Shown here one piece after another: positions 1 through 64,000 of a stretch of DNA of 64,000 nt (positions within the stretch are counted from its first letter, which is position 1; the number at the start of each line of letters is the position of its first letter). The DNA is from Gluconacetobacter azotocaptans. GTDB lineage: Bacteria > Pseudomonadota > Alphaproteobacteria > Acetobacterales > Acetobacteraceae. A program made the position numbers and the translations under genes. The notes beneath the pieces are model-generated. The model was not told the origin of the DNA, did no database searches, and saw only the letters and a program-made list of their open reading frames with translations. Where the stretch lies: the NCBI RefSeq assembly GCF_014174355.1, contig NZ_JABEQF010000009.1:1-64000 (forward strand), given 5' to 3'.

Positions 1-396
1 CACCGCCAAGGCCGGTCTCCAGTTCCGCTTCGCTCCACCTCCGACCGACCTTGGCGACGGAGGTGCTTATGCACTAACAGTCACAGCGGACTACCCGGTG
101 GGGGCTGCTCACTCCGCGACCGGCTTTTACGACCCCGAACGCATATGTCGTGCTTTCTCGTGCGCCTTCGGTCAGTGCCGCGGGCGATGCGGCGCAACGT
201 GGTTAAAGTGGAACGATCTTCCTGGCTCAAAGGCTGTTGCCAGGAAACGGGTAGTATGGATTCGGTCTTGCAGCAGTCCCAGCTTCGTCCATATGTTGAT
301 ATTATGTTGAAGAAAAGTGACTCTCTGGTGCTGTGGGGTCGGTAATAGCGCTGGCCCAAACAGCCTTCTTCTCCTTCTTGCGTAACGGTTATATAG
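1..396. other. no supportable gene; junction of high-GC and A+T-richer DNA
   Basis: I see no gene here that I can support. The first ~150 bases are G+C-rich. One plus-strand frame, entering from outside the window and ending near 310, reads like ordinary protein for its first ~50 codons and then becomes unconvincing. This fits the decayed 3' end of a gene from upstream. From about 200 onward the DNA is more A+T-rich, matching the HNH gene that follows and suggesting a junction between DNA of different origin. No promoter or terminator stands out. Confidence 0.4.
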
Positions 397-1563
397 ATGG
401 CAAAGATAATTGATTTTGTGAACTACGGGGTGCCTTTGGAACTCGCTGAGAGGGCCAAAAGGTTGAATCTAACAAAAGCGAAAATCCAGGCTTTTAGGCG
501 CCCTGAATTGATGCAGATGGGCTTGTCTGAAGAGGACGTAAAATGTCTGAAGGACTGCCTGGTCAGAGTGCCAATTCCGGATGAAACAGTATATTTGTTG
601 CTGGGAAACTCGAATTCCACATGTTGCGTATGTAAGGGGCAAAAGGGCCAAACCTATATCATCCATCATATCAAGCCCTATGCGACATCTCAGGATAATA
701 AATACGAAAATCTCATTGTTCTTTGCCCGTCTTGCCACGATATAGCCCACCATCCAAGCGGATTGACTCTCGGCATCAGCGCTAAAAATTTACGTAAGCG
801 TAAAGCAGATTGGGAAAATGAGGTTGCTCTCGCTAACAGCCATCGTGCCGCGGCTCAATTCAAAATTACTAGCCTCGGCGTAGACTACGCAAATATCACG
901 CGGCTTGAGCAGGCGTGTAGAGGCTTGCTCGGTGAAATCCCCGCATTATCAGGTGCCAAGAATTTGAGGAATTTCGGCGTACGATTTCATGCCGATGGCA
1001 CAATGAATATTGACGATATCCTGGAAAGGTTATCCAATGGGAGGTTCCTGTTTAATTTTCCAGGCAGTGCGTCTTCGCTGTATTGGATCGAGCTTGTCGA
1101 GCAGTTAGGCAGCGTCGTACCCTTTCATGATATCAACGCCGCTGACACAGCCGGCGTCACAGCACTCCATAGTCTGAGCGGCCAATTTGCATTCTACACG
1201 GGTTTTTGCCAAGGCGAGCGTGTCCCGGAACCTATCCGGTGGCCTTCCGATCCGATCAATGTTAGTGCGGAACTGGATAATGTAGTAATAAATTTCGCTG
1301 TTGATCCGCTTTATTTGCTATCGGCTACGGCGATTAGCAGAATTAGGGAACGAAATCGTTACGCGGTCTATTTCTGGATCCGCTCTGTCGATACTGAGCC
1401 GGCCATGACGAAGACTACAATCTCCGCCATCCCACTGCTGATAGCTGCACCTGCAGGCTTTAACGGATTTTCCAATATTCCGTGGATACCGACAAATGAA
1501 TATGAACGACACATGATGGACAGAGAGTCACGAAAAAAGGATGACGATAATGAATTACTATGA
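397..1563 (+). CDS. HNH endonuclease domain protein
   Basis: A 388-residue protein with a central HNH nuclease fold at residues ~74-120. A CxxC pair (C76, C79) is followed by the IIHHIKP core (H90, H91), then an asparagine-containing turn and a second Cys pair in LCPSCHDIAHH (C110, C113, H114, H118). The four Cys should hold a structural zinc and the His/Asn set the catalytic metal. The first 70 residues are helical, with an HhH-like look around residues 15-55. The ~250 residues after the nuclease match no family I know and may be a target-recognition domain. The gene stands alone, is more A+T-rich than the conjugation operon downstream, and is probably acquired. A defence (restriction-like) or mobile-element role is possible, but the sequence does not say which. 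Confidence 0.8.
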   Translation: MAKIIDFVNYGVPLELAERAKRLNLTKAKIQAFRRPELMQMGLSEEDVKCLKDCLVRVPIPDETVYLLLGNSNSTCCVCKGQKGQTYIIHHIKPYATSQDNKYENLIVLCPSCHDIAHHPSGLTLGISAKNLRKRKADWENEVALANSHRAAAQFKITSLGVDYANITRLEQACRGLLGEIPALSGAKNLRNFGVRFHADGTMNIDDILERLSNGRFLFNFPGSASSLYWIELVEQLGSVVPFHDINAADTAGVTALHSLSGQFAFYTGFCQGERVPEPIRWPSDPINVSAELDNVVINFAVDPLYLLSATAISRIRERNRYAVYFWIRSVDTEPAMTKTTISAIPLLIAAPAGFNGFSNIPWIPTNEYERHMMDRESRKKDDDNELL

Positions 1564-1660
1564 GATCAAATCTCATGACATCGCGGTTGAGAGTGGTAGC
1601 TTGACGCGTCTATCCATTATTCGGAAGACTACCGAAGCCGCCCGGATTGCTCTTGGTTAA
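1550..1660 (+). CDS. tiny open frame overlapping the HNH gene end; possible truncated gene
   Basis: A 36-codon frame starting MNYYEIKSHD whose ATG lies inside the last codons of the HNH gene (14-base overlap), with an AAGGA-like sequence about a dozen bases upstream. The overlap and the plausible ribosome site suggest a translationally coupled second gene. It stops after 36 codons, so it may be the remaining 5' end of a partner gene lost when the conjugation region was joined. I recognise no family, and chance cannot be excluded. Confidence 0.25.
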   Translation: MNYYEIKSHDIAVESGSLTRLSIIRKTTEAARIALG

Positions 1661-1890
1661 CCGTGAACTGCCGAGTGAGTGAATGCTGGCTCTTCGCCCT
1701 TGACCGTCCGAATGTGGACCCTCGCCTCTTCAACTCGGTGATTCGAAAAATTTGATGGCCCTGATTGGATCATCGATCCCGCCATCTCCCGCTAATCCTG
1801 CGCATGCCTACGAAGCCTGTCGATTGTTGTTGCAGCGGCTGAATTCCGGCCTTTCTTATTTGTCCCGTTCTGCGACGACGGACGGGATCG

Positions 1891-3879
1891 ATGACCGGAA
1901 GCCGGATTCTCTGGGGCCAGATGCTGGGGGCATTGTTCGCGGTGCTGGCCGGGCTGTGGGGTGCCACCGAATGGACCGCCTGGCGGCTGAGCTTCGCCCC
2001 GGCACTGGGCCGGCCCTGGCTCCAGGTGCAGGGGCTGCCGGTCTATCCCCCGCATGCCTTCTTCCCCTGGTGGTTGCATTTCGATCGCTACGCCCCGCGG
2101 GTGTTTGCGATCGGCGCCATGATCGCCACATTCGGCGGCATCGGCGCCATGCTGATCGCCCTGCTGGGTTCGCTGCTGCGCGCCCGCCAGGCGGCGATTG
2201 TCACCACCTACGGTTCAGCGCGCTGGGCGGTCCGTGACGATCTGCGCCATTCCGGCCTGTTCGAACCTGCCGGCGTGCCGATCGGTCGCGATGGTCGGGA
2301 GATCCTGCGCCATGAGGGGCCGGAACATGTGCTGGTGTTCGCCCCCACCCGCTCCGGCAAAGGCGTCGGCCTGGTGGTGCCGACGCTGCTGTCCTGGTGC
2401 GACAGCGTCATCGTCCATGACATCAAGGGCGAGAACTGGACCCTGACCGCGGGCTGGCGGGCGCAGTTCTCGCACGCGCTGCTGTTCGATCCCACCGATC
2501 CGCGCTCGGCCGCCTACAACCCGCTGCTCGAGGTGCGGCGCGGGATCTGGGAAGTCCGCGACGTGCAGAACATCGCCGACGTGCTGGTCGATCCCGAGGG
2601 CGCGCTGGAGCGCCGCAACCATTGGGAGAAGACCAGCCACGCGCTGCTGGTCGGCGCGATCCTGCACGTCCTCTATGCCGAGCCGGACAAGACGCTGGCC
2701 GGCGTTGCGACCTTCCTGTCCGACCCGTCGCGCGCGATCGAAAGCACCCTGCGCATCATGATGACCACCCAGCATCGCGGCGCGCAGGGCGTGCATCCGG
2801 TGGTCGCCCAGGCGGCGCGCGAGCTGCTGAACAAGTCCGACAACGAGCGCTCCGGCGTGCTGTCGACCGCGATGTCGTTCCTCGGCCTGTATCGCGACCC
2901 GGTCGTTGCTGGCGTCACCAGCCGCTGCGACTGGCGCATCGCCGATCTGGTCGAGGCGGAGCGGCCGGTGTCGCTCTATCTGGTGGTACCGCCCTCGGAC
3001 ATCAGCCGCACCAAGCCTTTGATCCGCCTGGTGCTGAATCAGATCGGCCGCCGCCTGACCGAAAAACTCGACAATTCCGCCCGCCGCCACCGCCTGCTGA
3101 TGATGCTCGACGAGTTCCCAGCCCTGGGGCGTCTCGACTTTTTCGAGAGCGCGCTGGCATTCCAGGCCGGCTACGGCATCCGCGCCTTCCTGATCGCGCA
3201 GTCCCTGAACCAGATCCAGAAAGCCTATGGCGAGCACGACGCCATTCTCGACAATTGCCATGTGCGGATCTGCTTCGCGACCAATGACGAGCGCACCGCG
3301 CGGCGGATCTCCGATGCACTCGGCACCGCCACCGAATTGCGCAACATGAAGAACTATGCCGGCCACCGGCTGGCCCCGTGGCTGCCGCATCTGATGGTCA
3401 GCCGTCAGGAGACGCCGCGCCCGCTGCTGACCCCCGGCGAGGTGATGCAACTGCCGGCCAGCGACGAGATCGTCATGATCGCCGGCCTCCCGCCGATCCG
3501 GGCGCGCAAGCTGCGCTACTACGACGATCGCGCCTTCGCCGGACGGGTGCTGTCGCCACCCGTGCTGTCGGCGCAGGGCTACGCCGATCGCCCGCCGGGG
3601 CAGGGGGACGATTGGACCGGACTGGCGCCGGTTGCTGCACCCGCAGATAGGGCAACGGATCCCGCCGCGCCCGCGCCGGGCGGCAATGGCGGCCTGCGCC
3701 AGGAACCGGAGCTGCCCGCGCATGAGGAATCTGTTCCCGCGCCAGCGCCCGCCAACGAATTCGCCTTCGTCGAAGACGAGCCCGACGACGACGCCCAGCG
3801 CGCCCGCTTCGCGCGACAGACCACGCGAACGGCGGCGATGGATCGTGACGACGGGCTCGGGATGGAGATGACACCATGA
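1891..3879 (+). CDS. traG: conjugal transfer coupling protein TraG (VirD4 family)
   Basis: A 662-residue inner-membrane ATPase that links the relaxosome (DNA plus relaxase) to the mating channel. Two membrane segments lie at residues ~8-30 and ~70-98, followed by the conserved TTYGSARWA region. Walker A is APTRSGKGV (151-159) and Walker B is LLMMLDEF with D407/E408. A proline-rich acidic tail follows residue ~560. The length is usual for the TraG that precedes trbB in alphaproteobacterial elements, and the start matches that family. The stop codon overlaps the next ATG by four bases, so it is the first gene of a translationally coupled traG-trb operon. No relaxase gene lies upstream in this window. 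Confidence 0.95.
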   Translation: MTGSRILWGQMLGALFAVLAGLWGATEWTAWRLSFAPALGRPWLQVQGLPVYPPHAFFPWWLHFDRYAPRVFAIGAMIATFGGIGAMLIALLGSLLRARQAAIVTTYGSARWAVRDDLRHSGLFEPAGVPIGRDGREILRHEGPEHVLVFAPTRSGKGVGLVVPTLLSWCDSVIVHDIKGENWTLTAGWRAQFSHALLFDPTDPRSAAYNPLLEVRRGIWEVRDVQNIADVLVDPEGALERRNHWEKTSHALLVGAILHVLYAEPDKTLAGVATFLSDPSRAIESTLRIMMTTQHRGAQGVHPVVAQAARELLNKSDNERSGVLSTAMSFLGLYRDPVVAGVTSRCDWRIADLVEAERPVSLYLVVPPSDISRTKPLIRLVLNQIGRRLTEKLDNSARRHRLLMMLDEFPALGRLDFFESALAFQAGYGIRAFLIAQSLNQIQKAYGEHDAILDNCHVRICFATNDERTARRISDALGTATELRNMKNYAGHRLAPWLPHLMVSRQETPRPLLTPGEVMQLPASDEIVMIAGLPPIRARKLRYYDDRAFAGRVLSPPVLSAQGYADRPPGQGDDWTGLAPVAAPADRATDPAAPAPGGNGGLRQEPELPAHEESVPAPAPANEFAFVEDEPDDDAQRARFARQTTRTAAMDRDDGLGMEMTP

Positions 3880-4364
3880 AATCCCGCTTCAACTGCTATT
3901 TCGATCCGAAGCTCGCCGACCGGCTCACCGAGCTGTCGCTGCGCCAGGGGGTGCATCGCTCGCAGATCGTCGAGGCCGCCGTGGCCTCGTTCCTGTCGCC
4001 GGACGCGCTGGACCGCCAGGAGGCCGCCTATGTGCGGCGGCTGGACCGGCTATCGCGGCAGTTGGAGCGGATCGAGCGCGATCTGACCATTGCCATCGAA
4101 GCGCAGGCGCTGTTCGTGCGCTTCTGGCTGTCGGTCACCGCCCCGCTGGCGCCCAGTCAGCAGGCCGCCGCCAAGGCGCAGGGCGCGCAGCGCTACCAAT
4201 CCTATATCGAGACGCTCGGTCGCCGCCTGCAACGCGGCGACAGTCTGGTGCGGGAAATCAGTGAGGAAATCTGGCCGGAGCGGCGCCACGCGGCGGCCAT
4301 GCCGACAGCCGATTTCACGCCGGACGATCCGGACCCTTCCGGCGATGAGGGGGAGACGGCATGA
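3876..4364 (+). CDS. ribbon-helix-helix (CopG-like) protein of the trb operon
   Basis: A 162-residue protein. Residues 1-45 form a ribbon-helix-helix DNA-binding domain: a short basic strand (SRFNCYFDP) and two helices ending in HRSQIVEAAVASFL. A helical, probably coiled-coil middle follows (~55-95), then an acidic C-terminus. CopG-type proteins between traG and trbB are standard in this operon type and probably act as operon repressors or relaxosome accessories. The gene overlaps traG and trbB by four bases each. Its exact target is unknown. Confidence 0.85.
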   Translation: MKSRFNCYFDPKLADRLTELSLRQGVHRSQIVEAAVASFLSPDALDRQEAAYVRRLDRLSRQLERIERDLTIAIEAQALFVRFWLSVTAPLAPSQQAAAKAQGAQRYQSYIETLGRRLQRGDSLVREISEEIWPERRHAAAMPTADFTPDDPDPSGDEGETA

Positions 4365-5380
4365 CCGGACCTGACCGTTTCTCCGCACAGACCTCTCGCA
4401 CCGTCCGCATGCTGCGCACCGCGATCGGCCCGGCCGTGGGCGACTATCTCGACGATCCCGACATCGTCGAGGTGATGCTCAATCCCGACGGCAGGATCTG
4501 GGTCGACCGTCTCGGCACCGGCCTGGCCGATACCGGCCATCGCCTGTCCCCCGCCGATGGCGAGAGGATCATCCGCCTGGTCGCCTCCCATGTCGGTGCC
4601 GAGGTCCATGCGGCCAGCCCCCGCATTTCCGCCGAACTGCCGGAACTGGGCGAGCGGTTCGAGGGCTTGCTGCCACCGGTGGTCACCGCGCCGGCCTTTG
4701 CCATCCGCAAGCCGGCGGTCGCGGTGTTCACCCTCGCCGATTACGTCGCGCACGGCATTATGACGGACGCGCAGGCAGCACTGTTGCGCACCGCCGTTCA
4801 CGAGCGCCGCAACATCCTGATCGCCGGCGGCACCTCCACCGGTAAGACCACGCTCGCCAACGCGCTGCTGGCCGAGATCGCCGGCTCCGGCGACCGGGTG
4901 ATCGTGATCGAGGACACCCGCGAACTGCGCTGCACCGTGCCCAACGTCGTCGCCATGCGCACCAAGGACGGCGTGGTCACCCTGTCCGACCTGGTGCGCT
5001 CGGCCCTGCGGCTGCGCCCGGATCGGATCCCGATCGGCGAGGTGCGCGGCCGCGAGGCGCTCGATCTGCTCAAGGCGTGGGGCACCGGCCATCCCGGCGG
5101 CATCGGCACCATCCATGCCGGCTCCGCCAGCGGCGCGCTGCACCGGCTGGAGCAGTTGATCCAGGAAGCGGTGGTCACCGTGCCGCGCGCCCTGATCGCC
5201 GAGACCATCGACGTCATCGCCATGCTCACCGGCCGTGGCCGCGGCCGCCGCCTGTCCGGCATCTGGGCCGTCGACGGGCTCGCGCCCGACGGCAGCTACA
5301 CCCTGACCGTCTTGGGCGAGGCGCCCGGCGAGACCGTCATCCCCTTCATCTCCACATCCTTCCAAGGACCGGCGTCATGA
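4361..5380 (+). CDS. trbB: conjugal transfer ATPase TrbB (VirB11 family)
   Basis: A 339-residue hexameric secretion ATPase that powers pilus assembly and substrate transfer at the inner membrane. The motifs appear in order: Walker A GGTSTGKT (156-163), the Asp box IVIEDTREL (181-189), Walker B around [11 protein letters not shown] (220-230) and the His box [12 protein letters not shown] (243-254). The N-terminal ~125 residues are the PAS-like oligomerisation domain typical of VirB11 proteins. It overlaps both neighbours by four bases. All catalytic motifs are present, so it should be functional. Confidence 0.95.
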
Positions 5381-5712
5381 TCGCTTCGAGAGTTTATCGT
5401 CATCTTTCCCGTCTGCGCATCCTGCCGCTGCTGGTCGGCATCGCCCTGCTTGCCCCCTCGGCGTCCTATGCCGCCGGGTCGAACATGCCGTGGGAGCAGC
5501 CGTTGCAGCAGATCCTGGATTCCGTGCAGGGGCCGGTGGCCAAGATCATCGCGGTGCTGATCATCATCGGCACCGGGTTGGGGCTCGCCTTCGGCGAGAG
5601 TTCCGGCGGCATGCGACGACTGATCCAGATCGTGTTCGGTCTGTCCATCGCCTTTGCCGCCGCCAGTTTCTTCCTGACCTTCTTCAACTTCGCCGGCGGT
5701 GCGCTGGCATGA
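5377..5712 (+). CDS. trbC: TrbC, VirB2-type pilin precursor
   Basis: A 111-residue precursor with a long signal sequence. A basic start is followed by a hydrophobic stretch (~16-33) and an Ala-rich cleavage region at ASYAAG. Two more hydrophobic helices (~52-72 and ~82-108) separated by a short basic loop give the pilin hairpin seen in VirB2/TrbC subunits. Processed subunits would form the conjugative pilus. The start is the ATG that overlaps the trbB stop. The longer frame running through trbB is not coding. Confidence 0.9.
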   Translation: MIASRVYRHLSRLRILPLLVGIALLAPSASYAAGSNMPWEQPLQQILDSVQGPVAKIIAVLIIIGTGLGLAFGESSGGMRRLIQIVFGLSIAFAAASFFLTFFNFAGGALA

Positions 5713-5981
5713 GCGCACTCGACGACATCCCCGGCTGGTCGGTGCCGCTGCATCGCTCGCTGTCCGAGCCGATCCTGCTCGCCGGCATTCCGCGCGGGGC
5801 GGCCATCGCGCTCGGCACCTTCGCCGCCGCCATCGGGCTTGGCCTGCAGCTCTGGCTGGCCGGCATCGCGCTCTACCTGATCGGCCATGCCGCCGCCCTG
5901 TTCCTGATCAGGCAGGATCCGCAGTTCGGCGCGGTGTTCGCGTGCCATCTGCGCGTCGCCCGCCACCATCTGGACGTCTGA
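5709..5981 (+). CDS. trbD: TrbD, VirB3-like inner-membrane protein
   Basis: A 90-residue protein with the family's N-terminal soluble patch (WSVPLHRSLSEP) followed by two membrane segments (~26-62) and a short tail. VirB3/TrbD proteins sit next to the VirB4 ATPase and help assemble the pilus base. It lies between trbC and trbE, overlapping trbC by four bases and ending two bases before trbE, the canonical order. Confidence 0.9.
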   Translation: MSALDDIPGWSVPLHRSLSEPILLAGIPRGAAIALGTFAAAIGLGLQLWLAGIALYLIGHAAALFLIRQDPQFGAVFACHLRVARHHLDV

Positions 5982-5983
5982 CC

Positions 5984-8434
5984 ATGCTGGATTTGCGCGA
6001 ATACCGCACCAGGCGGCGGGAACTGGCGGACTATCTGCCTTGGGCCGGGCTGGTCGGCCCCGGCATCGTGTTGAACAAGGACGGCAGCCTGCAACGCACC
6101 GCCCGTTTCCGCGGACCGGACCTCGATGCCGCGACGCCCGCCGAGTTGATCGCGGTCACCGCGCGGGTCAACAACGCGCTGCGCCGGTTGGGGGCGGGCT
6201 GGGCACTGTTCGTCGAAGCCGCGCGCCATGAGGCGCCCGGCTATCCGAACGGCGATTTCCCCGACCCGCTGTCCTGGCTGGTCGATGAGGAACGCCGCGC
6301 CGGCTTCGAGCAGCAGGGCGCGCAGTTCGAGACCACGCAATATCTCACGTTCTGCTATCTCGCCCCGCCCGAGCGCGCGGCCAAAGCCAGCCGGGTGCTG
6401 TATGAGCGCGACGGCGAGAGCGGCGTCGACTGGTCGGAGGTGCTGGCAGCCTTCCGCGACGAGACCGATCGCGTGCTCGATCTGCTGGCGACCCTGATGC
6501 CGGACTGTGTCTGGCTCGATGACGCCGGCACGCTGGCCTATCTGCATGGCACCATCTCCACCCATGATCATCATCCGGTCGCGGTGCCGGAAATGCCGTT
6601 CTATCTCGACGGCCTGCTGCCCGATTGCGACCTGATGCCGGGTATCGCGCCGATGCTCGGGCGCTGCCATTTGCGCACCGTGACCCTGCGCGGCCTGCCG
6701 GACAGCACCTGGCCGCTGCTGCTCGACGAGCTGAACCGCTTGCCTCTGGCCAGCCGCTGGGTGGTGCGCTGGCTACCGCTCGACAAGGCCGAGGCGCAGA
6801 AGGAACTGGGCAAGAAGCGCCGGCACTGGTGGGCCAAGCGCAAGGGCATCGCCGCCCTGCTACGCGAGGTGATCTGGCAGCAGGAAACCCGGCTGGTTGA
6901 CAGTGACGCGGAGAACCAGTCCAGGGACGCCGACGCGGCCCTGCAGGAACTGGGCTCGGACGCGGTCAGTTTTGGTTATTTCACCGCCACCGTCACGGTG
7001 TGGGACGAACGGGAATCCCAGGTGGCCGAGAAGGTCAAGCACATCGGCCGCGTCGTGCGCGGCAAGGGCTTCGTCGCGGTGGAGGAAACCCTGAACGCCG
7101 TCGAGGCGTGGCTGAGCAGCCTGCCGGGTCAATGCTACGCCAATGTCCGCCAACCGCCGGTGTCCTCGCTCAATCTCGTGCATATGCTGCCGCTCTCCGC
7201 CGTGTGGGCGGGGCCGGATAGGAATACCCATCTCGACGGGCTGCCGCTGCTGGTCGCGCGCACCGACGGCGCCACGCCGTTCCGGCTGGTGCTGCACCAG
7301 GGCGATGTCGGGCACACGCTGATTGTGGGGCCGACCGGGGCGGGCAAGTCGGTATTACTGGCGCTGATTGCACTGCAATTTCGGCGTTATTCCGGCGCGC
7401 GCATCGTGCTGTTCGACAAGGGGCGGTCGTCGAAGGTAGCGGTGCTTGCGACCGGCGGCAGCTTTCACGATCTCGCCTTGGGCGACGACACGCGCCATGC
7501 CGTGGCCTTCCAGCCGCTGGCCCGGATCGACGATCCGTCCGAGCGCGCCTGGGCGGCGGAGTGGCTCGCCACCTTGCTGACGCAGGAAGGGATCGACCTG
7601 ACCCCGGACGTGCGCGGCGCGGTGTGGTCGGCGCTGGGCAGTCTGGCGACCGCCCCACGCGTCGAGCGCACGCTGACCGGGTTTTCCGCCCTGCTGCAAT
7701 CCAACTGGCTCAAGGCGGCGCTGGAACCGTACACGCTGGCCGGTCCGTTCGGGCGCCTGCTCGATGCCGAGCATGAGGAACTGGGCGACGCCAGCATGAT
7801 GGCGTTCGAGACCGAGGATTTGCTGGGGTCGAAACACGCGGCGCGGGCGGTGCTGCTCTATCTGTTCCATCGCATCGAGCAGGGGCTGGACGGGCGGCCG
7901 ACCCTGATTGGCGTCGACGAGGCATGGTTCGCGCTCGACGATCCGGTGTTCGCGCCGAAACTACGCGAATGGCCCAAGACCCTACGCCGCAAGAACGCCA
8001 GCGTGCTGTTCTCCACCCAGAGCCTGGCCGACATCACCAACTCGGCGGTGGCGCCGGCAGTGATCGAGAGCTGCCTGTCGCGGATCTTCCTGCCCAACGC
8101 GCGGGTGATCGAGCCGGAGAGCCGCGCCGCCTACGCGCGGCTGGGACTGAACGCACGGCAGATCGAGACGATCGCCCGCGCGGTGCCGAAACGCGATTAC
8201 TTGTTCCAGTCCGTCGCCGGGTGCCGGCTGTTCGAGCTGGCGCTGGGGCCGGTGGCGCTCGCCGTGTGCGGCGCCTCGCGCGCCGAGGATCTGATGGCAA
8301 TCGACCGGGTGCTGGCCGAAGCGGGGCGCGAGCGTTTCGCGGCGGCGTGGCTGCGGGAGCGTAGTCTGCCGTGGGCGTCGGACTTGATCGAGGCCCAATC
8401 GATTCATTTCAAGAGTGAAGGAGACGCGACATGA
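5984..8434 (+). CDS. trbE: TrbE, VirB4-family conjugal transfer ATPase
   Basis: An 816-residue ATPase, full length for TrbE/VirB4, the largest energising subunit of the mating channel. The N-terminal ~400 residues are the CagE/TrbE domain. Walker A is GPTGAGKS (449-456) and Walker B lies in LIGVDEAWFAL near residue 640. I use the ATG two bases after the trbD stop because it gives the family start MLDLREYR; the frame stays open upstream, but that part overlaps trbD and is not homologous. It overlaps trbJ by four bases. Confidence 0.95.
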   Translation: MLDLREYRTRRRELADYLPWAGLVGPGIVLNKDGSLQRTARFRGPDLDAATPAELIAVTARVNNALRRLGAGWALFVEAARHEAPGYPNGDFPDPLSWLVDEERRAGFEQQGAQFETTQYLTFCYLAPPERAAKASRVLYERDGESGVDWSEVLAAFRDETDRVLDLLATLMPDCVWLDDAGTLAYLHGTISTHDHHPVAVPEMPFYLDGLLPDCDLMPGIAPMLGRCHLRTVTLRGLPDSTWPLLLDELNRLPLASRWVVRWLPLDKAEAQKELGKKRRHWWAKRKGIAALLREVIWQQETRLVDSDAENQSRDADAALQELGSDAVSFGYFTATVTVWDERESQVAEKVKHIGRVVRGKGFVAVEETLNAVEAWLSSLPGQCYANVRQPPVSSLNLVHMLPLSAVWAGPDRNTHLDGLPLLVARTDGATPFRLVLHQGDVGHTLIVGPTGAGKSVLLALIALQFRRYSGARIVLFDKGRSSKVAVLATGGSFHDLALGDDTRHAVAFQPLARIDDPSERAWAAEWLATLLTQEGIDLTPDVRGAVWSALGSLATAPRVERTLTGFSALLQSNWLKAALEPYTLAGPFGRLLDAEHEELGDASMMAFETEDLLGSKHAARAVLLYLFHRIEQGLDGRPTLIGVDEAWFALDDPVFAPKLREWPKTLRRKNASVLFSTQSLADITNSAVAPAVIESCLSRIFLPNARVIEPESRAAYARLGLNARQIETIARAVPKRDYLFQSVAGCRLFELALGPVALAVCGASRAEDLMAIDRVLAEAGRERFAAAWLRERSLPWASDLIEAQSIHFKSEGDAT

Positions 8435-9180
8435 GAAAGTTGCGGTCCCTCGCGGTTGTGATGGCAATCTCGGTCGGCGCGGGAGTGGTTGCGCCGCCGG
8501 CCCATGCCCAATGGGCGGTGATCGACAGCGCCAATCTGGGGCAGAACATCCTGACGGCGGCGCGCTCGTTGCAGGAGGTGAACAATCAGATCACCCAGAT
8601 CCAGCAATTCGTGCAGATGCTGGAGAATCAGGCACGCAATCTGACCAGCCTGCCATTCTCGACGCTGGCGCAGTTGCAGTCGTCGATGACCCAACTCACC
8701 GGCCTGATGCAGCAGGCGCAGGTGCTGTCCTACAGCGTGACGCAGCTCCAGCAGCAATTCCAGACCCTGTATCCAACCTATTCGGGCGGCAACGTCACCC
8801 AGGCCGGGCTGCTGGCCGACGCGCAGGCGCGCTGGACCGCCTCGGTTGCGAGCTATCAGCACAGCATGGCGGTGCAGAGTCAGATCGTACAGGCCATGCC
8901 GGGCGACCAGGCGCAGATCACCGCCCTCATGGGCCAGAGTCGGGGCGCGGTGGGGTCGTTGCAGGCGATCCAGTCCGGCAACCAGTTGCTCGCCTTGCAG
9001 GCGCGCCAGATGGCCGCGACCCAGGATCTGCTGGCGGCCTCCGGCCGGGCCAGTGAGGCGGATGCGATGCGCCGCGCGGAAGTGGAAAATGCCGCCCAGG
9101 CCGAATGGAAACGATTCTATGGCAATGGTGTCGGCTACACGCCTGATAGCGTCACCGTTTTCACGGGCACGACGCCATGA
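8431..9180 (+). CDS. trbJ: TrbJ, VirB5-like periplasmic transfer protein
   Basis: A 249-residue protein with a clear signal peptide: basic MRKLR, a hydrophobic core, and likely cleavage after AHA at about residue 26. The rest is mostly alpha-helical and Gln-rich (residues ~35-120), as expected for VirB5/TrbJ pilus-tip or adhesin-like subunits. It overlaps trbE and trbL by four bases each. A trbK entry-exclusion lipoprotein gene, often found between trbJ and trbL in related operons, is absent. Confidence 0.9.
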   Translation: MRKLRSLAVVMAISVGAGVVAPPAHAQWAVIDSANLGQNILTAARSLQEVNNQITQIQQFVQMLENQARNLTSLPFSTLAQLQSSMTQLTGLMQQAQVLSYSVTQLQQQFQTLYPTYSGGNVTQAGLLADAQARWTASVASYQHSMAVQSQIVQAMPGDQAQITALMGQSRGAVGSLQAIQSGNQLLALQARQMAATQDLLAASGRASEADAMRRAEVENAAQAEWKRFYGNGVGYTPDSVTVFTGTTP

Positions 9181-10526
9181 ACACCGATACGGCCGTCATC
9201 GATCATTTCCTTGACGTGTTCAGCCGTTATATCGACAGCGGCTTCGGCCTGATCGCGGGCGACGTACATTTTATCGTCGCCGTGCTGATCGGCGTCGATG
9301 GCACATTGGCCGCGCTGGTCTGGGCGCTCGGCGAGGAGGACGTGCTGCAGGCCTTCGCCAAGAAGATCCTCTATGTCGGGCTCTTCGCGTTCTTTCTGAA
9401 CAACTGGAATCACCTCGCTGGTCTGGTGTTCAACAGTTTCGCGGCGCTCGGCCTCAAGGCCACCGGTTCGACACTGAGCTATGCGGATTTCCTGAAACCC
9501 GGCCTTCTCGCTCATGCCGGTGTGCAGGGCGCCGACGTGCTGCTGGCGCAGATCCAGCGACTGGCCGGATTTCCGAACGTCTTCTGGCACATCGGCGAGA
9601 TTCTCGTCATGACCCTGTCCTGGGTGGTGACGCTGATCGCGTTCTTCGTGCTGGCGATCATGCTGTTTCTCGCCATCATCGAATTCAAGCTCACCACGCT
9701 GAAGGGCTTCATTCTGGTGCCGTTCGCGCTGTGGCGTGGCACCGCCTTCATCGCGGAGCCGGTGCTGGGGCAGGTGGTCACCTCGGGCGTGCGCATCCTG
9801 ACCTATGCCGTGGTGACGGGCATCGGCACGCAGCTCTTCACCCAGATCCTGCCGACCGATCCGGCAACGGAATTGTCGATGCAGGATGCCATCACCATTC
9901 TGCTCGCCGCCATGACCATCGCGGGGCTGGCCTTTTCCGCCAATCGCATCGCCAGCGGAATCGTCTCCGGTGCGCCACAGCTTGGGCTGGGCGCTGCGGC
10001 CGCACCAGCCGGTGTGGCGGCCGGGACGGTCATGCTGGCAGCGACCGGGGCTGGCGCAGTGGCAGGGGCGGCCGTCTCCGGTGTCGGCGCGGCCGCCTCG
10101 CTCGCCGGCGGCGCCCGCATGGCCTACACGCTCGGCAGCGCCGCCGAAGGGGGATCAGTCGCCGGTGGTGTCGCCGGAATGGCCCGCGCGGCGGGCGGTG
10201 CCGCGAGCGGCGGTCTGCGCGGCATGGCCGAGGAAGCCGTCTCCGCGCTGAAGGAACGCTACGCTGCCGGTCAACGCGGCGCCTGGACCGCAACCGGCGG
10301 GGAACCGACGTCCGGCATGGGTGAGGACGCGGCCGGCGAGGGGTTGGGCTCGTCGGCATCCTCTCCATCGTCCCAATCGTCCGATGCGCCGCCGGGCAAA
10401 TCGCCGCCCGCCTGGGCCGAGCGGCTGCGTGGCCGCACCGTGCGCAATGCCGCCGGCCGCGTCGTTCGCGAAGGCGAGGGCGGTGGTGCCGGCATGAAGC
10501 CGAACCTCAAGGGAGATAAGCCATGA
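9177..10526 (+). CDS. trbL: TrbL, VirB6-like polytopic channel protein
   Basis: A 449-residue inner-membrane protein. Its first ~300 residues hold several hydrophobic segments (for example ~30-55, ~60-80, ~140-190 and ~235-255), then a Gly/Ala-rich stretch (~260-350) and a hydrophilic Ser/Gly-rich tail. This layout is that of TrbL/VirB6, which forms part of the inner-membrane path for DNA. Low-complexity tails are common in the family. It is coupled to trbJ and trbF by four-base overlaps. Confidence 0.9.
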   Translation: MNTDTAVIDHFLDVFSRYIDSGFGLIAGDVHFIVAVLIGVDGTLAALVWALGEEDVLQAFAKKILYVGLFAFFLNNWNHLAGLVFNSFAALGLKATGSTLSYADFLKPGLLAHAGVQGADVLLAQIQRLAGFPNVFWHIGEILVMTLSWVVTLIAFFVLAIMLFLAIIEFKLTTLKGFILVPFALWRGTAFIAEPVLGQVVTSGVRILTYAVVTGIGTQLFTQILPTDPATELSMQDAITILLAAMTIAGLAFSANRIASGIVSGAPQLGLGAAAAPAGVAAGTVMLAATGAGAVAGAAVSGVGAAASLAGGARMAYTLGSAAEGGSVAGGVAGMARAAGGAASGGLRGMAEEAVSALKERYAAGQRGAWTATGGEPTSGMGEDAAGEGLGSSASSPSSQSSDAPPGKSPPAWAERLRGRTVRNAAGRVVREGEGGGAGMKPNLKGDKP

Positions 10527-11221
10527 GATGGCGACGCAGCGCTGCGCGCTATGGCGACACGCCGGTGCCGGTCACCCCTTATCAACGTGCCGCCCAGCTC
10601 TGGGACGAACGCGTCGGCACGGCCCGCGTCCAGGCCGCTAACTGGCGCCTGATGGCCTTCGGCTGCCTGGCGCTGGCGGCGATCGCACTGGGCGACGACA
10701 TCCGTGCCCGCTCGCGCTCCAGCGTCACGCCGTTCGTGGTGGAAGTGGACCGGCTCGGTGCGGTGCAGGCGGTGGCACCCGCTGCCGCCGAGGTCACGCC
10801 GGGCGACCGGCAGATCGCCGCTGCGTTGGGGCGTTTCATCACCGAGCTGCGGTCGCTGTCGATCGACCCCGTGGTGGTGCGTCAGGCGTGGCTGGCCGCG
10901 TACGCCCAGATCACCAGCCACGCCAAGCCGGCGCTGGATGCGTTTGCGCAATCCTCCGATCCGTTCGGCTCGATTGGCAAGCGGGCGGTCACCGTCGAGG
11001 TGACCAGCGTGGTGCGGGCTTCCGACCGCTCCTTCCGGGTGGAATGGATCGAGCATCCGTTTCAGGACGGCGCGCCGCTGCCGACGCAGCGCTGGTCCGC
11101 CATCCTGACCATCGTCATCCAGACGCCGCATACCGAGGCGACGCTGCGGGCCAACCCGCTCGGCATCTATGTCGATGCGATTTCCTGGGCGCGCGAACTC
11201 AGCACCGGAGAAACCCCATGA
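10523..11221 (+). CDS. trbF: TrbF, VirB8-like assembly protein
   Basis: A 232-residue bitopic protein. A short cytoplasmic N-terminus with TPYQRAAQLWDERVG is followed by one membrane helix (~45-62) and a periplasmic NTF2-like VirB8 domain, in which FRVEWIEHPF and RWSAILTIVI are recognisable conserved stretches. TrbF nucleates assembly of the core complex. It is coupled to trbL and trbG by four-base overlaps. Confidence 0.92.
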   Translation: MRWRRSAARYGDTPVPVTPYQRAAQLWDERVGTARVQAANWRLMAFGCLALAAIALGDDIRARSRSSVTPFVVEVDRLGAVQAVAPAAAEVTPGDRQIAAALGRFITELRSLSIDPVVVRQAWLAAYAQITSHAKPALDAFAQSSDPFGSIGKRAVTVEVTSVVRASDRSFRVEWIEHPFQDGAPLPTQRWSAILTIVIQTPHTEATLRANPLGIYVDAISWARELSTGETP

Positions 11222-12201
11222 TCCGTGCAATCTTTCTGTCCGCCCTTGGCGCCCTGACCCTGTCCGCCTGCGCCGAACGGCCGCCGCGCATCACCTATGA
11301 CGATCCGCGCCCGGCGCACCTGCTGTCCGACCCGCCGAGGCCGGTGCAGGTGGTGACCGTGCCGGAGCTGCTGCCCTTGCCGGGGCAGTTGAAACCGCTG
11401 CCGCCGCGCGGACGCGTGGCCAGCGGACGCGACGCCCGGGACCCGGCCGAACGGGTGCGGGTGGCCAACGCCGCCGCCGCGGTCAATCCGACCCGGGCGG
11501 GCTACATCAATGCCATGCAGGTCTTTCCCTATGACGAGGGGGCGCTGTATCAGATCTATGCCGCACCGGTGCATGTCACTGACATCGCGCTGGAGCCGGG
11601 CGAAGCGTTGCGTTCGGTCGCCGCTGGCGACACTGTGCAGTGGAAGATCGGCGACACCAGAAGCGGGGCAGGGGCGTCGCAGCAGGCACATGTGCTGATC
11701 AAGCCGGTCTCGGCCGATCTGCCGATGAACAATCTCGTCATCCTCACCGACCGACGCACCTATCATCTGGAGGTGCATCCCACCGTCGCGACCTATATGG
11801 CCGCAGTGGCCTGGCGCTATCCGCAGGACCAGTTGTTAGCATTGCAGGTTCGCAACGAACAGGCGAGTGCGCAAGCCGACAGCGTCGCCGCCGAGGGCGT
11901 CGATCTGGCGGCGCTGCGCTTTCGTTACCGGATCGCGGGGGATAACCCACCCTGGCGGCCGGCACAGGTCTTCGATGACGGCGCCAAGGTCTATATCCAG
12001 TTCCCGGCCGGGATCGCCGAGGGCGAAATGCCCCCGCTGTTCGTGGTGGGCACGTCCGGGCAGCGGGGCGAACTGGTCAATTACCGCGTGCGCGGCACCA
12101 CCATGATCGTCGATCGGCTGTTCGCGATGGCGGAGCTGCGGCTGGGGCAGGGGGCGCAGCAGATGGTGACGATCCTTCGCACGGATGGCGTCCGTGGCTG
12201 A
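11218..12201 (+). CDS. trbG: TrbG, VirB9-like outer-membrane core lipoprotein
   Basis: A 327-residue protein with a lipoprotein signal ending in lipobox L15-S-A-C18, a proline-rich linker, and a VirB9/CagX beta-sandwich domain from ~85 onward (YPYDEGALYQ-like region, VTDIALEPGEAL, LVILTDRRTYHLEV). It should form the outer-membrane ring with TrbI. The start chosen is the ATG overlapping the trbF stop, which gives the complete lipobox; a longer frame that begins inside trbF is rejected. Its last 17 bases overlap the start of trbI. Confidence 0.93.
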   Translation: MIRAIFLSALGALTLSACAERPPRITYDDPRPAHLLSDPPRPVQVVTVPELLPLPGQLKPLPPRGRVASGRDARDPAERVRVANAAAAVNPTRAGYINAMQVFPYDEGALYQIYAAPVHVTDIALEPGEALRSVAAGDTVQWKIGDTRSGAGASQQAHVLIKPVSADLPMNNLVILTDRRTYHLEVHPTVATYMAAVAWRYPQDQLLALQVRNEQASAQADSVAAEGVDLAALRFRYRIAGDNPPWRPAQVFDDGAKVYIQFPAGIAEGEMPPLFVVGTSGQRGELVNYRVRGTTMIVDRLFAMAELRLGQGAQQMVTILRTDGVRG

Positions 12202-13375
12202 GGGCGAAAATCCCGACGGCCGGCACAATGTGCCTCCGCCGCCGCCGAAGGCCGATCCGGCGCAATTCGCCCTGCGCGCGATGCCGCGACGGGTGACGCG
12301 CCTGTCGCGCCGAGTGCTGGTGCTTGGCGTGGCGGCATTGGCGATCACCACCACGGGCGCGATATGGTGGGCGCTGACCATGCACGGGATCCAGGTCGCC
12401 GGTCCGGAACTCTACAACACCGACACCAAGCCGGGAGACGCGGTGACCGGCCTGCCGGCGGGCTATGCCGGGCTGACCCGACCGCCGCCGAAGCCCGCGT
12501 CGCAACCGGTCCTGCCGACATCGATAACTCCCCCGCCGCTGCCGGGCGTGCCGGTCCAGCCCGACGCGGCGGCACAGGAACAGGCGCGGCTGAAGGCGCA
12601 GGCGGCGGGGGCCGGGGTGTTCTTCAGCGTGGCGGCGCGGCGGGACGGTGCAGCTTCGCCAGCCGGCATTCCCGGAAATGGAGAACCGCATGACGGGGAG
12701 AGCGTCGAGCCCGCGCCCGGTAACCAGGATTGCAAGGAGGCGTTTCTTGCGGGGCGGCCCAATACCGCGGTCTATGCCAGCCAGACGCTGCAGACGCCGC
12801 GCTCGCCCTATGAAGTGCTGGCCGGCAGTGTGATCGCCGCTGCCATGGTGACGGGCCTGGATTCCGATCTGCCGGGCCAGGTGATCGCGCAAGTCACAGA
12901 GGATGTGCGTGACAGCGTCACCGGCAACACCCTGCTGATCCCGCAGGGGGCGCGGCTGCTGGGCAAATATGACAGCGCCGTCGTCTATGGCCAGCAGCGG
13001 ATCCTGCTGGTCTGGACCCGGCTGATCATGCCCGACGGCAGTTCGATCGTGCTCGACAACCAGCCGGCGGCGGACCCGCAGGGTTATGCCGGGCTGAAGG
13101 ACGGGGTCGATTTTCACACCTGGCGGCTGCTGCGCGGCGTCGCGCTGGCAACGCTGCTCAACGCCAGCGGTAGCATGGGCACCGCCGGCGCGGTGTCGGG
13201 TAGTGGCAATGTCGTCGTCGCCATGCGCCAGTCCGGCGACAATGCGGCCGAGCAGGCCGGATCGCAGATCGTGTCACGCGATCTGAGCGTCCAGCCGACC
13301 CTGACCGTGCGGCCGGGCTTTCCGGTGCGGGTGATCGTGACCAGGGATTTGATTCTCAAGCCGTACAGGAGATGA
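12185..13375 (+). CDS. trbI: TrbI, VirB10-like core complex protein
   Basis: A 396-residue protein with a basic cytoplasmic N-terminus, a single membrane helix (~44-62), a proline/alanine-rich periplasmic spacer (~98-140) and the C-terminal VirB10 beta-barrel domain (from ~190, with VIAAAMVTGLDSDLPG and LLIPQGARLLGKYD). It spans both membranes and senses ATPase activity. It begins within trbG and ends overlapping the small DUF2274 gene. It is complete, so the whole core complex (TrbF, TrbG, TrbI) is encoded. Confidence 0.93.
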   Translation: MASVAEGENPDGRHNVPPPPPKADPAQFALRAMPRRVTRLSRRVLVLGVAALAITTTGAIWWALTMHGIQVAGPELYNTDTKPGDAVTGLPAGYAGLTRPPPKPASQPVLPTSITPPPLPGVPVQPDAAAQEQARLKAQAAGAGVFFSVAARRDGAASPAGIPGNGEPHDGESVEPAPGNQDCKEAFLAGRPNTAVYASQTLQTPRSPYEVLAGSVIAAAMVTGLDSDLPGQVIAQVTEDVRDSVTGNTLLIPQGARLLGKYDSAVVYGQQRILLVWTRLIMPDGSSIVLDNQPAADPQGYAGLKDGVDFHTWRLLRGVALATLLNASGSMGTAGAVSGSGNVVVAMRQSGDNAAEQAGSQIVSRDLSVQPTLTVRPGFPVRVIVTRDLILKPYRR

Positions 13376-13593
13376 GCATGGCGAAGCTGCGTCTTGGGCC
13401 GCTGCCCGACGAGAAGCCGGTGACCCGGACGGTCCGTCTGCCCTCAGCGCTGGATGCGGAGCTGCGTGCCTACGCGGAGATCCATGCCGCGCAGTTCGGG
13501 GTGGTGAGCGTCGAGCGGCTGATCCCGGCGATGCTGGAGCGGTTCATCTGGGCAGATCGCGGGTTTCGGTCGGAGGTAAAAAAGAACAAGTAG
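13372..13593 (+). CDS. DUF2274 small protein of the trb operon
   Basis: A 73-residue protein that begins with a variable strand (KLRLGPLPDEKPVTRTVRLP) and continues as helices ending in a basic tail. It matches the DUF2274 proteins regularly encoded directly after trbI in alphaproteobacterial conjugation operons. The N-terminal half resembles a ribbon-helix-helix, so a DNA-binding role is possible but not shown. It is the last gene of the operon; the IS5-family element starts about 20 bases after its stop. Confidence 0.85.
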   Translation: MSMAKLRLGPLPDEKPVTRTVRLPSALDAELRAYAEIHAAQFGVVSVERLIPAMLERFIWADRGFRSEVKKNK

Positions 13594-13628
13594 AAGGGGA
13601 GATGACTGGCTAGGTCGTAGTAACGATT

Positions 13629-14123
13629 TTATCGGAGTATGATGGCAACGGCTGCGAGGATGACGAAGCCTCGATAGTTTGCGAGTAATTTGTCGTATCG
13701 GGTTGCGATGCGCCGGAAATGTTTGATCTTGTTGAAGAAGCGTTCGACGAGATTACGTTCTTTGTAGAGCGCCCGGTCGTAATCTCTTGGCATCTTGCGG
13801 TTCGATTTCGGCGGGATGACGGGTTCGGCTTCGATCTGGTCGATCGCGGCGCGCAGGTGATCGGCGTCATATCCCTTGTCGGCCATCACCGCGTCCGGCT
13901 CGAACCCTTCGATCAGGGCATGTGCCTGGGTGATGTCATTACGTTGTCCGGGGCTGAACAGCACACGCACCGGATTGCCCAGCGCGTCGGTGGCAACGTG
14001 GATTTTGGTGCTCAACCCGCCCCGAGATCGGCCCAGACCTTGGGCATCCACCCCCCTTTTGCGACGCGCGCCCCGGCAGCGTGCTGATGCGCGCGAACGA
14101 TCGTGCTGTCGATCATCAGCCAT
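13629..14123 (-). CDS. IS5-family transposase, second frame (orfB), reached by -1 frameshift
   Basis: Carries the C-terminal DDE catalytic region: QGLGRSRGGLSTKIH, the second Asp in VMADKGYDAD, and the Glu in YKERNLVERFFNKIKHFR. The ~23 residues upstream of QGLGRSRGG in this frame are not transposase-like. In the cell the protein should be made by slipping back one base on the A4G6 run at 14051-14060, giving one product from 14398 to 13629. Confidence 0.85.
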   Translation of the reverse strand: MADDRQHDRSRASARCRGARRKRGVDAQGLGRSRGGLSTKIHVATDALGNPVRVLFSPGQRNDITQAHALIEGFEPDAVMADKGYDADHLRAAIDQIEAEPVIPPKSNRKMPRDYDRALYKERNLVERFFNKIKHFRRIATRYDKLLANYRGFVILAAVAIILR

Positions 14124-14398
14124 TCCAGATCGGCTTCTTTCGTCAGGGCTTCAAGAAAGCCATCCAGCGCGCCACGCTCGATCCAACGGTAATAGCGCCT
14201 CTTTACAGTGTCGTAGCTGCCAAACCGCTCAGGAAGATCGCGCCAGCGTCCGCCGGAACGCGCCATCCAGAGCAGGGCGTCCACAAAACGGCGATTGTCG
14301 CAACGAGGGCCGCGCTGCCCAGCTCGGCCACCAGGGATCATATCGCGTAGCCGGTCCCACTGATCGTCACGAAGAGCGTCAATATCCTGTGCCATCAA
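14012..14398 (-). CDS. IS5-family transposase, first frame (orfA)
   Basis: A 128-codon frame holding the N-terminal DUF4096-like part (DALRDDQWDRLRDMIPGG) and the first catalytic Asp in MIDSTIVRAHQH. After VAKGG it runs off into a non-homologous tail. The homologous sequence continues in the -1 frame, so this frame alone is an incomplete transposase. The slippery run lies at 14051-14060, read on the minus strand as four A then six G. Confidence 0.85.
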   Translation of the reverse strand: MMAQDIDALRDDQWDRLRDMIPGGRAGQRGPRCDNRRFVDALLWMARSGGRWRDLPERFGSYDTVKRRYYRWIERGALDGFLEALTKEADLEWLMIDSTIVRAHQHAAGARVAKGGWMPKVWADLGAG

Positions 14399-14496
14399 GC
14401 CTGATCCTAAAAATCAGTCTTGAATCACATCCAACGCCACGGTGAGAATCCCTCATCCGCAGAAATCGTCACTACGACCTAGTGAATCACGCGTTC

Positions 14497-15411
14497 TTAT
14501 AAAAATTCTGATATTTTATTCTTCGTATCGTTGCTAACCTCTTCGAGAAAACGACGTAGGGCGGGATTGGCGTTTTCTGGAAGCCAGACGGCGGTGATGT
14601 CTACGGATGCACCTTTTCCTTCTAGCAGACGATACGATACTCCGTCCGATTGAAGATTAATGGCACTTGATTCCATCATGATCGTAATACCAAAACCTTT
14701 TTTTACAAGGAATGGTAAGGTCTCTCGGGATACGCGCATTTCGACCATTGTCAACGCGCAGGCGGCCTGGGCGGCTCGTTCTCGAAGAGAATCACTGATC
14801 CAGTTATCGCCAAAAGAACGTCGCACGAGGATTTTTTCTTTTGAAATTTCTGGCCATGAGACACGTTCTCGAAGCAGGAGCGGATGTGCGTGAGGTAGGA
14901 TCACGGCGAGATTTTCTTTCCAGATATGCTCGGTATTAAATGTCAAATCATCGACCGATCCCATGGCAAGTGCAACGTCAAGCATATGACGGCGTAGCCA
15001 AATTAATAATTGGGGAACGGATCCCTCATGGAAATTCAATTCTAATTCGGTGGAATCAGCAATTCGTGTGATCGCCCCATCTATCGGATCTGAGGTTGGG
15101 GGGGTAAAAAAACCTATATCGAGTCGTCCTCTTTTCCCGATTCTTCTTGCATTTATATCGTGGTGAAGCTGATCGATGTTTCGTCTTATAAAATCGGCTT
15201 GCCGAATTATAAGTTCTCCGGCTCCGGTCAATCGGATTCCATGTGTCCCGCGTTCGATCAGGTGGATTCTAAATTGTTCTTCAAGTCGCTGTACTAAGCG
15301 TGTCAGACTGGGTTGGCTAAGCCCAACTTGTTGCGCCGCTTGATGAAGATTCAGATTTTGACCTAAAGAGGCGAAGCGAAGCAAATCGTGGAGATGCTTT
15401 GCCAGTTTCAT
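14497..15411 (-). CDS. LysR-family transcriptional regulator
   Basis: A 304-residue regulator. The N-terminal winged helix-turn-helix (residues ~5-65) has the typical NLHQAAQQVGLSQPSLTRLVQRLEE helix pair, split here as AAQQVGLSQPSLTRLVQRLE. A periplasmic-binding-protein-like effector domain fills ~90-300. It is encoded just beyond the IS5 element, alone on the minus strand, with a 275-base gap upstream before the decarboxylase-like gene. Its target and effector are unknown. Its codons look more A+T-rich than those of the trb genes. Confidence 0.9.
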   Translation of the reverse strand: MKLAKHLHDLLRFASLGQNLNLHQAAQQVGLSQPSLTRLVQRLEEQFRIHLIERGTHGIRLTGAGELIIRQADFIRRNIDQLHHDINARRIGKRGRLDIGFFTPPTSDPIDGAITRIADSTELELNFHEGSVPQLLIWLRRHMLDVALAMGSVDDLTFNTEHIWKENLAVILPHAHPLLLRERVSWPEISKEKILVRRSFGDNWISDSLRERAAQAACALTMVEMRVSRETLPFLVKKGFGITIMMESSAINLQSDGVSYRLLEGKGASVDITAVWLPENANPALRRFLEEVSNDTKNKISEFL

Positions 15412-15686
15412 GTTGTTGGCGTAATTTTTTCTTCGAGGTTTGATGTTTGCTATCCTCTGCCTAGAGCCCCGAATGAACCCAATGGCGCATTCGCGTCATT
15501 CGATCGGTTGAGCGCAAACTGGTCCAAAGTGGCTAGTTTGCCGATCGGCATAAATTGCGTCGGTCAGCGGAATTATGCCGGATCGTAAGGACTATTGTGG
15601 ATGGTCACCTGTTCAAGGTGGCGAGGTGACTTTGGTCCGCAATTTTCTGGTGCGAGGCTTCGTATGTTCAAGTATTTCTAAGTAAT

Positions 15687-16088
15687 TTATGACATCTCTT
15701 GGTCTGGCGCCTCTTTACTATTGCACGTTACGTCTATCAGGGCACGCGCCGCAGTCCAGGCAGCGGGGAAACCGGCATAGGGTGCTGTCTGCACGATGGC
15801 TTCTTCGATCTCGGCCTGAGTCAGGCCGTTCGTGAGGCCGATGCGAAAATGGTTTTGCAATTCAGCTGTCTGGCGAAGAGCGACCAGAACGGCGATCGTC
15901 ACAAGGCTTCGTTGCTTGCGATCCAGCCCACCACGACTCCACACTTTGCCGAAGATGAACTCCAGCGACAGGCCGGCGATGACAGCCTCTGCGCCGATTC
16001 CGTGAGCCAGTTCCTGCATTTCTGCCGCTCTGGCCTTCCCCCTCAACTCGGCGTAGACGCGGGCGCCTTCCGCATGCTCCACTCTCAT
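15687..16088 (-). CDS. carboxymuconolactone decarboxylase family protein
   Basis: A 133-residue all-helical protein of the gamma-CMD type. It carries the family signature LDRKQRSLVTIAVLVAL followed by ELQNHFRIGLTNGLTQAEIEEAIVQTAPYAGFPAAW. It lacks the CxxC of the AhpD branch, so peroxidase activity is not expected. Its start codon overlaps the stop of the aldehyde dehydrogenase gene (ATGA), so the two are co-translated. The pair may degrade a cyclic or aromatic acid to an aldehyde and then an acid, but the substrate cannot be read from sequence. Confidence 0.85.
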   Translation of the reverse strand: MRVEHAEGARVYAELRGKARAAEMQELAHGIGAEAVIAGLSLEFIFGKVWSRGGLDRKQRSLVTIAVLVALRQTAELQNHFRIGLTNGLTQAEIEEAIVQTAPYAGFPAAWTAARALIDVTCNSKEAPDQEMS

Positions 16089-17509
16089 GCCGAAGCCGCG
16101 CCCAGGAGGGCCTTCGGCTCCAAATAGGCTTGGAGTCCAAAGACGCCGTACTCGCGGCCGATGCCCGACTGTTTGAACCCGCCGAACGGTACGGTGGGAT
16201 CGTGTGGTGCGCCGTTGATAACAATACGCCCTGCCTGGATCTGGCCGGCTACTGCCGTCGCCCGATCTAGGTCGGAGGAGATGACATAGGCCTGTAACCC
16301 ATAGCGCGTGTCGTTGGCGATTGAGATTGCTTCTGCCTCATTCTTATAGGTCAGGATGCACAGCACCGGTCCGAAAATTTCCTCCCTGGCGATTGTCATG
16401 TCATTGGTGACGTTGGCGAAGATTGTCGGCCTCACGAAGTAGCCGCCGAGGCCGTCGGGGTGCCCTTCGCCACCGGCGACGATGGTGGCGCCTTCCTCGA
16501 TGCCGAGCCGAATGTAGTGCTGGACCCGCTCGTACTGAGTCTGACTTACCATTGGCCCAATGGTCGTACCGGCGTCGCGCGGGTTGCCTGCTTTTATTTT
16601 TTCAAGGGCGATCTGCGTCTCCGCGAGCGCTTCATCAAGCCGCGAGGCAGGGACGAGGATACGGCTGCCGGCAATGCAGGCCTGGCCACTGTTCGCGAAG
16701 CCTGCCTCAAGCGCCAGCGGAATTGCCTTGGCGAAGTCGGCGTCGTCAAGGATCACCGTGGGCGATTTGCCGCCGAGTTCCAAGGTCACGCGCTTCAGGG
16801 TGTCGGCGGCGGCACACAAGATCGACTTCCCAACCGCGGTGGAGCCAGTGAATGAGATTTTTGATATGTCAGGATTTGCGGAGATTTCAGCGCCCACCAC
16901 GTCGCCTCGTCCATTGACGATATTGAACAGGCCGGCAGGCGCGCCTGCCTCATGCAATGCCTCAAGCACGACCTGCGTTTGAGCAGCGCTCATCTCGCTA
17001 GGCTTAATGACGGCAGTGCATCCAGCAGCCAGCGCATAGGCAAGCTTGTTGCAAATGAAGCCGGCATTGCTGTTCCAAGGCGTGATCAGCCCGCTCACGC
17101 CGACGGGCTCCATTATGAGTTCGGCGGTACCAATCCGTTGAGTCAGATCGAAACCTTCCAGGGTGCGCGCTGCATCCAGGAAGCTGCTTGACGCGTAAGC
17201 GGCCATCCAGGTCGATCGAGAGATCGGTGCGCCATACTCAAGAATAATCGCATCCAGCAGAGCGTCCTTCTTGGCCTCCATCGCGTCGTGAAGACGATGC
17301 AGAAGGGAAATCCGTTCCGCCTTCGTAGTTCGCGACCATTCCGGAAACGCGCGCTTCGCTGCTGCAATGGCGGCTCTCGTGTCATGCACATCTCCCAGCC
17401 TGACGTGGCCGAATACTTCTCCGGTTGTTGGGTTGTGCAAATCGAATAGCTCGGTTCCATGTGGCTCGATGAACTGGCCATCAATGTAGACGTGAGTAAT
17501 CTCTTGCAT
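16085..17509 (-). CDS. NAD(P)-dependent aldehyde dehydrogenase
   Basis: A 474-residue ALDH superfamily enzyme that oxidises an aldehyde to the acid with NAD(P)+. The general base Glu is in LELGGKSP (E244) and the nucleophile is C278 in NSGQACIAGSR. The cofactor loop FTGSTAVGK lies at 220-228 and the PWNSNAG motif near 144. The length is normal and no defects are seen. It is first in a two-gene operon with the CMD-like gene and divergent from a LysR gene across a 101-base intergenic region, the classic layout for LysR control. Confidence 0.93.
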   Translation of the reverse strand: MQEITHVYIDGQFIEPHGTELFDLHNPTTGEVFGHVRLGDVHDTRAAIAAAKRAFPEWSRTTKAERISLLHRLHDAMEAKKDALLDAIILEYGAPISRSTWMAAYASSSFLDAARTLEGFDLTQRIGTAELIMEPVGVSGLITPWNSNAGFICNKLAYALAAGCTAVIKPSEMSAAQTQVVLEALHEAGAPAGLFNIVNGRGDVVGAEISANPDISKISFTGSTAVGKSILCAAADTLKRVTLELGGKSPTVILDDADFAKAIPLALEAGFANSGQACIAGSRILVPASRLDEALAETQIALEKIKAGNPRDAGTTIGPMVSQTQYERVQHYIRLGIEEGATIVAGGEGHPDGLGGYFVRPTIFANVTNDMTIAREEIFGPVLCILTYKNEAEAISIANDTRYGLQAYVISSDLDRATAVAGQIQAGRIVINGAPHDPTVPFGGFKQSGIGREYGVFGLQAYLEPKALLGAASA

Positions 17510-17566
17510 CTCAATTTTTCCTGACGGGAGCGACTACGCAAGATATAGGGCTTACGAATGTTCATT

Positions 17567-17580
17567 ATAATCCGTATTAT
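17567..17580. promoter_or_regulatory. candidate LysR-type operator between aldehyde dehydrogenase and LysR genes
   Basis: A perfect inverted repeat ATAAT-CCGT-ATTAT in the 101-base divergent region, 30 bases before the LysR start. An A+T-rich dyad in this place is what LysR autoregulators bind, often as a T-N11-A box. The arms are only five bases, so chance is possible. Confidence 0.4.
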
Positions 17581-17610
17581 CGTTCATGAAGTGATGCAGG
17601 AATCTGGATA

Positions 17611-18549
17611 ATGCGGAAAATCGGAATCGTGGAGCTTGAGGCGGCAATGGCAGTCGCCAGGCGACGAAGTTTCCGCGCGGCGTCCTCTGACCTTGGCGTT
17701 TCCCCAACGGCACTTAGCCAGACGATCGCGGGGCTCGAAGCAAGGTTGGGCGTTCGCCTGTTCAACCGGACGACGCGTAGCGTCTCTCCGACACATGCCG
17801 GAGAGCAATTCCTCGCGGAAATCGAACCGGCTGTGGGTGTGATCAATCATGCGATGGAGACTGTCAATAACCATCGGGATAGACCTGCCGGCATATTGCG
17901 AATCAATAGTTCCGTTGGAGCAGCACGACGTATTCTGTCCCCCATTATTTTGGAGTTTGTGCGTCTTTATCCCGAGATGCAGGTGGATCTCGTGACGGAA
18001 GACCGCCCGATCGACATAGTGGCTGAGGGTTTCGATGCGGGCGTGAGACCGGGTGACGCGGTGCCTGGCGATATGATTGCCGTCCATCTGGAGCCAATAC
18101 AGGGATCCGCCGTGGTTGGGTCGCCAGCTTATTTCGAGGGTAAGGCAGCGCCTGAGACGCCTCAGGACCTGCTGCGCCATACCTGCATTCGTGCGAGGAT
18201 GCCCAGCGGGAGCATGTATCGCTGGGAGTTCGAGCAGGATGGCCGGATTATCACGCTCGATGTGCCGGGAAGGCTTACCCTTGATGACGCAAGCTTGACG
18301 CTGGAGGCTGCGCTGGCTGGGGCGGGCCTAGCCTATTTGGCCGAATGGTGGATCGGTGAGAGCGTTCGTGACGGAAAACTCCGCCGGGTTCTAGATGGCT
18401 TTGTTCCCACATCAGCCGGGCTGTGTCTCTATTATCCAAGCCGCCGATTTCAATCCGCCGGATTGCGCGCCTTGATCTCGTTTATCGAAGAAGCGCGTCG
18501 CAAGAGGACATCTGACCATGTGGCTTCCATCCGTCGGCGCAGCCGGTAG
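17611..18549 (+). CDS. LysR-family transcriptional regulator
   Basis: A 312-residue regulator. The winged helix-turn-helix lies at residues ~5-62 ([19 protein letters not shown], then [17 protein letters not shown]). The effector-binding domain begins at ~90 with [21 protein letters not shown]-like sequence and the [17 protein letters not shown] stretch typical of the CrgA/PA2758-like branch (PBP2). It is divergent from the aldehyde dehydrogenase gene and probably controls it. It is convergent with the Rrf2 gene that ends 9 bases after it. Confidence 0.9.
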
Positions 18550-18558
18550 CGATTATCT

Positions 18559-19002
18559 TCATTGAGCGCGCGCGGCGTCGAGGGTGCGAAGTTCCGAGAG
18601 GGCATCGGCTAACGTACGCTTGCTCAACAGGTCTAATACCGACTCATCGACCTCGTCGGCCAAGTTTCCAAAGAAGCGTTCGACATTGCAGCTGACAAGG
18701 CAACGATGGGGGATGTCGCTACGTCCGGTCCACAGCTTCTTGTTCCCCATAGTGACCTTATAGATGTCGCCAAGCGTAATCATGGCCGCGTCGGTGCTTA
18801 GACTTACACCCCCATCTCGTCCCATGGTGGAATGAACAAGACCTGCCTGGATCAGGGGGACCAGCAATCGCCTGACAAAGGTCGGGTTGGAGTCAATCCC
18901 CTCAGCCAACTGGGCGGAGCTCAATCGTTCGACGCCTGCGGTCTGGGCTAGCGCGAGGCTAAGCATCATCTGCAAGGCCGTTGGGAAACGGACATCGATC
19001 AT
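18559..19002 (-). CDS. Rrf2-family transcriptional repressor
   Basis: A 147-residue winged-helix regulator. The N-terminal helix (VRFPTALQMMLSLAL) and the helix-turn-helix SSAQLAEGIDSNPTFVRRLL are typical of Rrf2. The wing contains GRDGGVSLS. Instead of the three-Cys iron-sulfur loop it has two cysteines, C101 and C105 (HRCLVSCNVERFF), placing it near the redox-sensing YwnA/NsrR-like branch without a clear cluster site. I start at the second of two adjacent ATGs because AAGGAG lies six bases before it. It is divergent from the NTF2-like and oxidoreductase genes, which it probably represses. Confidence 0.85.
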   Translation of the reverse strand: MIDVRFPTALQMMLSLALAQTAGVERLSSAQLAEGIDSNPTFVRRLLVPLIQAGLVHSTMGRDGGVSLSTDAAMITLGDIYKVTMGNKKLWTGRSDIPHRCLVSCNVERFFGNLADEVDESVLDLLSKRTLADALSELRTLDAARAQ

Positions 19003-19064
19003 CATCTGCTCCTTGCCGATCAATATGTATCTTTTATCATTGCATATCAAGCGCGAAATATGAA

Positions 19065-19075
19065 CCTATGATAGG
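19065..19075. promoter_or_regulatory. candidate operator upstream of the NTF2-like gene
   Basis: The sequence CCTATGATAGG is a symmetric dyad (five-base arms around a central G) 26 bases before the NTF2-like start and inside the region divergent from the Rrf2 gene. It could overlap a -10 element. It is short, so only suggestive. Confidence 0.3.
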
Positions 19076-19101
19076 ATCACTTTTCTTCAAGGAAACTTAC
19101 C

Positions 19102-19575
19102 ATGTCCGATGAACGTGAAATTCAGCAGTTGATGGCTCGATATGTTCGGGCAGCCGATCACCGAGACGGAGCGGCAATGGCCGAACTCTTCGTGCCAGAA
19201 GGCAAGGTGGAGATATTTTATAACAATGCAGGGACGCCCGAGCCGCTTGGCGAGTTGATCGGGTCGGAAGCCGTTGGCGCGGCCGTGGCCACGATGATGA
19301 AGCCACATCCGCCGCGTGGATGGAGCCATCACACCACCCATGACCCGATCATCGAAGTGAATGGTGACACCGGGATGCTTGACGCCCAGTTCGTAGTGTT
19401 CAACGTCGTTGGTGCGGAAAAGCCTGAAGGGGGTTGGCCGGAAGGAGCCTATGGTGCGCAAGGAACGGTCACCCCGATAGAGACCGGTTATTATCGTCCG
19501 ATTCTAAAAAAAATCGATGGACATTGGATGATAACGCACCATCGTATCTATCTCGACCTTCCGATGGCCTTCTAG
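19102..19575 (+). CDS. SnoaL/NTF2-like family protein
   Basis: A 157-residue protein of the nuclear-transport-factor-2-like fold. It begins with the characteristic helix EIQQLMARYVRAADHRDGAAMAELF, continues with strands around the pocket, and closes with a HWMITHHRIYLD strand. Such proteins include small cyclases, dehydratases and isomerases as well as binding proteins. The catalytic type cannot be fixed here. It is first in a two-gene operon with the quinone-reductase-like gene 10 bases downstream, and both are probably controlled by the divergent Rrf2 regulator. Confidence 0.8.
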   Translation: MSDEREIQQLMARYVRAADHRDGAAMAELFVPEGKVEIFYNNAGTPEPLGELIGSEAVGAAVATMMKPHPPRGWSHHTTHDPIIEVNGDTGMLDAQFVVFNVVGAEKPEGGWPEGAYGAQGTVTPIETGYYRPILKKIDGHWMITHHRIYLDLPMAF

Positions 19576-19585
19576 GAGAAGCGAC

Positions 19586-20512
19586 ATGAAGGGCGTTTCT
19601 TATAAGAGATTCGGCGGATCTGAAGTCCTCGAATACGGCGAATTGCCAGAGCCGAAGCTGTCGCAGAATGCCGTGATTGTCCGCATGATGGCCGCAGCAA
19701 TCAATCCGGCCGATGTCGCATTGCAGGCCGGCTTTGGTGAGAATTTTATGGAGACATGGTTTCCCGTCGTGCCCGGATGGGACCTCGCCGGAATCGTCGA
19801 ACGCGTAGGAGCCGGCGTCGTCGAATTCCAGCCGGGCGATGAAGTCATTGCTTATACGCATCAGGAAATCCTGCACAGTGGTACTTATGCGGAACTGGTG
19901 AGTGTGCCTGTAGAGCGCTTATGGCGAAAGCCAAGGAATGCTTCATGGGGCGAAGCGGCTGGGCTCCCACTCGCCGGGTTAACGGCCTATCGTGCGGTTG
20001 TTGACACCCTGCGTGTATCCGACGCGGATGTCGTTCTCATACTCGGTGCGTCAGGAGCCGTCGGCTCGTTGGCGACACAGTTGGCGGTGGGGTCAGGCGC
20101 CACCGTAATTGGAAGTGCCTCTGTCTCACACCAAAACTATGTGACGTCGATCGGAGCGCTACCCATCCAGTACGGCGACGACGTCGCTGAACAGGTTAGA
20201 AAGCACGCCCCCGCTGGCGTGACGGCTATCGTGGATTGCGCGGGCCATGGCTCGTTGGCGACAGCTATGGCTGTAGCAATCCCAGGCACGAGAGTCTGTT
20301 CGATAGCGGATGGCGGCCCTGGGGTAACAACCGTGTTTGCCCGACCAGATTCCCGAATTCTCGCCCGGCTCGTTGATCTGGCTGAATCCGGGTCACTCAG
20401 GGTCACAGTTGCTGCGTTGTTTGCTTTGGCGGACGCCGCGATAGCTCAAGACGCGCTGAAGGCAAGGTCCTACGGGCCTGGAAAGATCGTCCTCGTTCCC
20501 GACGTTGCCTAG
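19586..20512 (+). CDS. zinc-independent MDR oxidoreductase (quinone oxidoreductase-like)
   Basis: A 308-residue medium-chain reductase/dehydrogenase. The GroES-like N-terminus contains INPADVALQAGFG and PGWDLAGIVERVGAGV. The nucleotide-binding loop is ILGASGAVGSLATQLA near residues 152-168. The zinc ligands of alcohol dehydrogenases are missing, so it belongs with NADPH-dependent quinone or enal reductases. It lies 10 bases after the NTF2-like gene with an AGGAGAA ribosome site. Pairing with a cysteine-bearing Rrf2 regulator suggests a response to electrophiles or quinones. Confidence 0.88.
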   Translation: MKGVSYKRFGGSEVLEYGELPEPKLSQNAVIVRMMAAAINPADVALQAGFGENFMETWFPVVPGWDLAGIVERVGAGVVEFQPGDEVIAYTHQEILHSGTYAELVSVPVERLWRKPRNASWGEAAGLPLAGLTAYRAVVDTLRVSDADVVLILGASGAVGSLATQLAVGSGATVIGSASVSHQNYVTSIGALPIQYGDDVAEQVRKHAPAGVTAIVDCAGHGSLATAMAVAIPGTRVCSIADGGPGVTTVFARPDSRILARLVDLAESGSLRVTVAALFALADAAIAQDALKARSYGPGKIVLVPDVA

Positions 20513-20775
20513 TGGCATCGATTCTTATCGGATATCACTCGCGGGAAAGAGTCCACATTCACAGCCGGAGCGATGATGGGGGTCTTCCTTGCCTCTCCGG
20601 TTGATCGACCAGTGGCCGGATATCCGTGTGGCGGAAGAAGCTTTGCGCGCTGCAAGTGCCCAGATCGACGTGCCATAACGCGTTCATGTTCGATACCCGG
20701 CATCGATACCCGAACATGCTCAGGCCGAAAATATTGTTGTTTATGCTATCGTTCGGAATAGAAAGTCATGATGAC

Positions 20776-20794
20776 TGCGTGCCCCCGCAACCAT
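20776..20794 (+). repeat. left copy of the 19-bp direct repeat bounding the Avs-like island
   Basis: TGCGTGCCCCCGCAACCAT is found here and again, without a mismatch and in the same orientation, at 28669-28687. The flanking bases differ at both ends. The two copies enclose about 7.9 kb of A+T-richer DNA containing the Avs-like genes. This is what an att-site duplication left by site-specific integration looks like. No integrase gene lies between the copies. Confidence 0.75.
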
Positions 20795-21353
20795 ATCAGA
20801 TAAAAAATTATCAATTAAATCAGTTTGTTGCGGGCGTCCTCTCAAGGGCATATCCCAGAACCGCTGAAGAAATCTCATGGTTTCAACCGGTTGACATAAA
20901 CAGGTTCAAATCGGGGTCTAAACACCCGCAACCAGATACGTTGAGACCATAGAACCGGCGCTTGTCAGCACGAAGAGCGCTACGGCAGCGAAGCGGTCTC
21001 AATGTAAAAGTTCGAATCCCTTCCGATCCGCCGATTGCCCTCCATAGCCCGATATTGCCGCCGATCACCGCATGCCATCGTGCGGTATAGAAGGCCGCCG
21101 TCTCCACGCTATTGCCAGACACTTGCGCCCCCGAGCCGGCAGTGCGGCAACTTTCGACCACATCCGGACATTCGCGCATCAAACTTTAAATGGCCGCTTA
21201 CGACAGCAGTCATTCGGGTCGCGCCGAGCGGACAACCTGCCTCGCGCCCGATCTCGGCCGCATCTCGTTTGAAGCGTATACCCCGGAACCCGTCATCCGT
21301 TCACGATATGTAGCGGATGGCCACGATGTCCGAGTTGCGGAGTTTCAGCGTGT
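20795..21353. other. non-coding stretch with a tRNA 3'-end-like fragment
   Basis: No gene is supported. At 21010-21032 the sequence reads like a T-loop and acceptor strand of a tRNA (GTTCGAATCC followed by CTTCCGATCCGCC), but the 5' half of a tRNA cannot be found and the T-stem does not pair well. It is preceded by an inverted pair GAGACC (about 20944) and GGTCTC (about 20996). The rest has no clear signal. This may be debris of an earlier integration at a tRNA gene. Confidence 0.4.
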
Positions 21354-22073
21354 TCACGTATCATCCGTGCTCTCCAGGCCTTCTATCTCCTTCTGCAAAT
21401 CTGTGCGGAGCGCAGAGGCCAAGTCTAAAAAAGCCTCCAGCTTTTCGACACGTCGCTTCAAGTCTCGAACTTGCCGTTCCTTACCCTGCATGCTTTCATT
21501 CAATCGGCTGTCCAGAAAATCGCTGATCTGAACATCGAAATCTAACCCTAATCCGGCTTTGGAGGCCGCATCTGCCCACTCTAAAGCATCGTCACCAGCA
21601 TGCTCAGAGGCTTTGTCGATCCCTATATTTATCAACATCCGCGCGATGACATCGCAATTTTCTGCGAAGTTCAACCACCTCTTCGTTTCCTCATTCGCTT
21701 TCCCTACGGTGTTCGGGATCATGCGGCGGTAGAAGAGATTTTCACCCTCAGGGTTGAGTGTTCGTAACGTTTCAAGGATCGGAGCAAGCTCCTGAAATGG
21801 CTTCGAGGTGCTTGTCAGCGAAGCCCGATGCGCCCAGAGGTCAAGAATGGCAGTGGTGCATCTTTCTTTTGCAGCGTTGCTTGCGGCAGCATCTACCGTT
21901 TCGCAGTCAGTTATTAGCTCCGCGATGTGGTGCGCCATCCAGTTTGATAGGAGATCGTCATCGTCGGCCTTTAGAGCGGCGACGAGCTTGCGGCCTAGGT
22001 TTAGGATCGGATCGCACGCTGACGGGTTCTTTGTCTTCTTCGAAGAGGATGATTTGCGTGGTTGATCTGGCAT
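21354..22073 (-). CDS. small partner protein overlapping the Avs-like gene
   Basis: A 239-residue protein of unknown family. It begins with a basic Ser/Lys-rich stretch (PRKSSSSKKTK), is helical throughout, and ends with a coiled-coil-like segment (residues ~190-235: KERQVRDLKRRVEKLEAFLD). I start at the ATG preceded by GAGAAGG seven bases upstream; a start ten codons earlier is open. Its first 116 bases lie inside the last codons of the 2108-residue gene in another frame, so the two are made from one transcript and probably act together. A helper or regulator of the STAND protein is my inference from linkage only. Confidence 0.75.
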   Translation of the reverse strand: MPDQPRKSSSSKKTKNPSACDPILNLGRKLVAALKADDDDLLSNWMAHHIAELITDCETVDAAASNAAKERCTTAILDLWAHRASLTSTSKPFQELAPILETLRTLNPEGENLFYRRMIPNTVGKANEETKRWLNFAENCDVIARMLINIGIDKASEHAGDDALEWADAASKAGLGLDFDVQISDFLDSRLNESMQGKERQVRDLKRRVEKLEAFLDLASALRTDLQKEIEGLESTDDT

Positions 22074-25000
22074 CGCGCCCTTCTCTTTCTTTCCAACGGT
22101 CATATCGCGAATAGGCCATCTGCCGTTCTGCTCTTACCTCAACAATGAGGCTCATGCCGGTCTTTTTGAGAAGGCCATCAATGAGAGGAGGGTGAATTAG
22201 CAATCGTCGCCCGTGACTGTGTTGTCCATCTTCATCAGGCGATCCCTCGCTCCAAATTTCGGAAGAGAAAGCTGCCGTGCCATTCATCTGCCAAGTTCTG
22301 TCTGTTGCGTCGGGTTCCAAGCCCATCTGAGCGACAATGTTTTGAGATGGAGCAAGTGTGCGATGCCCGACGTTGGCCGCCCAAGCGTCGAATTTATCGA
22401 GCCCCTCTTCGTCACGACCAAACTCAGAAACCCATCCTTTGAGAAGGTAGTTTCCTTTCGAAAGCTCGCCGTCTTCCTCATCGGAATAGGGAAGTCGGTG
22501 GAAATATCGGTCTTCACTGTTCTGCAACGCGCGGACCAGGGCTGGAGCAGTTTCCTTTGAGACGAAAGCACTTCTGACCGATATCTCCTGCCGCCGCCTG
22601 CTTGCGTAGGCCGTCCATCGCCCTGACGCGACAACTCTCGCATCAGGGAGAAGGGAAAACCTATCCACTCGCTCATCGTCCAACGACGATGGCCAATCTT
22701 CGTCCTTCGTCGCCGATAAGGAAACGCATTCTTTGGGAGAAACATCGCGACGATCCGCCAACCAAAGTCCATCGCTTCGGGTAAGGCCTTGCGAGCGCAA
22801 CCAGCGCCGGAACGTGCGCCAATCATCGTCTGGCTCTTGGAGGTTTTCATGTAACGGATGCTCGTCGAGAAGCTTCCCTGCCAACGTCATTGTCGCGTGA
22901 TAAGATAGATAAAATTGAAGGTCATCGACGGCGCTAGCCTCTCCTCGCATACGCCTATCATTGTCTCTGAAATATTTTCGCGTGGCGCGGACATCCTTAT
23001 CGTAACGACCGTTGTCCGCGAGTCCCCAATCGTCTCTGATTATTTTTTCTGCTTCAATTTCCATCTCTGCATCAGAGATTGCAAAGGCATTGCCCAACGG
23101 GCTCAGGAAATATTTCGGAAAATCGAGACCAAAATGAAAGCGAGAGTCATCCCATTTTCTTTCTGTTGGGCGCCCCTTGCGCGCTCTGCCAAAGCTCTTG
23201 GAGTCGACAACAGGAAGCTTGGATTTGTTGATTGCTGACAGCGCATCGACTTGTTCCTGCTCTAGCAAGATTGCTTCGCTTTGATGCAGGGTCAACAGTG
23301 CCTCGGCGGCAAACGAGCGGGTTAGTACGTGCTGATTGTTTGGGGACGTTTGGTTCAGAAGGTAAGTCTTGCAGCGAGCGATGGTCGCCGGACTTTCCTG
23401 AGCTGCTCTTGCAAGGCTGATCGCAAACCACTGTACGGCATGAAGATCATAGAAGCGGAGTTCTACGTCGGCAAATGGCCCGGCCGATCTCTGGCTTGCA
23501 AACTTCATTAGATGGTCAATGACGACAGTGCGGTCGAGCGACGCCAGCATTCGTATAGAGTGAGCTGCGTTCCATCTTCTTTCTGCTGCCGGCGACCCAA
23601 GCGCCGCCCAAAGGTAGCCAGCTATCGAAGCCTCGACGGTTGATGGAGGGACGAGGTCAATCGACCAAGGACCGTCCCCATCCGATGCTTCATGTAGTGG
23701 CTCTAACAGGTTGAGTGCGTAGCTAAGAGCTTCTCTTGCCTGTTCAACTGACAGGAATGTTGCGAGTACCCCTACAAGTTGGAATAGGTCGTCTGCTCCC
23801 GAAGGCACCGTTGTCTGACCAATCGCATCGACGGCTTCTGCTAAAAGCTCCCGCACGGTGAGGCCGCTTGCTTCGCTAGCAAGTTTATGCGGAAGAGACT
23901 GGTAGTAGCGGCTCGCAGTGATGCTGAAACACTCCAAGCGATATACCTGCTTAACAAGTGCCTGAATAGCTGGGGCAACAGAGACACGGGACTCCCAGGT
24001 CGTTGGAATTGCATCCAGAAGGCCCCTAAGCTCATAGCGCTCGACTGTCCCGGAGCGAGCTAGTGACTCAAGGAAATTGGCTTCTGAGCCTGCCTTCAGC
24101 CTATCGATTGCGGCTTCATAAAACCGACTTGGATAAAACCCTCCCTCCAACTTCTTGTATCGAGCGAGGGCGTCATTCATGCTCACGGGATCGAGTAGAT
24201 CGGTTTCATTGAAGACCGTGTCCCAGTCGATTGCCTCCGTTTCTGTTGAATAGTAGGTTGTCTTGCTTCGTTGCTCCCGTTCTTCAGAGCGAGAGGCCGC
24301 CTCGATCATTTCATGCGCGATGGCCGAAGGAAATTCCAATGCGTCCAGAATTTTTCCTATTTCCCGCCAATCTGAGGCGCTTCCTCCTTTAAAGCGTGCA
24401 TAGCGGAGAAACGCTGTAGCTATCGAAGTTCGCTCGGTTTTACCGTCCGCGCCATTGAGTGCGGCTTTGAGAACTGTAAGTAAGTTCCACCAACCTCTCA
24501 TCGGCAGCAAACAAAGCGAGGCAATCGGGTCTAGGTGTCCACCATCTCGCAAGGCTTCGACAAGCTCTGGAAGAATGCGAAATTCATTTCCAAAATGTCT
24601 ATCCAGCCAACGACTTATAATCGCTGGACCGGATCGGTGGGAAAGCCCTGTTAGGGCCTCGACGGTGTGGTCCCAAGGAAAGTGTCTATCCCGTGCAACG
24701 TATTCATATGTGAGTTCAGCGGCTCGCGCGAACCGGTAAGCTGTTTCTGGATCATCCATCGGTGCCGCCGCGCTGGCACTTGCGAGATGGAGAATGGCCT
24801 CCCAGCGATGGAGGTTTTCGGAGCCAATGCGGCTCGCCACAACGATAGCCTCATTGAAATATTGTCCGGCTTCTGCTTCGCTTGATGTCAGCACGGCGCG
24901 GCAGACCGAAATTAGGCCATCGGCCTTGCTATCTGCTTCGTCTCGCTCGCCCGCGCTGAGCTTGTGGGCCTCTGCAGCGATGTCCAGAGCAAAGCCATGT

Positions 25001-28000
25001 TGGCCTAAAAAAGCCGCGCGCCTCGCAATTGCGGTGAGCGTAGGGGTGAAGAGCGGGTGCTTGAGCTCTTTGCGCCAGGCGTCGAGTTTCAGCCATTCTG
25101 CTTCTGGGGCAGCTACAGCAACGAGAATTTGGCTCCAGATGTGCGCAATCTCGTCTCCGGTTGCCGAATACTCTTCGTAAGATCGAGCCTCAGCCTGATT
25201 GGCTCGATCACGGGCCTGATCTATGGCCGCAGAAAGGTCGATGGGAATAATCTTTTTAAGTAGCCCCCCTGCCCACAGATCATGCCATGGCAATAATACG
25301 CCAATATCACGCTTATATCTTTCAGCGTCAGAGCCGTAACCACCATGCTTGCTCTTTAGCGCCTTCTTAATTTCCGGCTCTGCGGGTTCGGTGAGGTGCA
25401 CCGACCTTCCACGCAGTTTCGCCCTCAGCGAGTAAGCCCGGAGATAAGCAAGGCGCCGATCATGTTCGTGTGGAAAGCGCGTAGCTAATCCTCTGGGGGC
25501 TTCCTTTGGTATATACCGATCAAGAACCCTTGCTAGGTCTCGTCTAGGGGCGATGCGAAGCTTGGTAGCCGCAGCGACCAACTCAGAAACCGCAATCAAG
25601 CGCGTGTCCTCTCCACGCCAATCGTTCGGGGCATCTATTTTTACGTGTTTGCTCGCGAGTAAGGCCGCTGCTCGTTGAACTGCTTCTCGGGGCGGGACGC
25701 GACCAATCCCACCAAGCTCCATGGTTATTGCTAGGATGAGGCCCAAATCATTGCCGGCTTCATGCGCTAGTTCGTCAAGTTCCGTGAACCTGCCTGCATC
25801 GACCAGCCTACGAGCTAGAAGCCGCCCAACGCGAAAGGATACCTCTCTCGGCGTCCATCGTCTCAACTGCTGGGCGCATATGGCAGCGCCGTGAAGGTTT
25901 AGCTCGGCAAGCTGCAATGCCGCGATGTCTTCGTCGTCTATCGAGGTCCGGTCGAAATGATCTTCCTCTTGGCTCTTTCGCGAGCGGCTCCAATGCCCCA
26001 CCCACTCGTAAGCGAACCTAAGGCGGGAGCGAGCATCTCCAACGAGTTGCGGGCTACTCGACAGCAAGGCGGCTTCGTAGGCATGCTCGGACCCCGTCCA
26101 TGAGCCGCCAGTGATCAGCCGTCGCGAGACCTGTTCAAGGATTTGATTGGGCTCGAGGAAGCGGGCCGCGAGATCGGTATTCTGGTTTAACAGGTTTTGC
26201 TGACGTTCGTCCGTCGCTGCTTCGCCACCAGCTTTCATCGCCAACTTGATGGCTTCGAAATAGCGCTTGCTTCTTAGGGCTGCCTTGAGAGCAAATTGCA
26301 ATCGTTGAAGTTCGACATCTCGTTTCGCGATTGCGCTTCCCTGAGGAAGTGCCTCACTGGTAAGCGCCAGCGCGACGAGTTCGTCAAACAGACCCGCTTC
26401 CAACATCAAAGCAGGAAGGACAGCGGCTACGTAAGCACTCTCAACCGCGAGGGGCTTTAGTCTGGAAATGAAGGCATTCAGTTCAGTTCCAGATGGTCGG
26501 AAGCGCTGCCTGAACCAAGTTTCAGTTGGCTCATCCCTAAACTGAACCGCATCTTCACGAACGATCAAAGGTCGTTGCAAATCGTTCGCAATGCTGCGGA
26601 CAAGCTCAACGCCGACGCCTGCCGTGGCTGCAACGATTTCGAGCGGTACAAATGGTCGCAATGTCGCTAGTGCGGTACAGACAAGGTCGATTTGCTGCTG
26701 CTCATATGCAGAAACGTCCCGCGCTTTTGCTATTGCCTTCTCAAGCAATTCCTTGATGGTGTCTTCTACCGTACGAGGGGTTGGCCCGAGCTGGGCTAGA
26801 ACCTCTTGGACTGTATCTCCTACGGCTAGCGCGGCGCTTTGTACTCGAGGGTTGTGGGAGGTTAGGCGATGGAATTCCCGCACATCAGCAGGCGCTACAT
26901 CAGAAAAATGGGCACGTAATTTTGCTGCGGTTTCTGACTCTGAAAACGGCTGCAAGGTTGTCAGCTTCACCTCGGGGGGCGGCGCGAGGCTTCCCACCCT
27001 ATAGGGACGCGCAGTGAGCACCAAGCGGACGTTGGCAGGCAATTTTTCGCGTAATAGCAGGCGCGGAAAGCTCGGCCCGTCAGAAGCCTCCTGAGAAGCA
27101 GTTTCCGCGTTATCAGCAGCATCAATGACGATGAGGAGCAATCCGTCGCCGCTCTTGGTCAGTTGGTCAGCGGCTTGGCGAACGCGGCTTAAGAACGCAC
27201 GCACATAAGCGCTATCATCAGCCTTATTGGACGGTAGGAGCGGGTCACACAGCCCTGCGGACGCCATCTCGTTGACTAGCTGTACTAGGCCATCTTGGGG
27301 CCTGTGGCGATACTCACTAGCGCTCCTGTAGCCGCCATTCCCAAAGCAGTCATATACGAAGCCGAAGCTGCCGGACGGTAGTTGTCTGGCGAGCGTTGTG
27401 GCCGTGACGGACTTGCCTACGCCTCCTTCGGCTTGGATGATTATCGGATCAGCGGAAGCGATGATTGCTGCCGCGATCGAAGGCAGTTGCTCTCGCGCTA
27501 CGATTTGCTGAGGGATCTCTATAAGCGAAGGGGCGGGGAAAAGGCTATGTTCTCGTGCGTCTATGGCATCCAGAACGTCTTGGCGTCTGATTTGCGGATT
27601 ACGTTCAAATTCTGTCGTAGCCTTCCGAGTCACCAAGTCTTTGAGTTTGAGCGGCGCATCCTTGTCGCTGTCTGGGAGGTATGTTCCAAGGCCCTGTTCC
27701 AGCAGCGAGCGCTGCGTAAGATAATCGGGAACGCTCGGCATGAGGTGCACAAGCTTTGCGAAGTTCTGAAGGGCCGATCCCGTTAGGGGCAACTCCCGCC
27801 GAAAATACGCTGAACGCTTACTTTCTTGACCCTCCGCTAGATCGGAAAGGGCCTCAAATACCGTCGCAGCTATCGGCCGATTTGTCTCGAATTCGAAACT
27901 AAAGCGCTTGCCAACATCCTCAGCTCCATAGGATTCTACTAACTTTTCGTAGCGTGCCGCAAAACCTTTGAGAGTCTTCTTAAACCCGCTATCTGTCCAT

Positions 28001-28284
28001 TCCTCAGCAGCATGCAGCGTCGAATGTTTGAACTGGCGATAGGCGATTTGGGATGCTGAGCCTGGGGCCGTGCTTCCATGATAAAGCGCGAGATCAATAA
28101 CATTGAGTCCATCGGTGATTTCCTCGTCAGGCGATGTTCCCTCTATAGTAATTGCTACGAGAGAGGTTCCGAACCGTAAAATCTCAAGGCATAAACGTGC
28201 TGCGCGGAGATAATGAAATTGGTCACCATCTCTACTAGTTCGCACCAAATCCGCTTGTGATATATTTTTGACTGACGAAATCAT
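21958..28284 (-). CDS. Avs-like STAND NTPase with N-terminal nuclease-like domain (candidate anti-phage protein)
   Basis: A 2108-residue protein in three parts. Residues ~15-95 have a PD-(D/E)XK-like layout (E48, D64 in VIDLALY, Q84-F-K86 in YRQFKHS), similar to the Cap4/DUF4297 nuclease domains of Avs proteins. Residues ~255-560 are a STAND/NACHT-type ATPase: Walker A EGGVGKS (286-292), the family stretch VYDCFGNGGYR (310-320) with RHR, Walker B LLLIVIDAADNAE (382-394) and LTARPYR (423-429). The remaining ~1500 residues are helical, repeat-like and end in a basic tail, as in Avs sensor regions that bind phage terminase or portal proteins. Known Avs proteins tetramerise on phage ligand and then cut DNA. 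The assignment to Avs rests on architecture and the DCFG/RHR motifs; the subtype is uncertain. Confidence 0.8.
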   Translation of the reverse strand: MISSVKNISQADLVRTSRDGDQFHYLRAARLCLEILRFGTSLVAITIEGTSPDEEITDGLNVIDLALYHGSTAPGSASQIAYRQFKHSTLHAAEEWTDSGFKKTLKGFAARYEKLVESYGAEDVGKRFSFEFETNRPIAATVFEALSDLAEGQESKRSAYFRRELPLTGSALQNFAKLVHLMPSVPDYLTQRSLLEQGLGTYLPDSDKDAPLKLKDLVTRKATTEFERNPQIRRQDVLDAIDAREHSLFPAPSLIEIPQQIVAREQLPSIAAAIIASADPIIIQAEGGVGKSVTATTLARQLPSGSFGFVYDCFGNGGYRSASEYRHRPQDGLVQLVNEMASAGLCDPLLPSNKADDSAYVRAFLSRVRQAADQLTKSGDGLLLIVIDAADNAETASQEASDGPSFPRLLLREKLPANVRLVLTARPYRVGSLAPPPEVKLTTLQPFSESETAAKLRAHFSDVAPADVREFHRLTSHNPRVQSAALAVGDTVQEVLAQLGPTPRTVEDTIKELLEKAIAKARDVSAYEQQQIDLVCTALATLRPFVPLEIVAATAGVGVELVRSIANDLQRPLIVREDAVQFRDEPTETWFRQRFRPSGTELNAFISRLKPLAVESAYVAAVLPALMLEAGLFDELVALALTSEALPQGSAIAKRDVELQRLQFALKAALRSKRYFEAIKLAMKAGGEAATDERQQNLLNQNTDLAARFLEPNQILEQVSRRLITGGSWTGSEHAYEAALLSSSPQLVGDARSRLRFAYEWVGHWSRSRKSQEEDHFDRTSIDDEDIAALQLAELNLHGAAICAQQLRRWTPREVSFRVGRLLARRLVDAGRFTELDELAHEAGNDLGLILAITMELGGIGRVPPREAVQRAAALLASKHVKIDAPNDWRGEDTRLIAVSELVAAATKLRIAPRRDLARVLDRYIPKEAPRGLATRFPHEHDRRLAYLRAYSLRAKLRGRSVHLTEPAEPEIKKALKSKHGGYGSDAERYKRDIGVLLPWHDLWAGGLLKKIIPIDLSAAIDQARDRANQAEARSYEEYSATGDEIAHIWSQILVAVAAPEAEWLKLDAWRKELKHPLFTPTLTAIARRAAFLGQHGFALDIAAEAHKLSAGERDEADSKADGLISVCRAVLTSSEAEAGQYFNEAIVVASRIGSENLHRWEAILHLASASAAAPMDDPETAYRFARAAELTYEYVARDRHFPWDHTVEALTGLSHRSGPAIISRWLDRHFGNEFRILPELVEALRDGGHLDPIASLCLLPMRGWWNLLTVLKAALNGADGKTERTSIATAFLRYARFKGGSASDWREIGKILDALEFPSAIAHEMIEAASRSEEREQRSKTTYYSTETEAIDWDTVFNETDLLDPVSMNDALARYKKLEGGFYPSRFYEAAIDRLKAGSEANFLESLARSGTVERYELRGLLDAIPTTWESRVSVAPAIQALVKQVYRLECFSITASRYYQSLPHKLASEASGLTVRELLAEAVDAIGQTTVPSGADDLFQLVGVLATFLSVEQAREALSYALNLLEPLHEASDGDGPWSIDLVPPSTVEASIAGYLWAALGSPAAERRWNAAHSIRMLASLDRTVVIDHLMKFASQRSAGPFADVELRFYDLHAVQWFAISLARAAQESPATIARCKTYLLNQTSPNNQHVLTRSFAAEALLTLHQSEAILLEQEQVDALSAINKSKLPVVDSKSFGRARKGRPTERKWDDSRFHFGLDFPKYFLSPLGNAFAISDAEMEIEAEKIIRDDWGLADNGRYDKDVRATRKYFRDNDRRMRGEASAVDDLQFYLSYHATMTLAGKLLDEHPLHENLQEPDDDWRTFRRWLRSQGLTRSDGLWLADRRDVSPKECVSLSATKDEDWPSSLDDERVDRFSLLPDARVVASGRWTAYASRRRQEISVRSAFVSKETAPALVRALQNSEDRYFHRLPYSDEEDGELSKGNYLLKGWVSEFGRDEEGLDKFDAWAANVGHRTLAPSQNIVAQMGLEPDATDRTWQMNGTAAFSSEIWSEGSPDEDGQHSHGRRLLIHPPLIDGLLKKTGMSLIVEVRAERQMAYSRYDRWKEREGRDARSTTQIILFEEDKEPVSVRSDPKPRPQARRRSKGRR

Positions 28285-28668
28285 GCGATATTTCAGACCT
28301 TATACGTAAAAACCTTCGCGCAACTAGCCATTTTCAGTGGCGTGATTGGGACCTCAACGCGCTCGATTAAGCAGCTTGCATGCCATCACGAGATAGTCTG
28401 ACGCAACCAAAGATTTAATGCGAAACGCCGCCGTGGCAATTGGCTAGGATTGAGCGATATCGCTGGGAGCTAAGGCCGTAATATCTGCTCTCTTGGCAAA
28501 ACAGACCCGAAGATGTCTGTCGGCAATCAGTCAGCTTTCCTCGTGCCTACCTTCCTCGCGGCTGTGCAACTTATCTCCGCTATCATCGGACTTAACTGAC
28601 GACACGCCCTAAACTGCTGATATGCCGTAATTATATTGCTGTCTGAAGTGAATGTGGGCATCGGTGCT
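28285..28668. other. upstream region of the Avs-like gene, no gene seen
   Basis: An A+T-rich stretch from the start of the Avs-like gene to the right direct repeat. It should contain the promoter of that gene (minus strand). I cannot pick a convincing -35/-10 pair. A 61-codon minus-strand frame across the repeat has no family resemblance and is not called. Confidence 0.4.
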
Positions 28669-28687
28669 TGCGTGCCCCCGCAACCAT
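28669..28687 (+). repeat. right copy of the 19-bp direct repeat bounding the Avs-like island
   Basis: A perfect copy of the left repeat. It is followed within 27 bases by a strong terminator hairpin, so this side may keep the original 3' end of whatever sequence served as the integration target. I could not identify that target gene. Confidence 0.75.
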
Positions 28688-28713
28688 GGTTCAAGTGATT
28701 GATATCACACATT

Positions 28714-28741
28714 AAAACCCGCCCTCACCGGCGGGTTTTTT
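28714..28741. terminator. rho-independent terminator
   Basis: Stem AAAACCCGCC (28714-28723) pairs perfectly with GGCGGGTTTT (28730-28739) around a six-base loop, followed by more T. With A on one side and T on the other it can work in both directions. It separates the repeat-bounded island from the arsenic operon. Confidence 0.9.
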
Positions 28742-28929
28742 GTTGCCCAAAATTCCGCTCAGGAAACACATAGGAAACACACGGAAAGGTATTCAGGCGT
28801 AAAATTGTCGGTTCTCACTTCTGCGTGATGTGTCGGAGCAAGGTAAATTTTCCCGAGATCCCGGCGAGACGCATCCTCAGGCAAATTTCAATCCACATTG
28901 ATGAATTCGAGATCTCCCTTGATTCTAGT

Positions 28930-28949
28930 CCACATATCGGAATATGTGG
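28930..28949. promoter_or_regulatory. ArsR operator palindrome
   Basis: CCACATAT-CGGA-ATATGTGG is a perfect inverted repeat with 8-bp arms and a 4-bp spacer, ending four bases before the arsR start codon. Its place and size fit an ArsR dimer site, so arsenite should release the repressor and open transcription of arsRCB. The site occupies the expected ribosome-binding position, and repressor binding would also block the start region. Confidence 0.7.
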
Positions 28950-28953
28950 ATAT

Positions 28954-29307
28954 ATGGAAAACGAAGCAGCCCTCCAGGCGCTGAGCGCTCTGGCTCATTC
29001 TAGCCGCCTCGATGCCTTTCGGCTGCTGGTGCGTCATGAGCCGGAAGGGCTACCGGCCGGCGAGGTCGCGCGCCGGGTGGGCGTGCCACAGAACACGCTG
29101 TCCACACATCTGGCGATCCTCGCGCGCTCCGGTCTGGTCCACGCGACCCGGCAGAGCCGTTTGATCATCTATCGCGCCGATCTCTCAGCGCTTCGCGCGC
29201 TGGTTCTCTTTCTGGTCAAGGATTGCTGCGAAGGGCGCATCGATCTGTGCGCGCCGCTCATCGCTGAACTCGTTCCCTGCTGCCCGGTAGAAAAGGTGTC
29301 GTCATGA
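28954..29307 (+). CDS. arsR: ArsR-family arsenite-responsive repressor
   Basis: A 117-residue winged-helix repressor. Helix-turn-helix residues are ~34-60 (PAGEVARRVGVPQNTLSTHLAILARSG, shown as VPQNTLSTHLAIL). The helix 3 arsenic site of classic ArsR (CVC) is absent. Instead cysteines C91, C92 and C99 plus C109/C110 lie in the C-terminal part, like the Acidithiobacillus-type ArsR where As(III) binds near the C-terminus. The start is the ATG just after the operator; a longer in-frame extension upstream would run through the operator and is rejected. The stop overlaps the arsC start by four bases. Confidence 0.9.
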   Translation: MENEAALQALSALAHSSRLDAFRLLVRHEPEGLPAGEVARRVGVPQNTLSTHLAILARSGLVHATRQSRLIIYRADLSALRALVLFLVKDCCEGRIDLCAPLIAELVPCCPVEKVSS

Positions 29308-29726
29308 CCGTCACGATCTACCACAATCCCGCCTGCGGCACGTCACGCAACACACTCGCGATGATTCGAAACGCCGGGATCGAACCCACGATCATCGAAT
29401 ATCTGAAGACCCCACCGTCGCGCGACGAACTGGTCAGCCTGATCGCGCGCATGGGGAGGCCGGCGCGCGACCTGCTGCGGAGCAAGGGTACACCCTATGA
29501 GGAACTGGGTCTCGATAATCCGGCCCTGACCGACGACCAGTTGATCGACGCCATGATGGCGCACCCGATTCTGATCAACCGTCCGATCGTCGTGACCCCG
29601 TTGGGTGTCAAACTCTGCCGTCCGTCTGAAACCGTCCTCGACATCCTTCCGAAACAGCAGAAAGGCGCTTTCGCGAAGGAGGACGGCGAACAGGTTATCG
29701 ACCAGAGCGGCAAGCAGGTCGTCTGA
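29304..29726 (+). CDS. arsC: arsenate reductase, glutaredoxin-dependent type
   Basis: A 140-residue ArsC of the plasmid R773 family that reduces arsenate to arsenite using glutathione and glutaredoxin. The catalytic cysteine is C11 in [11 protein letters not shown]. The conserved basic region [18 protein letters not shown] provides arsenate-binding arginines near residues 93 and 106. It is translationally coupled to arsR (four-base overlap) and arsB (TGATG). The arsenite produced is handed to ArsB for export. Confidence 0.93.
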
Positions 29727-31015
29727 TGCTCGCTCTTGTCATTTTCGTCGTCACCCTCGTCTTCGTCATATGGCAGCCCAAGGGATTAGGGATCGGCTGG
29801 AGTGCCTTGGCCGGTGCTGCCGTTGCCCTGGCAACCGGTGTCATCCACTGGCACGATATCCCGGTCGTCTGGCACATCGTCTGGGACGCCACCTTCACCT
29901 TCATCGCCCTGATCATCATCTCGCTCCTGTTGGATGAGGCGGGGTTTTTCCACTGGGCTGCACTGTATGTCGCCCGTTGGGGGCGGGGGAAAGCGCATGT
30001 ATTATTCCCGCTGATCGTCGTGCTGGGGGCGGCAATCGCCGCGATCTTTGCCAATGATGGGGCGGCTCTGCTGCTGACGCCGATCGTGATCGCGATCCTG
30101 GCGCAACTGCGTTTGTCCCATACGGCGGCGCTGGCATTCGTGATCGCGACGGGATTCGTCGCCGATACCACCAGTCTTCCGCTGGTGATTTCCAACCTGG
30201 TGAACATCGTCAGCGCGAATTTCTTCGCGGTGCCGTTCGACCGCTATGCCGTCGTGATGGTGCCGGTGGATCTGGTCTCGCTGGCCGCGACATTGGGCGT
30301 GCTGGGGCTGTATTACCGGCGCGACGTGCCGGCCTCGTATCCCGTCGCAACTTTGCCCGAGCCCGCGAGCGCCATCCGTGACCCGCTGGTGTTCCGGGCG
30401 GCGTTCCCGCTGCTGGTGGCGCTGCTGCTCGCCTATTTCCTGACCGCGCCGTTCCATCTCCCGGTCGCAACCGTCGCCGGCATCGCCGCCTCGATTCTGT
30501 TCGCTCTCGCGGTGAAAAGTCCGGTCATTCGGGTGCGCAAGGTGCTGCATGGCGCACCGTGGCAGATCGTCATCTTCAGCCTGGGCATGTATCTGGTGGT
30601 CTACGGGCTCAAAAACGCCGGCCTGACCAATCATGTGGCGGACGCGCTGGTCTGGCTTGGCCATCGGGGCACGATTGTCGCCACGGTGGGGACGGGCTTC
30701 CTGGCGGCCCTGCTGTCGTCGGTGCTGAACAACATGCCCAGCGTGCTTGTCGGCGCGCTGTCGATCCAGCAGGCGCAGGACATCGCGCCGCTCACGCGCG
30801 ACCTGATGGTCTATGCCAACGTCATCGGCTGCGATCTGGGGCCGAAATTCACGCCGATCGGCAGCTTGGCGACCCTGCTGTGGCTGCACGTGCTGGCCGG
30901 CAAGAACTACCGCATCACCTGGGGCCAATACATGAAGGTCGGACTGGTCATCACCCCACCGGTGCTTCTGGTCGTGCTGTTGGCGCTCGCCTTCTGGTTG
31001 CCCGCAATCAGTTGA
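29726..31015 (+). CDS. arsB: arsenite efflux pump ArsB
   Basis: A 429-residue polytopic inner-membrane protein with about 12 hydrophobic segments. The family's [15 protein letters not shown] stretch near residues 108-122, and the matching [15 protein letters not shown] and [20 protein letters not shown] in the second half, show the ArsB/NhaD fold. It exports As(OH)3 or Sb(OH)3 in exchange for protons. No ArsA ATPase is encoded here, so it should act as a secondary pump. It is full length and follows arsC directly. Confidence 0.93.
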
Positions 31016-31040
31016 TCTCCGCAATGCGAAGGGAGTTCCG

Positions 31041-31106
31041 ATGTCGCTTGACACGCCGATGCCCGCGATGCACCTGGAATTTCTGAAGTTGCCCGATCCG
31101 ACGTGA
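31041..31106 (+). CDS. 21-codon open frame after arsB, probably a truncated gene
   Basis: It starts MSLDTPMPAMHLEFLKLPDP after a GGGAG ribosome site and stops at once. A well-placed start just downstream of arsB suggests the 5' end of a further arsenic-operon gene cut off by deletion. The remnant is too short to say which one. No continuation is found in the following 200 bases. Confidence 0.3.
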   Translation: MSLDTPMPAMHLEFLKLPDPT

Positions 31107-31210
31107 CCTGTCCCTGTGGTCCGAGGGGCAGGTGTGGTGCAGTCCAGAGCGTCGCTGGTCGTTGTCGTTTCTTCAGTATCGCATTTCCGGTCATATCGGA
31201 CGGTGATCGG

Positions 31211-31393
31211 CTACACCTGAGCGCCGAATAGTTTCCCGATTATTACCGTCACTATCATGGCGACAACGCCCCAGAATGTGACACGGATCGCCGCGCGCAG
31301 AGGCCGGGCACCTCCCGCACGGGCGCCCACAACGCCAAGGACAGCGAGACAGATCAGGGAGGTCAGCGAAACGGCCCACGGTGCCAGTGCCAC
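31211..31393 (-). pseudogene. C-terminal fragment of a VIT1/CCC1-family iron/manganese transporter
   Basis: About 58 residues (LAPWAVSLTSLICLAVLGVVGAR, then a short loop and RAAIRVTFWGVVAMIVTVIIG) match the last two membrane helices of VIT1/CCC1-type membrane proteins. The preceding three helices and ferritin-like parts are missing; upstream the frame becomes unrelated polar sequence. It is a remnant, cut near 31390. Confidence 0.65.
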
Positions 31394-31815
31394 CTTCGGG
31401 GGCTGGTCAGGAAATGAGTCTTTTGGGCCTCCTGATCCCGTCGCCGTTTCAGGCTTTTTCGCACGGTGCAGTCGCCACTCTTGAGCGACTTCACGACTGG
31501 AGTGCCCGGCTCTCGTTATCGGCCTCGCTGCCGGTCATGCGAGTACAGCGCTGGTTCACCGTTTCATCCTTCGTGACAATGTGCTCAACCGGATGGCCCT
31601 TGGGCGGGCGGCCCGAACCTGAGTGGGTCAGGGGCAGCAGATATGCAGCAGATAAAAGAAGGCGTTGCCGAAGCAGCCGCTGAAAGGCTGTCTAGCAGCC
31701 TATTGGCTTGGCGCTTGCAGCGTAGGGTAACCGGGTCGCTTGGGGTGACCGGCTTTGGCCCAGTCTACTCTGCCAAGCTGTCCCTTCACACACTTGAACC
31801 AGGTAGATGTGGGGT
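31394..31815. other. about 420 bases without a recognised gene
   Basis: This stretch joins the truncated transporter to the ATP-grasp gene. A 58-codon plus-strand frame at 31643-31819 (starting MQQIKEGVAEAAAERL) is open but matches nothing I know and overlaps the end of the opposite gene. No terminator or promoter stands out. It is probably a scar of several deletions. Confidence 0.4.
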
Positions 31816-32787
31816 CTAATTCGACGGGGGATAGCGCCGCATCAATCGCAACTGTCGCCACCACGCGCGGAAAAGAGCCGCCGCGCCGATCGGGATCCGG
31901 CCGGTGGCCCGCATCTCGGCGGCCAGCGCGAACAATGTCTTCTGCTTGGCGAAGACGCCGCGATATGCCTCCGGCAGGCTCAGTGTCGGGTCCCAGAACT
32001 GAATGGCTTCCGATCCGGCACCGTTGACCTCGATGATCTGGAATTGTCCCCGTCGCAGGGCGTCTTCGCTGCTGAACCGCACGTCAAGGCGACCGAAATA
32101 AAAGCCGTTCATCGACCGGGCAATGGCGTCGACGGCGTCCTCAAGGTTGGGGGTGTTCAGCCTCATGGCGTTTTCATAGCGCCCCCCGACCCGCAGGGAA
32201 GCGACCGTGCCGAGGATGACACTTTCACCGCATGCCGGGGTTTGTTCCAGGCGGCCGACGGGTAGAGCCGTCCTGTAGTGCGTCATCAAGGGAAAGAGCC
32301 GTGGATTTGCGATGATCAACTCGGCAATGGAGCGAACGCCGTCGCCGATGACCTGCGGCGAATGACGAACCGCAAGTCCGATAAGGCGGCCGTGGGCTTC
32401 GGTGGGCCTGCGCATGTAGAAGAGGCCGGCTTCGTAGGGTCCGGGAACAAATTCCTGCAACAGGAAACCGGCGCGGGATGGAAAGGCGGCGATGTATTGT
32501 GCCAGCTTACCAGCAGTGTTGATCCGCCTGACGCCATAGCCGCACCAGCCAATGTCGGGTTTGGCGATCAGCGGGAAGCCCAATGTGCCCGCGATGGAGC
32601 CCACCCCACGGACGTCATCGGGGGAGATGAGAAGGGTCCGAGCGACCCATGGCGAATATTCCGGGCTGATCCGGGCCAGACAGGCATGTTTGGATTCCCC
32701 CGCCAGTCCTCCGGTCTCGATCGCCGGATTGACGACCGATGGTAGCGTCAGGCTGCGGTAACGAAGTCCCAGCCACAGCCACTGCAT
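31816..32787 (-). CDS. ATP-grasp domain enzyme
   Basis: A 323-residue protein of the ATP-grasp superfamily, which joins a carboxylate to an amine or thiol through an acyl phosphate. Lysine in GFPLIAKPDIG and glutamate in LLQEFVPG bind ATP, and the metal-binding set FQIIEVNGAG carries the Glu and Asn. The start is uncertain: I use MQWLWLGLRYRSL, which fits the family start and avoids overlap with the divergent gene, though the frame is open further up and the ribosome site is weak. It is divergent from a methyltransferase/di-iron protein operon. D-Ala-D-Ala-ligase-like or amide-forming activity is likely; the substrate is unknown. Confidence 0.75.
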   Translation of the reverse strand: MQWLWLGLRYRSLTLPSVVNPAIETGGLAGESKHACLARISPEYSPWVARTLLISPDDVRGVGSIAGTLGFPLIAKPDIGWCGYGVRRINTAGKLAQYIAAFPSRAGFLLQEFVPGPYEAGLFYMRRPTEAHGRLIGLAVRHSPQVIGDGVRSIAELIIANPRLFPLMTHYRTALPVGRLEQTPACGESVILGTVASLRVGGRYENAMRLNTPNLEDAVDAIARSMNGFYFGRLDVRFSSEDALRRGQFQIIEVNGAGSEAIQFWDPTLSLPEAYRGVFAKQKTLFALAAEMRATGRIPIGAAALFRAWWRQLRLMRRYPPSN

Positions 32788-32899
32788 GATGAGGGGTATG
32801 CATAATATCGGCTTCGGCAGCCGTTCTATGGCACCGAAGCTGGGCGGACCGGCGGGACGGCAGGAACAAGCGCCCATTATGCTGCGTTGTGACCTCATC

Positions 32900-33853
32900 A
32901 TGGAACAGCGTATCTCCTGCACCTCGAACCCGGATCAGGCAATGCGACAGGTGGGGATCACGCTGTTGCGGGCGGGATACAGGTTTGTTTGTCCAACGCC
33001 CGAAACCCAGCGCCGTGTGAACGCACGGCCGGGCAACGAGTGGGCTGGAAATCTTGTCGATATCTTTGGCTGGAGCCGGCCGTTCCGGCGGGATGTGCTG
33101 CCCGCACCGCTCTTCGAACAGGCGATGGCGGCGGGCATGCTGGTCGCGGACAGTGGGGCCTGGCGCAGTTGTTTCCGGTTCTCGACGCTGGGGCACAACA
33201 GCTTCTTTCACTCATCCTTTCCGACCGAGGCGGCGGACGCCGTGTTCTTCGGTCCCGACAGCTATCGGTTTGCGGCCGTGCTGACGGCCTTTCTTCGTGA
33301 TGTTCCACCGACCGCGCGGGCGGTCGATATCGGTTGTGGCACGGGACTGGGCGCGATCCTGATCGCGCAGCATGACCCGACAACCGAAACCGTGATGGTC
33401 GACATCAACGAGGCTGCGCTGCGGCTGGCGCGCGTCAATGCCGAACTGGCCGGCGTCGACGGCATTCTGGCGCGGCAGAGCGATCTTCTTTCGGATGTTT
33501 CGGGGGCAGTCGATCTGATCGTGTCCAACCCGCCCTATCTGCCCGATCCTCGACGCCGGCTCTACCGAAACGGTGGCGGCCGGCTGGGAGAGGGGCTGTC
33601 ATTGGCGATCGTCAGGACTGCCATGGAGCGGCTCGCGCCCGGGGGGACGTTACTCCTTTACACGGGGACCGCGATCATCGGTGGAGACAATCCATTTCTG
33701 CAGGAGGTAGCGTCGCTGCTGAGGAATGCGGATTTCGTCTGGAAGGCCATCGAACTCGATCCGGATGTGTTCGGGGAGGAACTGGAGGACGGCCCCCTGT
33801 CCGTCGCCGAGCGTATCGCGGTGATCTGCCTGACGGTGACACGACGAAGGTAG
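32900..33853 (+). CDS. class I SAM-dependent methyltransferase (HemK/PrmC-like core)
   Basis: A 317-residue protein. The N-terminal ~130 residues are an accessory domain of unknown family. A Rossmann methyltransferase follows, with motif I VDIGCGTG (142-149), acidic residue VMVDIN (166-170) and the catalytic-type NPPYLPD (210-216) that marks N-methyltransferases acting on amide or amino groups (PrmC, N6-adenine enzymes). The frame is open to 32786, but that part overlaps the divergent ATP-grasp region, so I start at MEQRISC. The di-iron-like gene follows after 12 bases. The target is unknown, possibly a small molecule rather than a release factor. Confidence 0.78.
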   Translation: MEQRISCTSNPDQAMRQVGITLLRAGYRFVCPTPETQRRVNARPGNEWAGNLVDIFGWSRPFRRDVLPAPLFEQAMAAGMLVADSGAWRSCFRFSTLGHNSFFHSSFPTEAADAVFFGPDSYRFAAVLTAFLRDVPPTARAVDIGCGTGLGAILIAQHDPTTETVMVDINEAALRLARVNAELAGVDGILARQSDLLSDVSGAVDLIVSNPPYLPDPRRRLYRNGGGRLGEGLSLAIVRTAMERLAPGGTLLLYTGTAIIGGDNPFLQEVASLLRNADFVWKAIELDPDVFGEELEDGPLSVAERIAVICLTVTRRR

Positions 33854-33865
33854 GAGAGAGCGCCG

Positions 33866-34747
33866 ATGAACGACAGCCTGTCGGGACGTGCCGTGGAGCA
33901 CACGCAACGGAGCCTCCATCTGGATCTTGCGAGGCTGAATCATGTGCGTCTGACGCCGTGCCTGCCCGAGGACGATGATAGCGTCGGACCGGACCTCGGC
34001 CCCCTGCTGGAGAACGAGGCGCGCTTTCTGCACGCGATGCGCGCACGGGTCGCGCCGGCCGCCGCGCGTGCGCCGGCGGACCCGGTGGCATTCGTGTTAT
34101 GGTTCGAGGAACTGGAGCGGACCGGCCCCGGTCAGGGGGACAGGCTTTTCACCTGGCTGGCACATGAGGCGCCTCGTGAGGCCATGTGCTGGTTCCTTGA
34201 ACAGGAAGCCGCGGGCGAGGCTGGTTTCGAGGATCTGACGGCCCTGGTCCAGGTGCGTATGCCGACGCGGCCCAAGCTTGAACTGGCGCGGAATTACTGG
34301 GACGAGATGGGCCATGGCCGCGAACCCGGCATGCACGGGCTGATTCTGGAGCATCTGGTCCACGCTCTGGGCCTGCAGCCCCGGCCGGAGACGACGGTGT
34401 GGCAATCGCTAGCCCTCGCCAATACCATGACAGGTCTGGCGTCTCACCGGCATCTGGCGTTTCACGCGATCGGCGCGCTGGGCGTGATTGAGTTGACCGC
34501 GCCGGGCAGGGCGACAAGGGTCGCCGCCGGGCTGAAGCGACTGGGCGTGGGACCGGATGACCGGCATTATTTCGACCTGCACGCCGTCCTGGATGTGCGC
34601 CATTCCGCGACGTGGAACACGGAGATTATCGGTCCACTCGTCGCGGAAGATCCGCGGCGCGCGACGGCGATCGCCGAGGGTGCCTTGATGCGGCTCGAAT
34701 GTGGTGCCGCATGTTTTCGTCGCTATCGGGATCATTTCGGCTTGTAG
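33866..34747 (+). CDS. heme-oxygenase-like di-iron protein (iron-containing redox enzyme family)
   Basis: A 293-residue all-helical protein. The stretch LARNYWDEMGHG (140-151) with H157, and later HYFDLHAVLDVRH (234-246), supply His and acidic residues of the kind that bind two irons in heme-oxygenase-like oxidases (HDO, as in UndA, BesC, SznF). Members cleave C-C bonds or hydroxylate nitrogen in natural-product pathways using O2. It follows the methyltransferase by 12 bases and precedes a multicopper oxidase by 56, so they are probably co-transcribed. The exact ligands and the reaction need a structure-based alignment. Confidence 0.75.
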   Translation: MNDSLSGRAVEHTQRSLHLDLARLNHVRLTPCLPEDDDSVGPDLGPLLENEARFLHAMRARVAPAAARAPADPVAFVLWFEELERTGPGQGDRLFTWLAHEAPREAMCWFLEQEAAGEAGFEDLTALVQVRMPTRPKLELARNYWDEMGHGREPGMHGLILEHLVHALGLQPRPETTVWQSLALANTMTGLASHRHLAFHAIGALGVIELTAPGRATRVAAGLKRLGVGPDDRHYFDLHAVLDVRHSATWNTEIIGPLVAEDPRRATAIAEGALMRLECGAACFRRYRDHFGL

Positions 34748-34803
34748 TGGACATAAGGCGGAGTTCGACGCTGGGAAGGCGCCATGGAAAGATTGGCAGC
34801 ATC

Positions 34804-36255
34804 ATGACGCTGGGTCGCCGCTCTCTTCTCAAGCTGGCTGGGTCAACCACGCTGACGGCCACGGTGCCAGGCTGGGCCTGGGGCGCGGGTCCCGCCCCGG
34901 GCGAAAATTCCGATCATACGCTGCGTATCGCCACGGGACTCGTGGAGCTTGCACCCGATCGCATCATCTCAACCACGCTCTATAACGGCCAGTTTCCCGG
35001 CCCCCTGCTGCGCCTCACCGAAGGCACGCGGGTCATCGTCGATATCTTCAATGATACCGATACGCCGGAACTGGTGCACTGGCACGGGCAGATGATCCCG
35101 AGTGCTGTGGATGGCGCGGCGGAGGAAGGCACACCCACTATACCGCCGCACGGCATGCGCCGGATCGCCTTTGTGCCAAGGCCGTCGGGCTTTCGCTTCT
35201 ATCATACGCATGTCGCGGCGGGCGGCGATCTCAATCGCGGCACATATACCGGTCAGGTCGGGCCGCTCTATATCGAGCCAAAGGATAATCCCGGCGCCTA
35301 TGATCGCGAGATATTCCTGGTGTTGAAGGAGTTCGAACCGTCTTTCAGCCGTGGCGGCGACATGGCGATGGCCGCCCTGGCCGGCGATCCGGTCGCCGAA
35401 CTTGTGCAGATGGGCAAGGCCGCGGACGCGGCGGCCAGGGAGAAGACCAAGGGCTTCGAAGTCGGTTACGAATCGTTTGGGATCAACGGAAAAATGCTGG
35501 GGCATGGTGAACCCATCCGTGTGAAGCAAGGTGAGCGCGTGCTGTTCCACGTCCTGAACGGCAGCGCCGGTGAAATCCGAAGCCTTGCTCTACCTGGCCA
35601 TGTTTTCAGGGTCGTGGCCCTCGATGGCAATCCGGTGCCGATGCAGGCGGAAGTACCGGTGCTGTGGCTGGGCACGGCAGAACGGATCTCGGCTATCGTC
35701 CGGATGGATCACCCGGGCATCTGGGTCATGGGAGACCTGGCCGACGACGACCGCCGGCGCGGAATGGGTATCGTCGTTGCGTATGAGCGGCAAAGCGGCA
35801 AGCCGCTCTGGATCGAGCCCAAACCGGCGCGCTGGGATTATGCGCGGTTCGGCAGGCCACAGTCTGCGATCGCGCCCGATGAGACGATCGAGATGACCAT
35901 CGTCAAGCACAACGCCGCCCTCAATGGCTTCAACCAGTGGACTCTTAATGGAGAAGCTTTCTCGATGGAGACGATGCGGCCGCGCTATACGCTGCATCGG
36001 GGACGACGCTACCGGTTCAGAATCCGCAACGCCAGCGACGATATCCACCCGCTGCACCTGCACCGACACAGCTTCGAACTGACCCGGATCGGCGGCAAGC
36101 CGACTGGCGGCGTGATCAAGGATGTCGTGATGCTGGGCGGATTTCAGGAACTTGAATTCGACTTCGTCGCCGACAATCCAGGGCCAACGCTCTTTCATTG
36201 TCACCAGCAGTTGCACATGGATTTCGGGTTCATGGCGCTCTTCGACTACGCGTGA
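34804..36255 (+). CDS. periplasmic multicopper oxidase
   Basis: A 483-residue enzyme with a twin-arginine-type signal (GRRSLLKLAG at residues 4-13), so it is exported folded with copper. The copper sites appear in order: HWHGQ, HTHVAAG, HPLHLHRH and HCHQQLHMDFGFM, the last giving the type 1 Cys, His and axial Met. All four centres should be present. The start is the ATG that begins the Tat signal; a longer frame overlaps the preceding gene. Family members oxidise Cu(I), Fe(II), Mn(II) or phenols. Next to a chromate transporter gene and a metal-related neighbourhood, metal oxidation or detoxification is likely but not proven. Confidence 0.9.
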   Translation: MTLGRRSLLKLAGSTTLTATVPGWAWGAGPAPGENSDHTLRIATGLVELAPDRIISTTLYNGQFPGPLLRLTEGTRVIVDIFNDTDTPELVHWHGQMIPSAVDGAAEEGTPTIPPHGMRRIAFVPRPSGFRFYHTHVAAGGDLNRGTYTGQVGPLYIEPKDNPGAYDREIFLVLKEFEPSFSRGGDMAMAALAGDPVAELVQMGKAADAAAREKTKGFEVGYESFGINGKMLGHGEPIRVKQGERVLFHVLNGSAGEIRSLALPGHVFRVVALDGNPVPMQAEVPVLWLGTAERISAIVRMDHPGIWVMGDLADDDRRRGMGIVVAYERQSGKPLWIEPKPARWDYARFGRPQSAIAPDETIEMTIVKHNAALNGFNQWTLNGEAFSMETMRPRYTLHRGRRYRFRIRNASDDIHPLHLHRHSFELTRIGGKPTGGVIKDVVMLGGFQELEFDFVADNPGPTLFHCHQQLHMDFGFMALFDYA

Positions 36256-36301
36256 CGGGCGGTTTCCAGATATCGAACAGGAAGACAAGGGAAACGATCC
36301 G

Positions 36302-37527
36302 ATGACCACCATGCCGCGTGGCGTGGAGCCAAATGGACAGCGGACAGGCTCGCTACGCGAGGTCCTTTTCATCTTCCTCAGACTGGGTGTCACCTGCTTC
36401 GGTGGGCCGATTGCGCATATCGGGTATTTTCGCGACGAATTTGTCGTCCGGCGACAATGGCTCGATGAGCATGCCTATGCGGATGTCGTCGCGCTATGCC
36501 AGTTTTTGCCTGGGCCGGCGAGCAGCCAGGTGGGATTTTCTCTTGGCCTCATGCGGGCGGGCTATCTCGGCGGCCTCGCCGCGTGGACCGGGTTCACTCT
36601 GCCCTCGGCGCTCGCACTCGTTCTCTTCGCCTATAGCGCGAGCGCGCTCGGCGGCCCAAGCGGCATCGGGCTTTTGCATGGATTGAAACTCGTCGCCGTG
36701 GCAATCGTAGCACATGCCGTGTGGGGCATGGCACGAACGCTATGCCCGGACCGGACGCGTGCTTCCATCGCGGTGGTGACCGCGCTCATCGTCCTGTTTT
36801 CCACCTCACCGTTTGCCCAGGTCGCAGCCATTGCGGTGGAGGGCGTTGCCGGCCTGTGGTTTTGTCGCGCTGTTCCACCGTCGGCCAGCGGACATGTCAC
36901 AGTGCCTGTATCGCGCCGCGCAGGGGTGATCGCGCTTGCCCTCTTTCTGGCATTGCTCGTCGGTCTTCCATTCTCCGTCGTCATGGAGCACCAGAGGGAA
37001 TTTCATTGTTCGATGCCTTCTATCGGTCGGGTGCGCTCGTGTTCGGCGGTGGCCATGTGGTACTGCCATTGCTGCGCGAGGCCTTCGTGACCCCGGGTTG
37101 GGTGAGCGACAGCTCCTTTCTCGCCGGTTATGGCGCGGCACAGGCGGTTCCCGGGCCGCTCTTTACGTTTGCGGCTTATCTCGGCGTGATCGTCAAACAA
37201 TCGCTCCATGGTGTGCCCGGCGCTACCCTGGGTCTGCTCGGCATCTTTCTGCCGGGCGTCCTGATCCTGATCGGTGCGTTGCCTTTCTGGGACGCATTCC
37301 GCAGCCGACCCATCGCTCAGGCGATCATGCGTGGCGTCAACGCGGCGGTCGTCGGCCTGTTGGGGGCCGCGCTTTACACGCCGGTTTGGACGAGTGCGGT
37401 CAAATCGGCGGGGGATTTCGGAATCGTGCTCGTCGGTTTCGTTCTACTGACAGTCTGGCGGGCGCCCCCGCTGGTGGTGGTCGGTATCAGCGCGCTGGGA
37501 GGAATCGTTCTGGAGCCAACGGCATAG
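36302..37527 (+). pseudogene. chrA: chromate transporter ChrA, interrupted by a frameshift
   Basis: The first half (to ~36990) carries the N-terminal ChrA domain with FLRLGVTCFGGPIAHIG and FLPGPASSQVGF. The second half continues one frame earlier from ~36990 with FYRSGALVFGGGHVVLPLL and AQAVPGPLFTFAAYLG. Together they make a normal two-domain CHR protein of about 408 residues that exports or takes up chromate. The break near 36985-37000 corresponds to one missing base (or two extra). It may be a genuine mutation or a sequencing error; no slippery run is visible there. It follows the multicopper oxidase by 46 bases. Confidence 0.85.
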
Positions 37528-37821
37528 CGCTGTATCGTCGCCGATATTACCTTCTCATGCTCTGAACTCCTGATAGACAAAGGCACCCGCGATCAGGGCA
37601 CAGTCCTTATCGTTGACACCGCATCCGCGCGCCGTCTCGTACTAGGCCGATCAAACACGCGCCAGCGACGGCCGCGTCGACCGCGAGATCGAATGCGACG
37701 ACCAGGCGGAAATCGACCGGCTCTGGGAGGCACTATCGAGCTGACGTGCTTCCCGATATTCGGATCACTTTGAGCTGGAATTTTCCAATTATGATCCCGT
37801 TGACGGGAGAAGGAGAGTTCC

Positions 37822-38085
37822 ATGAAGAAGTCGAAGTTTTACGAGGCGCAGATCGCGTTCATTTTGTGCCAGGCAGATGAAGGAACGCCGGTCGCGGAGG
37901 TGTGCTGCAAGGCAGGCATCAGCGACGCGACCTTTTACAACTGGCGCAATCGCTATGGCGGCATGACGCCGTCGGAGGTCAAACGCATGCGCCAGTTCGA
38001 GGACGAAAACAACCGGCTGAAGAAGATCGTCGCCGACCTGACACTCGACAAGGCCATGCAGGATGTCCTGTCAAAAAAGCTCTGA
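37822..38085 (+). CDS. IS3-family transposase orfA
   Basis: An 87-codon frame with the helix-turn-helix of IS407/IS1222-type OrfA (FYEAQIAFILCQADEGTPVAEVC, then GISDATFYNWRNRYGGM) and a leucine-zipper-like end (FEDENNRLKKIVADLTLDKAMQ). Near its 3' end AAAAAAG at 38073-38079 gives a -1 frameshift into orfB to produce the full transposase. Confidence 0.92.
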   Translation: MKKSKFYEAQIAFILCQADEGTPVAEVCCKAGISDATFYNWRNRYGGMTPSEVKRMRQFEDENNRLKKIVADLTLDKAMQDVLSKKL

Positions 38086-38918
38086 AGCCTGCTCGCCGGC
38101 GCCGTCTTGTCGATGAGGTCCGCGAGGATTGGAAAGTCTCGATCAGGCGAGCCTGTGCCTGCCTGCGGGTCGATACCTCGCTCTATCACTACAAGTCGAA
38201 GCGCGGCGATCAGGCTGCCTTGAAGGCCAGGATCAAGGGGATCACTGCGACGCGTGTGCGCTACGGCTACCGGCGCGTCCATGTGTTACTGCGCCGGGAG
38301 GGATGGTCCGTGAATGCCAAGCGAATCTATCGCCTTTACAAAGAGTTGGACCTCTGAATCCGCAACAAGACACCGAAGCGGCGGGTGAAGGCGAAGCTGC
38401 GCGAAGACCGGACAGAGGCCGTGCACTCCAACGATATCTTGGCCATGGATTTTGTTCACGACCAGTTGGCGACCGGCCGCAAGATCCGCATACTGACCGT
38501 CATCGACACCTTCCCGCGCTTCTCGCCCGCGGTCGATCCGAGGTTCAGCTACCGGGGAGAAGACGTCGTGGCGGCACTTGAGCGGGCCTGCCGATCAGTC
38601 GGCTATCCGAAGACGATCCGGGTCGACCAGGGATCGGAGTTCATCTCCCGGGATCTTGACCTTTGGGCCTATCAGCGCGGTGTTGAGCTGGACTTCTCCC
38701 GGCCGGGCAAGCCAACGGATAACGCCTTCATCGAGTCCTTCAACGGCAAGTTCCGCAGCGAATGCCTCGACGCCCACTGGTTCCTGACGCTTGAAGACGC
38801 CCGCTTGAAAATGGAGGAATGGCGCAAGGACTGCAATACCGTCCGTCCCCACAGCGCCATCGGCAACAAGCCGCCGATATCGCTCATGAAAGGCTCATCG
38901 GCGCCTTCCGCCACCTGA
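38073..38918 (+). pseudogene. IS3-family transposase orfB, broken by an in-frame stop
   Basis: The integrase-core frame continues from the slippery run. It reads through a helical region (VREDWKVSIRRACACL) up to RLYKELDL, then meets TGA at 38355-38357. Homology resumes at once in the same frame with RNKTPKRRVKAKLRE and the DDE motif: Asp in LAMDFVHD, Asp in IRVDQGSEF, Glu in AFIESFNGKFR. A single nonsense change has therefore removed the catalytic half. Confidence 0.9.
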
Positions 38919-39022
38919 GCCGAAACCCCGGAAGTCCCAGCCCAGGGCGATCCAAAGAAGGGGAGCACTTCAATAAGGCCAGACTCTAACTCAGAAGGAA
39001 GGAAAGTTCCGGAGGCAGGTCA

Positions 39023-40342
39023 CTAGCAATCGAGGGTAACGGTGCGTTCCCATTCTGACAGATATCCACAATGGGTATTCCATTCGGCTGTCTTGAGGGC
39101 CAGATACGGATCAATCAACCCGTCGCCGAGCATGCCACGCAGAGCGTCCGATTTATCCAAAGCGCGCAGGGCGTCCAGAAGATTCAATGGAAGACGCTTG
39201 GCGTCCGTCACCTTGTGACCGTCGGTATACATATTGACGAAGAGCGGGGCGCCGGGATCGCGTTTCTGTTCAACGCCATCCAGTCCGGCAGCAAGAATGG
39301 CGGCCTGCATCAGATAGGGGTTGGCGGCACCGTCCGGCAGGCGGATCTCGAAACGACCCCCCCCCGGTACGCGGATCATATGGGTGCGATTGTCGTCGGA
39401 ATAAGTCACGGTGTTCGGGGACCAGGTCGCGCCGGATACGGTGCGGGGCGCATTGATTCGCTTGTATGAATTGACAACAGGATTCAGCATGGCACACAGC
39501 GCATCCGCGTTGTGGATCAGGCCGCCCACAAAATGGTAGCCCGTGGGTGAAAGTTCCAGTCGGTCGCCGGGATCACCACAGACGTTCTCGTTGTCTTTCC
39601 ACAGCGAGATGTGGGCGTGGCAACCGCTACCGGTCAGATGCATGAAGGGTTTAGGCATGAACGTTGCCCGCAGCCCATGCCGTTCGGCGATCGAACGCGC
39701 CATGAACTTGAAGAAGACATGGCGGTCGGCAGTGAGGAGTATATCGGCATATTTCCAGTTCATTTCGAACTGGCCGTTGGCGTCCTCGTGATCGCTCTGA
39801 TAGGGCTCCCAACCGAGTGTCTGCATGGCGTCCGACAGTTCGGCGATAATATCGTAGCGACGCATAAGGGCGGACGCATCATAACAGGGTTTGTTCGAGG
39901 CGTCGAACGGGTCAGACACAGCCTGACCGTCTGGAGTAATAAGGAAGAATTCGCATTCCACGCCGGTTTTGACATCGATCCCGTGTTCCATTGCGCGGGC
40001 GATCAGGCGTTTGAGCGCATTGCGTGGCCCCTGTGAAACGGGCTTGCCATGCATTACAAGATCGGAGGCCAGCCAGCCGACCTCGGGTTTCCACGGAAGT
40101 TGAATCAGAGAATTCGGGTCGGGAATGGCCAGCAGATCGGGATCGGCGGGCGACATGATGAAGGACGCCGCGAAACCCGCGAAGCCTGCGCCATTTTTCT
40201 GGACACCGGTTATGGCCGAGGCGGGAACAAGCTTGGCGCGCTGCGTGCCGGCAAGATCGACAAAAGAAATCATGAAGTAACGGATATTCTTTTCGCGGGC
40301 GATTTCCGCAAGATCGCCCATGCTGTGTCGGATGCTGACCAT
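39023..40342 (-). CDS. glnT: GlnT/GmaS-like glutamine synthetase family protein
   Basis: A 439-residue ATP-dependent ligase of the GlnT branch, which also contains gamma-glutamylmethylamide synthetase (GmaS). ATP- and metal-site stretches are visible: GVECEFFLITPDG, GSGCHAHISLW, NPVVNSYKRINAP, and the RFEIRLPDGAANPYL end. It would join ammonia or methylamine to glutamate; the sequence does not tell which. It is downstream of three genes for N-methylglutamate-synthase-like subunits on the same strand, a known partnership. Its stop codon abuts the right end of the IS3-family element without a spare base, so its own terminator has been displaced. Confidence 0.88.
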   Translation of the reverse strand: MVSIRHSMGDLAEIAREKNIRYFMISFVDLAGTQRAKLVPASAITGVQKNGAGFAGFAASFIMSPADPDLLAIPDPNSLIQLPWKPEVGWLASDLVMHGKPVSQGPRNALKRLIARAMEHGIDVKTGVECEFFLITPDGQAVSDPFDASNKPCYDASALMRRYDIIAELSDAMQTLGWEPYQSDHEDANGQFEMNWKYADILLTADRHVFFKFMARSIAERHGLRATFMPKPFMHLTGSGCHAHISLWKDNENVCGDPGDRLELSPTGYHFVGGLIHNADALCAMLNPVVNSYKRINAPRTVSGATWSPNTVTYSDDNRTHMIRVPGGGRFEIRLPDGAANPYLMQAAILAAGLDGVEQKRDPGAPLFVNMYTDGHKVTDAKRLPLNLLDALRALDKSDALRGMLGDGLIDPYLALKTAEWNTHCGYLSEWERTVTLDC

Positions 40343-40417
40343 AAATCCGTGTCCATTTCGTGTCGTAAGCCGGCTGCTTGCAGAAACAGACGCCGGAACC
40401 TGTTGAGGGTGACGCCG

Positions 40418-41755
40418 TCAGTATCCGGGCTTGCCCGGATACCAGTTGGTCCCGGCAAGCGGCAATTGTGTCATGGCGGCGGCTTCGAGGGTGAGGGCGA
40501 CAAGGTCTTCGGGTTCCAGATTATGGACGTGACTTTTACCGCAGGCGCGGGCAAGGGTTTGTGCTTCCATCGTCAGCACGGAAAGATAGTTTGCCAACCG
40601 GCGGCCGCCGAGGATCGGATCAAGGCGTTGGGCCAGTTCCGGATCCTGCGTGGTGATGCCTGCCGGATCGTGACCATCCTGCCAGTCGTCGTACGTGCCT
40701 GGCTTCGCGCCCAGATTCGCATATTCGGAGGCGAGATCCGGGCTCTGGTCTCCAAGTGCGATCAGTGCGGCCGTGCCGATGGCGACGGCGTCGGCGCCGA
40801 GGGCCAGTGCCTTGGCCACGTCCGCGCCCGTGCGAATACCGCCCGAGACCACGAGTTGAACCTTGCGATGCATGCCGAGATCCTGAAGCGCCTGCACGGC
40901 GGGGCGGATCGCCGCGAGAATAGGGATACCGACATGTTCGATGAATACTTCCTGCGTCGCGGCCGTCCCTCCTTGCATGCCGTCAAGCACTACGACGTCG
41001 GCGCCTGCCTTCACGGCAAGGGAAATGTCGTAATACGGACGACTGGCGCCAACCTTTATGTAGATCGGCTTTTCATGGTTCGTGATTTCACGAAGTTCTT
41101 CGATCTTGATTTCAAGATCATCCGGGCCCGTCCAGTCCGGATGGCGGCAGGCGGAGCGCTGATCGATACCCACGGGGAGGTCGCGCATTTTTGCCACGCG
41201 TTCGGAAATTTTCTGGCCCAGCAGCATCCCGCCACCACCGGGCTTGGCCCCTTGTCCGATCACGATTTCAATCGCGTCGGCCTTGCGCAGATCGTCCGGA
41301 TTCATGCCGTAGCGCGACGGAAGATACTGGTAGACGAGCGTGGCGGAATGGCGCCGTTCCTCCGGCGTCATGCCCCCGTCGCCTGTGGTGGTGGATGTGC
41401 CGGCGGCCGTGGCGCCACGGCCAAGCGCTTCCTTTGCCTGGGCCGACAGCGCGCCGAAGGACATCCCCGCAATGGTGACGGGCGTTTTCAGGTAGATGGG
41501 TTTCTTGGCGAAGCGAGTCCCCAGGACGACATCCGTGCCGCAGCGTTCGCGATAGCCTTCAAGCGGATAACGCGACATCGACGCGCCGAGGAACAGAAGA
41601 TCATCAAAGTGAGGAAGCTTCCGCTTCGTGCCGCCACCCCGGATATCATAGATACCCGTCGCCGCCGCGCGCTGAATCTGCGAGATCGTAAATTCATCGA
41701 ACGTCGCTGAATAACGGGGGAAAGTCTTCGTCACGTCGTGGTGGTTCTTGGTCAT
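40418..41755 (-). CDS. FMN-binding glutamate synthase domain subunit (GlxD/MgsC-like)
   Basis: A 445-residue protein equal to the FMN/synthase domain of glutamate synthase (Glu_synthase family). Conserved stretches include PVTIAGMSFGALSAQAKEAL, TTTGDGGM, IGQGAKPGGGGMLLG and DGMQGGTAAT, which form the FMN and 2-oxoglutarate site. A Cys cluster starting RSACRHPDW may bind iron-sulfur. With the next two genes it forms the three-subunit enzyme known as N-methylglutamate synthase (MgsABC) or GlxBCD. I start at MTKNHHD, seven bases after the upstream stop. Confidence 0.88.
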   Translation of the reverse strand: MTKNHHDVTKTFPRYSATFDEFTISQIQRAAATGIYDIRGGGTKRKLPHFDDLLFLGASMSRYPLEGYRERCGTDVVLGTRFAKKPIYLKTPVTIAGMSFGALSAQAKEALGRGATAAGTSTTTGDGGMTPEERRHSATLVYQYLPSRYGMNPDDLRKADAIEIVIGQGAKPGGGGMLLGQKISERVAKMRDLPVGIDQRSACRHPDWTGPDDLEIKIEELREITNHEKPIYIKVGASRPYYDISLAVKAGADVVVLDGMQGGTAATQEVFIEHVGIPILAAIRPAVQALQDLGMHRKVQLVVSGGIRTGADVAKALALGADAVAIGTAALIALGDQSPDLASEYANLGAKPGTYDDWQDGHDPAGITTQDPELAQRLDPILGGRRLANYLSVLTMEAQTLARACGKSHVHNLEPEDLVALTLEAAAMTQLPLAGTNWYPGKPGY

Positions 41756-41762
41756 CACGGCC

Positions 41763-42437
41763 TCAGTATGCGGATGCATTGTCGACGTGAAAATGATAGA
41801 GAGTCCGGGCGGAACCGTAGACATGGAACCCGCTGGCCGAAATATCGTGAATGCCGGCATCATTCAGCAGAGATGACAGGATTTCCAGATCCTGGGGCGT
41901 CATTTCTTTTTCTTCACAGTCCGCCCCGAGGCTCCTGACCTTTCCTTTCACGAAGATGCGCGTCTCGTACAAGGAATCACCCAGCGCGTCCCCGGCGTCG
42001 CCGCAGATGACAAGGTTGCCGCTTTGCGCCATGAACGCGCTCATATGGCCAACGGAGCCTCGCACGACGATATTCGCGCCCTTGAGGGAAATGCCGCAGC
42101 GTGCGCCGGCGTCGCCATCGATGACCAGAAGACCGCCCTGAGCGGTCGCTCCTGCGCTGGAACTGGCGCAGCCTTTCACATGCACGCTGCCGCTCATCAT
42201 ATTTTCGGCGACGCCCTGCCCGACATTGCCATTGATGATGATCCTGGCGTTCTGGTTCATGCCGGCAGCATAATATCCGGCGTGACCGTCAATCGTGACG
42301 CTAAGCGGCGCCGTCAACCCGACGGCCAGGGCGTGCTGTCCGCTCGAATTGCGGATTTCGTAGAAACCTTCATGCTCATTCTGAAGTATTCGGTTGATTT
42401 CACGTAGCGGGGCGGTTCTGAGATCCAGAGTTTTCAT
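41763..42437 (-). CDS. GXGXG-domain glutamate synthase-like subunit (GlxC/MgsB-like)
   Basis: A 224-residue protein made of the right-handed beta-helix (GXGXG repeats) that forms the C-terminal domain of large glutamate synthases. Repeats such as TIDGHAGYYAAGMNQ, IIINGNVGQGVAENM, LLVIDGDAGARCG and NLVICGDAGDALGD are visible. It has a structural, subunit-binding role in the three-part enzyme. It overlaps the amidotransferase gene by four bases and precedes the FMN subunit by seven. Confidence 0.88.
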   Translation of the reverse strand: MKTLDLRTAPLREINRILQNEHEGFYEIRNSSGQHALAVGLTAPLSVTIDGHAGYYAAGMNQNARIIINGNVGQGVAENMMSGSVHVKGCASSSAGATAQGGLLVIDGDAGARCGISLKGANIVVRGSVGHMSAFMAQSGNLVICGDAGDALGDSLYETRIFVKGKVRSLGADCEEKEMTPQDLEILSSLLNDAGIHDISASGFHVYGSARTLYHFHVDNASAY

Positions 42438-43333
42438 GCCGCGTGCTCCCAGTGATACACTTTCTGGGGCTCCGGCTCGAGCACTTTTGCGTTCTGAATG
42501 GCCGGAAGTTCCGCAAGCGCGCGATATTCGGACGCGAACGCGACGTAATCATCCGTCTCCGCGATCACGGCCGGCTTGCACGCCACCGGATCACGCAGGA
42601 CGGCGAAGCCATCGCGGGTACCGACGACGAAAGTATAAAACCCGTCGAGAACGTCGATGGATGATTCAAGTGCCTGGTCGAGCTTGTCGCCCCGTGAAAG
42701 ACGCCAGGAAAGGTAACCCGCGGCGACCTCTGAGTCGTTCTCGGTATCGAAGGCGAGGCCCTCCCTTACCAGCATGCGACGCAGGCTGTTATGGTTGGAG
42801 AGCGAACCGTTGTGGACGAGGCACTGGTCCGGGCCCGTCGAAAACGGATGCGCGCCGGCGATGGTGACCGCCGATTCCGTCGCCATGCGTGTGTGGCCGA
42901 TCGCATGGGTGCCGCGCATGGTTTTCAGTTCGAAACGAGTGGCGACATGTTCGGGCAGTCCGACGCCTTTATAGAGCTCGATACTATCGCCGCAGGACGC
43001 GATGTGCACGCCCCTTCCGAATTCATTCATATAGGCGCGCAACGGGGTTTCATGTTCTTCGGCATACGTCAGAACAAGATGGTCGCAGCGCTGATGAACA
43101 TTGCCGTTATTCCCAGTAATTTGCAGAAACCCGGATTCAAGGTCACCGGCATTGGAGGAGGAAATTCCACGAACCGTCATCTTGCGGTGGCCTGCGGCGG
43201 CGCCATCATAGACAGCAAAACCCGCGCTGTCCGGACCACGTTCGGTCATGGTTTCCAGCATGAGAGACGTGAGGCGTCCCAATTCGGGCTGAAGCGCCCG
43301 GTTTTTCAGAAAGAGACCAACGATGCCGCACAT
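42434..43333 (-). CDS. class II glutamine amidotransferase subunit (GlxB/MgsA-like)
   Basis: A 299-residue Ntn-hydrolase that supplies ammonia or accepts the amine donor for the synthase. The mature N-terminus is Cys2 in MCGIVGLF, which fixes the start at 43333 even though the frame is open seven codons further. ERGPDSAGFAVY and GHTRMATES are the usual glutamine-site stretches. It is the first gene of the operon followed by the GXGXG and FMN subunits and then glnT. Homologues of the N-methylglutamate dehydrogenase subunits are not present nearby. Confidence 0.9.
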   Translation of the reverse strand: MCGIVGLFLKNRALQPELGRLTSLMLETMTERGPDSAGFAVYDGAAAGHRKMTVRGISSSNAGDLESGFLQITGNNGNVHQRCDHLVLTYAEEHETPLRAYMNEFGRGVHIASCGDSIELYKGVGLPEHVATRFELKTMRGTHAIGHTRMATESAVTIAGAHPFSTGPDQCLVHNGSLSNHNSLRRMLVREGLAFDTENDSEVAAGYLSWRLSRGDKLDQALESSIDVLDGFYTFVVGTRDGFAVLRDPVACKPAVIAETDDYVAFASEYRALAELPAIQNAKVLEPEPQKVYHWEHAA

Positions 43334-43594
43334 CGTGCAACCCCCGCAGAGCATTTGGCAGTGAGGGCATGCTAATCAGGCTGATCGACGCGCGTCAACT
43401 TGAAAGAATAAAAATTTCCTGACAGGAAAGGTTGATCCTGTTCGGTCTGCCGCTGACTGGGGATCGACGGGGAGTGTTGTCTTTCAATGTACGGCTCGGG
43501 ACGGGGCGGAGTGACTGCCAGACATCAGCGCGGCTGGGTCCAGGGCCGCCAGTGCAGGGGGCAGTCCTATCAGCGGACGGCTGCAGGCCGGCGG

Positions 43595-44368
43595 TCATGG
43601 GCCTGGGGGCCGGTATGACCCATCGGTAAGCGTCTTCATGTGAGCGATCAGGGCGGGGACTTCGCTGTCCGGCAGGAATTCCGATGGCTTGGCGATTGTC
43701 AAAGCCGCGCGACAGCGTCCATTGTCCTCATGCAGCGGCACCGATATGCCCGATATTCCCTCAATGAACGTGTCGCGCCTGTAGTCGTATCCAAGCGTTC
43801 GTACGGTCGGCAGATAGGCGCGAAGCGCGCCGACATCGACGTCTAATGTAGTATAGCGTTCCAGATTGGCCTGCAGGATGGCGCACTGGTCATCCTCGTC
43901 CTGTTCGGCCAGAATCGCCGTGCTGCCGAGGCCGTAGCCCAGCGGTAGACGCCCCCCGATCCCGCCGCCGCCCAACACTTTCAGGGACGGGTCCGTCATA
44001 TACATATCCGTGATGATCGCATCGAGACCCGACCGTTCGAGCAGAAACGCGGAGGCCTGATAGGTTTTTGCCAGTTCGGCGATCGCGGGCTTCCACTGCT
44101 CGATCCGCTCGATGGGCGTCGTCCGGCGTTGGCCGAGTGCCAGCGCCGCCGGACCGAGGCGATATCGTCCCCGCAACTCGTTCTGCACCACCATGCCATG
44201 ACGCTTCAGCGCCAGAAGGGTCCGGTGGGTCGCGGGTTTTTCCGCCCCCACTCGTTCGGCGATTTCCTTGAGACTGAGGCCGCGCCATGTGGCCTGGCCA
44301 AGACTTATGAGGATAAGGGCGGCACGTTCCGAGTTTTGCGAGTGCTGGCTACCGCTGGTCTGCCCCAT
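43595..44368 (-). CDS. IclR-family transcriptional regulator
   Basis: A 257-residue regulator. A winged helix-turn-helix at ~12-70 (SLKEIAERVGAEKPATHRTL) is followed by the IclR effector domain from ~85 (LAKTYQASAFLLERSGLDAI, later ISGISVPLHEDNG). It starts at an ATG with GGAGGAG upstream, eight bases after the MFS transporter stop. The frame stays open far upstream through the transporter gene, but that part is not coding. It probably controls the transporter and possibly neighbouring catabolic genes. Confidence 0.88.
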   Translation of the reverse strand: MGQTSGSQHSQNSERAALILISLGQATWRGLSLKEIAERVGAEKPATHRTLLALKRHGMVVQNELRGRYRLGPAALALGQRRTTPIERIEQWKPAIAELAKTYQASAFLLERSGLDAIITDMYMTDPSLKVLGGGGIGGRLPLGYGLGSTAILAEQDEDDQCAILQANLERYTTLDVDVGALRAYLPTVRTLGYDYRRDTFIEGISGISVPLHEDNGRCRAALTIAKPSEFLPDSEVPALIAHMKTLTDGSYRPPGP

Positions 44369-44376
44369 CGACTGTC

Positions 44377-45606
44377 CTACTCCTCCAGATGCAGCGGGCG
44401 TTCCGAATGCGTGCCCAGGCAGCACAGGGCGCCCACGATGCCGGCAAATGTGAGCACAAGCGCCGCAAGCGGCCAACTCCCTGTCCTGCCCTGTATGTAG
44501 GTCATGGCAATCGGAGCAAGGCCGCTTGCGGTATTCCCCAGAAACGTCGTCCAACCCGCGACAAGACCGGTATGGCGCCGTGTCAGTTCCTGAACCGACG
44601 ACCAGATCGAGATCTGGCTGAGACCGGTAAGGCCAAGCGCCAGGCAGAATAGAAAAATCGAGATATTCGTGCTCGGTGCCAGACAGCCGATCTCGACAAG
44701 CAGGCCGCAGAGCCCGGTACCGAAGACACCCATGGGGGTGCGGGCCAGCCAGACGGATCGTGTTTTCCGTTGAATGGTGTCGGATATCATGCCGCCGGCG
44801 ACGACTGCGAGATACAGGACGAGCCAGGGCATCCCGTATAGCCATCCCATCGACAGATAGGACACGTGCCGTGCCCCCATGAGGTAGAATGGCATGTTGA
44901 CCAGAAAGAAGGACTGGACCGTCAGAAGGCACATATAATGCAGCCCGAGGGACCAGAATTGCCACGACCGCAATGCGCGCCTGAGATGCGCTGTCTCCAC
45001 CTTCGCCGTCGCGTCGTCCCGTGCCGTATCGATGCCGCCCCCATCGCCGCGCGGAGGAGTATCGCGAAAGAAAACCAGCCACAGAATGCTCAGGACGAGG
45101 CCGATGACACCGTAGATGTAGAAATTCGACCGCCAGTTCCATTGCTTCGTAATATGCGTCGTGAGAGGGCCGCCGATGACCGAGCCCATATAGAGAAATC
45201 CAAGCAGGACCGAGTTTGCCCGCCCGCGTTTTTCCGGTGAAAACCAGTTGCGGATACTGACGATGCTCGACGACCAGTCGGGGGCCTGTCCCACGCCCAT
45301 TGCCATGCGCAAGGCGAGGAACGACAGAAATCCGCCCGCTCCGGGCGTGATGATCGTCATGAAGGACCAGAAGAAACATGCGCCGAACAAGGTTCGTCGC
45401 GGCCCGAGCGTATTGACGATGGTGCCCGACGGAATCTGGAAAAAAGCGTATGTCCACAACACGCAGGCGATGATGGCCGACATCTGGATCGTCGAAAAGC
45501 CGAACTCGTGCTGGATGACGGGGGCGGACAGCGTCATCGCCTGCCGGTCAAGGGACATTAACAGATTGATCGGCGCGATCAGGGCAAACAGGACGATCCA
45601 GGGCAT
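44377..45606 (-). CDS. MFS transporter (anion:cation symporter-like)
   Basis: A 409-residue inner-membrane protein with 12 predicted helices. The N-terminal pattern INLLMSLDRQAMTLSAPVI and the loop-2 motif LGPRRTLFGACFFWSF, plus SIRNWFSPEKRGRAN, resemble the ACS group of organic-acid and amine transporters. The substrate is unknown. It is transcribed with the IclR gene. Confidence 0.85.
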   Translation of the reverse strand: MPWIVLFALIAPINLLMSLDRQAMTLSAPVIQHEFGFSTIQMSAIIACVLWTYAFFQIPSGTIVNTLGPRRTLFGACFFWSFMTIITPGAGGFLSFLALRMAMGVGQAPDWSSSIVSIRNWFSPEKRGRANSVLLGFLYMGSVIGGPLTTHITKQWNWRSNFYIYGVIGLVLSILWLVFFRDTPPRGDGGGIDTARDDATAKVETAHLRRALRSWQFWSLGLHYMCLLTVQSFFLVNMPFYLMGARHVSYLSMGWLYGMPWLVLYLAVVAGGMISDTIQRKTRSVWLARTPMGVFGTGLCGLLVEIGCLAPSTNISIFLFCLALGLTGLSQISIWSSVQELTRRHTGLVAGWTTFLGNTASGLAPIAMTYIQGRTGSWPLAALVLTFAGIVGALCCLGTHSERPLHLEE

Positions 45607-45802
45607 GTCGAGCTTTCTGAAAGGGCTGTTTATCCGGGCATACTATCCATACCCCATGTCAGGGCGCCTGGACGCGGACGCTTCACGTCATGAACGCACG
45701 GATATCGGATCAGGCGCTTCGTGGAAAGATAGCCAATTTTTTGTATGGAAACATGTGTTTCCCCACATATCAGATATGGACCGGCCGGTGCATCCGGCAT
45801 GT

Positions 45803-46789
45803 TCAAACATGCATCGCCGCGACCGGCATGGTCACCCGCTTCGGGAGAAACGGCCGGAGGGGCGCGGTCTCACGGACATGGGGCCAGGAAAAATCATCCG
45901 CCAGAGAATCGATATTTTTTTTGATATGGTCGATGATCGTTACGTTTACTGGTCTGTTCGGCGATGTCACCAGGGCGATGCTGCGACACAAGGTCGGCCG
46001 GGTGATGAGCCGAGCCCTGTAATGCGCGGACATGATCTCCCGCTTCACCGCGGATGCCGGCAGGACGGTCGCCGCCATCCCGCTTGAGACGATTTGCAGC
46101 ATCGACGCGTAGGTGTCGCAATTGAATTGCACGTTCAGATTGATCCCGTTCCGTCCTGCCCAGCTTTCGACAATCTGCCGCAACCCGTGCCGGCGGCCTG
46201 GCAGGACCAGCGGACGTTCCGCCAGGCCGGACGCGTCAATCGTGCCATGAATGTCGGCGGGCCCGTCGGCCGGGTTTGCCAGTTCTATCAGGTACAGCGG
46301 TTGCGAGAGCACCGTCTCCATGTTCGGGTTGGCGCATACCTGGGCATCATAGACGAGCGCCACATCCAAGGCACCATTATTGAGCGCCTGGAAAAGATCG
46401 CCATTGCATCCATCGATGAATCGCAGGTCGGCATGCCGGTAGGCCTCGCGCAACGAACGCGCAAGCGGTGAGAGCAGAATGGTACTGACGCTCGCCGGCA
46501 TGCCGATGGCCGCGGAACCTAGTCGGTCGGAGGAATAATGACGAATCTGTTCCTGCGTCTCGCGGATCTGGCGGATAATCTTTGTGCCCAGCAGCCTTAA
46601 TTGTTTTCCGGCCTCGGTCAATACCACGCCACGTCCGTTTCGATACAGTAATTGAACGCGCAGGTCCGTCTCCAGATCGCGGATATGACGGCTCAGTGCC
46701 GGCTGGGGGCGGCCAAGCTGGGCCGAAGCCTTCGAGAAGGAACCACATTCCGAAACGGCAATGAAATGTTCAAGATCCCTGATATTCAT
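45803..46789 (-). CDS. LysR-family transcriptional regulator
   Basis: A 328-residue regulator. It starts MNIRDLEHFIAVSECGSF, the standard LysR start, so the upstream 59 open codons are discarded. The helix-turn-helix is KASAQLGRPQPALSRHIRDLE. The effector domain contains SAAIGMPASVSTILLSPLARS and VSSGMAATVLPASAV. It belongs to the nitrogen-assimilation/Cbl-like branch by its general look. It is encoded downstream of HyuA1 with an unusual 39-bp palindrome in the space between, which may be its own operator. Confidence 0.9.
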   Translation of the reverse strand: MNIRDLEHFIAVSECGSFSKASAQLGRPQPALSRHIRDLETDLRVQLLYRNGRGVVLTEAGKQLRLLGTKIIRQIRETQEQIRHYSSDRLGSAAIGMPASVSTILLSPLARSLREAYRHADLRFIDGCNGDLFQALNNGALDVALVYDAQVCANPNMETVLSQPLYLIELANPADGPADIHGTIDASGLAERPLVLPGRRHGLRQIVESWAGRNGINLNVQFNCDTYASMLQIVSSGMAATVLPASAVKREIMSAHYRARLITRPTLCRSIALVTSPNRPVNVTIIDHIKKNIDSLADDFSWPHVRETAPLRPFLPKRVTMPVAAMHV

Positions 46790-46923
46790 TTCGTGATCCT
46801 GCTTTATGTGGCGAATCAGCCTGCGCCGCCATCGTGGCGGGAGCGGCGCTCCTTCCGCGCTCCGAGCCTTATAAAGCAAAATATCAGAAATGAGAGTCAA
46901 CAGAATTTCACAATGAAGAACTG

Positions 46924-46962
46924 CATTCCATTTCGTTCTGATTATCAGAACGAAATGGAATG
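46924..46962. promoter_or_regulatory. 39-bp near-perfect palindrome upstream of a LysR gene
   Basis: Two perfectly complementary 18-base arms surround the three bases TTA. The left arm begins CATTCCATTTCG (46924) and the right arm ends CGAAATGGAATG (46962). It lies 135 bases before the LysR start and about 100 bases after the end of hyuA1. There is no T-run on either side, so a simple rho-independent terminator is unlikely. It could be an operator for a large dimer or tetramer, or a transcription-stopping hairpin. Confidence 0.6.
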
Positions 46963-47064
46963 GCAAACCTGTTCTTCATCCGAAATAACATATTGAAATT
47001 AAAGAAATGTTATGGAGATTGGCCTCAAGATCCGCCCCCCCGGTGCGCATTTCCGGTCAGTCTC

Positions 47065-49125
47065 CTAGAGACCCGTGTCGATGATCAAATTGAGATGTGG
47101 TTCGACTTCCGCCACCGTACCCGGCGGAAGCACCGTGGTCGCGTCCATCTGCTCGATGATCGCGGGACCCGTGATGCGGTTGCCGGACCTGAGACGGTCC
47201 CGCTCGTAAATCGGGCAAGGCATGAAGCCTTTAGTTTCCCGGAACCAGACCTCACGAGAGCCCGTGATCGCCGCCGACGCGTCGGGCCCTGCCGTCTCAT
47301 GGGCCACGAACGACGCTTTCTCCACCCTGCCGACCGCTTCGGCCCGCAAGGTCACGAACTGAACCGGATCGGTCCGCGAGGCGAAGCCGTACTGCGCTTC
47401 ATGGAGAGTCATGAAATTCTCCACCATCGTCGTGATGATCCCGGCGGTGACCGCCGCCGTCGCGCCGGGCATCTCGATCGAGAGCTCATAATTCTGTCCC
47501 GCGTAGCGCATGTCCGCGCTCAGGCGCAGGCTCCTGTCCTCTGGTGCCACGTCTTCCTCGGTAAACCAGCGTTCCGCCTGATCGAGCAGCCCGGCGAACA
47601 GGACACCGAGGCGCCCAGCAGCGTCCGCGTCGGCCAGCATGATCTGCGTGGTCGAGAAATCGGCCCGAAGATCCGTCAGCAACAGGCCCAGCGCGCACAT
47701 CACCCCCGGCGTCAGGGGGACGATCACCTTTTTCATGTCGAGTTCCTGCGCCAGGCGCACCGCATGAAGCGGGCCCGCTCCCCCCAGCGCCATCAGCGCA
47801 TAGTCGCGCGGATCGTGCCCTTTCTGGACGCTGATGACCCGCACGGCCCGCGCCATGTTGGCCGTGACGACCGAAATGATGCCCTGGGCCGTTTCCATCA
47901 CGTCCATGCCCAGTTCGTCGGCAAGCGCCTGGATCCGCGCGAGGGCCAGGTCGCGCCGGATCGGCATGCGTCCGCCCAGCAGGAATTCGGGGTTGAGCGT
48001 CTGCAGAACGACGTTGGCATCGGTCGTGGACGGCGTCAGGTTTCCCCTGTCGTAGCAGACGGGGCCGGGATGGGCGCCGCAGCTCTGGGGCCCGACCTTG
48101 AGCAGGCCGCCATTGTCCCGATGGGCCAGCGATCCGCCGCCGGCGCCGACTGTGTGAATGTCGAGCATGGGCGCCTTGACGGGATAGCCGTGGACCTCGG
48201 CCTCTCCCGTCAGCCGGCATGCCCCGTCCTTGAGCAAGGCGACATCGGTGCTGGTGCCGCCCATGTCGAAGGTGATGATGTTGGGCATGGCAATGGCCTG
48301 CCCGATGGCCTGCGCGGCCACGACACCCGTCGAAGGACCGGACAGAACGGTGCGCACCGGCAACGCCCTTGCCAGGTCGAAGCTGATGACCCCGCCGTTG
48401 GACTGCGTGATCCGTGGCGCGACGGGCAGGCCCAGTTGCTCCAGCCGCGCCCCCAGACGCGCGATATACGCCTCCATGACCGGTCCGAGGTAGGCATTCA
48501 CGACCGCGGTCGAGAACCGTTCGTACTCGCGGAATTCGGGCGCCACCTCATGGCTTGCGCAGACGAACAGGTCGGGCAGTTCCTCCCGCACGATCTCCAG
48601 CGCCCTGCGTTCATGTTCGGGCCGGACGAACGCGTAGAGGAAGCCGATCGCGACCGCCTTCACCCCGGCGTTGCCCAGGGCTCTGGCCGCCTCGCGGACG
48701 ACCTGCTCGTCCAGCGCCGTCTCGATCGTCCCGTCATGGCGGATTCGTTCTGGGACTTCGAAGCGGAGATGTCTGGCGACAAGGGTCAGGGGCTTGTCGA
48801 CCTGCGTATCATAGAGGCTGGGGCGCTTCTGCCGGCCGATCTCCAGCAGGTCGCGAAACCCGTCCGTCGTGATGAATCCCGTCAGCGCGCCCTTATGCTG
48901 GATCACGGCATTCGTGCCGACCGTGGTGCCGTGCCCGAGAAACCGCACATCGCGCGGGCCGGCCGATACCGTGCCCAGCCCTTCGGTAATGCCGGATAGA
49001 ATGCCCCGTGACGGGTCGTCCGGCGTGGAAGAAACCTTCCAGATGGCGAACTGTTTCGTATCCGTGTCGTAGAGGCAGACGTCGCAGAACGTGCCGCCGG
49101 AATCCACGCCAAGCCTCCAGGCCAT
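47065..49125 (-). CDS. hyuA: hydantoinase/oxoprolinase subunit A (HyuA), first copy
   Basis: A 686-residue subunit of ATP-dependent hydantoinase/5-oxoprolinase-type enzymes, which open cyclic amides by phosphorylating the lactam oxygen. The actin-like ATPase signature GVDSGGTFCDV is at residues 6-16, FDMGGTSTDVAL near 290, and VGAGGGSLA near 325. I start at MAWRLGVD, preceded by a GAGAGAGA ribosome site. It is close in length and sequence to the second copy at 60.2 kb. HyuB1 is not downstream but on the opposite strand, behind a FAD oxidase, so the subunits are expressed divergently. Confidence 0.92.
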   Translation of the reverse strand: MAWRLGVDSGGTFCDVCLYDTDTKQFAIWKVSSTPDDPSRGILSGITEGLGTVSAGPRDVRFLGHGTTVGTNAVIQHKGALTGFITTDGFRDLLEIGRQKRPSLYDTQVDKPLTLVARHLRFEVPERIRHDGTIETALDEQVVREAARALGNAGVKAVAIGFLYAFVRPEHERRALEIVREELPDLFVCASHEVAPEFREYERFSTAVVNAYLGPVMEAYIARLGARLEQLGLPVAPRITQSNGGVISFDLARALPVRTVLSGPSTGVVAAQAIGQAIAMPNIITFDMGGTSTDVALLKDGACRLTGEAEVHGYPVKAPMLDIHTVGAGGGSLAHRDNGGLLKVGPQSCGAHPGPVCYDRGNLTPSTTDANVVLQTLNPEFLLGGRMPIRRDLALARIQALADELGMDVMETAQGIISVVTANMARAVRVISVQKGHDPRDYALMALGGAGPLHAVRLAQELDMKKVIVPLTPGVMCALGLLLTDLRADFSTTQIMLADADAAGRLGVLFAGLLDQAERWFTEEDVAPEDRSLRLSADMRYAGQNYELSIEMPGATAAVTAGIITTMVENFMTLHEAQYGFASRTDPVQFVTLRAEAVGRVEKASFVAHETAGPDASAAITGSREVWFRETKGFMPCPIYERDRLRSGNRITGPAIIEQMDATTVLPPGTVAEVEPHLNLIIDTGL

Positions 49126-49340
49126 GTCTCTCTCTCCGCCATTCATGCGTCGGTGTATGGGCAGAGACTAGAGGTCCCGCATCCCGCAAAATAAGAGCGT
49201 GTTTCGAAATAACAGCTATATCGGGACATGGCGGATCATTTGTGCCACCGATCGACTCGCCGGCCAGTACGATGGCACTCTTCTGCAGGGACGGGATGAT
49301 AATGGCACCGAAGGTCGACCGTGTTCGCTCGGACGAACAC

Positions 49341-50594
49341 ATGCCGGACTCTGCCCACGTCGTGATCATTGGCGGCGGCGTGATCGGTGTGACGACCGCC
49401 TTTTTCCTGGCGCGCGCCGGTGTAAGCGTCGTGCTGTGCGAGAAGGGCGAGATCGCCGCGGAACAATCGAGCCGGAACTGGGGCTGGACGCGCGTCATGG
49501 GGCGGGACGAGCGCGAGCTCCCCCTTGGCCAGCTCAGTCTCGAACTCTGGCGGAACCTGAGCGGCCTGACGGGCCGCGAGACCGGCTTTCGCCAGTGCGG
49601 TATTCTTTACGCCTGCGACGACCAGAAGCAGCTCGACGAGTTCCTCGCCTGGAAAGGCATCGCCGATCGCTATCAGATCAGAACCTCCATCCTTGACGGA
49701 GCTCGAACCGCCGAGATGGCGGGTGGCGCGCAGCGCCCCTTCAAAGGCGGGCTGTATTGCCCGACGGACGGCCGCGCGGAACCCACCATGGCCGTGCCGG
49801 CCATCGCCGAGGCGGCGCGCGGAGAAGGCGCGGCCATCCTGACGCACTGCGCCGTTCGCACGCTCGACCGCCAGGGCGGTAGAGTGTCCGGCGTCGTAAC
49901 CGAGCGCGGCACCATCAGGTGCGATACCGTCGTGCTCGCCGGGGGGGCCTGGTCGCGCCTGTTCGCCGGCAATGAGGGAATCGACCTTCCCGCGCTGAAT
50001 GTGCTCGGCAGCGTCATGCGCGTGGACAATGTCGAGGGCGCGCCCGAGGAGAGTGTCGGGGGCAGCGATTTCGCCTTTCGCCGCAACCTCCAGGGCGGCT
50101 ACAATATCAGCCGCCGCAATGCCAGCGTGTCCGAGATCACACCCGACACGTTCAGGCAGTTCCATAAATTTATCGGATCGTACATGCGAGGCAGAAAGGA
50201 GCTGCGCCTGCGTCTCGGCCGGCGTTTCCTCGACGAACTGCGGATGCGCCGCCGCTGGTCCGCCGATAGCGTGACCCCATTCGAGCAGATCCGCATTCTC
50301 GACCCGGAACCCACGCACGACCTGCTCGAGGAGGCCGCGCGCGTTCTCAAGCGCGATTTCCCCCCTTTTCGCACCATGCGCGAGGTCGAACGCTGGGGCG
50401 GCATGATCGATGTGACGCCCGATGCGGTGCCCATCATCGGCGAGGTCGGTTCCCTGCCTGGCCTGGTGCTCGGCACGGGCTTTTCGGGCCACGGGTTCGG
50501 CATCGGGCCCGGAGCGGGCAAGCTGCTGTCGGAAATCGTTACCGGTGCCCGGCCCTCCGTCGATCTCGCGCCCTTCCGTTATGATCGCTTCTAG
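49341..50594 (+). CDS. FAD-dependent oxidoreductase (DAO/sarcosine-oxidase-like), first copy
   Basis: A 417-residue flavoprotein of the D-amino-acid oxidase/glycine oxidase family. The FAD loop VVIIGGGVIG is at residues 7-16, and the C-terminal ATPDAVPIIGEVGSLPG-like region and GTGFSGHGFGIGPGAGKL close the fold. It oxidises a primary or secondary amine, for instance sarcosine or another N-alkyl amino acid, to imine and H2O2 or to a quinone. The start is the ATG at the FAD loop; earlier in-frame ATGs at 49296 and 49302 are possible. It faces away from hyuA1 and leads hyuB1 and the SDR gene. Confidence 0.87.
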   Translation: MPDSAHVVIIGGGVIGVTTAFFLARAGVSVVLCEKGEIAAEQSSRNWGWTRVMGRDERELPLGQLSLELWRNLSGLTGRETGFRQCGILYACDDQKQLDEFLAWKGIADRYQIRTSILDGARTAEMAGGAQRPFKGGLYCPTDGRAEPTMAVPAIAEAARGEGAAILTHCAVRTLDRQGGRVSGVVTERGTIRCDTVVLAGGAWSRLFAGNEGIDLPALNVLGSVMRVDNVEGAPEESVGGSDFAFRRNLQGGYNISRRNASVSEITPDTFRQFHKFIGSYMRGRKELRLRLGRRFLDELRMRRRWSADSVTPFEQIRILDPEPTHDLLEEAARVLKRDFPPFRTMREVERWGGMIDVTPDAVPIIGEVGSLPGLVLGTGFSGHGFGIGPGAGKLLSEIVTGARPSVDLAPFRYDRF

Positions 50595-50621
50595 CGTGTT
50601 ACAGCAGGGAGAACTGAAGTC

Positions 50622-52175
50622 ATGAACACCGTCAATCGCGTGTCCCTCGATCCCGTGACCATCGAGATCATCGGCAGCGCCCTGTCGTCCATCGTGGACG
50701 AAATGGGGGAAGCGCTGATCCGCACAAGCTATTCCACCAATATCAAGGAACGGCGCGACTGCTCGACCGCTCTTTTCGATCAGTTCGGGCACACGCTTTG
50801 CCAGGCCGAACATATCCCGATGCATCTCGGTTCGTTCATCGAGTTCATTCCGCTCATCACCGCGCGGTACCAGCCCGAAGAGATCGAACCGGGAGATGTC
50901 TTCATCGGCAATGACGCCTATCTGGGCGGTGGCACCCATCTGCCGGACATTGTGCTCGCGGAGCCGATCTTCGTCGGGGGCGGCATCGTCGCCTGGGCCA
51001 TCAACACCGCCCATCATTCGGATTTCGCCGATCGCGGGGACGCCCATATCTTCCAGGAAGGCATCCGCATTCCCCCCATCAAGCTGTACCGGCGCGGCGT
51101 GCTGCAGCAGGACGTGCAGGATCTCATTCTCCTGAACTGCCAGGTCCCCGGGGAACGGATTTCGGACCTCCGGGCCCAGATGGCGGCCAACCGTCTCGGG
51201 GTGAACCGTTTCGCCGCGCTGTGCGGGAAATACGGCGTCGACGTCATCATCAGCGCCGGGCTCGCGCTGCAGGATTATGCCGAGCGAAAGATGCGCGCCG
51301 GCATCGCCGCGATCCCCGACGGGACCTATACCGCCGAAGACATGTTCGAGACGATCGACTATCCCGAACCGATGCTCATCTCCTGCGCGATTACGGTCAG
51401 CGGGCAGGAAATGACGCTGAAATTCGAATGCCCCAAGCAGGTCCGCGCGAATTTCAACATGACCCGCTCGGCCCTGCTGGCCACGGTCTATTACGCCATC
51501 AAATCCATCGTCGACCCTACCATCCCGCCCAATGCCGGCCTTACCCGCCCCCTGCATGTCGAGGCGGAAGAGGGCACCATTCTGTGCTGCGCCCCGCCGG
51601 CCGCCGTGATGGGGCGCATCTCGACCTGCCAGCGTGTCGTCGATGTCATCAATGCCGCCCTTGCCCCCGTCTGTCCCAAAAGCATCACCGCGGCATCCAA
51701 CGGCTCGGTCGTCGCGGCGACCTTCAGCGGAACACGCGAAGGCAGCAACCGCTTCTGGATCTATCTTGAAACGATCGGCGGCGGTTCCGGCGCCCGCTAC
51801 AACAAGGATGGACTCGACGGCGTGCAGGTCTATCTGACCAACACCTCCAACCTGCCTGTCGAGGCGCTGGAGATCGAATATCCGCTGACCCTCTTGCGTT
51901 ATGAACTGGTGGATGGTTCGGGCGGCGCGGGCCGGTTCCGCGGCGGGATGGGGCTGCGGCGCGTCTATCGCGCCGAGGAAAACTGCGATGTCGATATCAG
52001 CATGTCGCGGATGTCGACAGCGCCCTGGGGCCTCGATGGCGGCGGGGAAGGCGGCATGGCGACGGTCCGGTGCACGGCCCCCATTGCGCGCGGCAGGGCA
52101 TCCCTGGCGCCTGCGGACGTGGTGGAAATCGTGACCCCCGGGGCCGGCGGCTACGGCCGTCCCGACGAGGCCTGA
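50622..52175 (+). CDS. hyuB: hydantoinase/oxoprolinase subunit B (HyuB), first copy
   Basis: A 517-residue subunit. Characteristic stretches are DPVTIEIIGSALSSIVDEMG, SYSTNIKERRDCSTALFD, GDVFIGNDAYLGGGTHLPD and NTAHHSDFADRG, with likely metal-binding His and Asp residues. With HyuA it completes the ATP-dependent cyclic amide hydrolase. It begins 27 bases after the FAD oxidase and ends three bases before the SDR gene, all on one transcript. Confidence 0.92.
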   Translation: MNTVNRVSLDPVTIEIIGSALSSIVDEMGEALIRTSYSTNIKERRDCSTALFDQFGHTLCQAEHIPMHLGSFIEFIPLITARYQPEEIEPGDVFIGNDAYLGGGTHLPDIVLAEPIFVGGGIVAWAINTAHHSDFADRGDAHIFQEGIRIPPIKLYRRGVLQQDVQDLILLNCQVPGERISDLRAQMAANRLGVNRFAALCGKYGVDVIISAGLALQDYAERKMRAGIAAIPDGTYTAEDMFETIDYPEPMLISCAITVSGQEMTLKFECPKQVRANFNMTRSALLATVYYAIKSIVDPTIPPNAGLTRPLHVEAEEGTILCCAPPAAVMGRISTCQRVVDVINAALAPVCPKSITAASNGSVVAATFSGTREGSNRFWIYLETIGGGSGARYNKDGLDGVQVYLTNTSNLPVEALEIEYPLTLLRYELVDGSGGAGRFRGGMGLRRVYRAEENCDVDISMSRMSTAPWGLDGGGEGGMATVRCTAPIARGRASLAPADVVEIVTPGAGGYGRPDEA

Positions 52176-52178
52176 AAC

Positions 52179-52889
52179 ATGCAGCCCCCGCCTGACACCG
52201 CAACCCGGCGTGTCGCCATGATCTCCGGCGCCTCGCGCGGGATCGGCGCGGCGATCGCGGAGAGGCTGGTCTCCGACGGCTGGCTGATCAGCGCCGGCCT
52301 GAGGGATCCCGGCCGGCCGCCGTTCTCCGCCCCGCATCTGGTCCATGCTTACGACGCGACCGATCCCGGCGCGGAACGGCAATGGACCGAGGCGACCCTC
52401 GCGCGTTTCGGCCGGATCGACGCGGTGATCGCCTCGGCCGGCATCATGATCCCGGGATCGCTGCTCGAACTCGAGGACAGCGACCTGGACCGGATGTTCC
52501 AGGTCAACGTCCGCGCGCCCGCGCGCCTGATCAAGGCTGCATGGCCCGCGCTCAGGGCCACGGGACACGGCCGTATCGTCATCCTGTCGTCCATGTCGGG
52601 GAAACGGGTGAAATCGCCCCGCTCCGGCCTCTACGCCGTGACGAAGTTCGCGGCGACCGGCCTGGCTGCCGCGGTCCGACGCACCGGCTGGGCGGACGGA
52701 ATCCGTTCCATCGTCGTCTGCCCCAGCTTCGTCTCGACCGACATGACCCGGGATAACAAGAGCTGGAAGCCCGAAGACATGACGCAGCCCGCCGACATCG
52801 CCTCCATGATCTCCCACGCGCTCGACCTGCCCAATACCGCCAGTGTCTCGGAATTGTGCTTCACCTGCCAGGATGAAGACCTCGCCTGA
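52179..52889 (+). CDS. short-chain dehydrogenase/reductase
   Basis: A 236-residue classical SDR. The cofactor loop is ISGASRGIGAAIAE (residues ~14-27). Catalytic Ser is in ILSSMSGK, and Tyr/Lys in LYAVTKFA. The end EDMTQPADIASMISHAL is normal. It has no Asp after the second strand that would force NAD, so NADPH use is possible. It is third in the oxidase-hyuB-SDR operon and may reduce a carbonyl released by amine oxidation, but the substrate is unknown. Confidence 0.88.
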   Translation: MQPPPDTATRRVAMISGASRGIGAAIAERLVSDGWLISAGLRDPGRPPFSAPHLVHAYDATDPGAERQWTEATLARFGRIDAVIASAGIMIPGSLLELEDSDLDRMFQVNVRAPARLIKAAWPALRATGHGRIVILSSMSGKRVKSPRSGLYAVTKFAATGLAAAVRRTGWADGIRSIVVCPSFVSTDMTRDNKSWKPEDMTQPADIASMISHALDLPNTASVSELCFTCQDEDLA

Positions 52890-52915
52890 ACGCGACGCAT
52901 GCGGCCGGGTCGCGA

Positions 52916-52933
52916 CGTCCGCCGTCGCGGACG
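52916..52933. terminator. candidate hairpin between convergent genes
   Basis: CGTCCGC-CGTC-GCGGACG forms a perfect 7-bp stem with a 4-base loop in the 112-base space between the convergent SDR and CobW-like genes. There is no T tract, so it could pause polymerase in both directions rather than act as a strong terminator. Confidence 0.4.
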
Positions 52934-53001
52934 GCGCTCCGTGGCGCCGGTTCCGGTGTCCCCGCTTGTGCCATGCGTGATCCGGCTGCGTTCCTTCGGG
53001 T

Positions 53002-53994
53002 TCATCCGGACCAGGTCGCCGTGATCTCCGGGCGTGGGGTTGTCGTGCCGAAATCGGCGGTCGCGAGGTCATGGGCGGAGATGTCCGCGGCGATCAGGAC
53101 AAGGCCCAGGGGCAGGCTCCGGTCCGTCGCCATCCGCCTTGGCGTGGAAAAGACCGTGCCGACCGCTTCAACCAGTATGGGCTCGTCGCATTCGGCGACG
53201 GCGACGAAGCCCTTGATCCGCAGAAGCCGCGAACCCAGGAACGCCGCCGTGGCGTCGAGCCACGCCTGGATAGCGGACCAGCTCATGCCCTCCGGCCATT
53301 CGGCTTTCATGACGCGGATCGCCGGATGTGCGGGGGCGCCGTCGTGGCAGGCCAGGCGCGGGACGGACGGCGATATCGCGGGGGCGCTGGAAAAGGCGCG
53401 TGCCGCCCGCGCCGGCAGGGTGTCTTCCCAGATCGTCCTGGCCAGCGGGTTCACGGCATGGATCCGGGCGCGCATCATCTCACGGAACGCGGCGTCCCTG
53501 CCTTCCGGCTTGGTGAAGGCGACGACATGTGCCATCGCCGCCGGCTCGGGCTCGGCCAGATAGGGGGCGGGGGATGCGGCCTGAAGGGCGCAATCGGCCG
53601 TCGCTACGACCGTGAAGCCGGCGATGATCCCGTCCCACGACGATAATTCGCGGATCACTTCACCGGGGCGTGCCAGGCCGCTGAGTTCGATGACGAGCCG
53701 CCGGGCCGGGGGCAGGCCGCGTTCGTGGCGTGTCCTGAGCACCCGCTCGACCGCCTCGCCCAGCGATCCGCGTACCGAGCAGCACACACAGCCATTGCCG
53801 ATGAGCGTGACGGGCGCGTTGCGCGCGACATCATGCAGAAGATGGGCATCGATGCCGACCTCGCCGACCTCGTTGACGACGACCGCTGTGTCGCGTCCTT
53901 CCGGCAGGGCGAGGAAATGTTTCAGCAGCGTGGTCTTGCCGCTGCCCAGGCTGCCGCACAGCAGCCAGGTCGACAGTCCCATGCGCCGCGTCAT
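53002..53994 (-). CDS. CobW/G3E-family GTPase (metallochaperone-like)
   Basis: A 330-residue G3E GTPase. Walker A GSLGSGKTT is at residues 14-22, the switch-like NEVGEVGID at 41-49, the metal-binding GCVCC at 68-72 and IELSGLARP near 101. The guanine-recognition site reads FTKPEG instead of the usual NKxD, so base specificity may be changed. A CobW C-terminal domain follows. The start overlaps the stop of the amidohydrolase gene (ATGA). Family members load metal into partner enzymes, so this one may serve the adjacent metal-dependent amidohydrolase; that is inference from coupling. Confidence 0.85.
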   Translation of the reverse strand: MTRRMGLSTWLLCGSLGSGKTTLLKHFLALPEGRDTAVVVNEVGEVGIDAHLLHDVARNAPVTLIGNGCVCCSVRGSLGEAVERVLRTRHERGLPPARRLVIELSGLARPGEVIRELSSWDGIIAGFTVVATADCALQAASPAPYLAEPEPAAMAHVVAFTKPEGRDAAFREMMRARIHAVNPLARTIWEDTLPARAARAFSSAPAISPSVPRLACHDGAPAHPAIRVMKAEWPEGMSWSAIQAWLDATAAFLGSRLLRIKGFVAVAECDEPILVEAVGTVFSTPRRMATDRSLPLGLVLIAADISAHDLATADFGTTTPRPEITATWSG

Positions 53995-55553
53995 GCCTGG
54001 GCGCGGCGCGCGCGGACCTGCCGCGCGATATCGGCCAGCAACGCATCGGTGTCGTAGATGATGCCGTCCTTGATCACCAGCTTCAGGCCGCGGACGAAGC
54101 CCGCATCCTCCGTGTGGTCGGCCAGGCGGAGCGCGCCGGTGCCGTACAGCAGCTTGAAATCCTCCATCGGGTTGTGATCATGAACCAGGATGTCGCCGCG
54201 CTTGCCCACCTCCAGCGTGCCGACGTCCGCGTCGATTCCCAGCAGTTCCGCCCCCTGCGCCGTCGCGGCCCGGATGGTTTCGAGCGGCGTGAATCCCGCT
54301 TCCAGCAGCAATTCCAGCTCGCGCACATAGCCGAAGCCGTAGAGCTGGAACATGAAGCCGGAATCGCTGCCGACGCAGACGCGGCCGCCGCGCGCCTTGA
54401 ATGCGTTGACGAACGTCATCCAGTCGCGGAACGCGTTCCGCCACGCCACTTCGTCGCGGGTGGACCAGCGATGCCAATAGGCGCCATGGCCGCCGCGCTG
54501 GGGCTGGAAATAGCGCCACAGGTTCGGGTCGGTATAGACCGCGTGCCAGTCGGCGCCGCGCATGCGCATGAGGTCGCGGTTCGTGTCGTAGACATTGAAA
54601 GTCGGCACGAATGTGTGGCCGGCGGCGATGAACGCGTCCAGCGCAGCTTCCCATTTCGGACTGCCTGGCCGGGCCGCCTGGTCGAAGGTCGTGCCGGCGG
54701 TAGAGAAGCGTCGATATTCGTCGCTGTAATTATAGTCGACGGGAAAATCCTGGACCGTGTTCCTTTCCAGCAAGGCTTCGGGAATGCCGTAGAAATGTTC
54801 GGTACTGGTCAGTCCCCACTGCGCCGTGTCGCGCGCGTTCATGCGGCCGACGGCAAGCTGGGAATGGTGGCAGCAACTGCGTAGCCCCAGCCTCCGGCAC
54901 TCGGCCAGCGCTGCCTGCATGACATGCGGTGGCGCGCCGAAGAATTTCACCCCTTCGGCGCCGTTGTCCCGCGCCCTCGCGACCCAATCCCGTGCCGCGT
55001 CGGGCGTGTGCAGGATGTTGACATAATCGTTGGTTGCCGGAAACGCGGCATAGGGATGGATCCGGGGGGCGGCGATGCGTCCGGCCGCCGCCGCCGCCTG
55101 CTGGTCTTTCGTCCAGGTCAGGCCATTGAAGCAACCGGCCTCGCGGATCGTCGTCACGCCATGAGCGAGCCACAGCGCATAGACATAGTCCGCGTGCGGC
55201 ATCGTGCCGTTCGCCGCATGGAACGGCGCGCCGATATGTGCGTGGCAGTCGATGAAGCCGGGGGTCAGCACCTGTCCATGGCATTCGATCACCCTGGCGC
55301 CTTCCCGCGGCGGTGGCGCGTGGTGGCTTTTCGTCAGGCTGGTGATCATCCCCTTCTGGACGACGATCGTCACCGGCCCCCACATCGGCGCGCCCGTGCC
55401 GTCTATCAACAGGCCGTTCTGGAAGACGATGCAGTCGTGCGGCCCTTCTCCCGCCGTTCGGGCGGTGGCCGGCTGGACGACGGGCAAGCCGGAGCGGATG
55501 AAGGCCGCCGCGAATTCATCGCCGGCCGGGGTAGGAAGGATCTCATGCGGCAT
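53991..55553 (-). CDS. metal-dependent amidohydrolase
   Basis: A 520-residue amidohydrolase-superfamily enzyme. The first metal ligands are in FIDCHAHIG (H104, H106). Later CCHHSQLAVG supplies candidate His ligands, and the C-terminal DVGTLEVGKRGDILVHDHNP is the usual closing beta-sandwich. It should hydrolyse a cyclic or linear amide, or a related C-N bond. The start is MPHEILPTP; the frame is open upstream into the MFS gene but that part is shadow. It lies 46 bases after the transporter and overlaps the CobW-like gene, forming an operon. Confidence 0.88.
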   Translation of the reverse strand: MPHEILPTPAGDEFAAAFIRSGLPVVQPATARTAGEGPHDCIVFQNGLLIDGTGAPMWGPVTIVVQKGMITSLTKSHHAPPPREGARVIECHGQVLTPGFIDCHAHIGAPFHAANGTMPHADYVYALWLAHGVTTIREAGCFNGLTWTKDQQAAAAAGRIAAPRIHPYAAFPATNDYVNILHTPDAARDWVARARDNGAEGVKFFGAPPHVMQAALAECRRLGLRSCCHHSQLAVGRMNARDTAQWGLTSTEHFYGIPEALLERNTVQDFPVDYNYSDEYRRFSTAGTTFDQAARPGSPKWEAALDAFIAAGHTFVPTFNVYDTNRDLMRMRGADWHAVYTDPNLWRYFQPQRGGHGAYWHRWSTRDEVAWRNAFRDWMTFVNAFKARGGRVCVGSDSGFMFQLYGFGYVRELELLLEAGFTPLETIRAATAQGAELLGIDADVGTLEVGKRGDILVHDHNPMEDFKLLYGTGALRLADHTEDAGFVRGLKLVIKDGIIYDTDALLADIARQVRARRAQA

Positions 55554-55599
55554 CCTGCGGGGGTCCTTTGCTGGTTTCGCGATGAGGGCACTCCCGGCG

Positions 55600-56985
55600 T
55601 CAGGCCGGCTCGGCGGGGGACGGCAGGGGGACGCGTCCGTCCGGGTTGCCGTCCGGCGCGGCCAGTGTGTCGTGCAGGCGCTGTCCCGCGGTTTCCAGGC
55701 CCAGCCACCATACAGCGGCGGCACCCAGCAGCAGCACACTTCCCAGCATGGCGAACACCCCTGCGAAGCCGGTTCGCGGCAACATGAAACCGACCAGCAT
55801 CGGCGAGGCGATCGCGCCCAGCCGGCCGACCGCCGAGGCCAGGCCCTGCCCAGTGGTCCGGACCACGGTGGGGAAGAGTTCCGGCGTATAGACATACAAT
55901 CCGGCAAAGCAGCCATTCAGGAAGAAGGACAGCAGCAGGCCGCATAGATTCGTCTCGACGCTGCCGTGCGCCAGGCCGAAGGCCAGGGCGCTCAGGCCGC
56001 CGAAACCCAGGCAGAGGCCGAGGGCGCGCTTGCGCCCGATCCGGTCGATGACCGCCGCGACCACGAAATAGCCGGGAATTTGCGCCGAGTAGATAAGGAG
56101 CGAGCGGTTGTAGCCCGTCTGCATCGAAGCACCCCCTGCCAGCAGGAGCGACGGCAGCCAGGTGAAATAGGCATAATAGGTCCAGTTGACCGTGAACCAC
56201 AGCGCCGACGCCAGGATCGTGGCGCGTCGCTGCGGTGCCCGCCACAGGTCGCGCAGGCCATCTGTCCGCCCGCTGCCGGCTGTCCTTTCGGGTGGCGGGG
56301 GCGTGTCCCGCCGCCCTGGGATTTCGTGTTCCATCGTGGCGAGAATATGGGCCGCTTCCGCGTGGCGGCCCTGGCTTTCCAGCCATTTCGGGGATTCCGG
56401 CAGGGACCGTCGCCAGACCAGCAACATGACGACCGGCAGGGCCGTCAGGCCGATCGCCACACGCCAGCCCGACGGCCATGATGGAACGATCGCGACGCCG
56501 ATCAGCGCCGCGCCGATGAAGCCGAACGAGAAGAACCCCGCCAGCGCCCCGGTGAAGCGGCCCCGATAGCGGCTGGCCACGAATTCCGCGAGGAACGGCG
56601 CGATGACGACGCTTTCCGCCCCCACGCCGTATCCTGCCACGATCCGTAGCATGAAGAATGCCGGCCAGCTTTCCACCATCGCGCTGGCGGCCGAAGCCGC
56701 GGCATAGATGGCAAGCGCCGTCATCATGATGAATTTGCGGCCCCAGCGGTCCGCCGCCAGCCCCGCGTTGAGCGCGCCGAAGAAGAAGCCGATATATGTG
56801 GCGCTTCCGAGCGTGCCCGTCTGTACGGACGTCAGATGCCACAGGCGCGAGACAACGGGCAGCACGAATGCGATACTGGCCTGGTCCATGGCGTCGAACG
56901 CATAGCCCAGGCCGCCAAGAAGCAGCAGGCGCCGGTGAAAGCGCGAGAACGGCAGGCGTTCAAGCCGGTCGGTGATGGAGGACAT
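55600..56985 (-). CDS. MFS transporter (AAHS/MHS-like)
   Basis: A 461-residue inner-membrane protein with 12 helices. GYAFDAMDQASIAFVLPVV, the loop-2/3 motif AGLAADRWGRKFIM, a long central hydrophilic loop with RRSLPESPKWL, and YTPELFPTVVRTTGQG are typical of sugar and aromatic-acid MFS members. It is first in the operon with the amidohydrolase and CobW-like genes, so it probably imports their substrate. Confidence 0.87.
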   Translation of the reverse strand: MSSITDRLERLPFSRFHRRLLLLGGLGYAFDAMDQASIAFVLPVVSRLWHLTSVQTGTLGSATYIGFFFGALNAGLAADRWGRKFIMMTALAIYAAASAASAMVESWPAFFMLRIVAGYGVGAESVVIAPFLAEFVASRYRGRFTGALAGFFSFGFIGAALIGVAIVPSWPSGWRVAIGLTALPVVMLLVWRRSLPESPKWLESQGRHAEAAHILATMEHEIPGRRDTPPPPERTAGSGRTDGLRDLWRAPQRRATILASALWFTVNWTYYAYFTWLPSLLLAGGASMQTGYNRSLLIYSAQIPGYFVVAAVIDRIGRKRALGLCLGFGGLSALAFGLAHGSVETNLCGLLLSFFLNGCFAGLYVYTPELFPTVVRTTGQGLASAVGRLGAIASPMLVGFMLPRTGFAGVFAMLGSVLLLGAAAVWWLGLETAGQRLHDTLAAPDGNPDGRVPLPSPAEPA

Positions 56986-57138
56986 GCGCCTTCTCCGATC
57001 CGCGAGAGAAATGATCTGATCGGATAACGTTCGGCGAAACGGCAGGCTCGCGCCATGTCCATGGATCAGCGCGAACGCATCCGGCCATTACACCAAAGGC
57101 TGGCGCATTTCATCCGATTCCACCAGATGGCAATTACT

Positions 57139-57867
57139 TCATGACTGCGCCGCGCATTCCCTCTTATGCGCCTCGACCAGTTCGCCCATGCTGCGAAAAT
57201 GGAAGTCGAGATGCGGGAGCGTTTCCGGCTCCATGGTCGCGCCCCATCCCTCGGTGGCGTGGCGACGGTCGATCCATGCCGATGCGATGCCGATCCGGTT
57301 CGCCTGCACATGGTCGTGGAACAGGCTCTGCGCCGTCATCAGGATGTCCGGCTTGGCGAAGCCCATGGCCCCGACATGGCTGACAAGAAACGCGAAATTA
57401 CGCGGTGAAGGTTTATAAGAACCGATATCCTGCGCCGTGTAGATGGCATCGAATTCCACCTGGAGCCGGCGGTTGCTCGCCCGGAAACTCTCGCGGTCCA
57501 CATTCGAGAGAATCACGAGCTTGTAATATCGTTTCAGGTAATCCAGGGCCTCGACCGAGTCCGGAAAAGCCGGCCAGTCGGCCACCGATCCGCCAAAGGT
57601 AAGGGCTTCCGCCTCGGTCACCGCGACATTCCATTCCGCGGCCAGGCGGCGATAGACCACGCCGAGAAGGTCAGAATAGATCATCTCGGGCGTCTGCTCT
57701 TCCTGGTCGGATTCATGGCGGGCGAAGATCTCGAGCGCCTGGTCACGCGACATGGGGTTGCCCAGCTTCGCCAGAAGCGGCTGGAGTGCGGTGTAAATTC
57801 CGGTTTCCCAATCGATCAGCGTGCCGTAGCAGTCGAAAGCGAGTACCTTGAAATCGGTCAGATGCAT
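57139..57867 (-). CDS. HAD hydrolase, type II haloacid-dehalogenase-like
   Basis: A 242-residue HAD enzyme. The nucleophile D12 lies in FDCYGTLIDWE, motif II Ser in ILSNVDRESF, the Lys in YKPSPRNF, and the final acidic motif near SAWIDRR. The helical cap is ~15-90. FDCYGTLIDW is typical of the haloacid dehalogenase-like subgroup, though many of these are phosphatases. The start is preceded by GGGGG seven bases upstream. It is divergent from the AraC regulator. Confidence 0.88.
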   Translation of the reverse strand: MHLTDFKVLAFDCYGTLIDWETGIYTALQPLLAKLGNPMSRDQALEIFARHESDQEEQTPEMIYSDLLGVVYRRLAAEWNVAVTEAEALTFGGSVADWPAFPDSVEALDYLKRYYKLVILSNVDRESFRASNRRLQVEFDAIYTAQDIGSYKPSPRNFAFLVSHVGAMGFAKPDILMTAQSLFHDHVQANRIGIASAWIDRRHATEGWGATMEPETLPHLDFHFRSMGELVEAHKRECAAQS

Positions 57868-58091
57868 TTTGAACCCCCTGGCGAAACAGCCGGCCACGGC
57901 CCTTTCAGCGTCTGATCATCATAGCCCAGGATGCCGCCGCCGTTCTTGACCGTGTCTCCATTTGTTTTGACCTGCTATCGACAGCAGGCGGGGAGTGTTC
58001 GGGGCCTTGACGCCGGGCGGGCGTCGAATTGCCTTGCGGCCGCCATTTCGTCTAGCGTGTCGTACCGTTTCGTAAACCGGGAAGCGACGGA

Positions 58092-58844
58092 ATGTCCGCT
58101 CAAAACCTGAAACTGAGCTTTCGCAGCTATCACCATGAAACGGATAGCCATTCCCATCGGCATGCTCAATTGGTACTGCCGCTGGCCGGCAGGCTTGAGA
58201 TCGAAATCGGCGGCCGGGGCGGGTGGGTTCATCACGCATGTGCGGCCTTCGTGCCGCCCGGTGTCACGCACGCGCAGTCGGGCCGGGGGGAAAATCTCTT
58301 TCTGGTCGTCGATCTCGACAGCGAGACGCTGGAGGGCGCGCATATCGAGCAGATGGCCCAGCTGATCTACGTGCCCGTCTCGCCTGCGGCGCGCCGTCTG
58401 ATCGAATTTGCCGAGACCTCGCGCCATGGAGGGCAATGGGGGGAGGCGCTGGCGCGCAACTGGGTGCCGCTGCTGTTCGATACGCTGTTGCTCGACCTGC
58501 GCAGGCCGGCCTCGCGTCTAGCCGGACTGCTCGCCGCAATCGAGGCGCAGCTCGATTACGCCTGGACAACGTCCGAGATGGCCATGCGCTGTGGCATCAG
58601 CGTGAGCCAACTGCATCAACTGTTCCAGAAGGAACTGGCACAGAGTCCGGCGGCCTATCTCGCGGCACGGCGGATCGGCCGGGCGTGTGAGGAACTGGCC
58701 TGGACGAGCGAGAGCATTGCGGAGATCGCCTGCCGCGTGGGGTATTCGGACCAGACCGCGCTGACACGGGCGATGCGGCAGGCGACGGGCACGACGCCGG
58801 CGGCGTGGCGGCGGTCCAGCCATGCCGTCGCTGGAAAGCCGTAG
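58092..58844 (+). CDS. AraC-family transcriptional regulator
   Basis: A 250-residue regulator. The N-terminal cupin-like effector domain contains SHSHRHAQLVLPLAG, where His residues may bind metal. Two helix-turn-helix motifs occupy ~150-245, with EMAMRCGISVSQLHQLFQ and IAEIACRVGYSDQTALTRAM. It lies between a divergent HAD gene and the second hydantoinase module on its own strand, so it probably activates that module. Confidence 0.9.
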   Translation: MSAQNLKLSFRSYHHETDSHSHRHAQLVLPLAGRLEIEIGGRGGWVHHACAAFVPPGVTHAQSGRGENLFLVVDLDSETLEGAHIEQMAQLIYVPVSPAARRLIEFAETSRHGGQWGEALARNWVPLLFDTLLLDLRRPASRLAGLLAAIEAQLDYAWTTSEMAMRCGISVSQLHQLFQKELAQSPAAYLAARRIGRACEELAWTSESIAEIACRVGYSDQTALTRAMRQATGTTPAAWRRSSHAVAGKP

Positions 58845-59035
58845 AGGCGCCGTTTCAAAAACGCGCGGCGGGGGGAAAGCGCCGAAGATTCAGGAAAAAC
58901 CACGGCGTGTGCCGCAACTGGTCCACGCGTTTCGCGTGAACTGGACCTTGTTGCCTTGGGGCAATGATCCAGAATGGCCGGAACGCAACCTGGCAAGCCG
59001 GCAGCGGTAATGCCACGGGGAACGAGAGCGAAACA

Positions 59036-60190
59036 ATGCCTGACATAGTGGTCGTCGGCGCGGGCATCATGGGTCTCGCGGCGGCTTACGAATTGGTGTC
59101 GGTGGGGTGCTCGGTCACAGTCTTCGACACCTATGCCCGCGCCGCCATGGCTTCGGGCTGGACGTTGGGCGGCGTGCGCCAGTCCGGCCGCGACGCGGCG
59201 GAACTGCCTCTGGCGCGGGCGGCGGTGGCGCTGTGGTCCGACCTCGGCGAACGGCTCGACGCGTCCATCGGCTACCGGCAGGACGGCAACCTGCGTGTCG
59301 CCCGCACGGTCGAGGAGATGGAGATCATCCGCCGGCTGGTCGACAGTCAGCGGGCCAGCGGCCTCGATCTGAGGCTGCTCGATACTGGACAGGTGCGCGA
59401 TATCGCGCCAGCCGTCTCGGATGCTGTGCTGGGCGCGTCGTTCTGCCCGACGGACGGATATGCGGACCCTCTGGCCACCTGCCAGGCTTATCTCTCCGCG
59501 GCGCGGCGCCAGGGCGCCGACTACCGCCCCGGTACGACCGTCGAGCGGATCGAGTGCCGTGACGGGCGCGTCCAGGGGGTGTGGGCGAACGGGACGTTCG
59601 TCCCGGCCTCCCACGTCATTGTGGCCGCGGGGCTGCAAGGGAATGCCCTGCTCGCGCCCCTGAATCTGGCGGTGCCGATCAATCCGCACATGGTGTCCGT
59701 GCTGCGCGGCATGCCGGGGCGGCAGATCCTGTCGCAGGTGATCGGTGTCGCCAATGCGGACTGTGCGGGGCGTCAGGAACCGGACGGGCGTTTCCGGGTG
59801 ACCAGCGGCGTTCTGCCGTGGCACGGCGTGCTGAGTGGCGGCACGCGCCCGGTCGTGCCGACCCCGGCATCATCCTTCGGCAGGATCGTGGAGCGTTTCA
59901 CGACGGTTGTCCCGTCATTCGCCGATGCCCTGATCGAGGAATGCTGGAGCGGCCTGATCGATCTGACGCCCGACGCGCTGCCGGTTATCGACGCGCCCCC
60001 CGAAATCGACGGCCTTGTCATCGCGATGGGGTTCTCGGGCCATGGGTTCTGCCTGGGGCCGGTCGTGGGGCAGGTCCTGCGTGACCTGGTGATCGGCAAC
60101 GGGAGGCAATGGACGCTCGATCCGTTCCGCCACGGCCGCTTCGAAGGGACGACGGGTGACGCGGGGGCATCCCTGACCCTGCACGGATGA
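59036..60190 (+). CDS. FAD-dependent oxidoreductase (DAO family), second copy
   Basis: A 384-residue flavoprotein. The FAD loop is IVVVGAGIMG at residues 4-13. CPTDGYADP and the ending IDAPPEIDG, then AMGFSGHGFCLGPVVGQVL, match glycine/sarcosine/D-amino-acid oxidase family members. It resembles the first copy in fold but not closely in sequence, so the substrate may differ. I start at MPDIVVVG with GAGAG upstream. It is first in a run with hyuA2, a flavin reductase and hyuB2. Confidence 0.87.
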   Translation: MPDIVVVGAGIMGLAAAYELVSVGCSVTVFDTYARAAMASGWTLGGVRQSGRDAAELPLARAAVALWSDLGERLDASIGYRQDGNLRVARTVEEMEIIRRLVDSQRASGLDLRLLDTGQVRDIAPAVSDAVLGASFCPTDGYADPLATCQAYLSAARRQGADYRPGTTVERIECRDGRVQGVWANGTFVPASHVIVAAGLQGNALLAPLNLAVPINPHMVSVLRGMPGRQILSQVIGVANADCAGRQEPDGRFRVTSGVLPWHGVLSGGTRPVVPTPASSFGRIVERFTTVVPSFADALIEECWSGLIDLTPDALPVIDAPPEIDGLVIAMGFSGHGFCLGPVVGQVLRDLVIGNGRQWTLDPFRHGRFEGTTGDAGASLTLHG

Positions 60191-60224
60191 CGCCGCCAAC
60201 CTCTGCGTGAAAATGGAGAAACCG

Positions 60225-62282
60225 ATGTCCTGGCGAATTGGGGTCGATTCCGGAGGCACGTTCTGCGATATCTGCCTTTACGATCAGGAGGGCGGACAGC
60301 TCGCCATCTGGAAGGTCTCCTCGACCCCCGACGACCCGTCCCGGGGCATCGCGGCGGGCGTCTCCGAGGGGCTGGAAACCGTTGGTGCGGCCATGAGCCA
60401 GGTCGGATTCCTGGGTCATGGCACGACAGTCGGCACCAACGCGCTGATCCAGCACAAGGGCGCGCGCACGGGCCTGATCACGACACGCGGTTTTCGTGAC
60501 CTGATCGAGATCGGTCGGCAGCGGCGTCCCAGCCTGTACGACCTGAATGCCGACAAGACGCCGGTGCTGGTGGACCGTGACCTGCGCCTCGAAGTGTCCG
60601 AACGGGTGCGCTCGGACGGAAGCGTGGCGGTGCCGTTGAACGAGGCGGAGCTGCGCGAGGCCGTGCGTGCCCTGCGCGACGCGGGCGTCGCGGCGATCGC
60701 GATCGGATTTCTCTATGCCTTCCTGAATCCGGAAAACGAACGGCGCGCGCGCGAGATCGTGGAGCAGACATTCCCCGGCGTCTTCATCTCGGCGAGCTAC
60801 GTCGTGGCGCCCGAGTTTCGGGAATACGAACGGTTTTCCACGACTGTCGTCAACGCCTATCTGGGCCCGGTCATGGAGAACTATATCAACCGGCTGGAAA
60901 CGCGGCTACAGGAACAGGGGCTGAAGGTCGCGCCGGGTATCACGCAGTCGAACGGCGGTGTCATCAGCTTCGAGGCGGCGCGGACGCTGCCGGTTCGCAC
61001 CGTGCTGTCAGGTCCTTCGACCGGCGTCGTCGCGGCGCAGAAGATCGGCATGACGATCGGCGAGCCAAACCTGATCACCTTCGACATGGGTGGCACCAGT
61101 TCGGACGTCGCCCTGCTCAAGGAAGGCAAATGCCGCCTGATGGGCGAGGCGAACGTGCATGGCTATCCGATCAAGGCGCCGATGCTCGACATCCACACGG
61201 TCGGCGCGGGCGGCGGCTCGCTTGCCTTTCGCGACGCCGGGGGGCTGCTGAAAGTCGGCCCGCAGAGCTGCGGGGCCGATCCGGGGCCTGTCTGTTACGA
61301 CAAGGGCAACAAAACGCCCTCGACGACCGACGCGAACGTGGTGCTGCACACGCTCAATCCGGAATTTCTTCTGGGTGGGCGTATGAAGATCAACCATGAC
61401 GGCGCCTATTCCCAGATCGCGCTGCTGGCAGAGACGCTGGGGCTGGATGTCATGGAAGCCGCCCAGGGCATCATTTCGGTCGTTACGGCCAACATGGCCA
61501 GGGCGGTGCGCGTCATCAGCGTGCAGAAAGGCCATGATCCCCGCGATTACGCGTTGATGGCCTTCGGGGGCGCCGGCCCGTTGCACGCGGCGCGCCTGGC
61601 GCTGGAACTGGAGATGAAGCGCGTCATCATCCCGCTGACCCCTGGGGTGATGTGCGCCCTGGGCCTGCTGCTGACCGACCTGAGGGCCGATTTCTCGGTA
61701 ACCCGGATCCTCCCCGCGCAGGACGATTCCGTGGCGGTGATCGCGGAACTCGTTGGGAGCCTGCGCCGGCAGGCGGATGCATGGTTCCTGGCGGAGAACG
61801 TGGAGGAGGGCGCGCGCAGCCTGACCTTTACGGCGGACATGCGCTATGCCGGGCAGAACTACGAACTGCCGGTGGCAATCGGCGAGCTGGACGGGGTGAC
61901 GGCGGAGACGATCGGGCATTTCGTCACCGCCTTCCGCCAGGTCCACACCGAGCAGTACGGATTCGCCTCGACCACGGATCCTATCCAGTTCGTGACCTTT
62001 CGCGTCCAGGCCGGAGGACGGATCGAAAGCGCCAACTTCCCCGCCCATGACGACGCAGGACCGGACGCCGGCACGGCACTGCTCGGCACCCGGGAAATCT
62101 GGTTTCCCGAAACAGGGGGCTTTACCGCATGCCCGGTCTATGACCGGTCGCGCCTGCGGGCGGGCAACGTCCTGCATGGGCCGGCCGTCGTGGAACAGAT
62201 GGATGCGACCACAGTCATTCTTCCCGGCATGACAGCCCATGTCGAGCCGCATCTGAACATCATTATCGAAACAGGCTTGTAG
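60225..62282 (+). CDS. hyuA: hydantoinase/oxoprolinase subunit A (HyuA), second copy
   Basis: A 685-residue protein very like the first copy: GVDSGGTFCDI at residues 6-16, FDMGGTSSDVALL near 290, VGAGGGSLAF near 325, and long shared stretches around TTDANVVLHTLNPEFLLGG. Catalytic features are intact. I start at MSWRIGVD with GGAGA seven bases upstream, not at the earlier in-frame ATG. It follows the FAD oxidase by 34 bases. Having two near-equal copies suggests duplication with later divergence in partner genes. Confidence 0.92.
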   Translation: MSWRIGVDSGGTFCDICLYDQEGGQLAIWKVSSTPDDPSRGIAAGVSEGLETVGAAMSQVGFLGHGTTVGTNALIQHKGARTGLITTRGFRDLIEIGRQRRPSLYDLNADKTPVLVDRDLRLEVSERVRSDGSVAVPLNEAELREAVRALRDAGVAAIAIGFLYAFLNPENERRAREIVEQTFPGVFISASYVVAPEFREYERFSTTVVNAYLGPVMENYINRLETRLQEQGLKVAPGITQSNGGVISFEAARTLPVRTVLSGPSTGVVAAQKIGMTIGEPNLITFDMGGTSSDVALLKEGKCRLMGEANVHGYPIKAPMLDIHTVGAGGGSLAFRDAGGLLKVGPQSCGADPGPVCYDKGNKTPSTTDANVVLHTLNPEFLLGGRMKINHDGAYSQIALLAETLGLDVMEAAQGIISVVTANMARAVRVISVQKGHDPRDYALMAFGGAGPLHAARLALELEMKRVIIPLTPGVMCALGLLLTDLRADFSVTRILPAQDDSVAVIAELVGSLRRQADAWFLAENVEEGARSLTFTADMRYAGQNYELPVAIGELDGVTAETIGHFVTAFRQVHTEQYGFASTTDPIQFVTFRVQAGGRIESANFPAHDDAGPDAGTALLGTREIWFPETGGFTACPVYDRSRLRAGNVLHGPAVVEQMDATTVILPGMTAHVEPHLNIIIETGL

Positions 62283-62326
62283 GGCGGCGTGCCGGCCGCC
62301 CGCACTGGAACACGGTGGGAACTGCG

Positions 62327-62824
62327 ATGATTTCTGGGGATCTTTTCCGACGCGGCATGTCCCGTCTGGCGGGGGCCGTCTGCCTGATCACCACCAGCGA
62401 CGCCGGCGGGTATCATGGCTTCACCGCATCGTCCGTCTGCAGCGTGACGGACGATCCGCCGACATTGCTGGTCTGCATGAACCGAAACGTGCGTTCACGG
62501 GAGACGTTGCTGGCCAGCAAGGTCGTCGGCGTGAACGTGCTGGCGGGGCATCAGCATGAACTCGCGAATGCGTTCGCCTCGGCGAGCATGACGATGGAAC
62601 AGCGTTTCGCCGGTGGAGGCTGGCAGCCGGGGGCGACGGGGGCGCCGCTCCTTGCGGGCGCGGCAGTGTCCTTCGACTGCCGCCTGTCCGAAAGCGCCGA
62701 AGTGGGAACGCATAGCGTGCTGTTCTGCGAGATCATGCAGGTGGCGTTCGGTGCGGTCGACGAGACGCTTCTGTGGCTCGACCGGAATTATCATCGTCTT
62801 CCGTTGCGGCGTGTCCAGATTTAA
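62327..62824 (+). CDS. flavin reductase-like FMN-binding protein
   Basis: A 165-residue protein of the flavin reductase family that supplies reduced FMN to monooxygenases. It begins with a FRRGMSRLAGAVCLITTSD strand and has the typical GFTASSVCSVTDDPPTLLVCMNR and VGVNVLAGHQHELANAFAS segments. It lies between hyuA2 and hyuB2 with no monooxygenase alongside. The partner may lie beyond the window, or it may act as an FMN-dependent enzyme itself. Confidence 0.87.
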   Translation: MISGDLFRRGMSRLAGAVCLITTSDAGGYHGFTASSVCSVTDDPPTLLVCMNRNVRSRETLLASKVVGVNVLAGHQHELANAFASASMTMEQRFAGGGWQPGATGAPLLAGAAVSFDCRLSESAEVGTHSVLFCEIMQVAFGAVDETLLWLDRNYHRLPLRRVQI

Positions 62825-62925
62825 CGCGTGCCGCATGCGCAGGGGAGCCGGGCGGCGGCCCTGACAGATGCCCCACGGCCCGGCCACGAAACGATCAGGA
62901 TCGGCATAAGGACGGAGCAAGCGAG

Positions 62926-64000
62926 ATGACGCAGCCGAGTAAGACGACGCCAATAAGCCCCGTGACCGTCGAAGTCATCGGTAGTGCGCTGGCATCGATT
63001 GCCGAGGAAATGGGGGAAGCTCTGGTTCGGTCGAGCATTTCGACGAACATCAAGGAGCGGCGCGACTGCTCTACGGCGATCTGCGACGCGGCCGGGCTTA
63101 TCCTGAGCCAGGCCGAGCATATTCCTATGCATCTCGGCAGCTTCGTGGCCTTCATCCCGGCCATATTGGACCGGTACGCCGTGGCCGATATCCATCCAGG
63201 CGATATTTTCATCGGCAACGACGCCTATGAAGGCGGTGGAACACATCTGCCCGATTTCGTCCTGGCCGAGCCCGTCTTCTGCGAGAACATATTGAGCGCC
63301 TGGGTTATCAACACGGCCCATCATGCCGATTTCGCCGATCGCGGGCATGCGCATATCTTCCAGGAAGGCATCCGGATTCCCCCGGTCCGGCTGGTCAGGC
63401 AGGGCGTCACCGAGGATGCCGTGCAGTCGATGATCCTGCTGAACTGCCAGTCTCCGACCGAGCGCCTGTCGGACCTTCGGGCCCAGCGTGCCGCGTGCCG
63501 CCTCGGCGTGGTGCGCCTGAAGGACCTGTTCAGGAAATATGGCGCGCCGACCGTCGCGGCAGCGGGGCAGGCGCTGCTCGACCATGCGGAACGCCGGTTG
63601 CGGGCAGCGATCGCCACCGTGCCCGACGGACGATATGATTTCGACGACGTGTTCGAAAGCCCGGAAACGCCGCAGCCGCTGCCCATCGGTGTGACGGTGT
63701 CGGTCAAGGCCGACGAGATGACGTTGGCATTCCGGGCGCCGGCGCAGGTCAGGTCCAGCGTCAACATGACCTATACCGCCTTGTTCGCGACGGTGTGCTA
63801 TGCCGTCAAGGCGGCTCTGGATCCCGATGCGCCGCCCAATTCCGGCCTGGCACGTCCGCTGCATATCGAGGCGCCGGCGGGCTCCCTGCTGAACTGTGTT
63901 TCGCCGGCGGCGGTGAACGGACGCATCAATACCTGCCAGCGCGTGGTGGACCTGATTCACGGTGCCCTGGCACGGGCGCTGCCGGCGCGGCTGCCCGCGG
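62926..64000 (+). CDS. hyuB: hydantoinase/oxoprolinase subunit B (HyuB), second copy, cut by the window end
   Basis: The first ~358 residues of a HyuB protein. Shared stretches with the first copy are PVTVEVIGSALASIAEEMG, STNIKERRDCSTAI, GDIFIGNDAYEGGGTHLPD and NTAHHADFADRG. The frame is open to the last base of the window; the missing part should be about 160 residues. It follows the flavin reductase gene by 101 bases and completes the second oxidase-hyuA-reductase-hyuB set. Confidence 0.92.
   Translation, partial: MTQPSKTTPISPVTVEVIGSALASIAEEMGEALVRSSISTNIKERRDCSTAICDAAGLILSQAEHIPMHLGSFVAFIPAILDRYAVADIHPGDIFIGNDAYEGGGTHLPDFVLAEPVFCENILSAWVINTAHHADFADRGHAHIFQEGIRIPPVRLVRQGVTEDAVQSMILLNCQSPTERLSDLRAQRAACRLGVVRLKDLFRKYGAPTVAAAGQALLDHAERRLRAAIATVPDGRYDFDDVFESPETPQPLPIGVTVSVKADEMTLAFRAPAQVRSSVNMTYTALFATVCYAVKAALDPDAPPNSGLARPLHIEAPAGSLLNCVSPAAVNGRINTCQRVVDLIHGALARALPARLPA

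Follow-up and report, generated by a model that had tools for sequence, protein, structure and literature searches.

A very probable type 3 AVAST (Avs3) operon, avs3a–avs3b, beside conjugation genes in Gluconacetobacter azotocaptans

We analysed a stretch of 64,000 nt from Gluconacetobacter azotocaptans (contig NZ_JABEQF010000009.1, positions 1 to 64,000; hereafter the window). It very probably carries a complete type 3 AVAST (Avs3) operon, avs3a–avs3b, whose large product, Avs3a, most likely works like SeAvs3. We observed membership of the Avs3a family, collinearity with SeAvs3 over the full length, a nuclease fold in the structural model, retained catalytic and ATP-binding residues, and a partner gene. 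The features are collected in Table 1.

Table 1. Features of the window, with their positions and the evidence for each
Feature	Position	Strand	Evidence or remark
avs3a, 2108-aa nuclease–STAND–sensor protein	21958..28284	minus	PADLOC Avs3a, NCBIfam NF041816 and PDB 8dgc_A matches
Avs3a N-terminal PD-(D/E)XK (Cap4-type) nuclease domain, residues 1–250; E48, D64, Q84-x-K86	27535..28284	minus	AlphaFold2, Foldseek, conservation
Avs3a STAND/NACHT NTPase core, residues 280–462; Walker A K291, Walker B D388	26899..27447	minus	PF05729, conservation
Avs3a C-terminal sensor, approximately residues 600–2084 (approximate boundary)	22033..26487	minus	collinear alignment with SeAvs3
avs3b, 239-aa partner gene	21354..22073	minus	PADLOC Avs3b, NCBIfam NF041817
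TraG-like	1891–3879
T2SSE-type ATPase	4361–5380
TrbE/VirB4-like	5699–8434
TrbL	9177–10526
VirB8	10523–11221
CagX/VirB9-like	10888–12201
TrbI	12185–13375
DDE transposase frame	13629–14123		within 34-nt inverted repeats
ars operon	28825–31015		right of avs3a, divergent to it

The 2108-residue protein is a full-length Avs3a

The gene avs3a lies on the minus strand, where its ATG is at 28284 and 2108 codons run uninterrupted to 21958; over this interval the opposite strand, in the frame that was read, contains many stops. A sequence-only reading of this DNA had proposed the gene, without giving its strand, as an Avs homologue with a nuclease-like N-terminus, a STAND core and a long sensor, and all of these points are supported. 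The motifs that it had picked out are present: EGGVGKS (Walker A) at 286–292, VYDCFGNGGYR at 310–320, RHR at 326–328, IVIDAAD at 385–391 and QFK, the QxK motif, at 84–86.

PADLOC model PDLC02167 (Avs3a) matched residues 9–2085 with 2246 bits, covering model positions 2–2085 of 2090, and was the single match among the PADLOC profiles at E values up to 10. The NCBIfam equivalog NF041816 (Avs3a) was likewise the single NCBIfam match at E up to 0.1; its score of 2879 bits exceeded the cut-off of 2800 and the match spanned model positions 1–2082 of 2083. The only match among PDB sequences at E up to 1 was SeAvs3 of type 3 AVAST (8dgc_A; 1541 bits), with which Avs3a is collinear over residues 9–2084; past this match, some 24 further residues form a basic C-terminal tail. 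Since the matches to the Avs3a models and to 8dgc_A are full-length, chance is excluded as the source of the observation. Judged by its sequence, the protein is a full-length Avs3a, a known kind of bacterial immunity.

Pfam gave no match to residues 1–250 at E up to 1. An AlphaFold2 model of this region, built from 42 sequences (pLDDT 94.3), shows helices and strands arranged in the order of a PD-(D/E)XK core, with E48, D64 and Q84-x-K86 within or beside strands. In a Foldseek search with the model, 8dgc_A ranked first (TM 0.90, rmsd 1.5), the nuclease domains of SeAvs3 and Avs3a having a common fold with 42% identity, and was followed by Hachiman, Cap4 and Lamassu LmuA chains. Avs hits and a nuclease-fold match, the two results on which the sequence-only reading had staked itself, were thus both obtained. 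According to Foldseek, Cap4 (CBASS), LmuA (Lamassu), a Hachiman chain and HerA-associated DUF4297 have an N-terminal nuclease fold like that of Avs3a; the sensor and activation modules of these proteins differ from those of Avs3a.

The P-loop NTPase core was the one part of the whole protein that Pfam recognised, with PF05729 (NACHT; 34.2 bits, cut-off 26.7) as the sole family above its cut-off. Conservation was assessed in an alignment of 73 full-length proteins, namely that of the window and those from 72 of the 80 nearest loci described below (at the eight loci left out, the best frame was shorter than 2000 aa). E48, D64 and Q84 are kept in all 73, K86 in 72 with R in the remaining one, and K291, D388 and D391 again in all 73. 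In this alignment, the nuclease active site and the ATP-binding residues of Avs3a are intact. Relatives in which avs3a is broken into several frames (L020 and L044) or two (L013) raise the question of a decayed or inactive Avs3 copy, but here both avs3a and avs3b are uninterrupted and Avs3a has its catalytic and Walker residues, which makes such decay extremely unlikely.

Because Pfam sees the P-loop NTPase core only, the C-terminal half offers nothing to a reader looking for motifs, and the sequence-only reading had suggested that the protein was perhaps of an undescribed subtype. When residues 900–1500 were searched alone, residues 914–1499 were collinear with SeAvs3 912–1498 (E 2.5e-92); when residues 1500–2108 were searched alone, residues 1500–2084 were collinear with SeAvs3 1499–2075 (E 1.1e-108). 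By this alignment, the C-terminal half of Avs3a is the Avs3 sensor. That the protein belongs to an undescribed Avs subtype whose new sensor detects a ligand other than terminase could still be argued from the moderate identity of Avs3a to its relatives: 39.6% to the best plasmid match and about 50% to the nearest of the 72 full-length relatives. The sensor half nevertheless aligns with that of SeAvs3 end to end, the Avs3a equivalog cut-off is passed and the second gene of the operon is recognised by the models for Avs3b, and we consider this explanation very unlikely; it is the one part of the sequence-only reading that is not supported. The nearest relative among the 72 aligned, Avs3a of Bosea caraganae (L018; 49.7% identity), has avs3b next to its gene and differs from the protein of the window in half of its residues.

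Predicted mode of action

We infer the terminase trigger, the tetramer and the DNA cleavage of this Avs3a from SeAvs3. When a tailed phage infects, the C-terminal sensor would bind the large subunit of its terminase, and the ATP-bound STAND domains would assemble into a tetramer. The tetramer would bring the N-terminal Cap4-type nuclease domains together, which would then cut phage and host DNA and so abort the infection. SeAvs3 is a tetramer. Its PDB entry, 8dgc, bears the title 'Avs3 bound to phage PhiV-1 terminase' and contains four chains of one sequence. According to one published account, the nucleases of Avs1–Avs4 kill, phage and host genomes being cut after terminase, portal or Ksap1 has been sensed (PMC12931631), and another presents AVAST as a form of abortive infection that is set off by phage proteins, terminase and portal among them (PMC10286901). 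A third reports that terminase activates an AVAST system of Erwinia that has Avs1a and Avs1b (PMC12799240).

Genomic setting and origin

From left to right, the GC content of the window is 50% up to 1.5 kb, 64–69% at 1.5–13.5 kb, 53–57% between 13.5 and 28.5 kb, and 58–69% beyond that. The low-GC segment carries avs3ab and is adjoined by a tra/trb type IV secretion (conjugation) cluster at window positions 1891–13375. At the edge of the segment, positions 13603–14489 probably represent an insertion sequence or its remnant; the inverted repeats there (13603–13636 and 14456–14489) are 79% complementary. Relatives of Avs3a were found in none of the 13 other genomes of the genus that were searched, and avs3ab adds one Avs3 to the known family in a genus whose other searched genomes all lack Avs3a. 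Given the low GC content, the conjugation genes and this absence, the locus was probably acquired. We consider avs3ab to be accessory; it probably arrived together with a conjugative element or was inserted into one. The ends of such an element were not found, and the five integrase matches in the genome are all on contigs other than that of avs3ab.

Farther to the right are two long frames, of 679 aa (46960–48999, plus strand) and 1278 aa (49236–53072, minus strand), neither of which had a Pfam match at E 0.001. Long frames on the opposite strand overlap both, so that either strand may be coding.

The partner gene avs3b

A second gene, avs3b, had been missed by the sequence-only reading. It lies downstream of avs3a, on the same strand (21354–22073), as an open frame with an alternative ATG at 22103. 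Its product matched PADLOC model PDLC02168 (Avs3b) with 195.5 bits (E 3.1e-58). The score against NCBIfam NF041817 (Avs3b), 179.2 bits, was under the cut-off of 200, which was reached by none of the five Avs3b matches in a search of 398 genomes. The structural model of Avs3b (59 sequences, pLDDT 83.4, pTM 0.67) consists entirely of helices, the C-terminal one being long. All 69 sequences of at least 200 aa have glycine 27, tryptophan 45 and tryptophan 80.

The first 116 nt of the gene (21958–22073) are shared with the 3' end of avs3a and are read in the +1 frame, and no start (ATG, GTG or TTG) that would shorten the overlap occurs upstream of the conserved glycine 27. The start of avs3b lies inside avs3a, and we infer that Avs3b is co-translated with Avs3a and is a subunit of its complex. 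It is possible, if on balance doubtful, that Avs3 proper is a two-protein receptor in which co-translated Avs3b, bound to the sensor end of Avs3a, either licenses the activation of Avs3a or holds it back. When the start nearest the conserved core is taken, the overlap in the window is the longest among 73 placeable loci.

Matches were present in 19 plasmid records, of which the first- and third-ranked bear the names avs3a and avs3b. Both Klebsiella variicola pKPN692_2 and Janthinobacterium lividum p356839 have the two genes in the order seen here with overlapping ends. The Avs3a of the former, the best plasmid match, is 39.6% identical to that of the window, with an annotated overlap of 107 nt versus 116; for the latter, the identity is 36.5% and the annotated overlap 35 nt versus 116.

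Avs3a and Avs3b identities covary (Spearman 0.70 over 2346 pairs, kinship uncontrolled), as expected for a pair inherited together. The nearest Avs3a of the window (L018) is absent from its six nearest Avs3b proteins.

Pairing of avs3a and avs3b among relatives

Pairing was counted at the loci of the best 80 of 252 relatives found in genome contigs, and the count therefore applies to Avs3 proper. These 80 loci come from several phyla by record title. An avs3b frame follows avs3a in 77 of them; this number includes short or split avs3b frames (L029, L054, L055, L067 and L095) and one cut by the contig end (L021). At the three loci where avs3b is absent (L033, L045 and L072), 0, 209 and 0 bases, respectively, remain on the contig after avs3a. 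Of 74 loci counted, that of the window included, 72 have avs3b in one common register, +1 to avs3a; L029, which is a fragment, and L053 deviate from it. A common register can stem from common descent of an overlapping pair, and it indicates that the overlap is old rather than what its purpose is. Since the pairing is found at every nearest locus with enough contig, in a nearly constant register, a full account of Avs3 must explain Avs3b.

In eight relatives, the gene that follows avs3a was tested with PADLOC, and in seven it was Avs3b. The eighth, L017 from Agrobacterium (aligned with the window at 25% identity), showed no Avs3b frame in the sequence retrieved; the next annotated gene there gave a weak PtuB match. 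L007, a full-length distant relative (genome G057, 25–27% identity), likewise had no Avs3b in the approximately 1.4 kb left on the contig. These two distant relatives (about 25–31% identity) thus lack avs3b despite having room for it, so that not every member of the wider family has Avs3b; a rule that avs3b always follows avs3a fails for them. Of other loci examined, L006 and L008/L010, located at or near a contig end, had no Avs3b, and L009 gave a 37-bit match only.

In the 398-genome phylum sample, Avs3a matches occurred in eight genomes, and the one above the cut-off was that of the genome analysed here. Avs3b matches occurred in five genomes and were adjacent to Avs3a in four of these (G000, G031, G286 and G336); in the fifth, G008, the match was weak (E 7e-4) and lay inside an 870-aa frame. 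Four genomes of the sample (G057, G178, G238 and G356) had an Avs3a match and no Avs3b match; in G238 and G356 the Avs3a match lies at or near a contig end, and that of G178 has 39 bits.

At L020, L044 and L013, where avs3a is split over two or more frames, avs3b is still an open frame. Locus L004 of G336 encodes, at 784–7068, an Avs3a-like protein of 2094 aa that the Avs3a model matched only from position 223. Its first 272 residues gave no Pfam family above the cut-off, and the D64 and K86 columns are kept in the alignment; this protein may carry a divergent or another effector domain.
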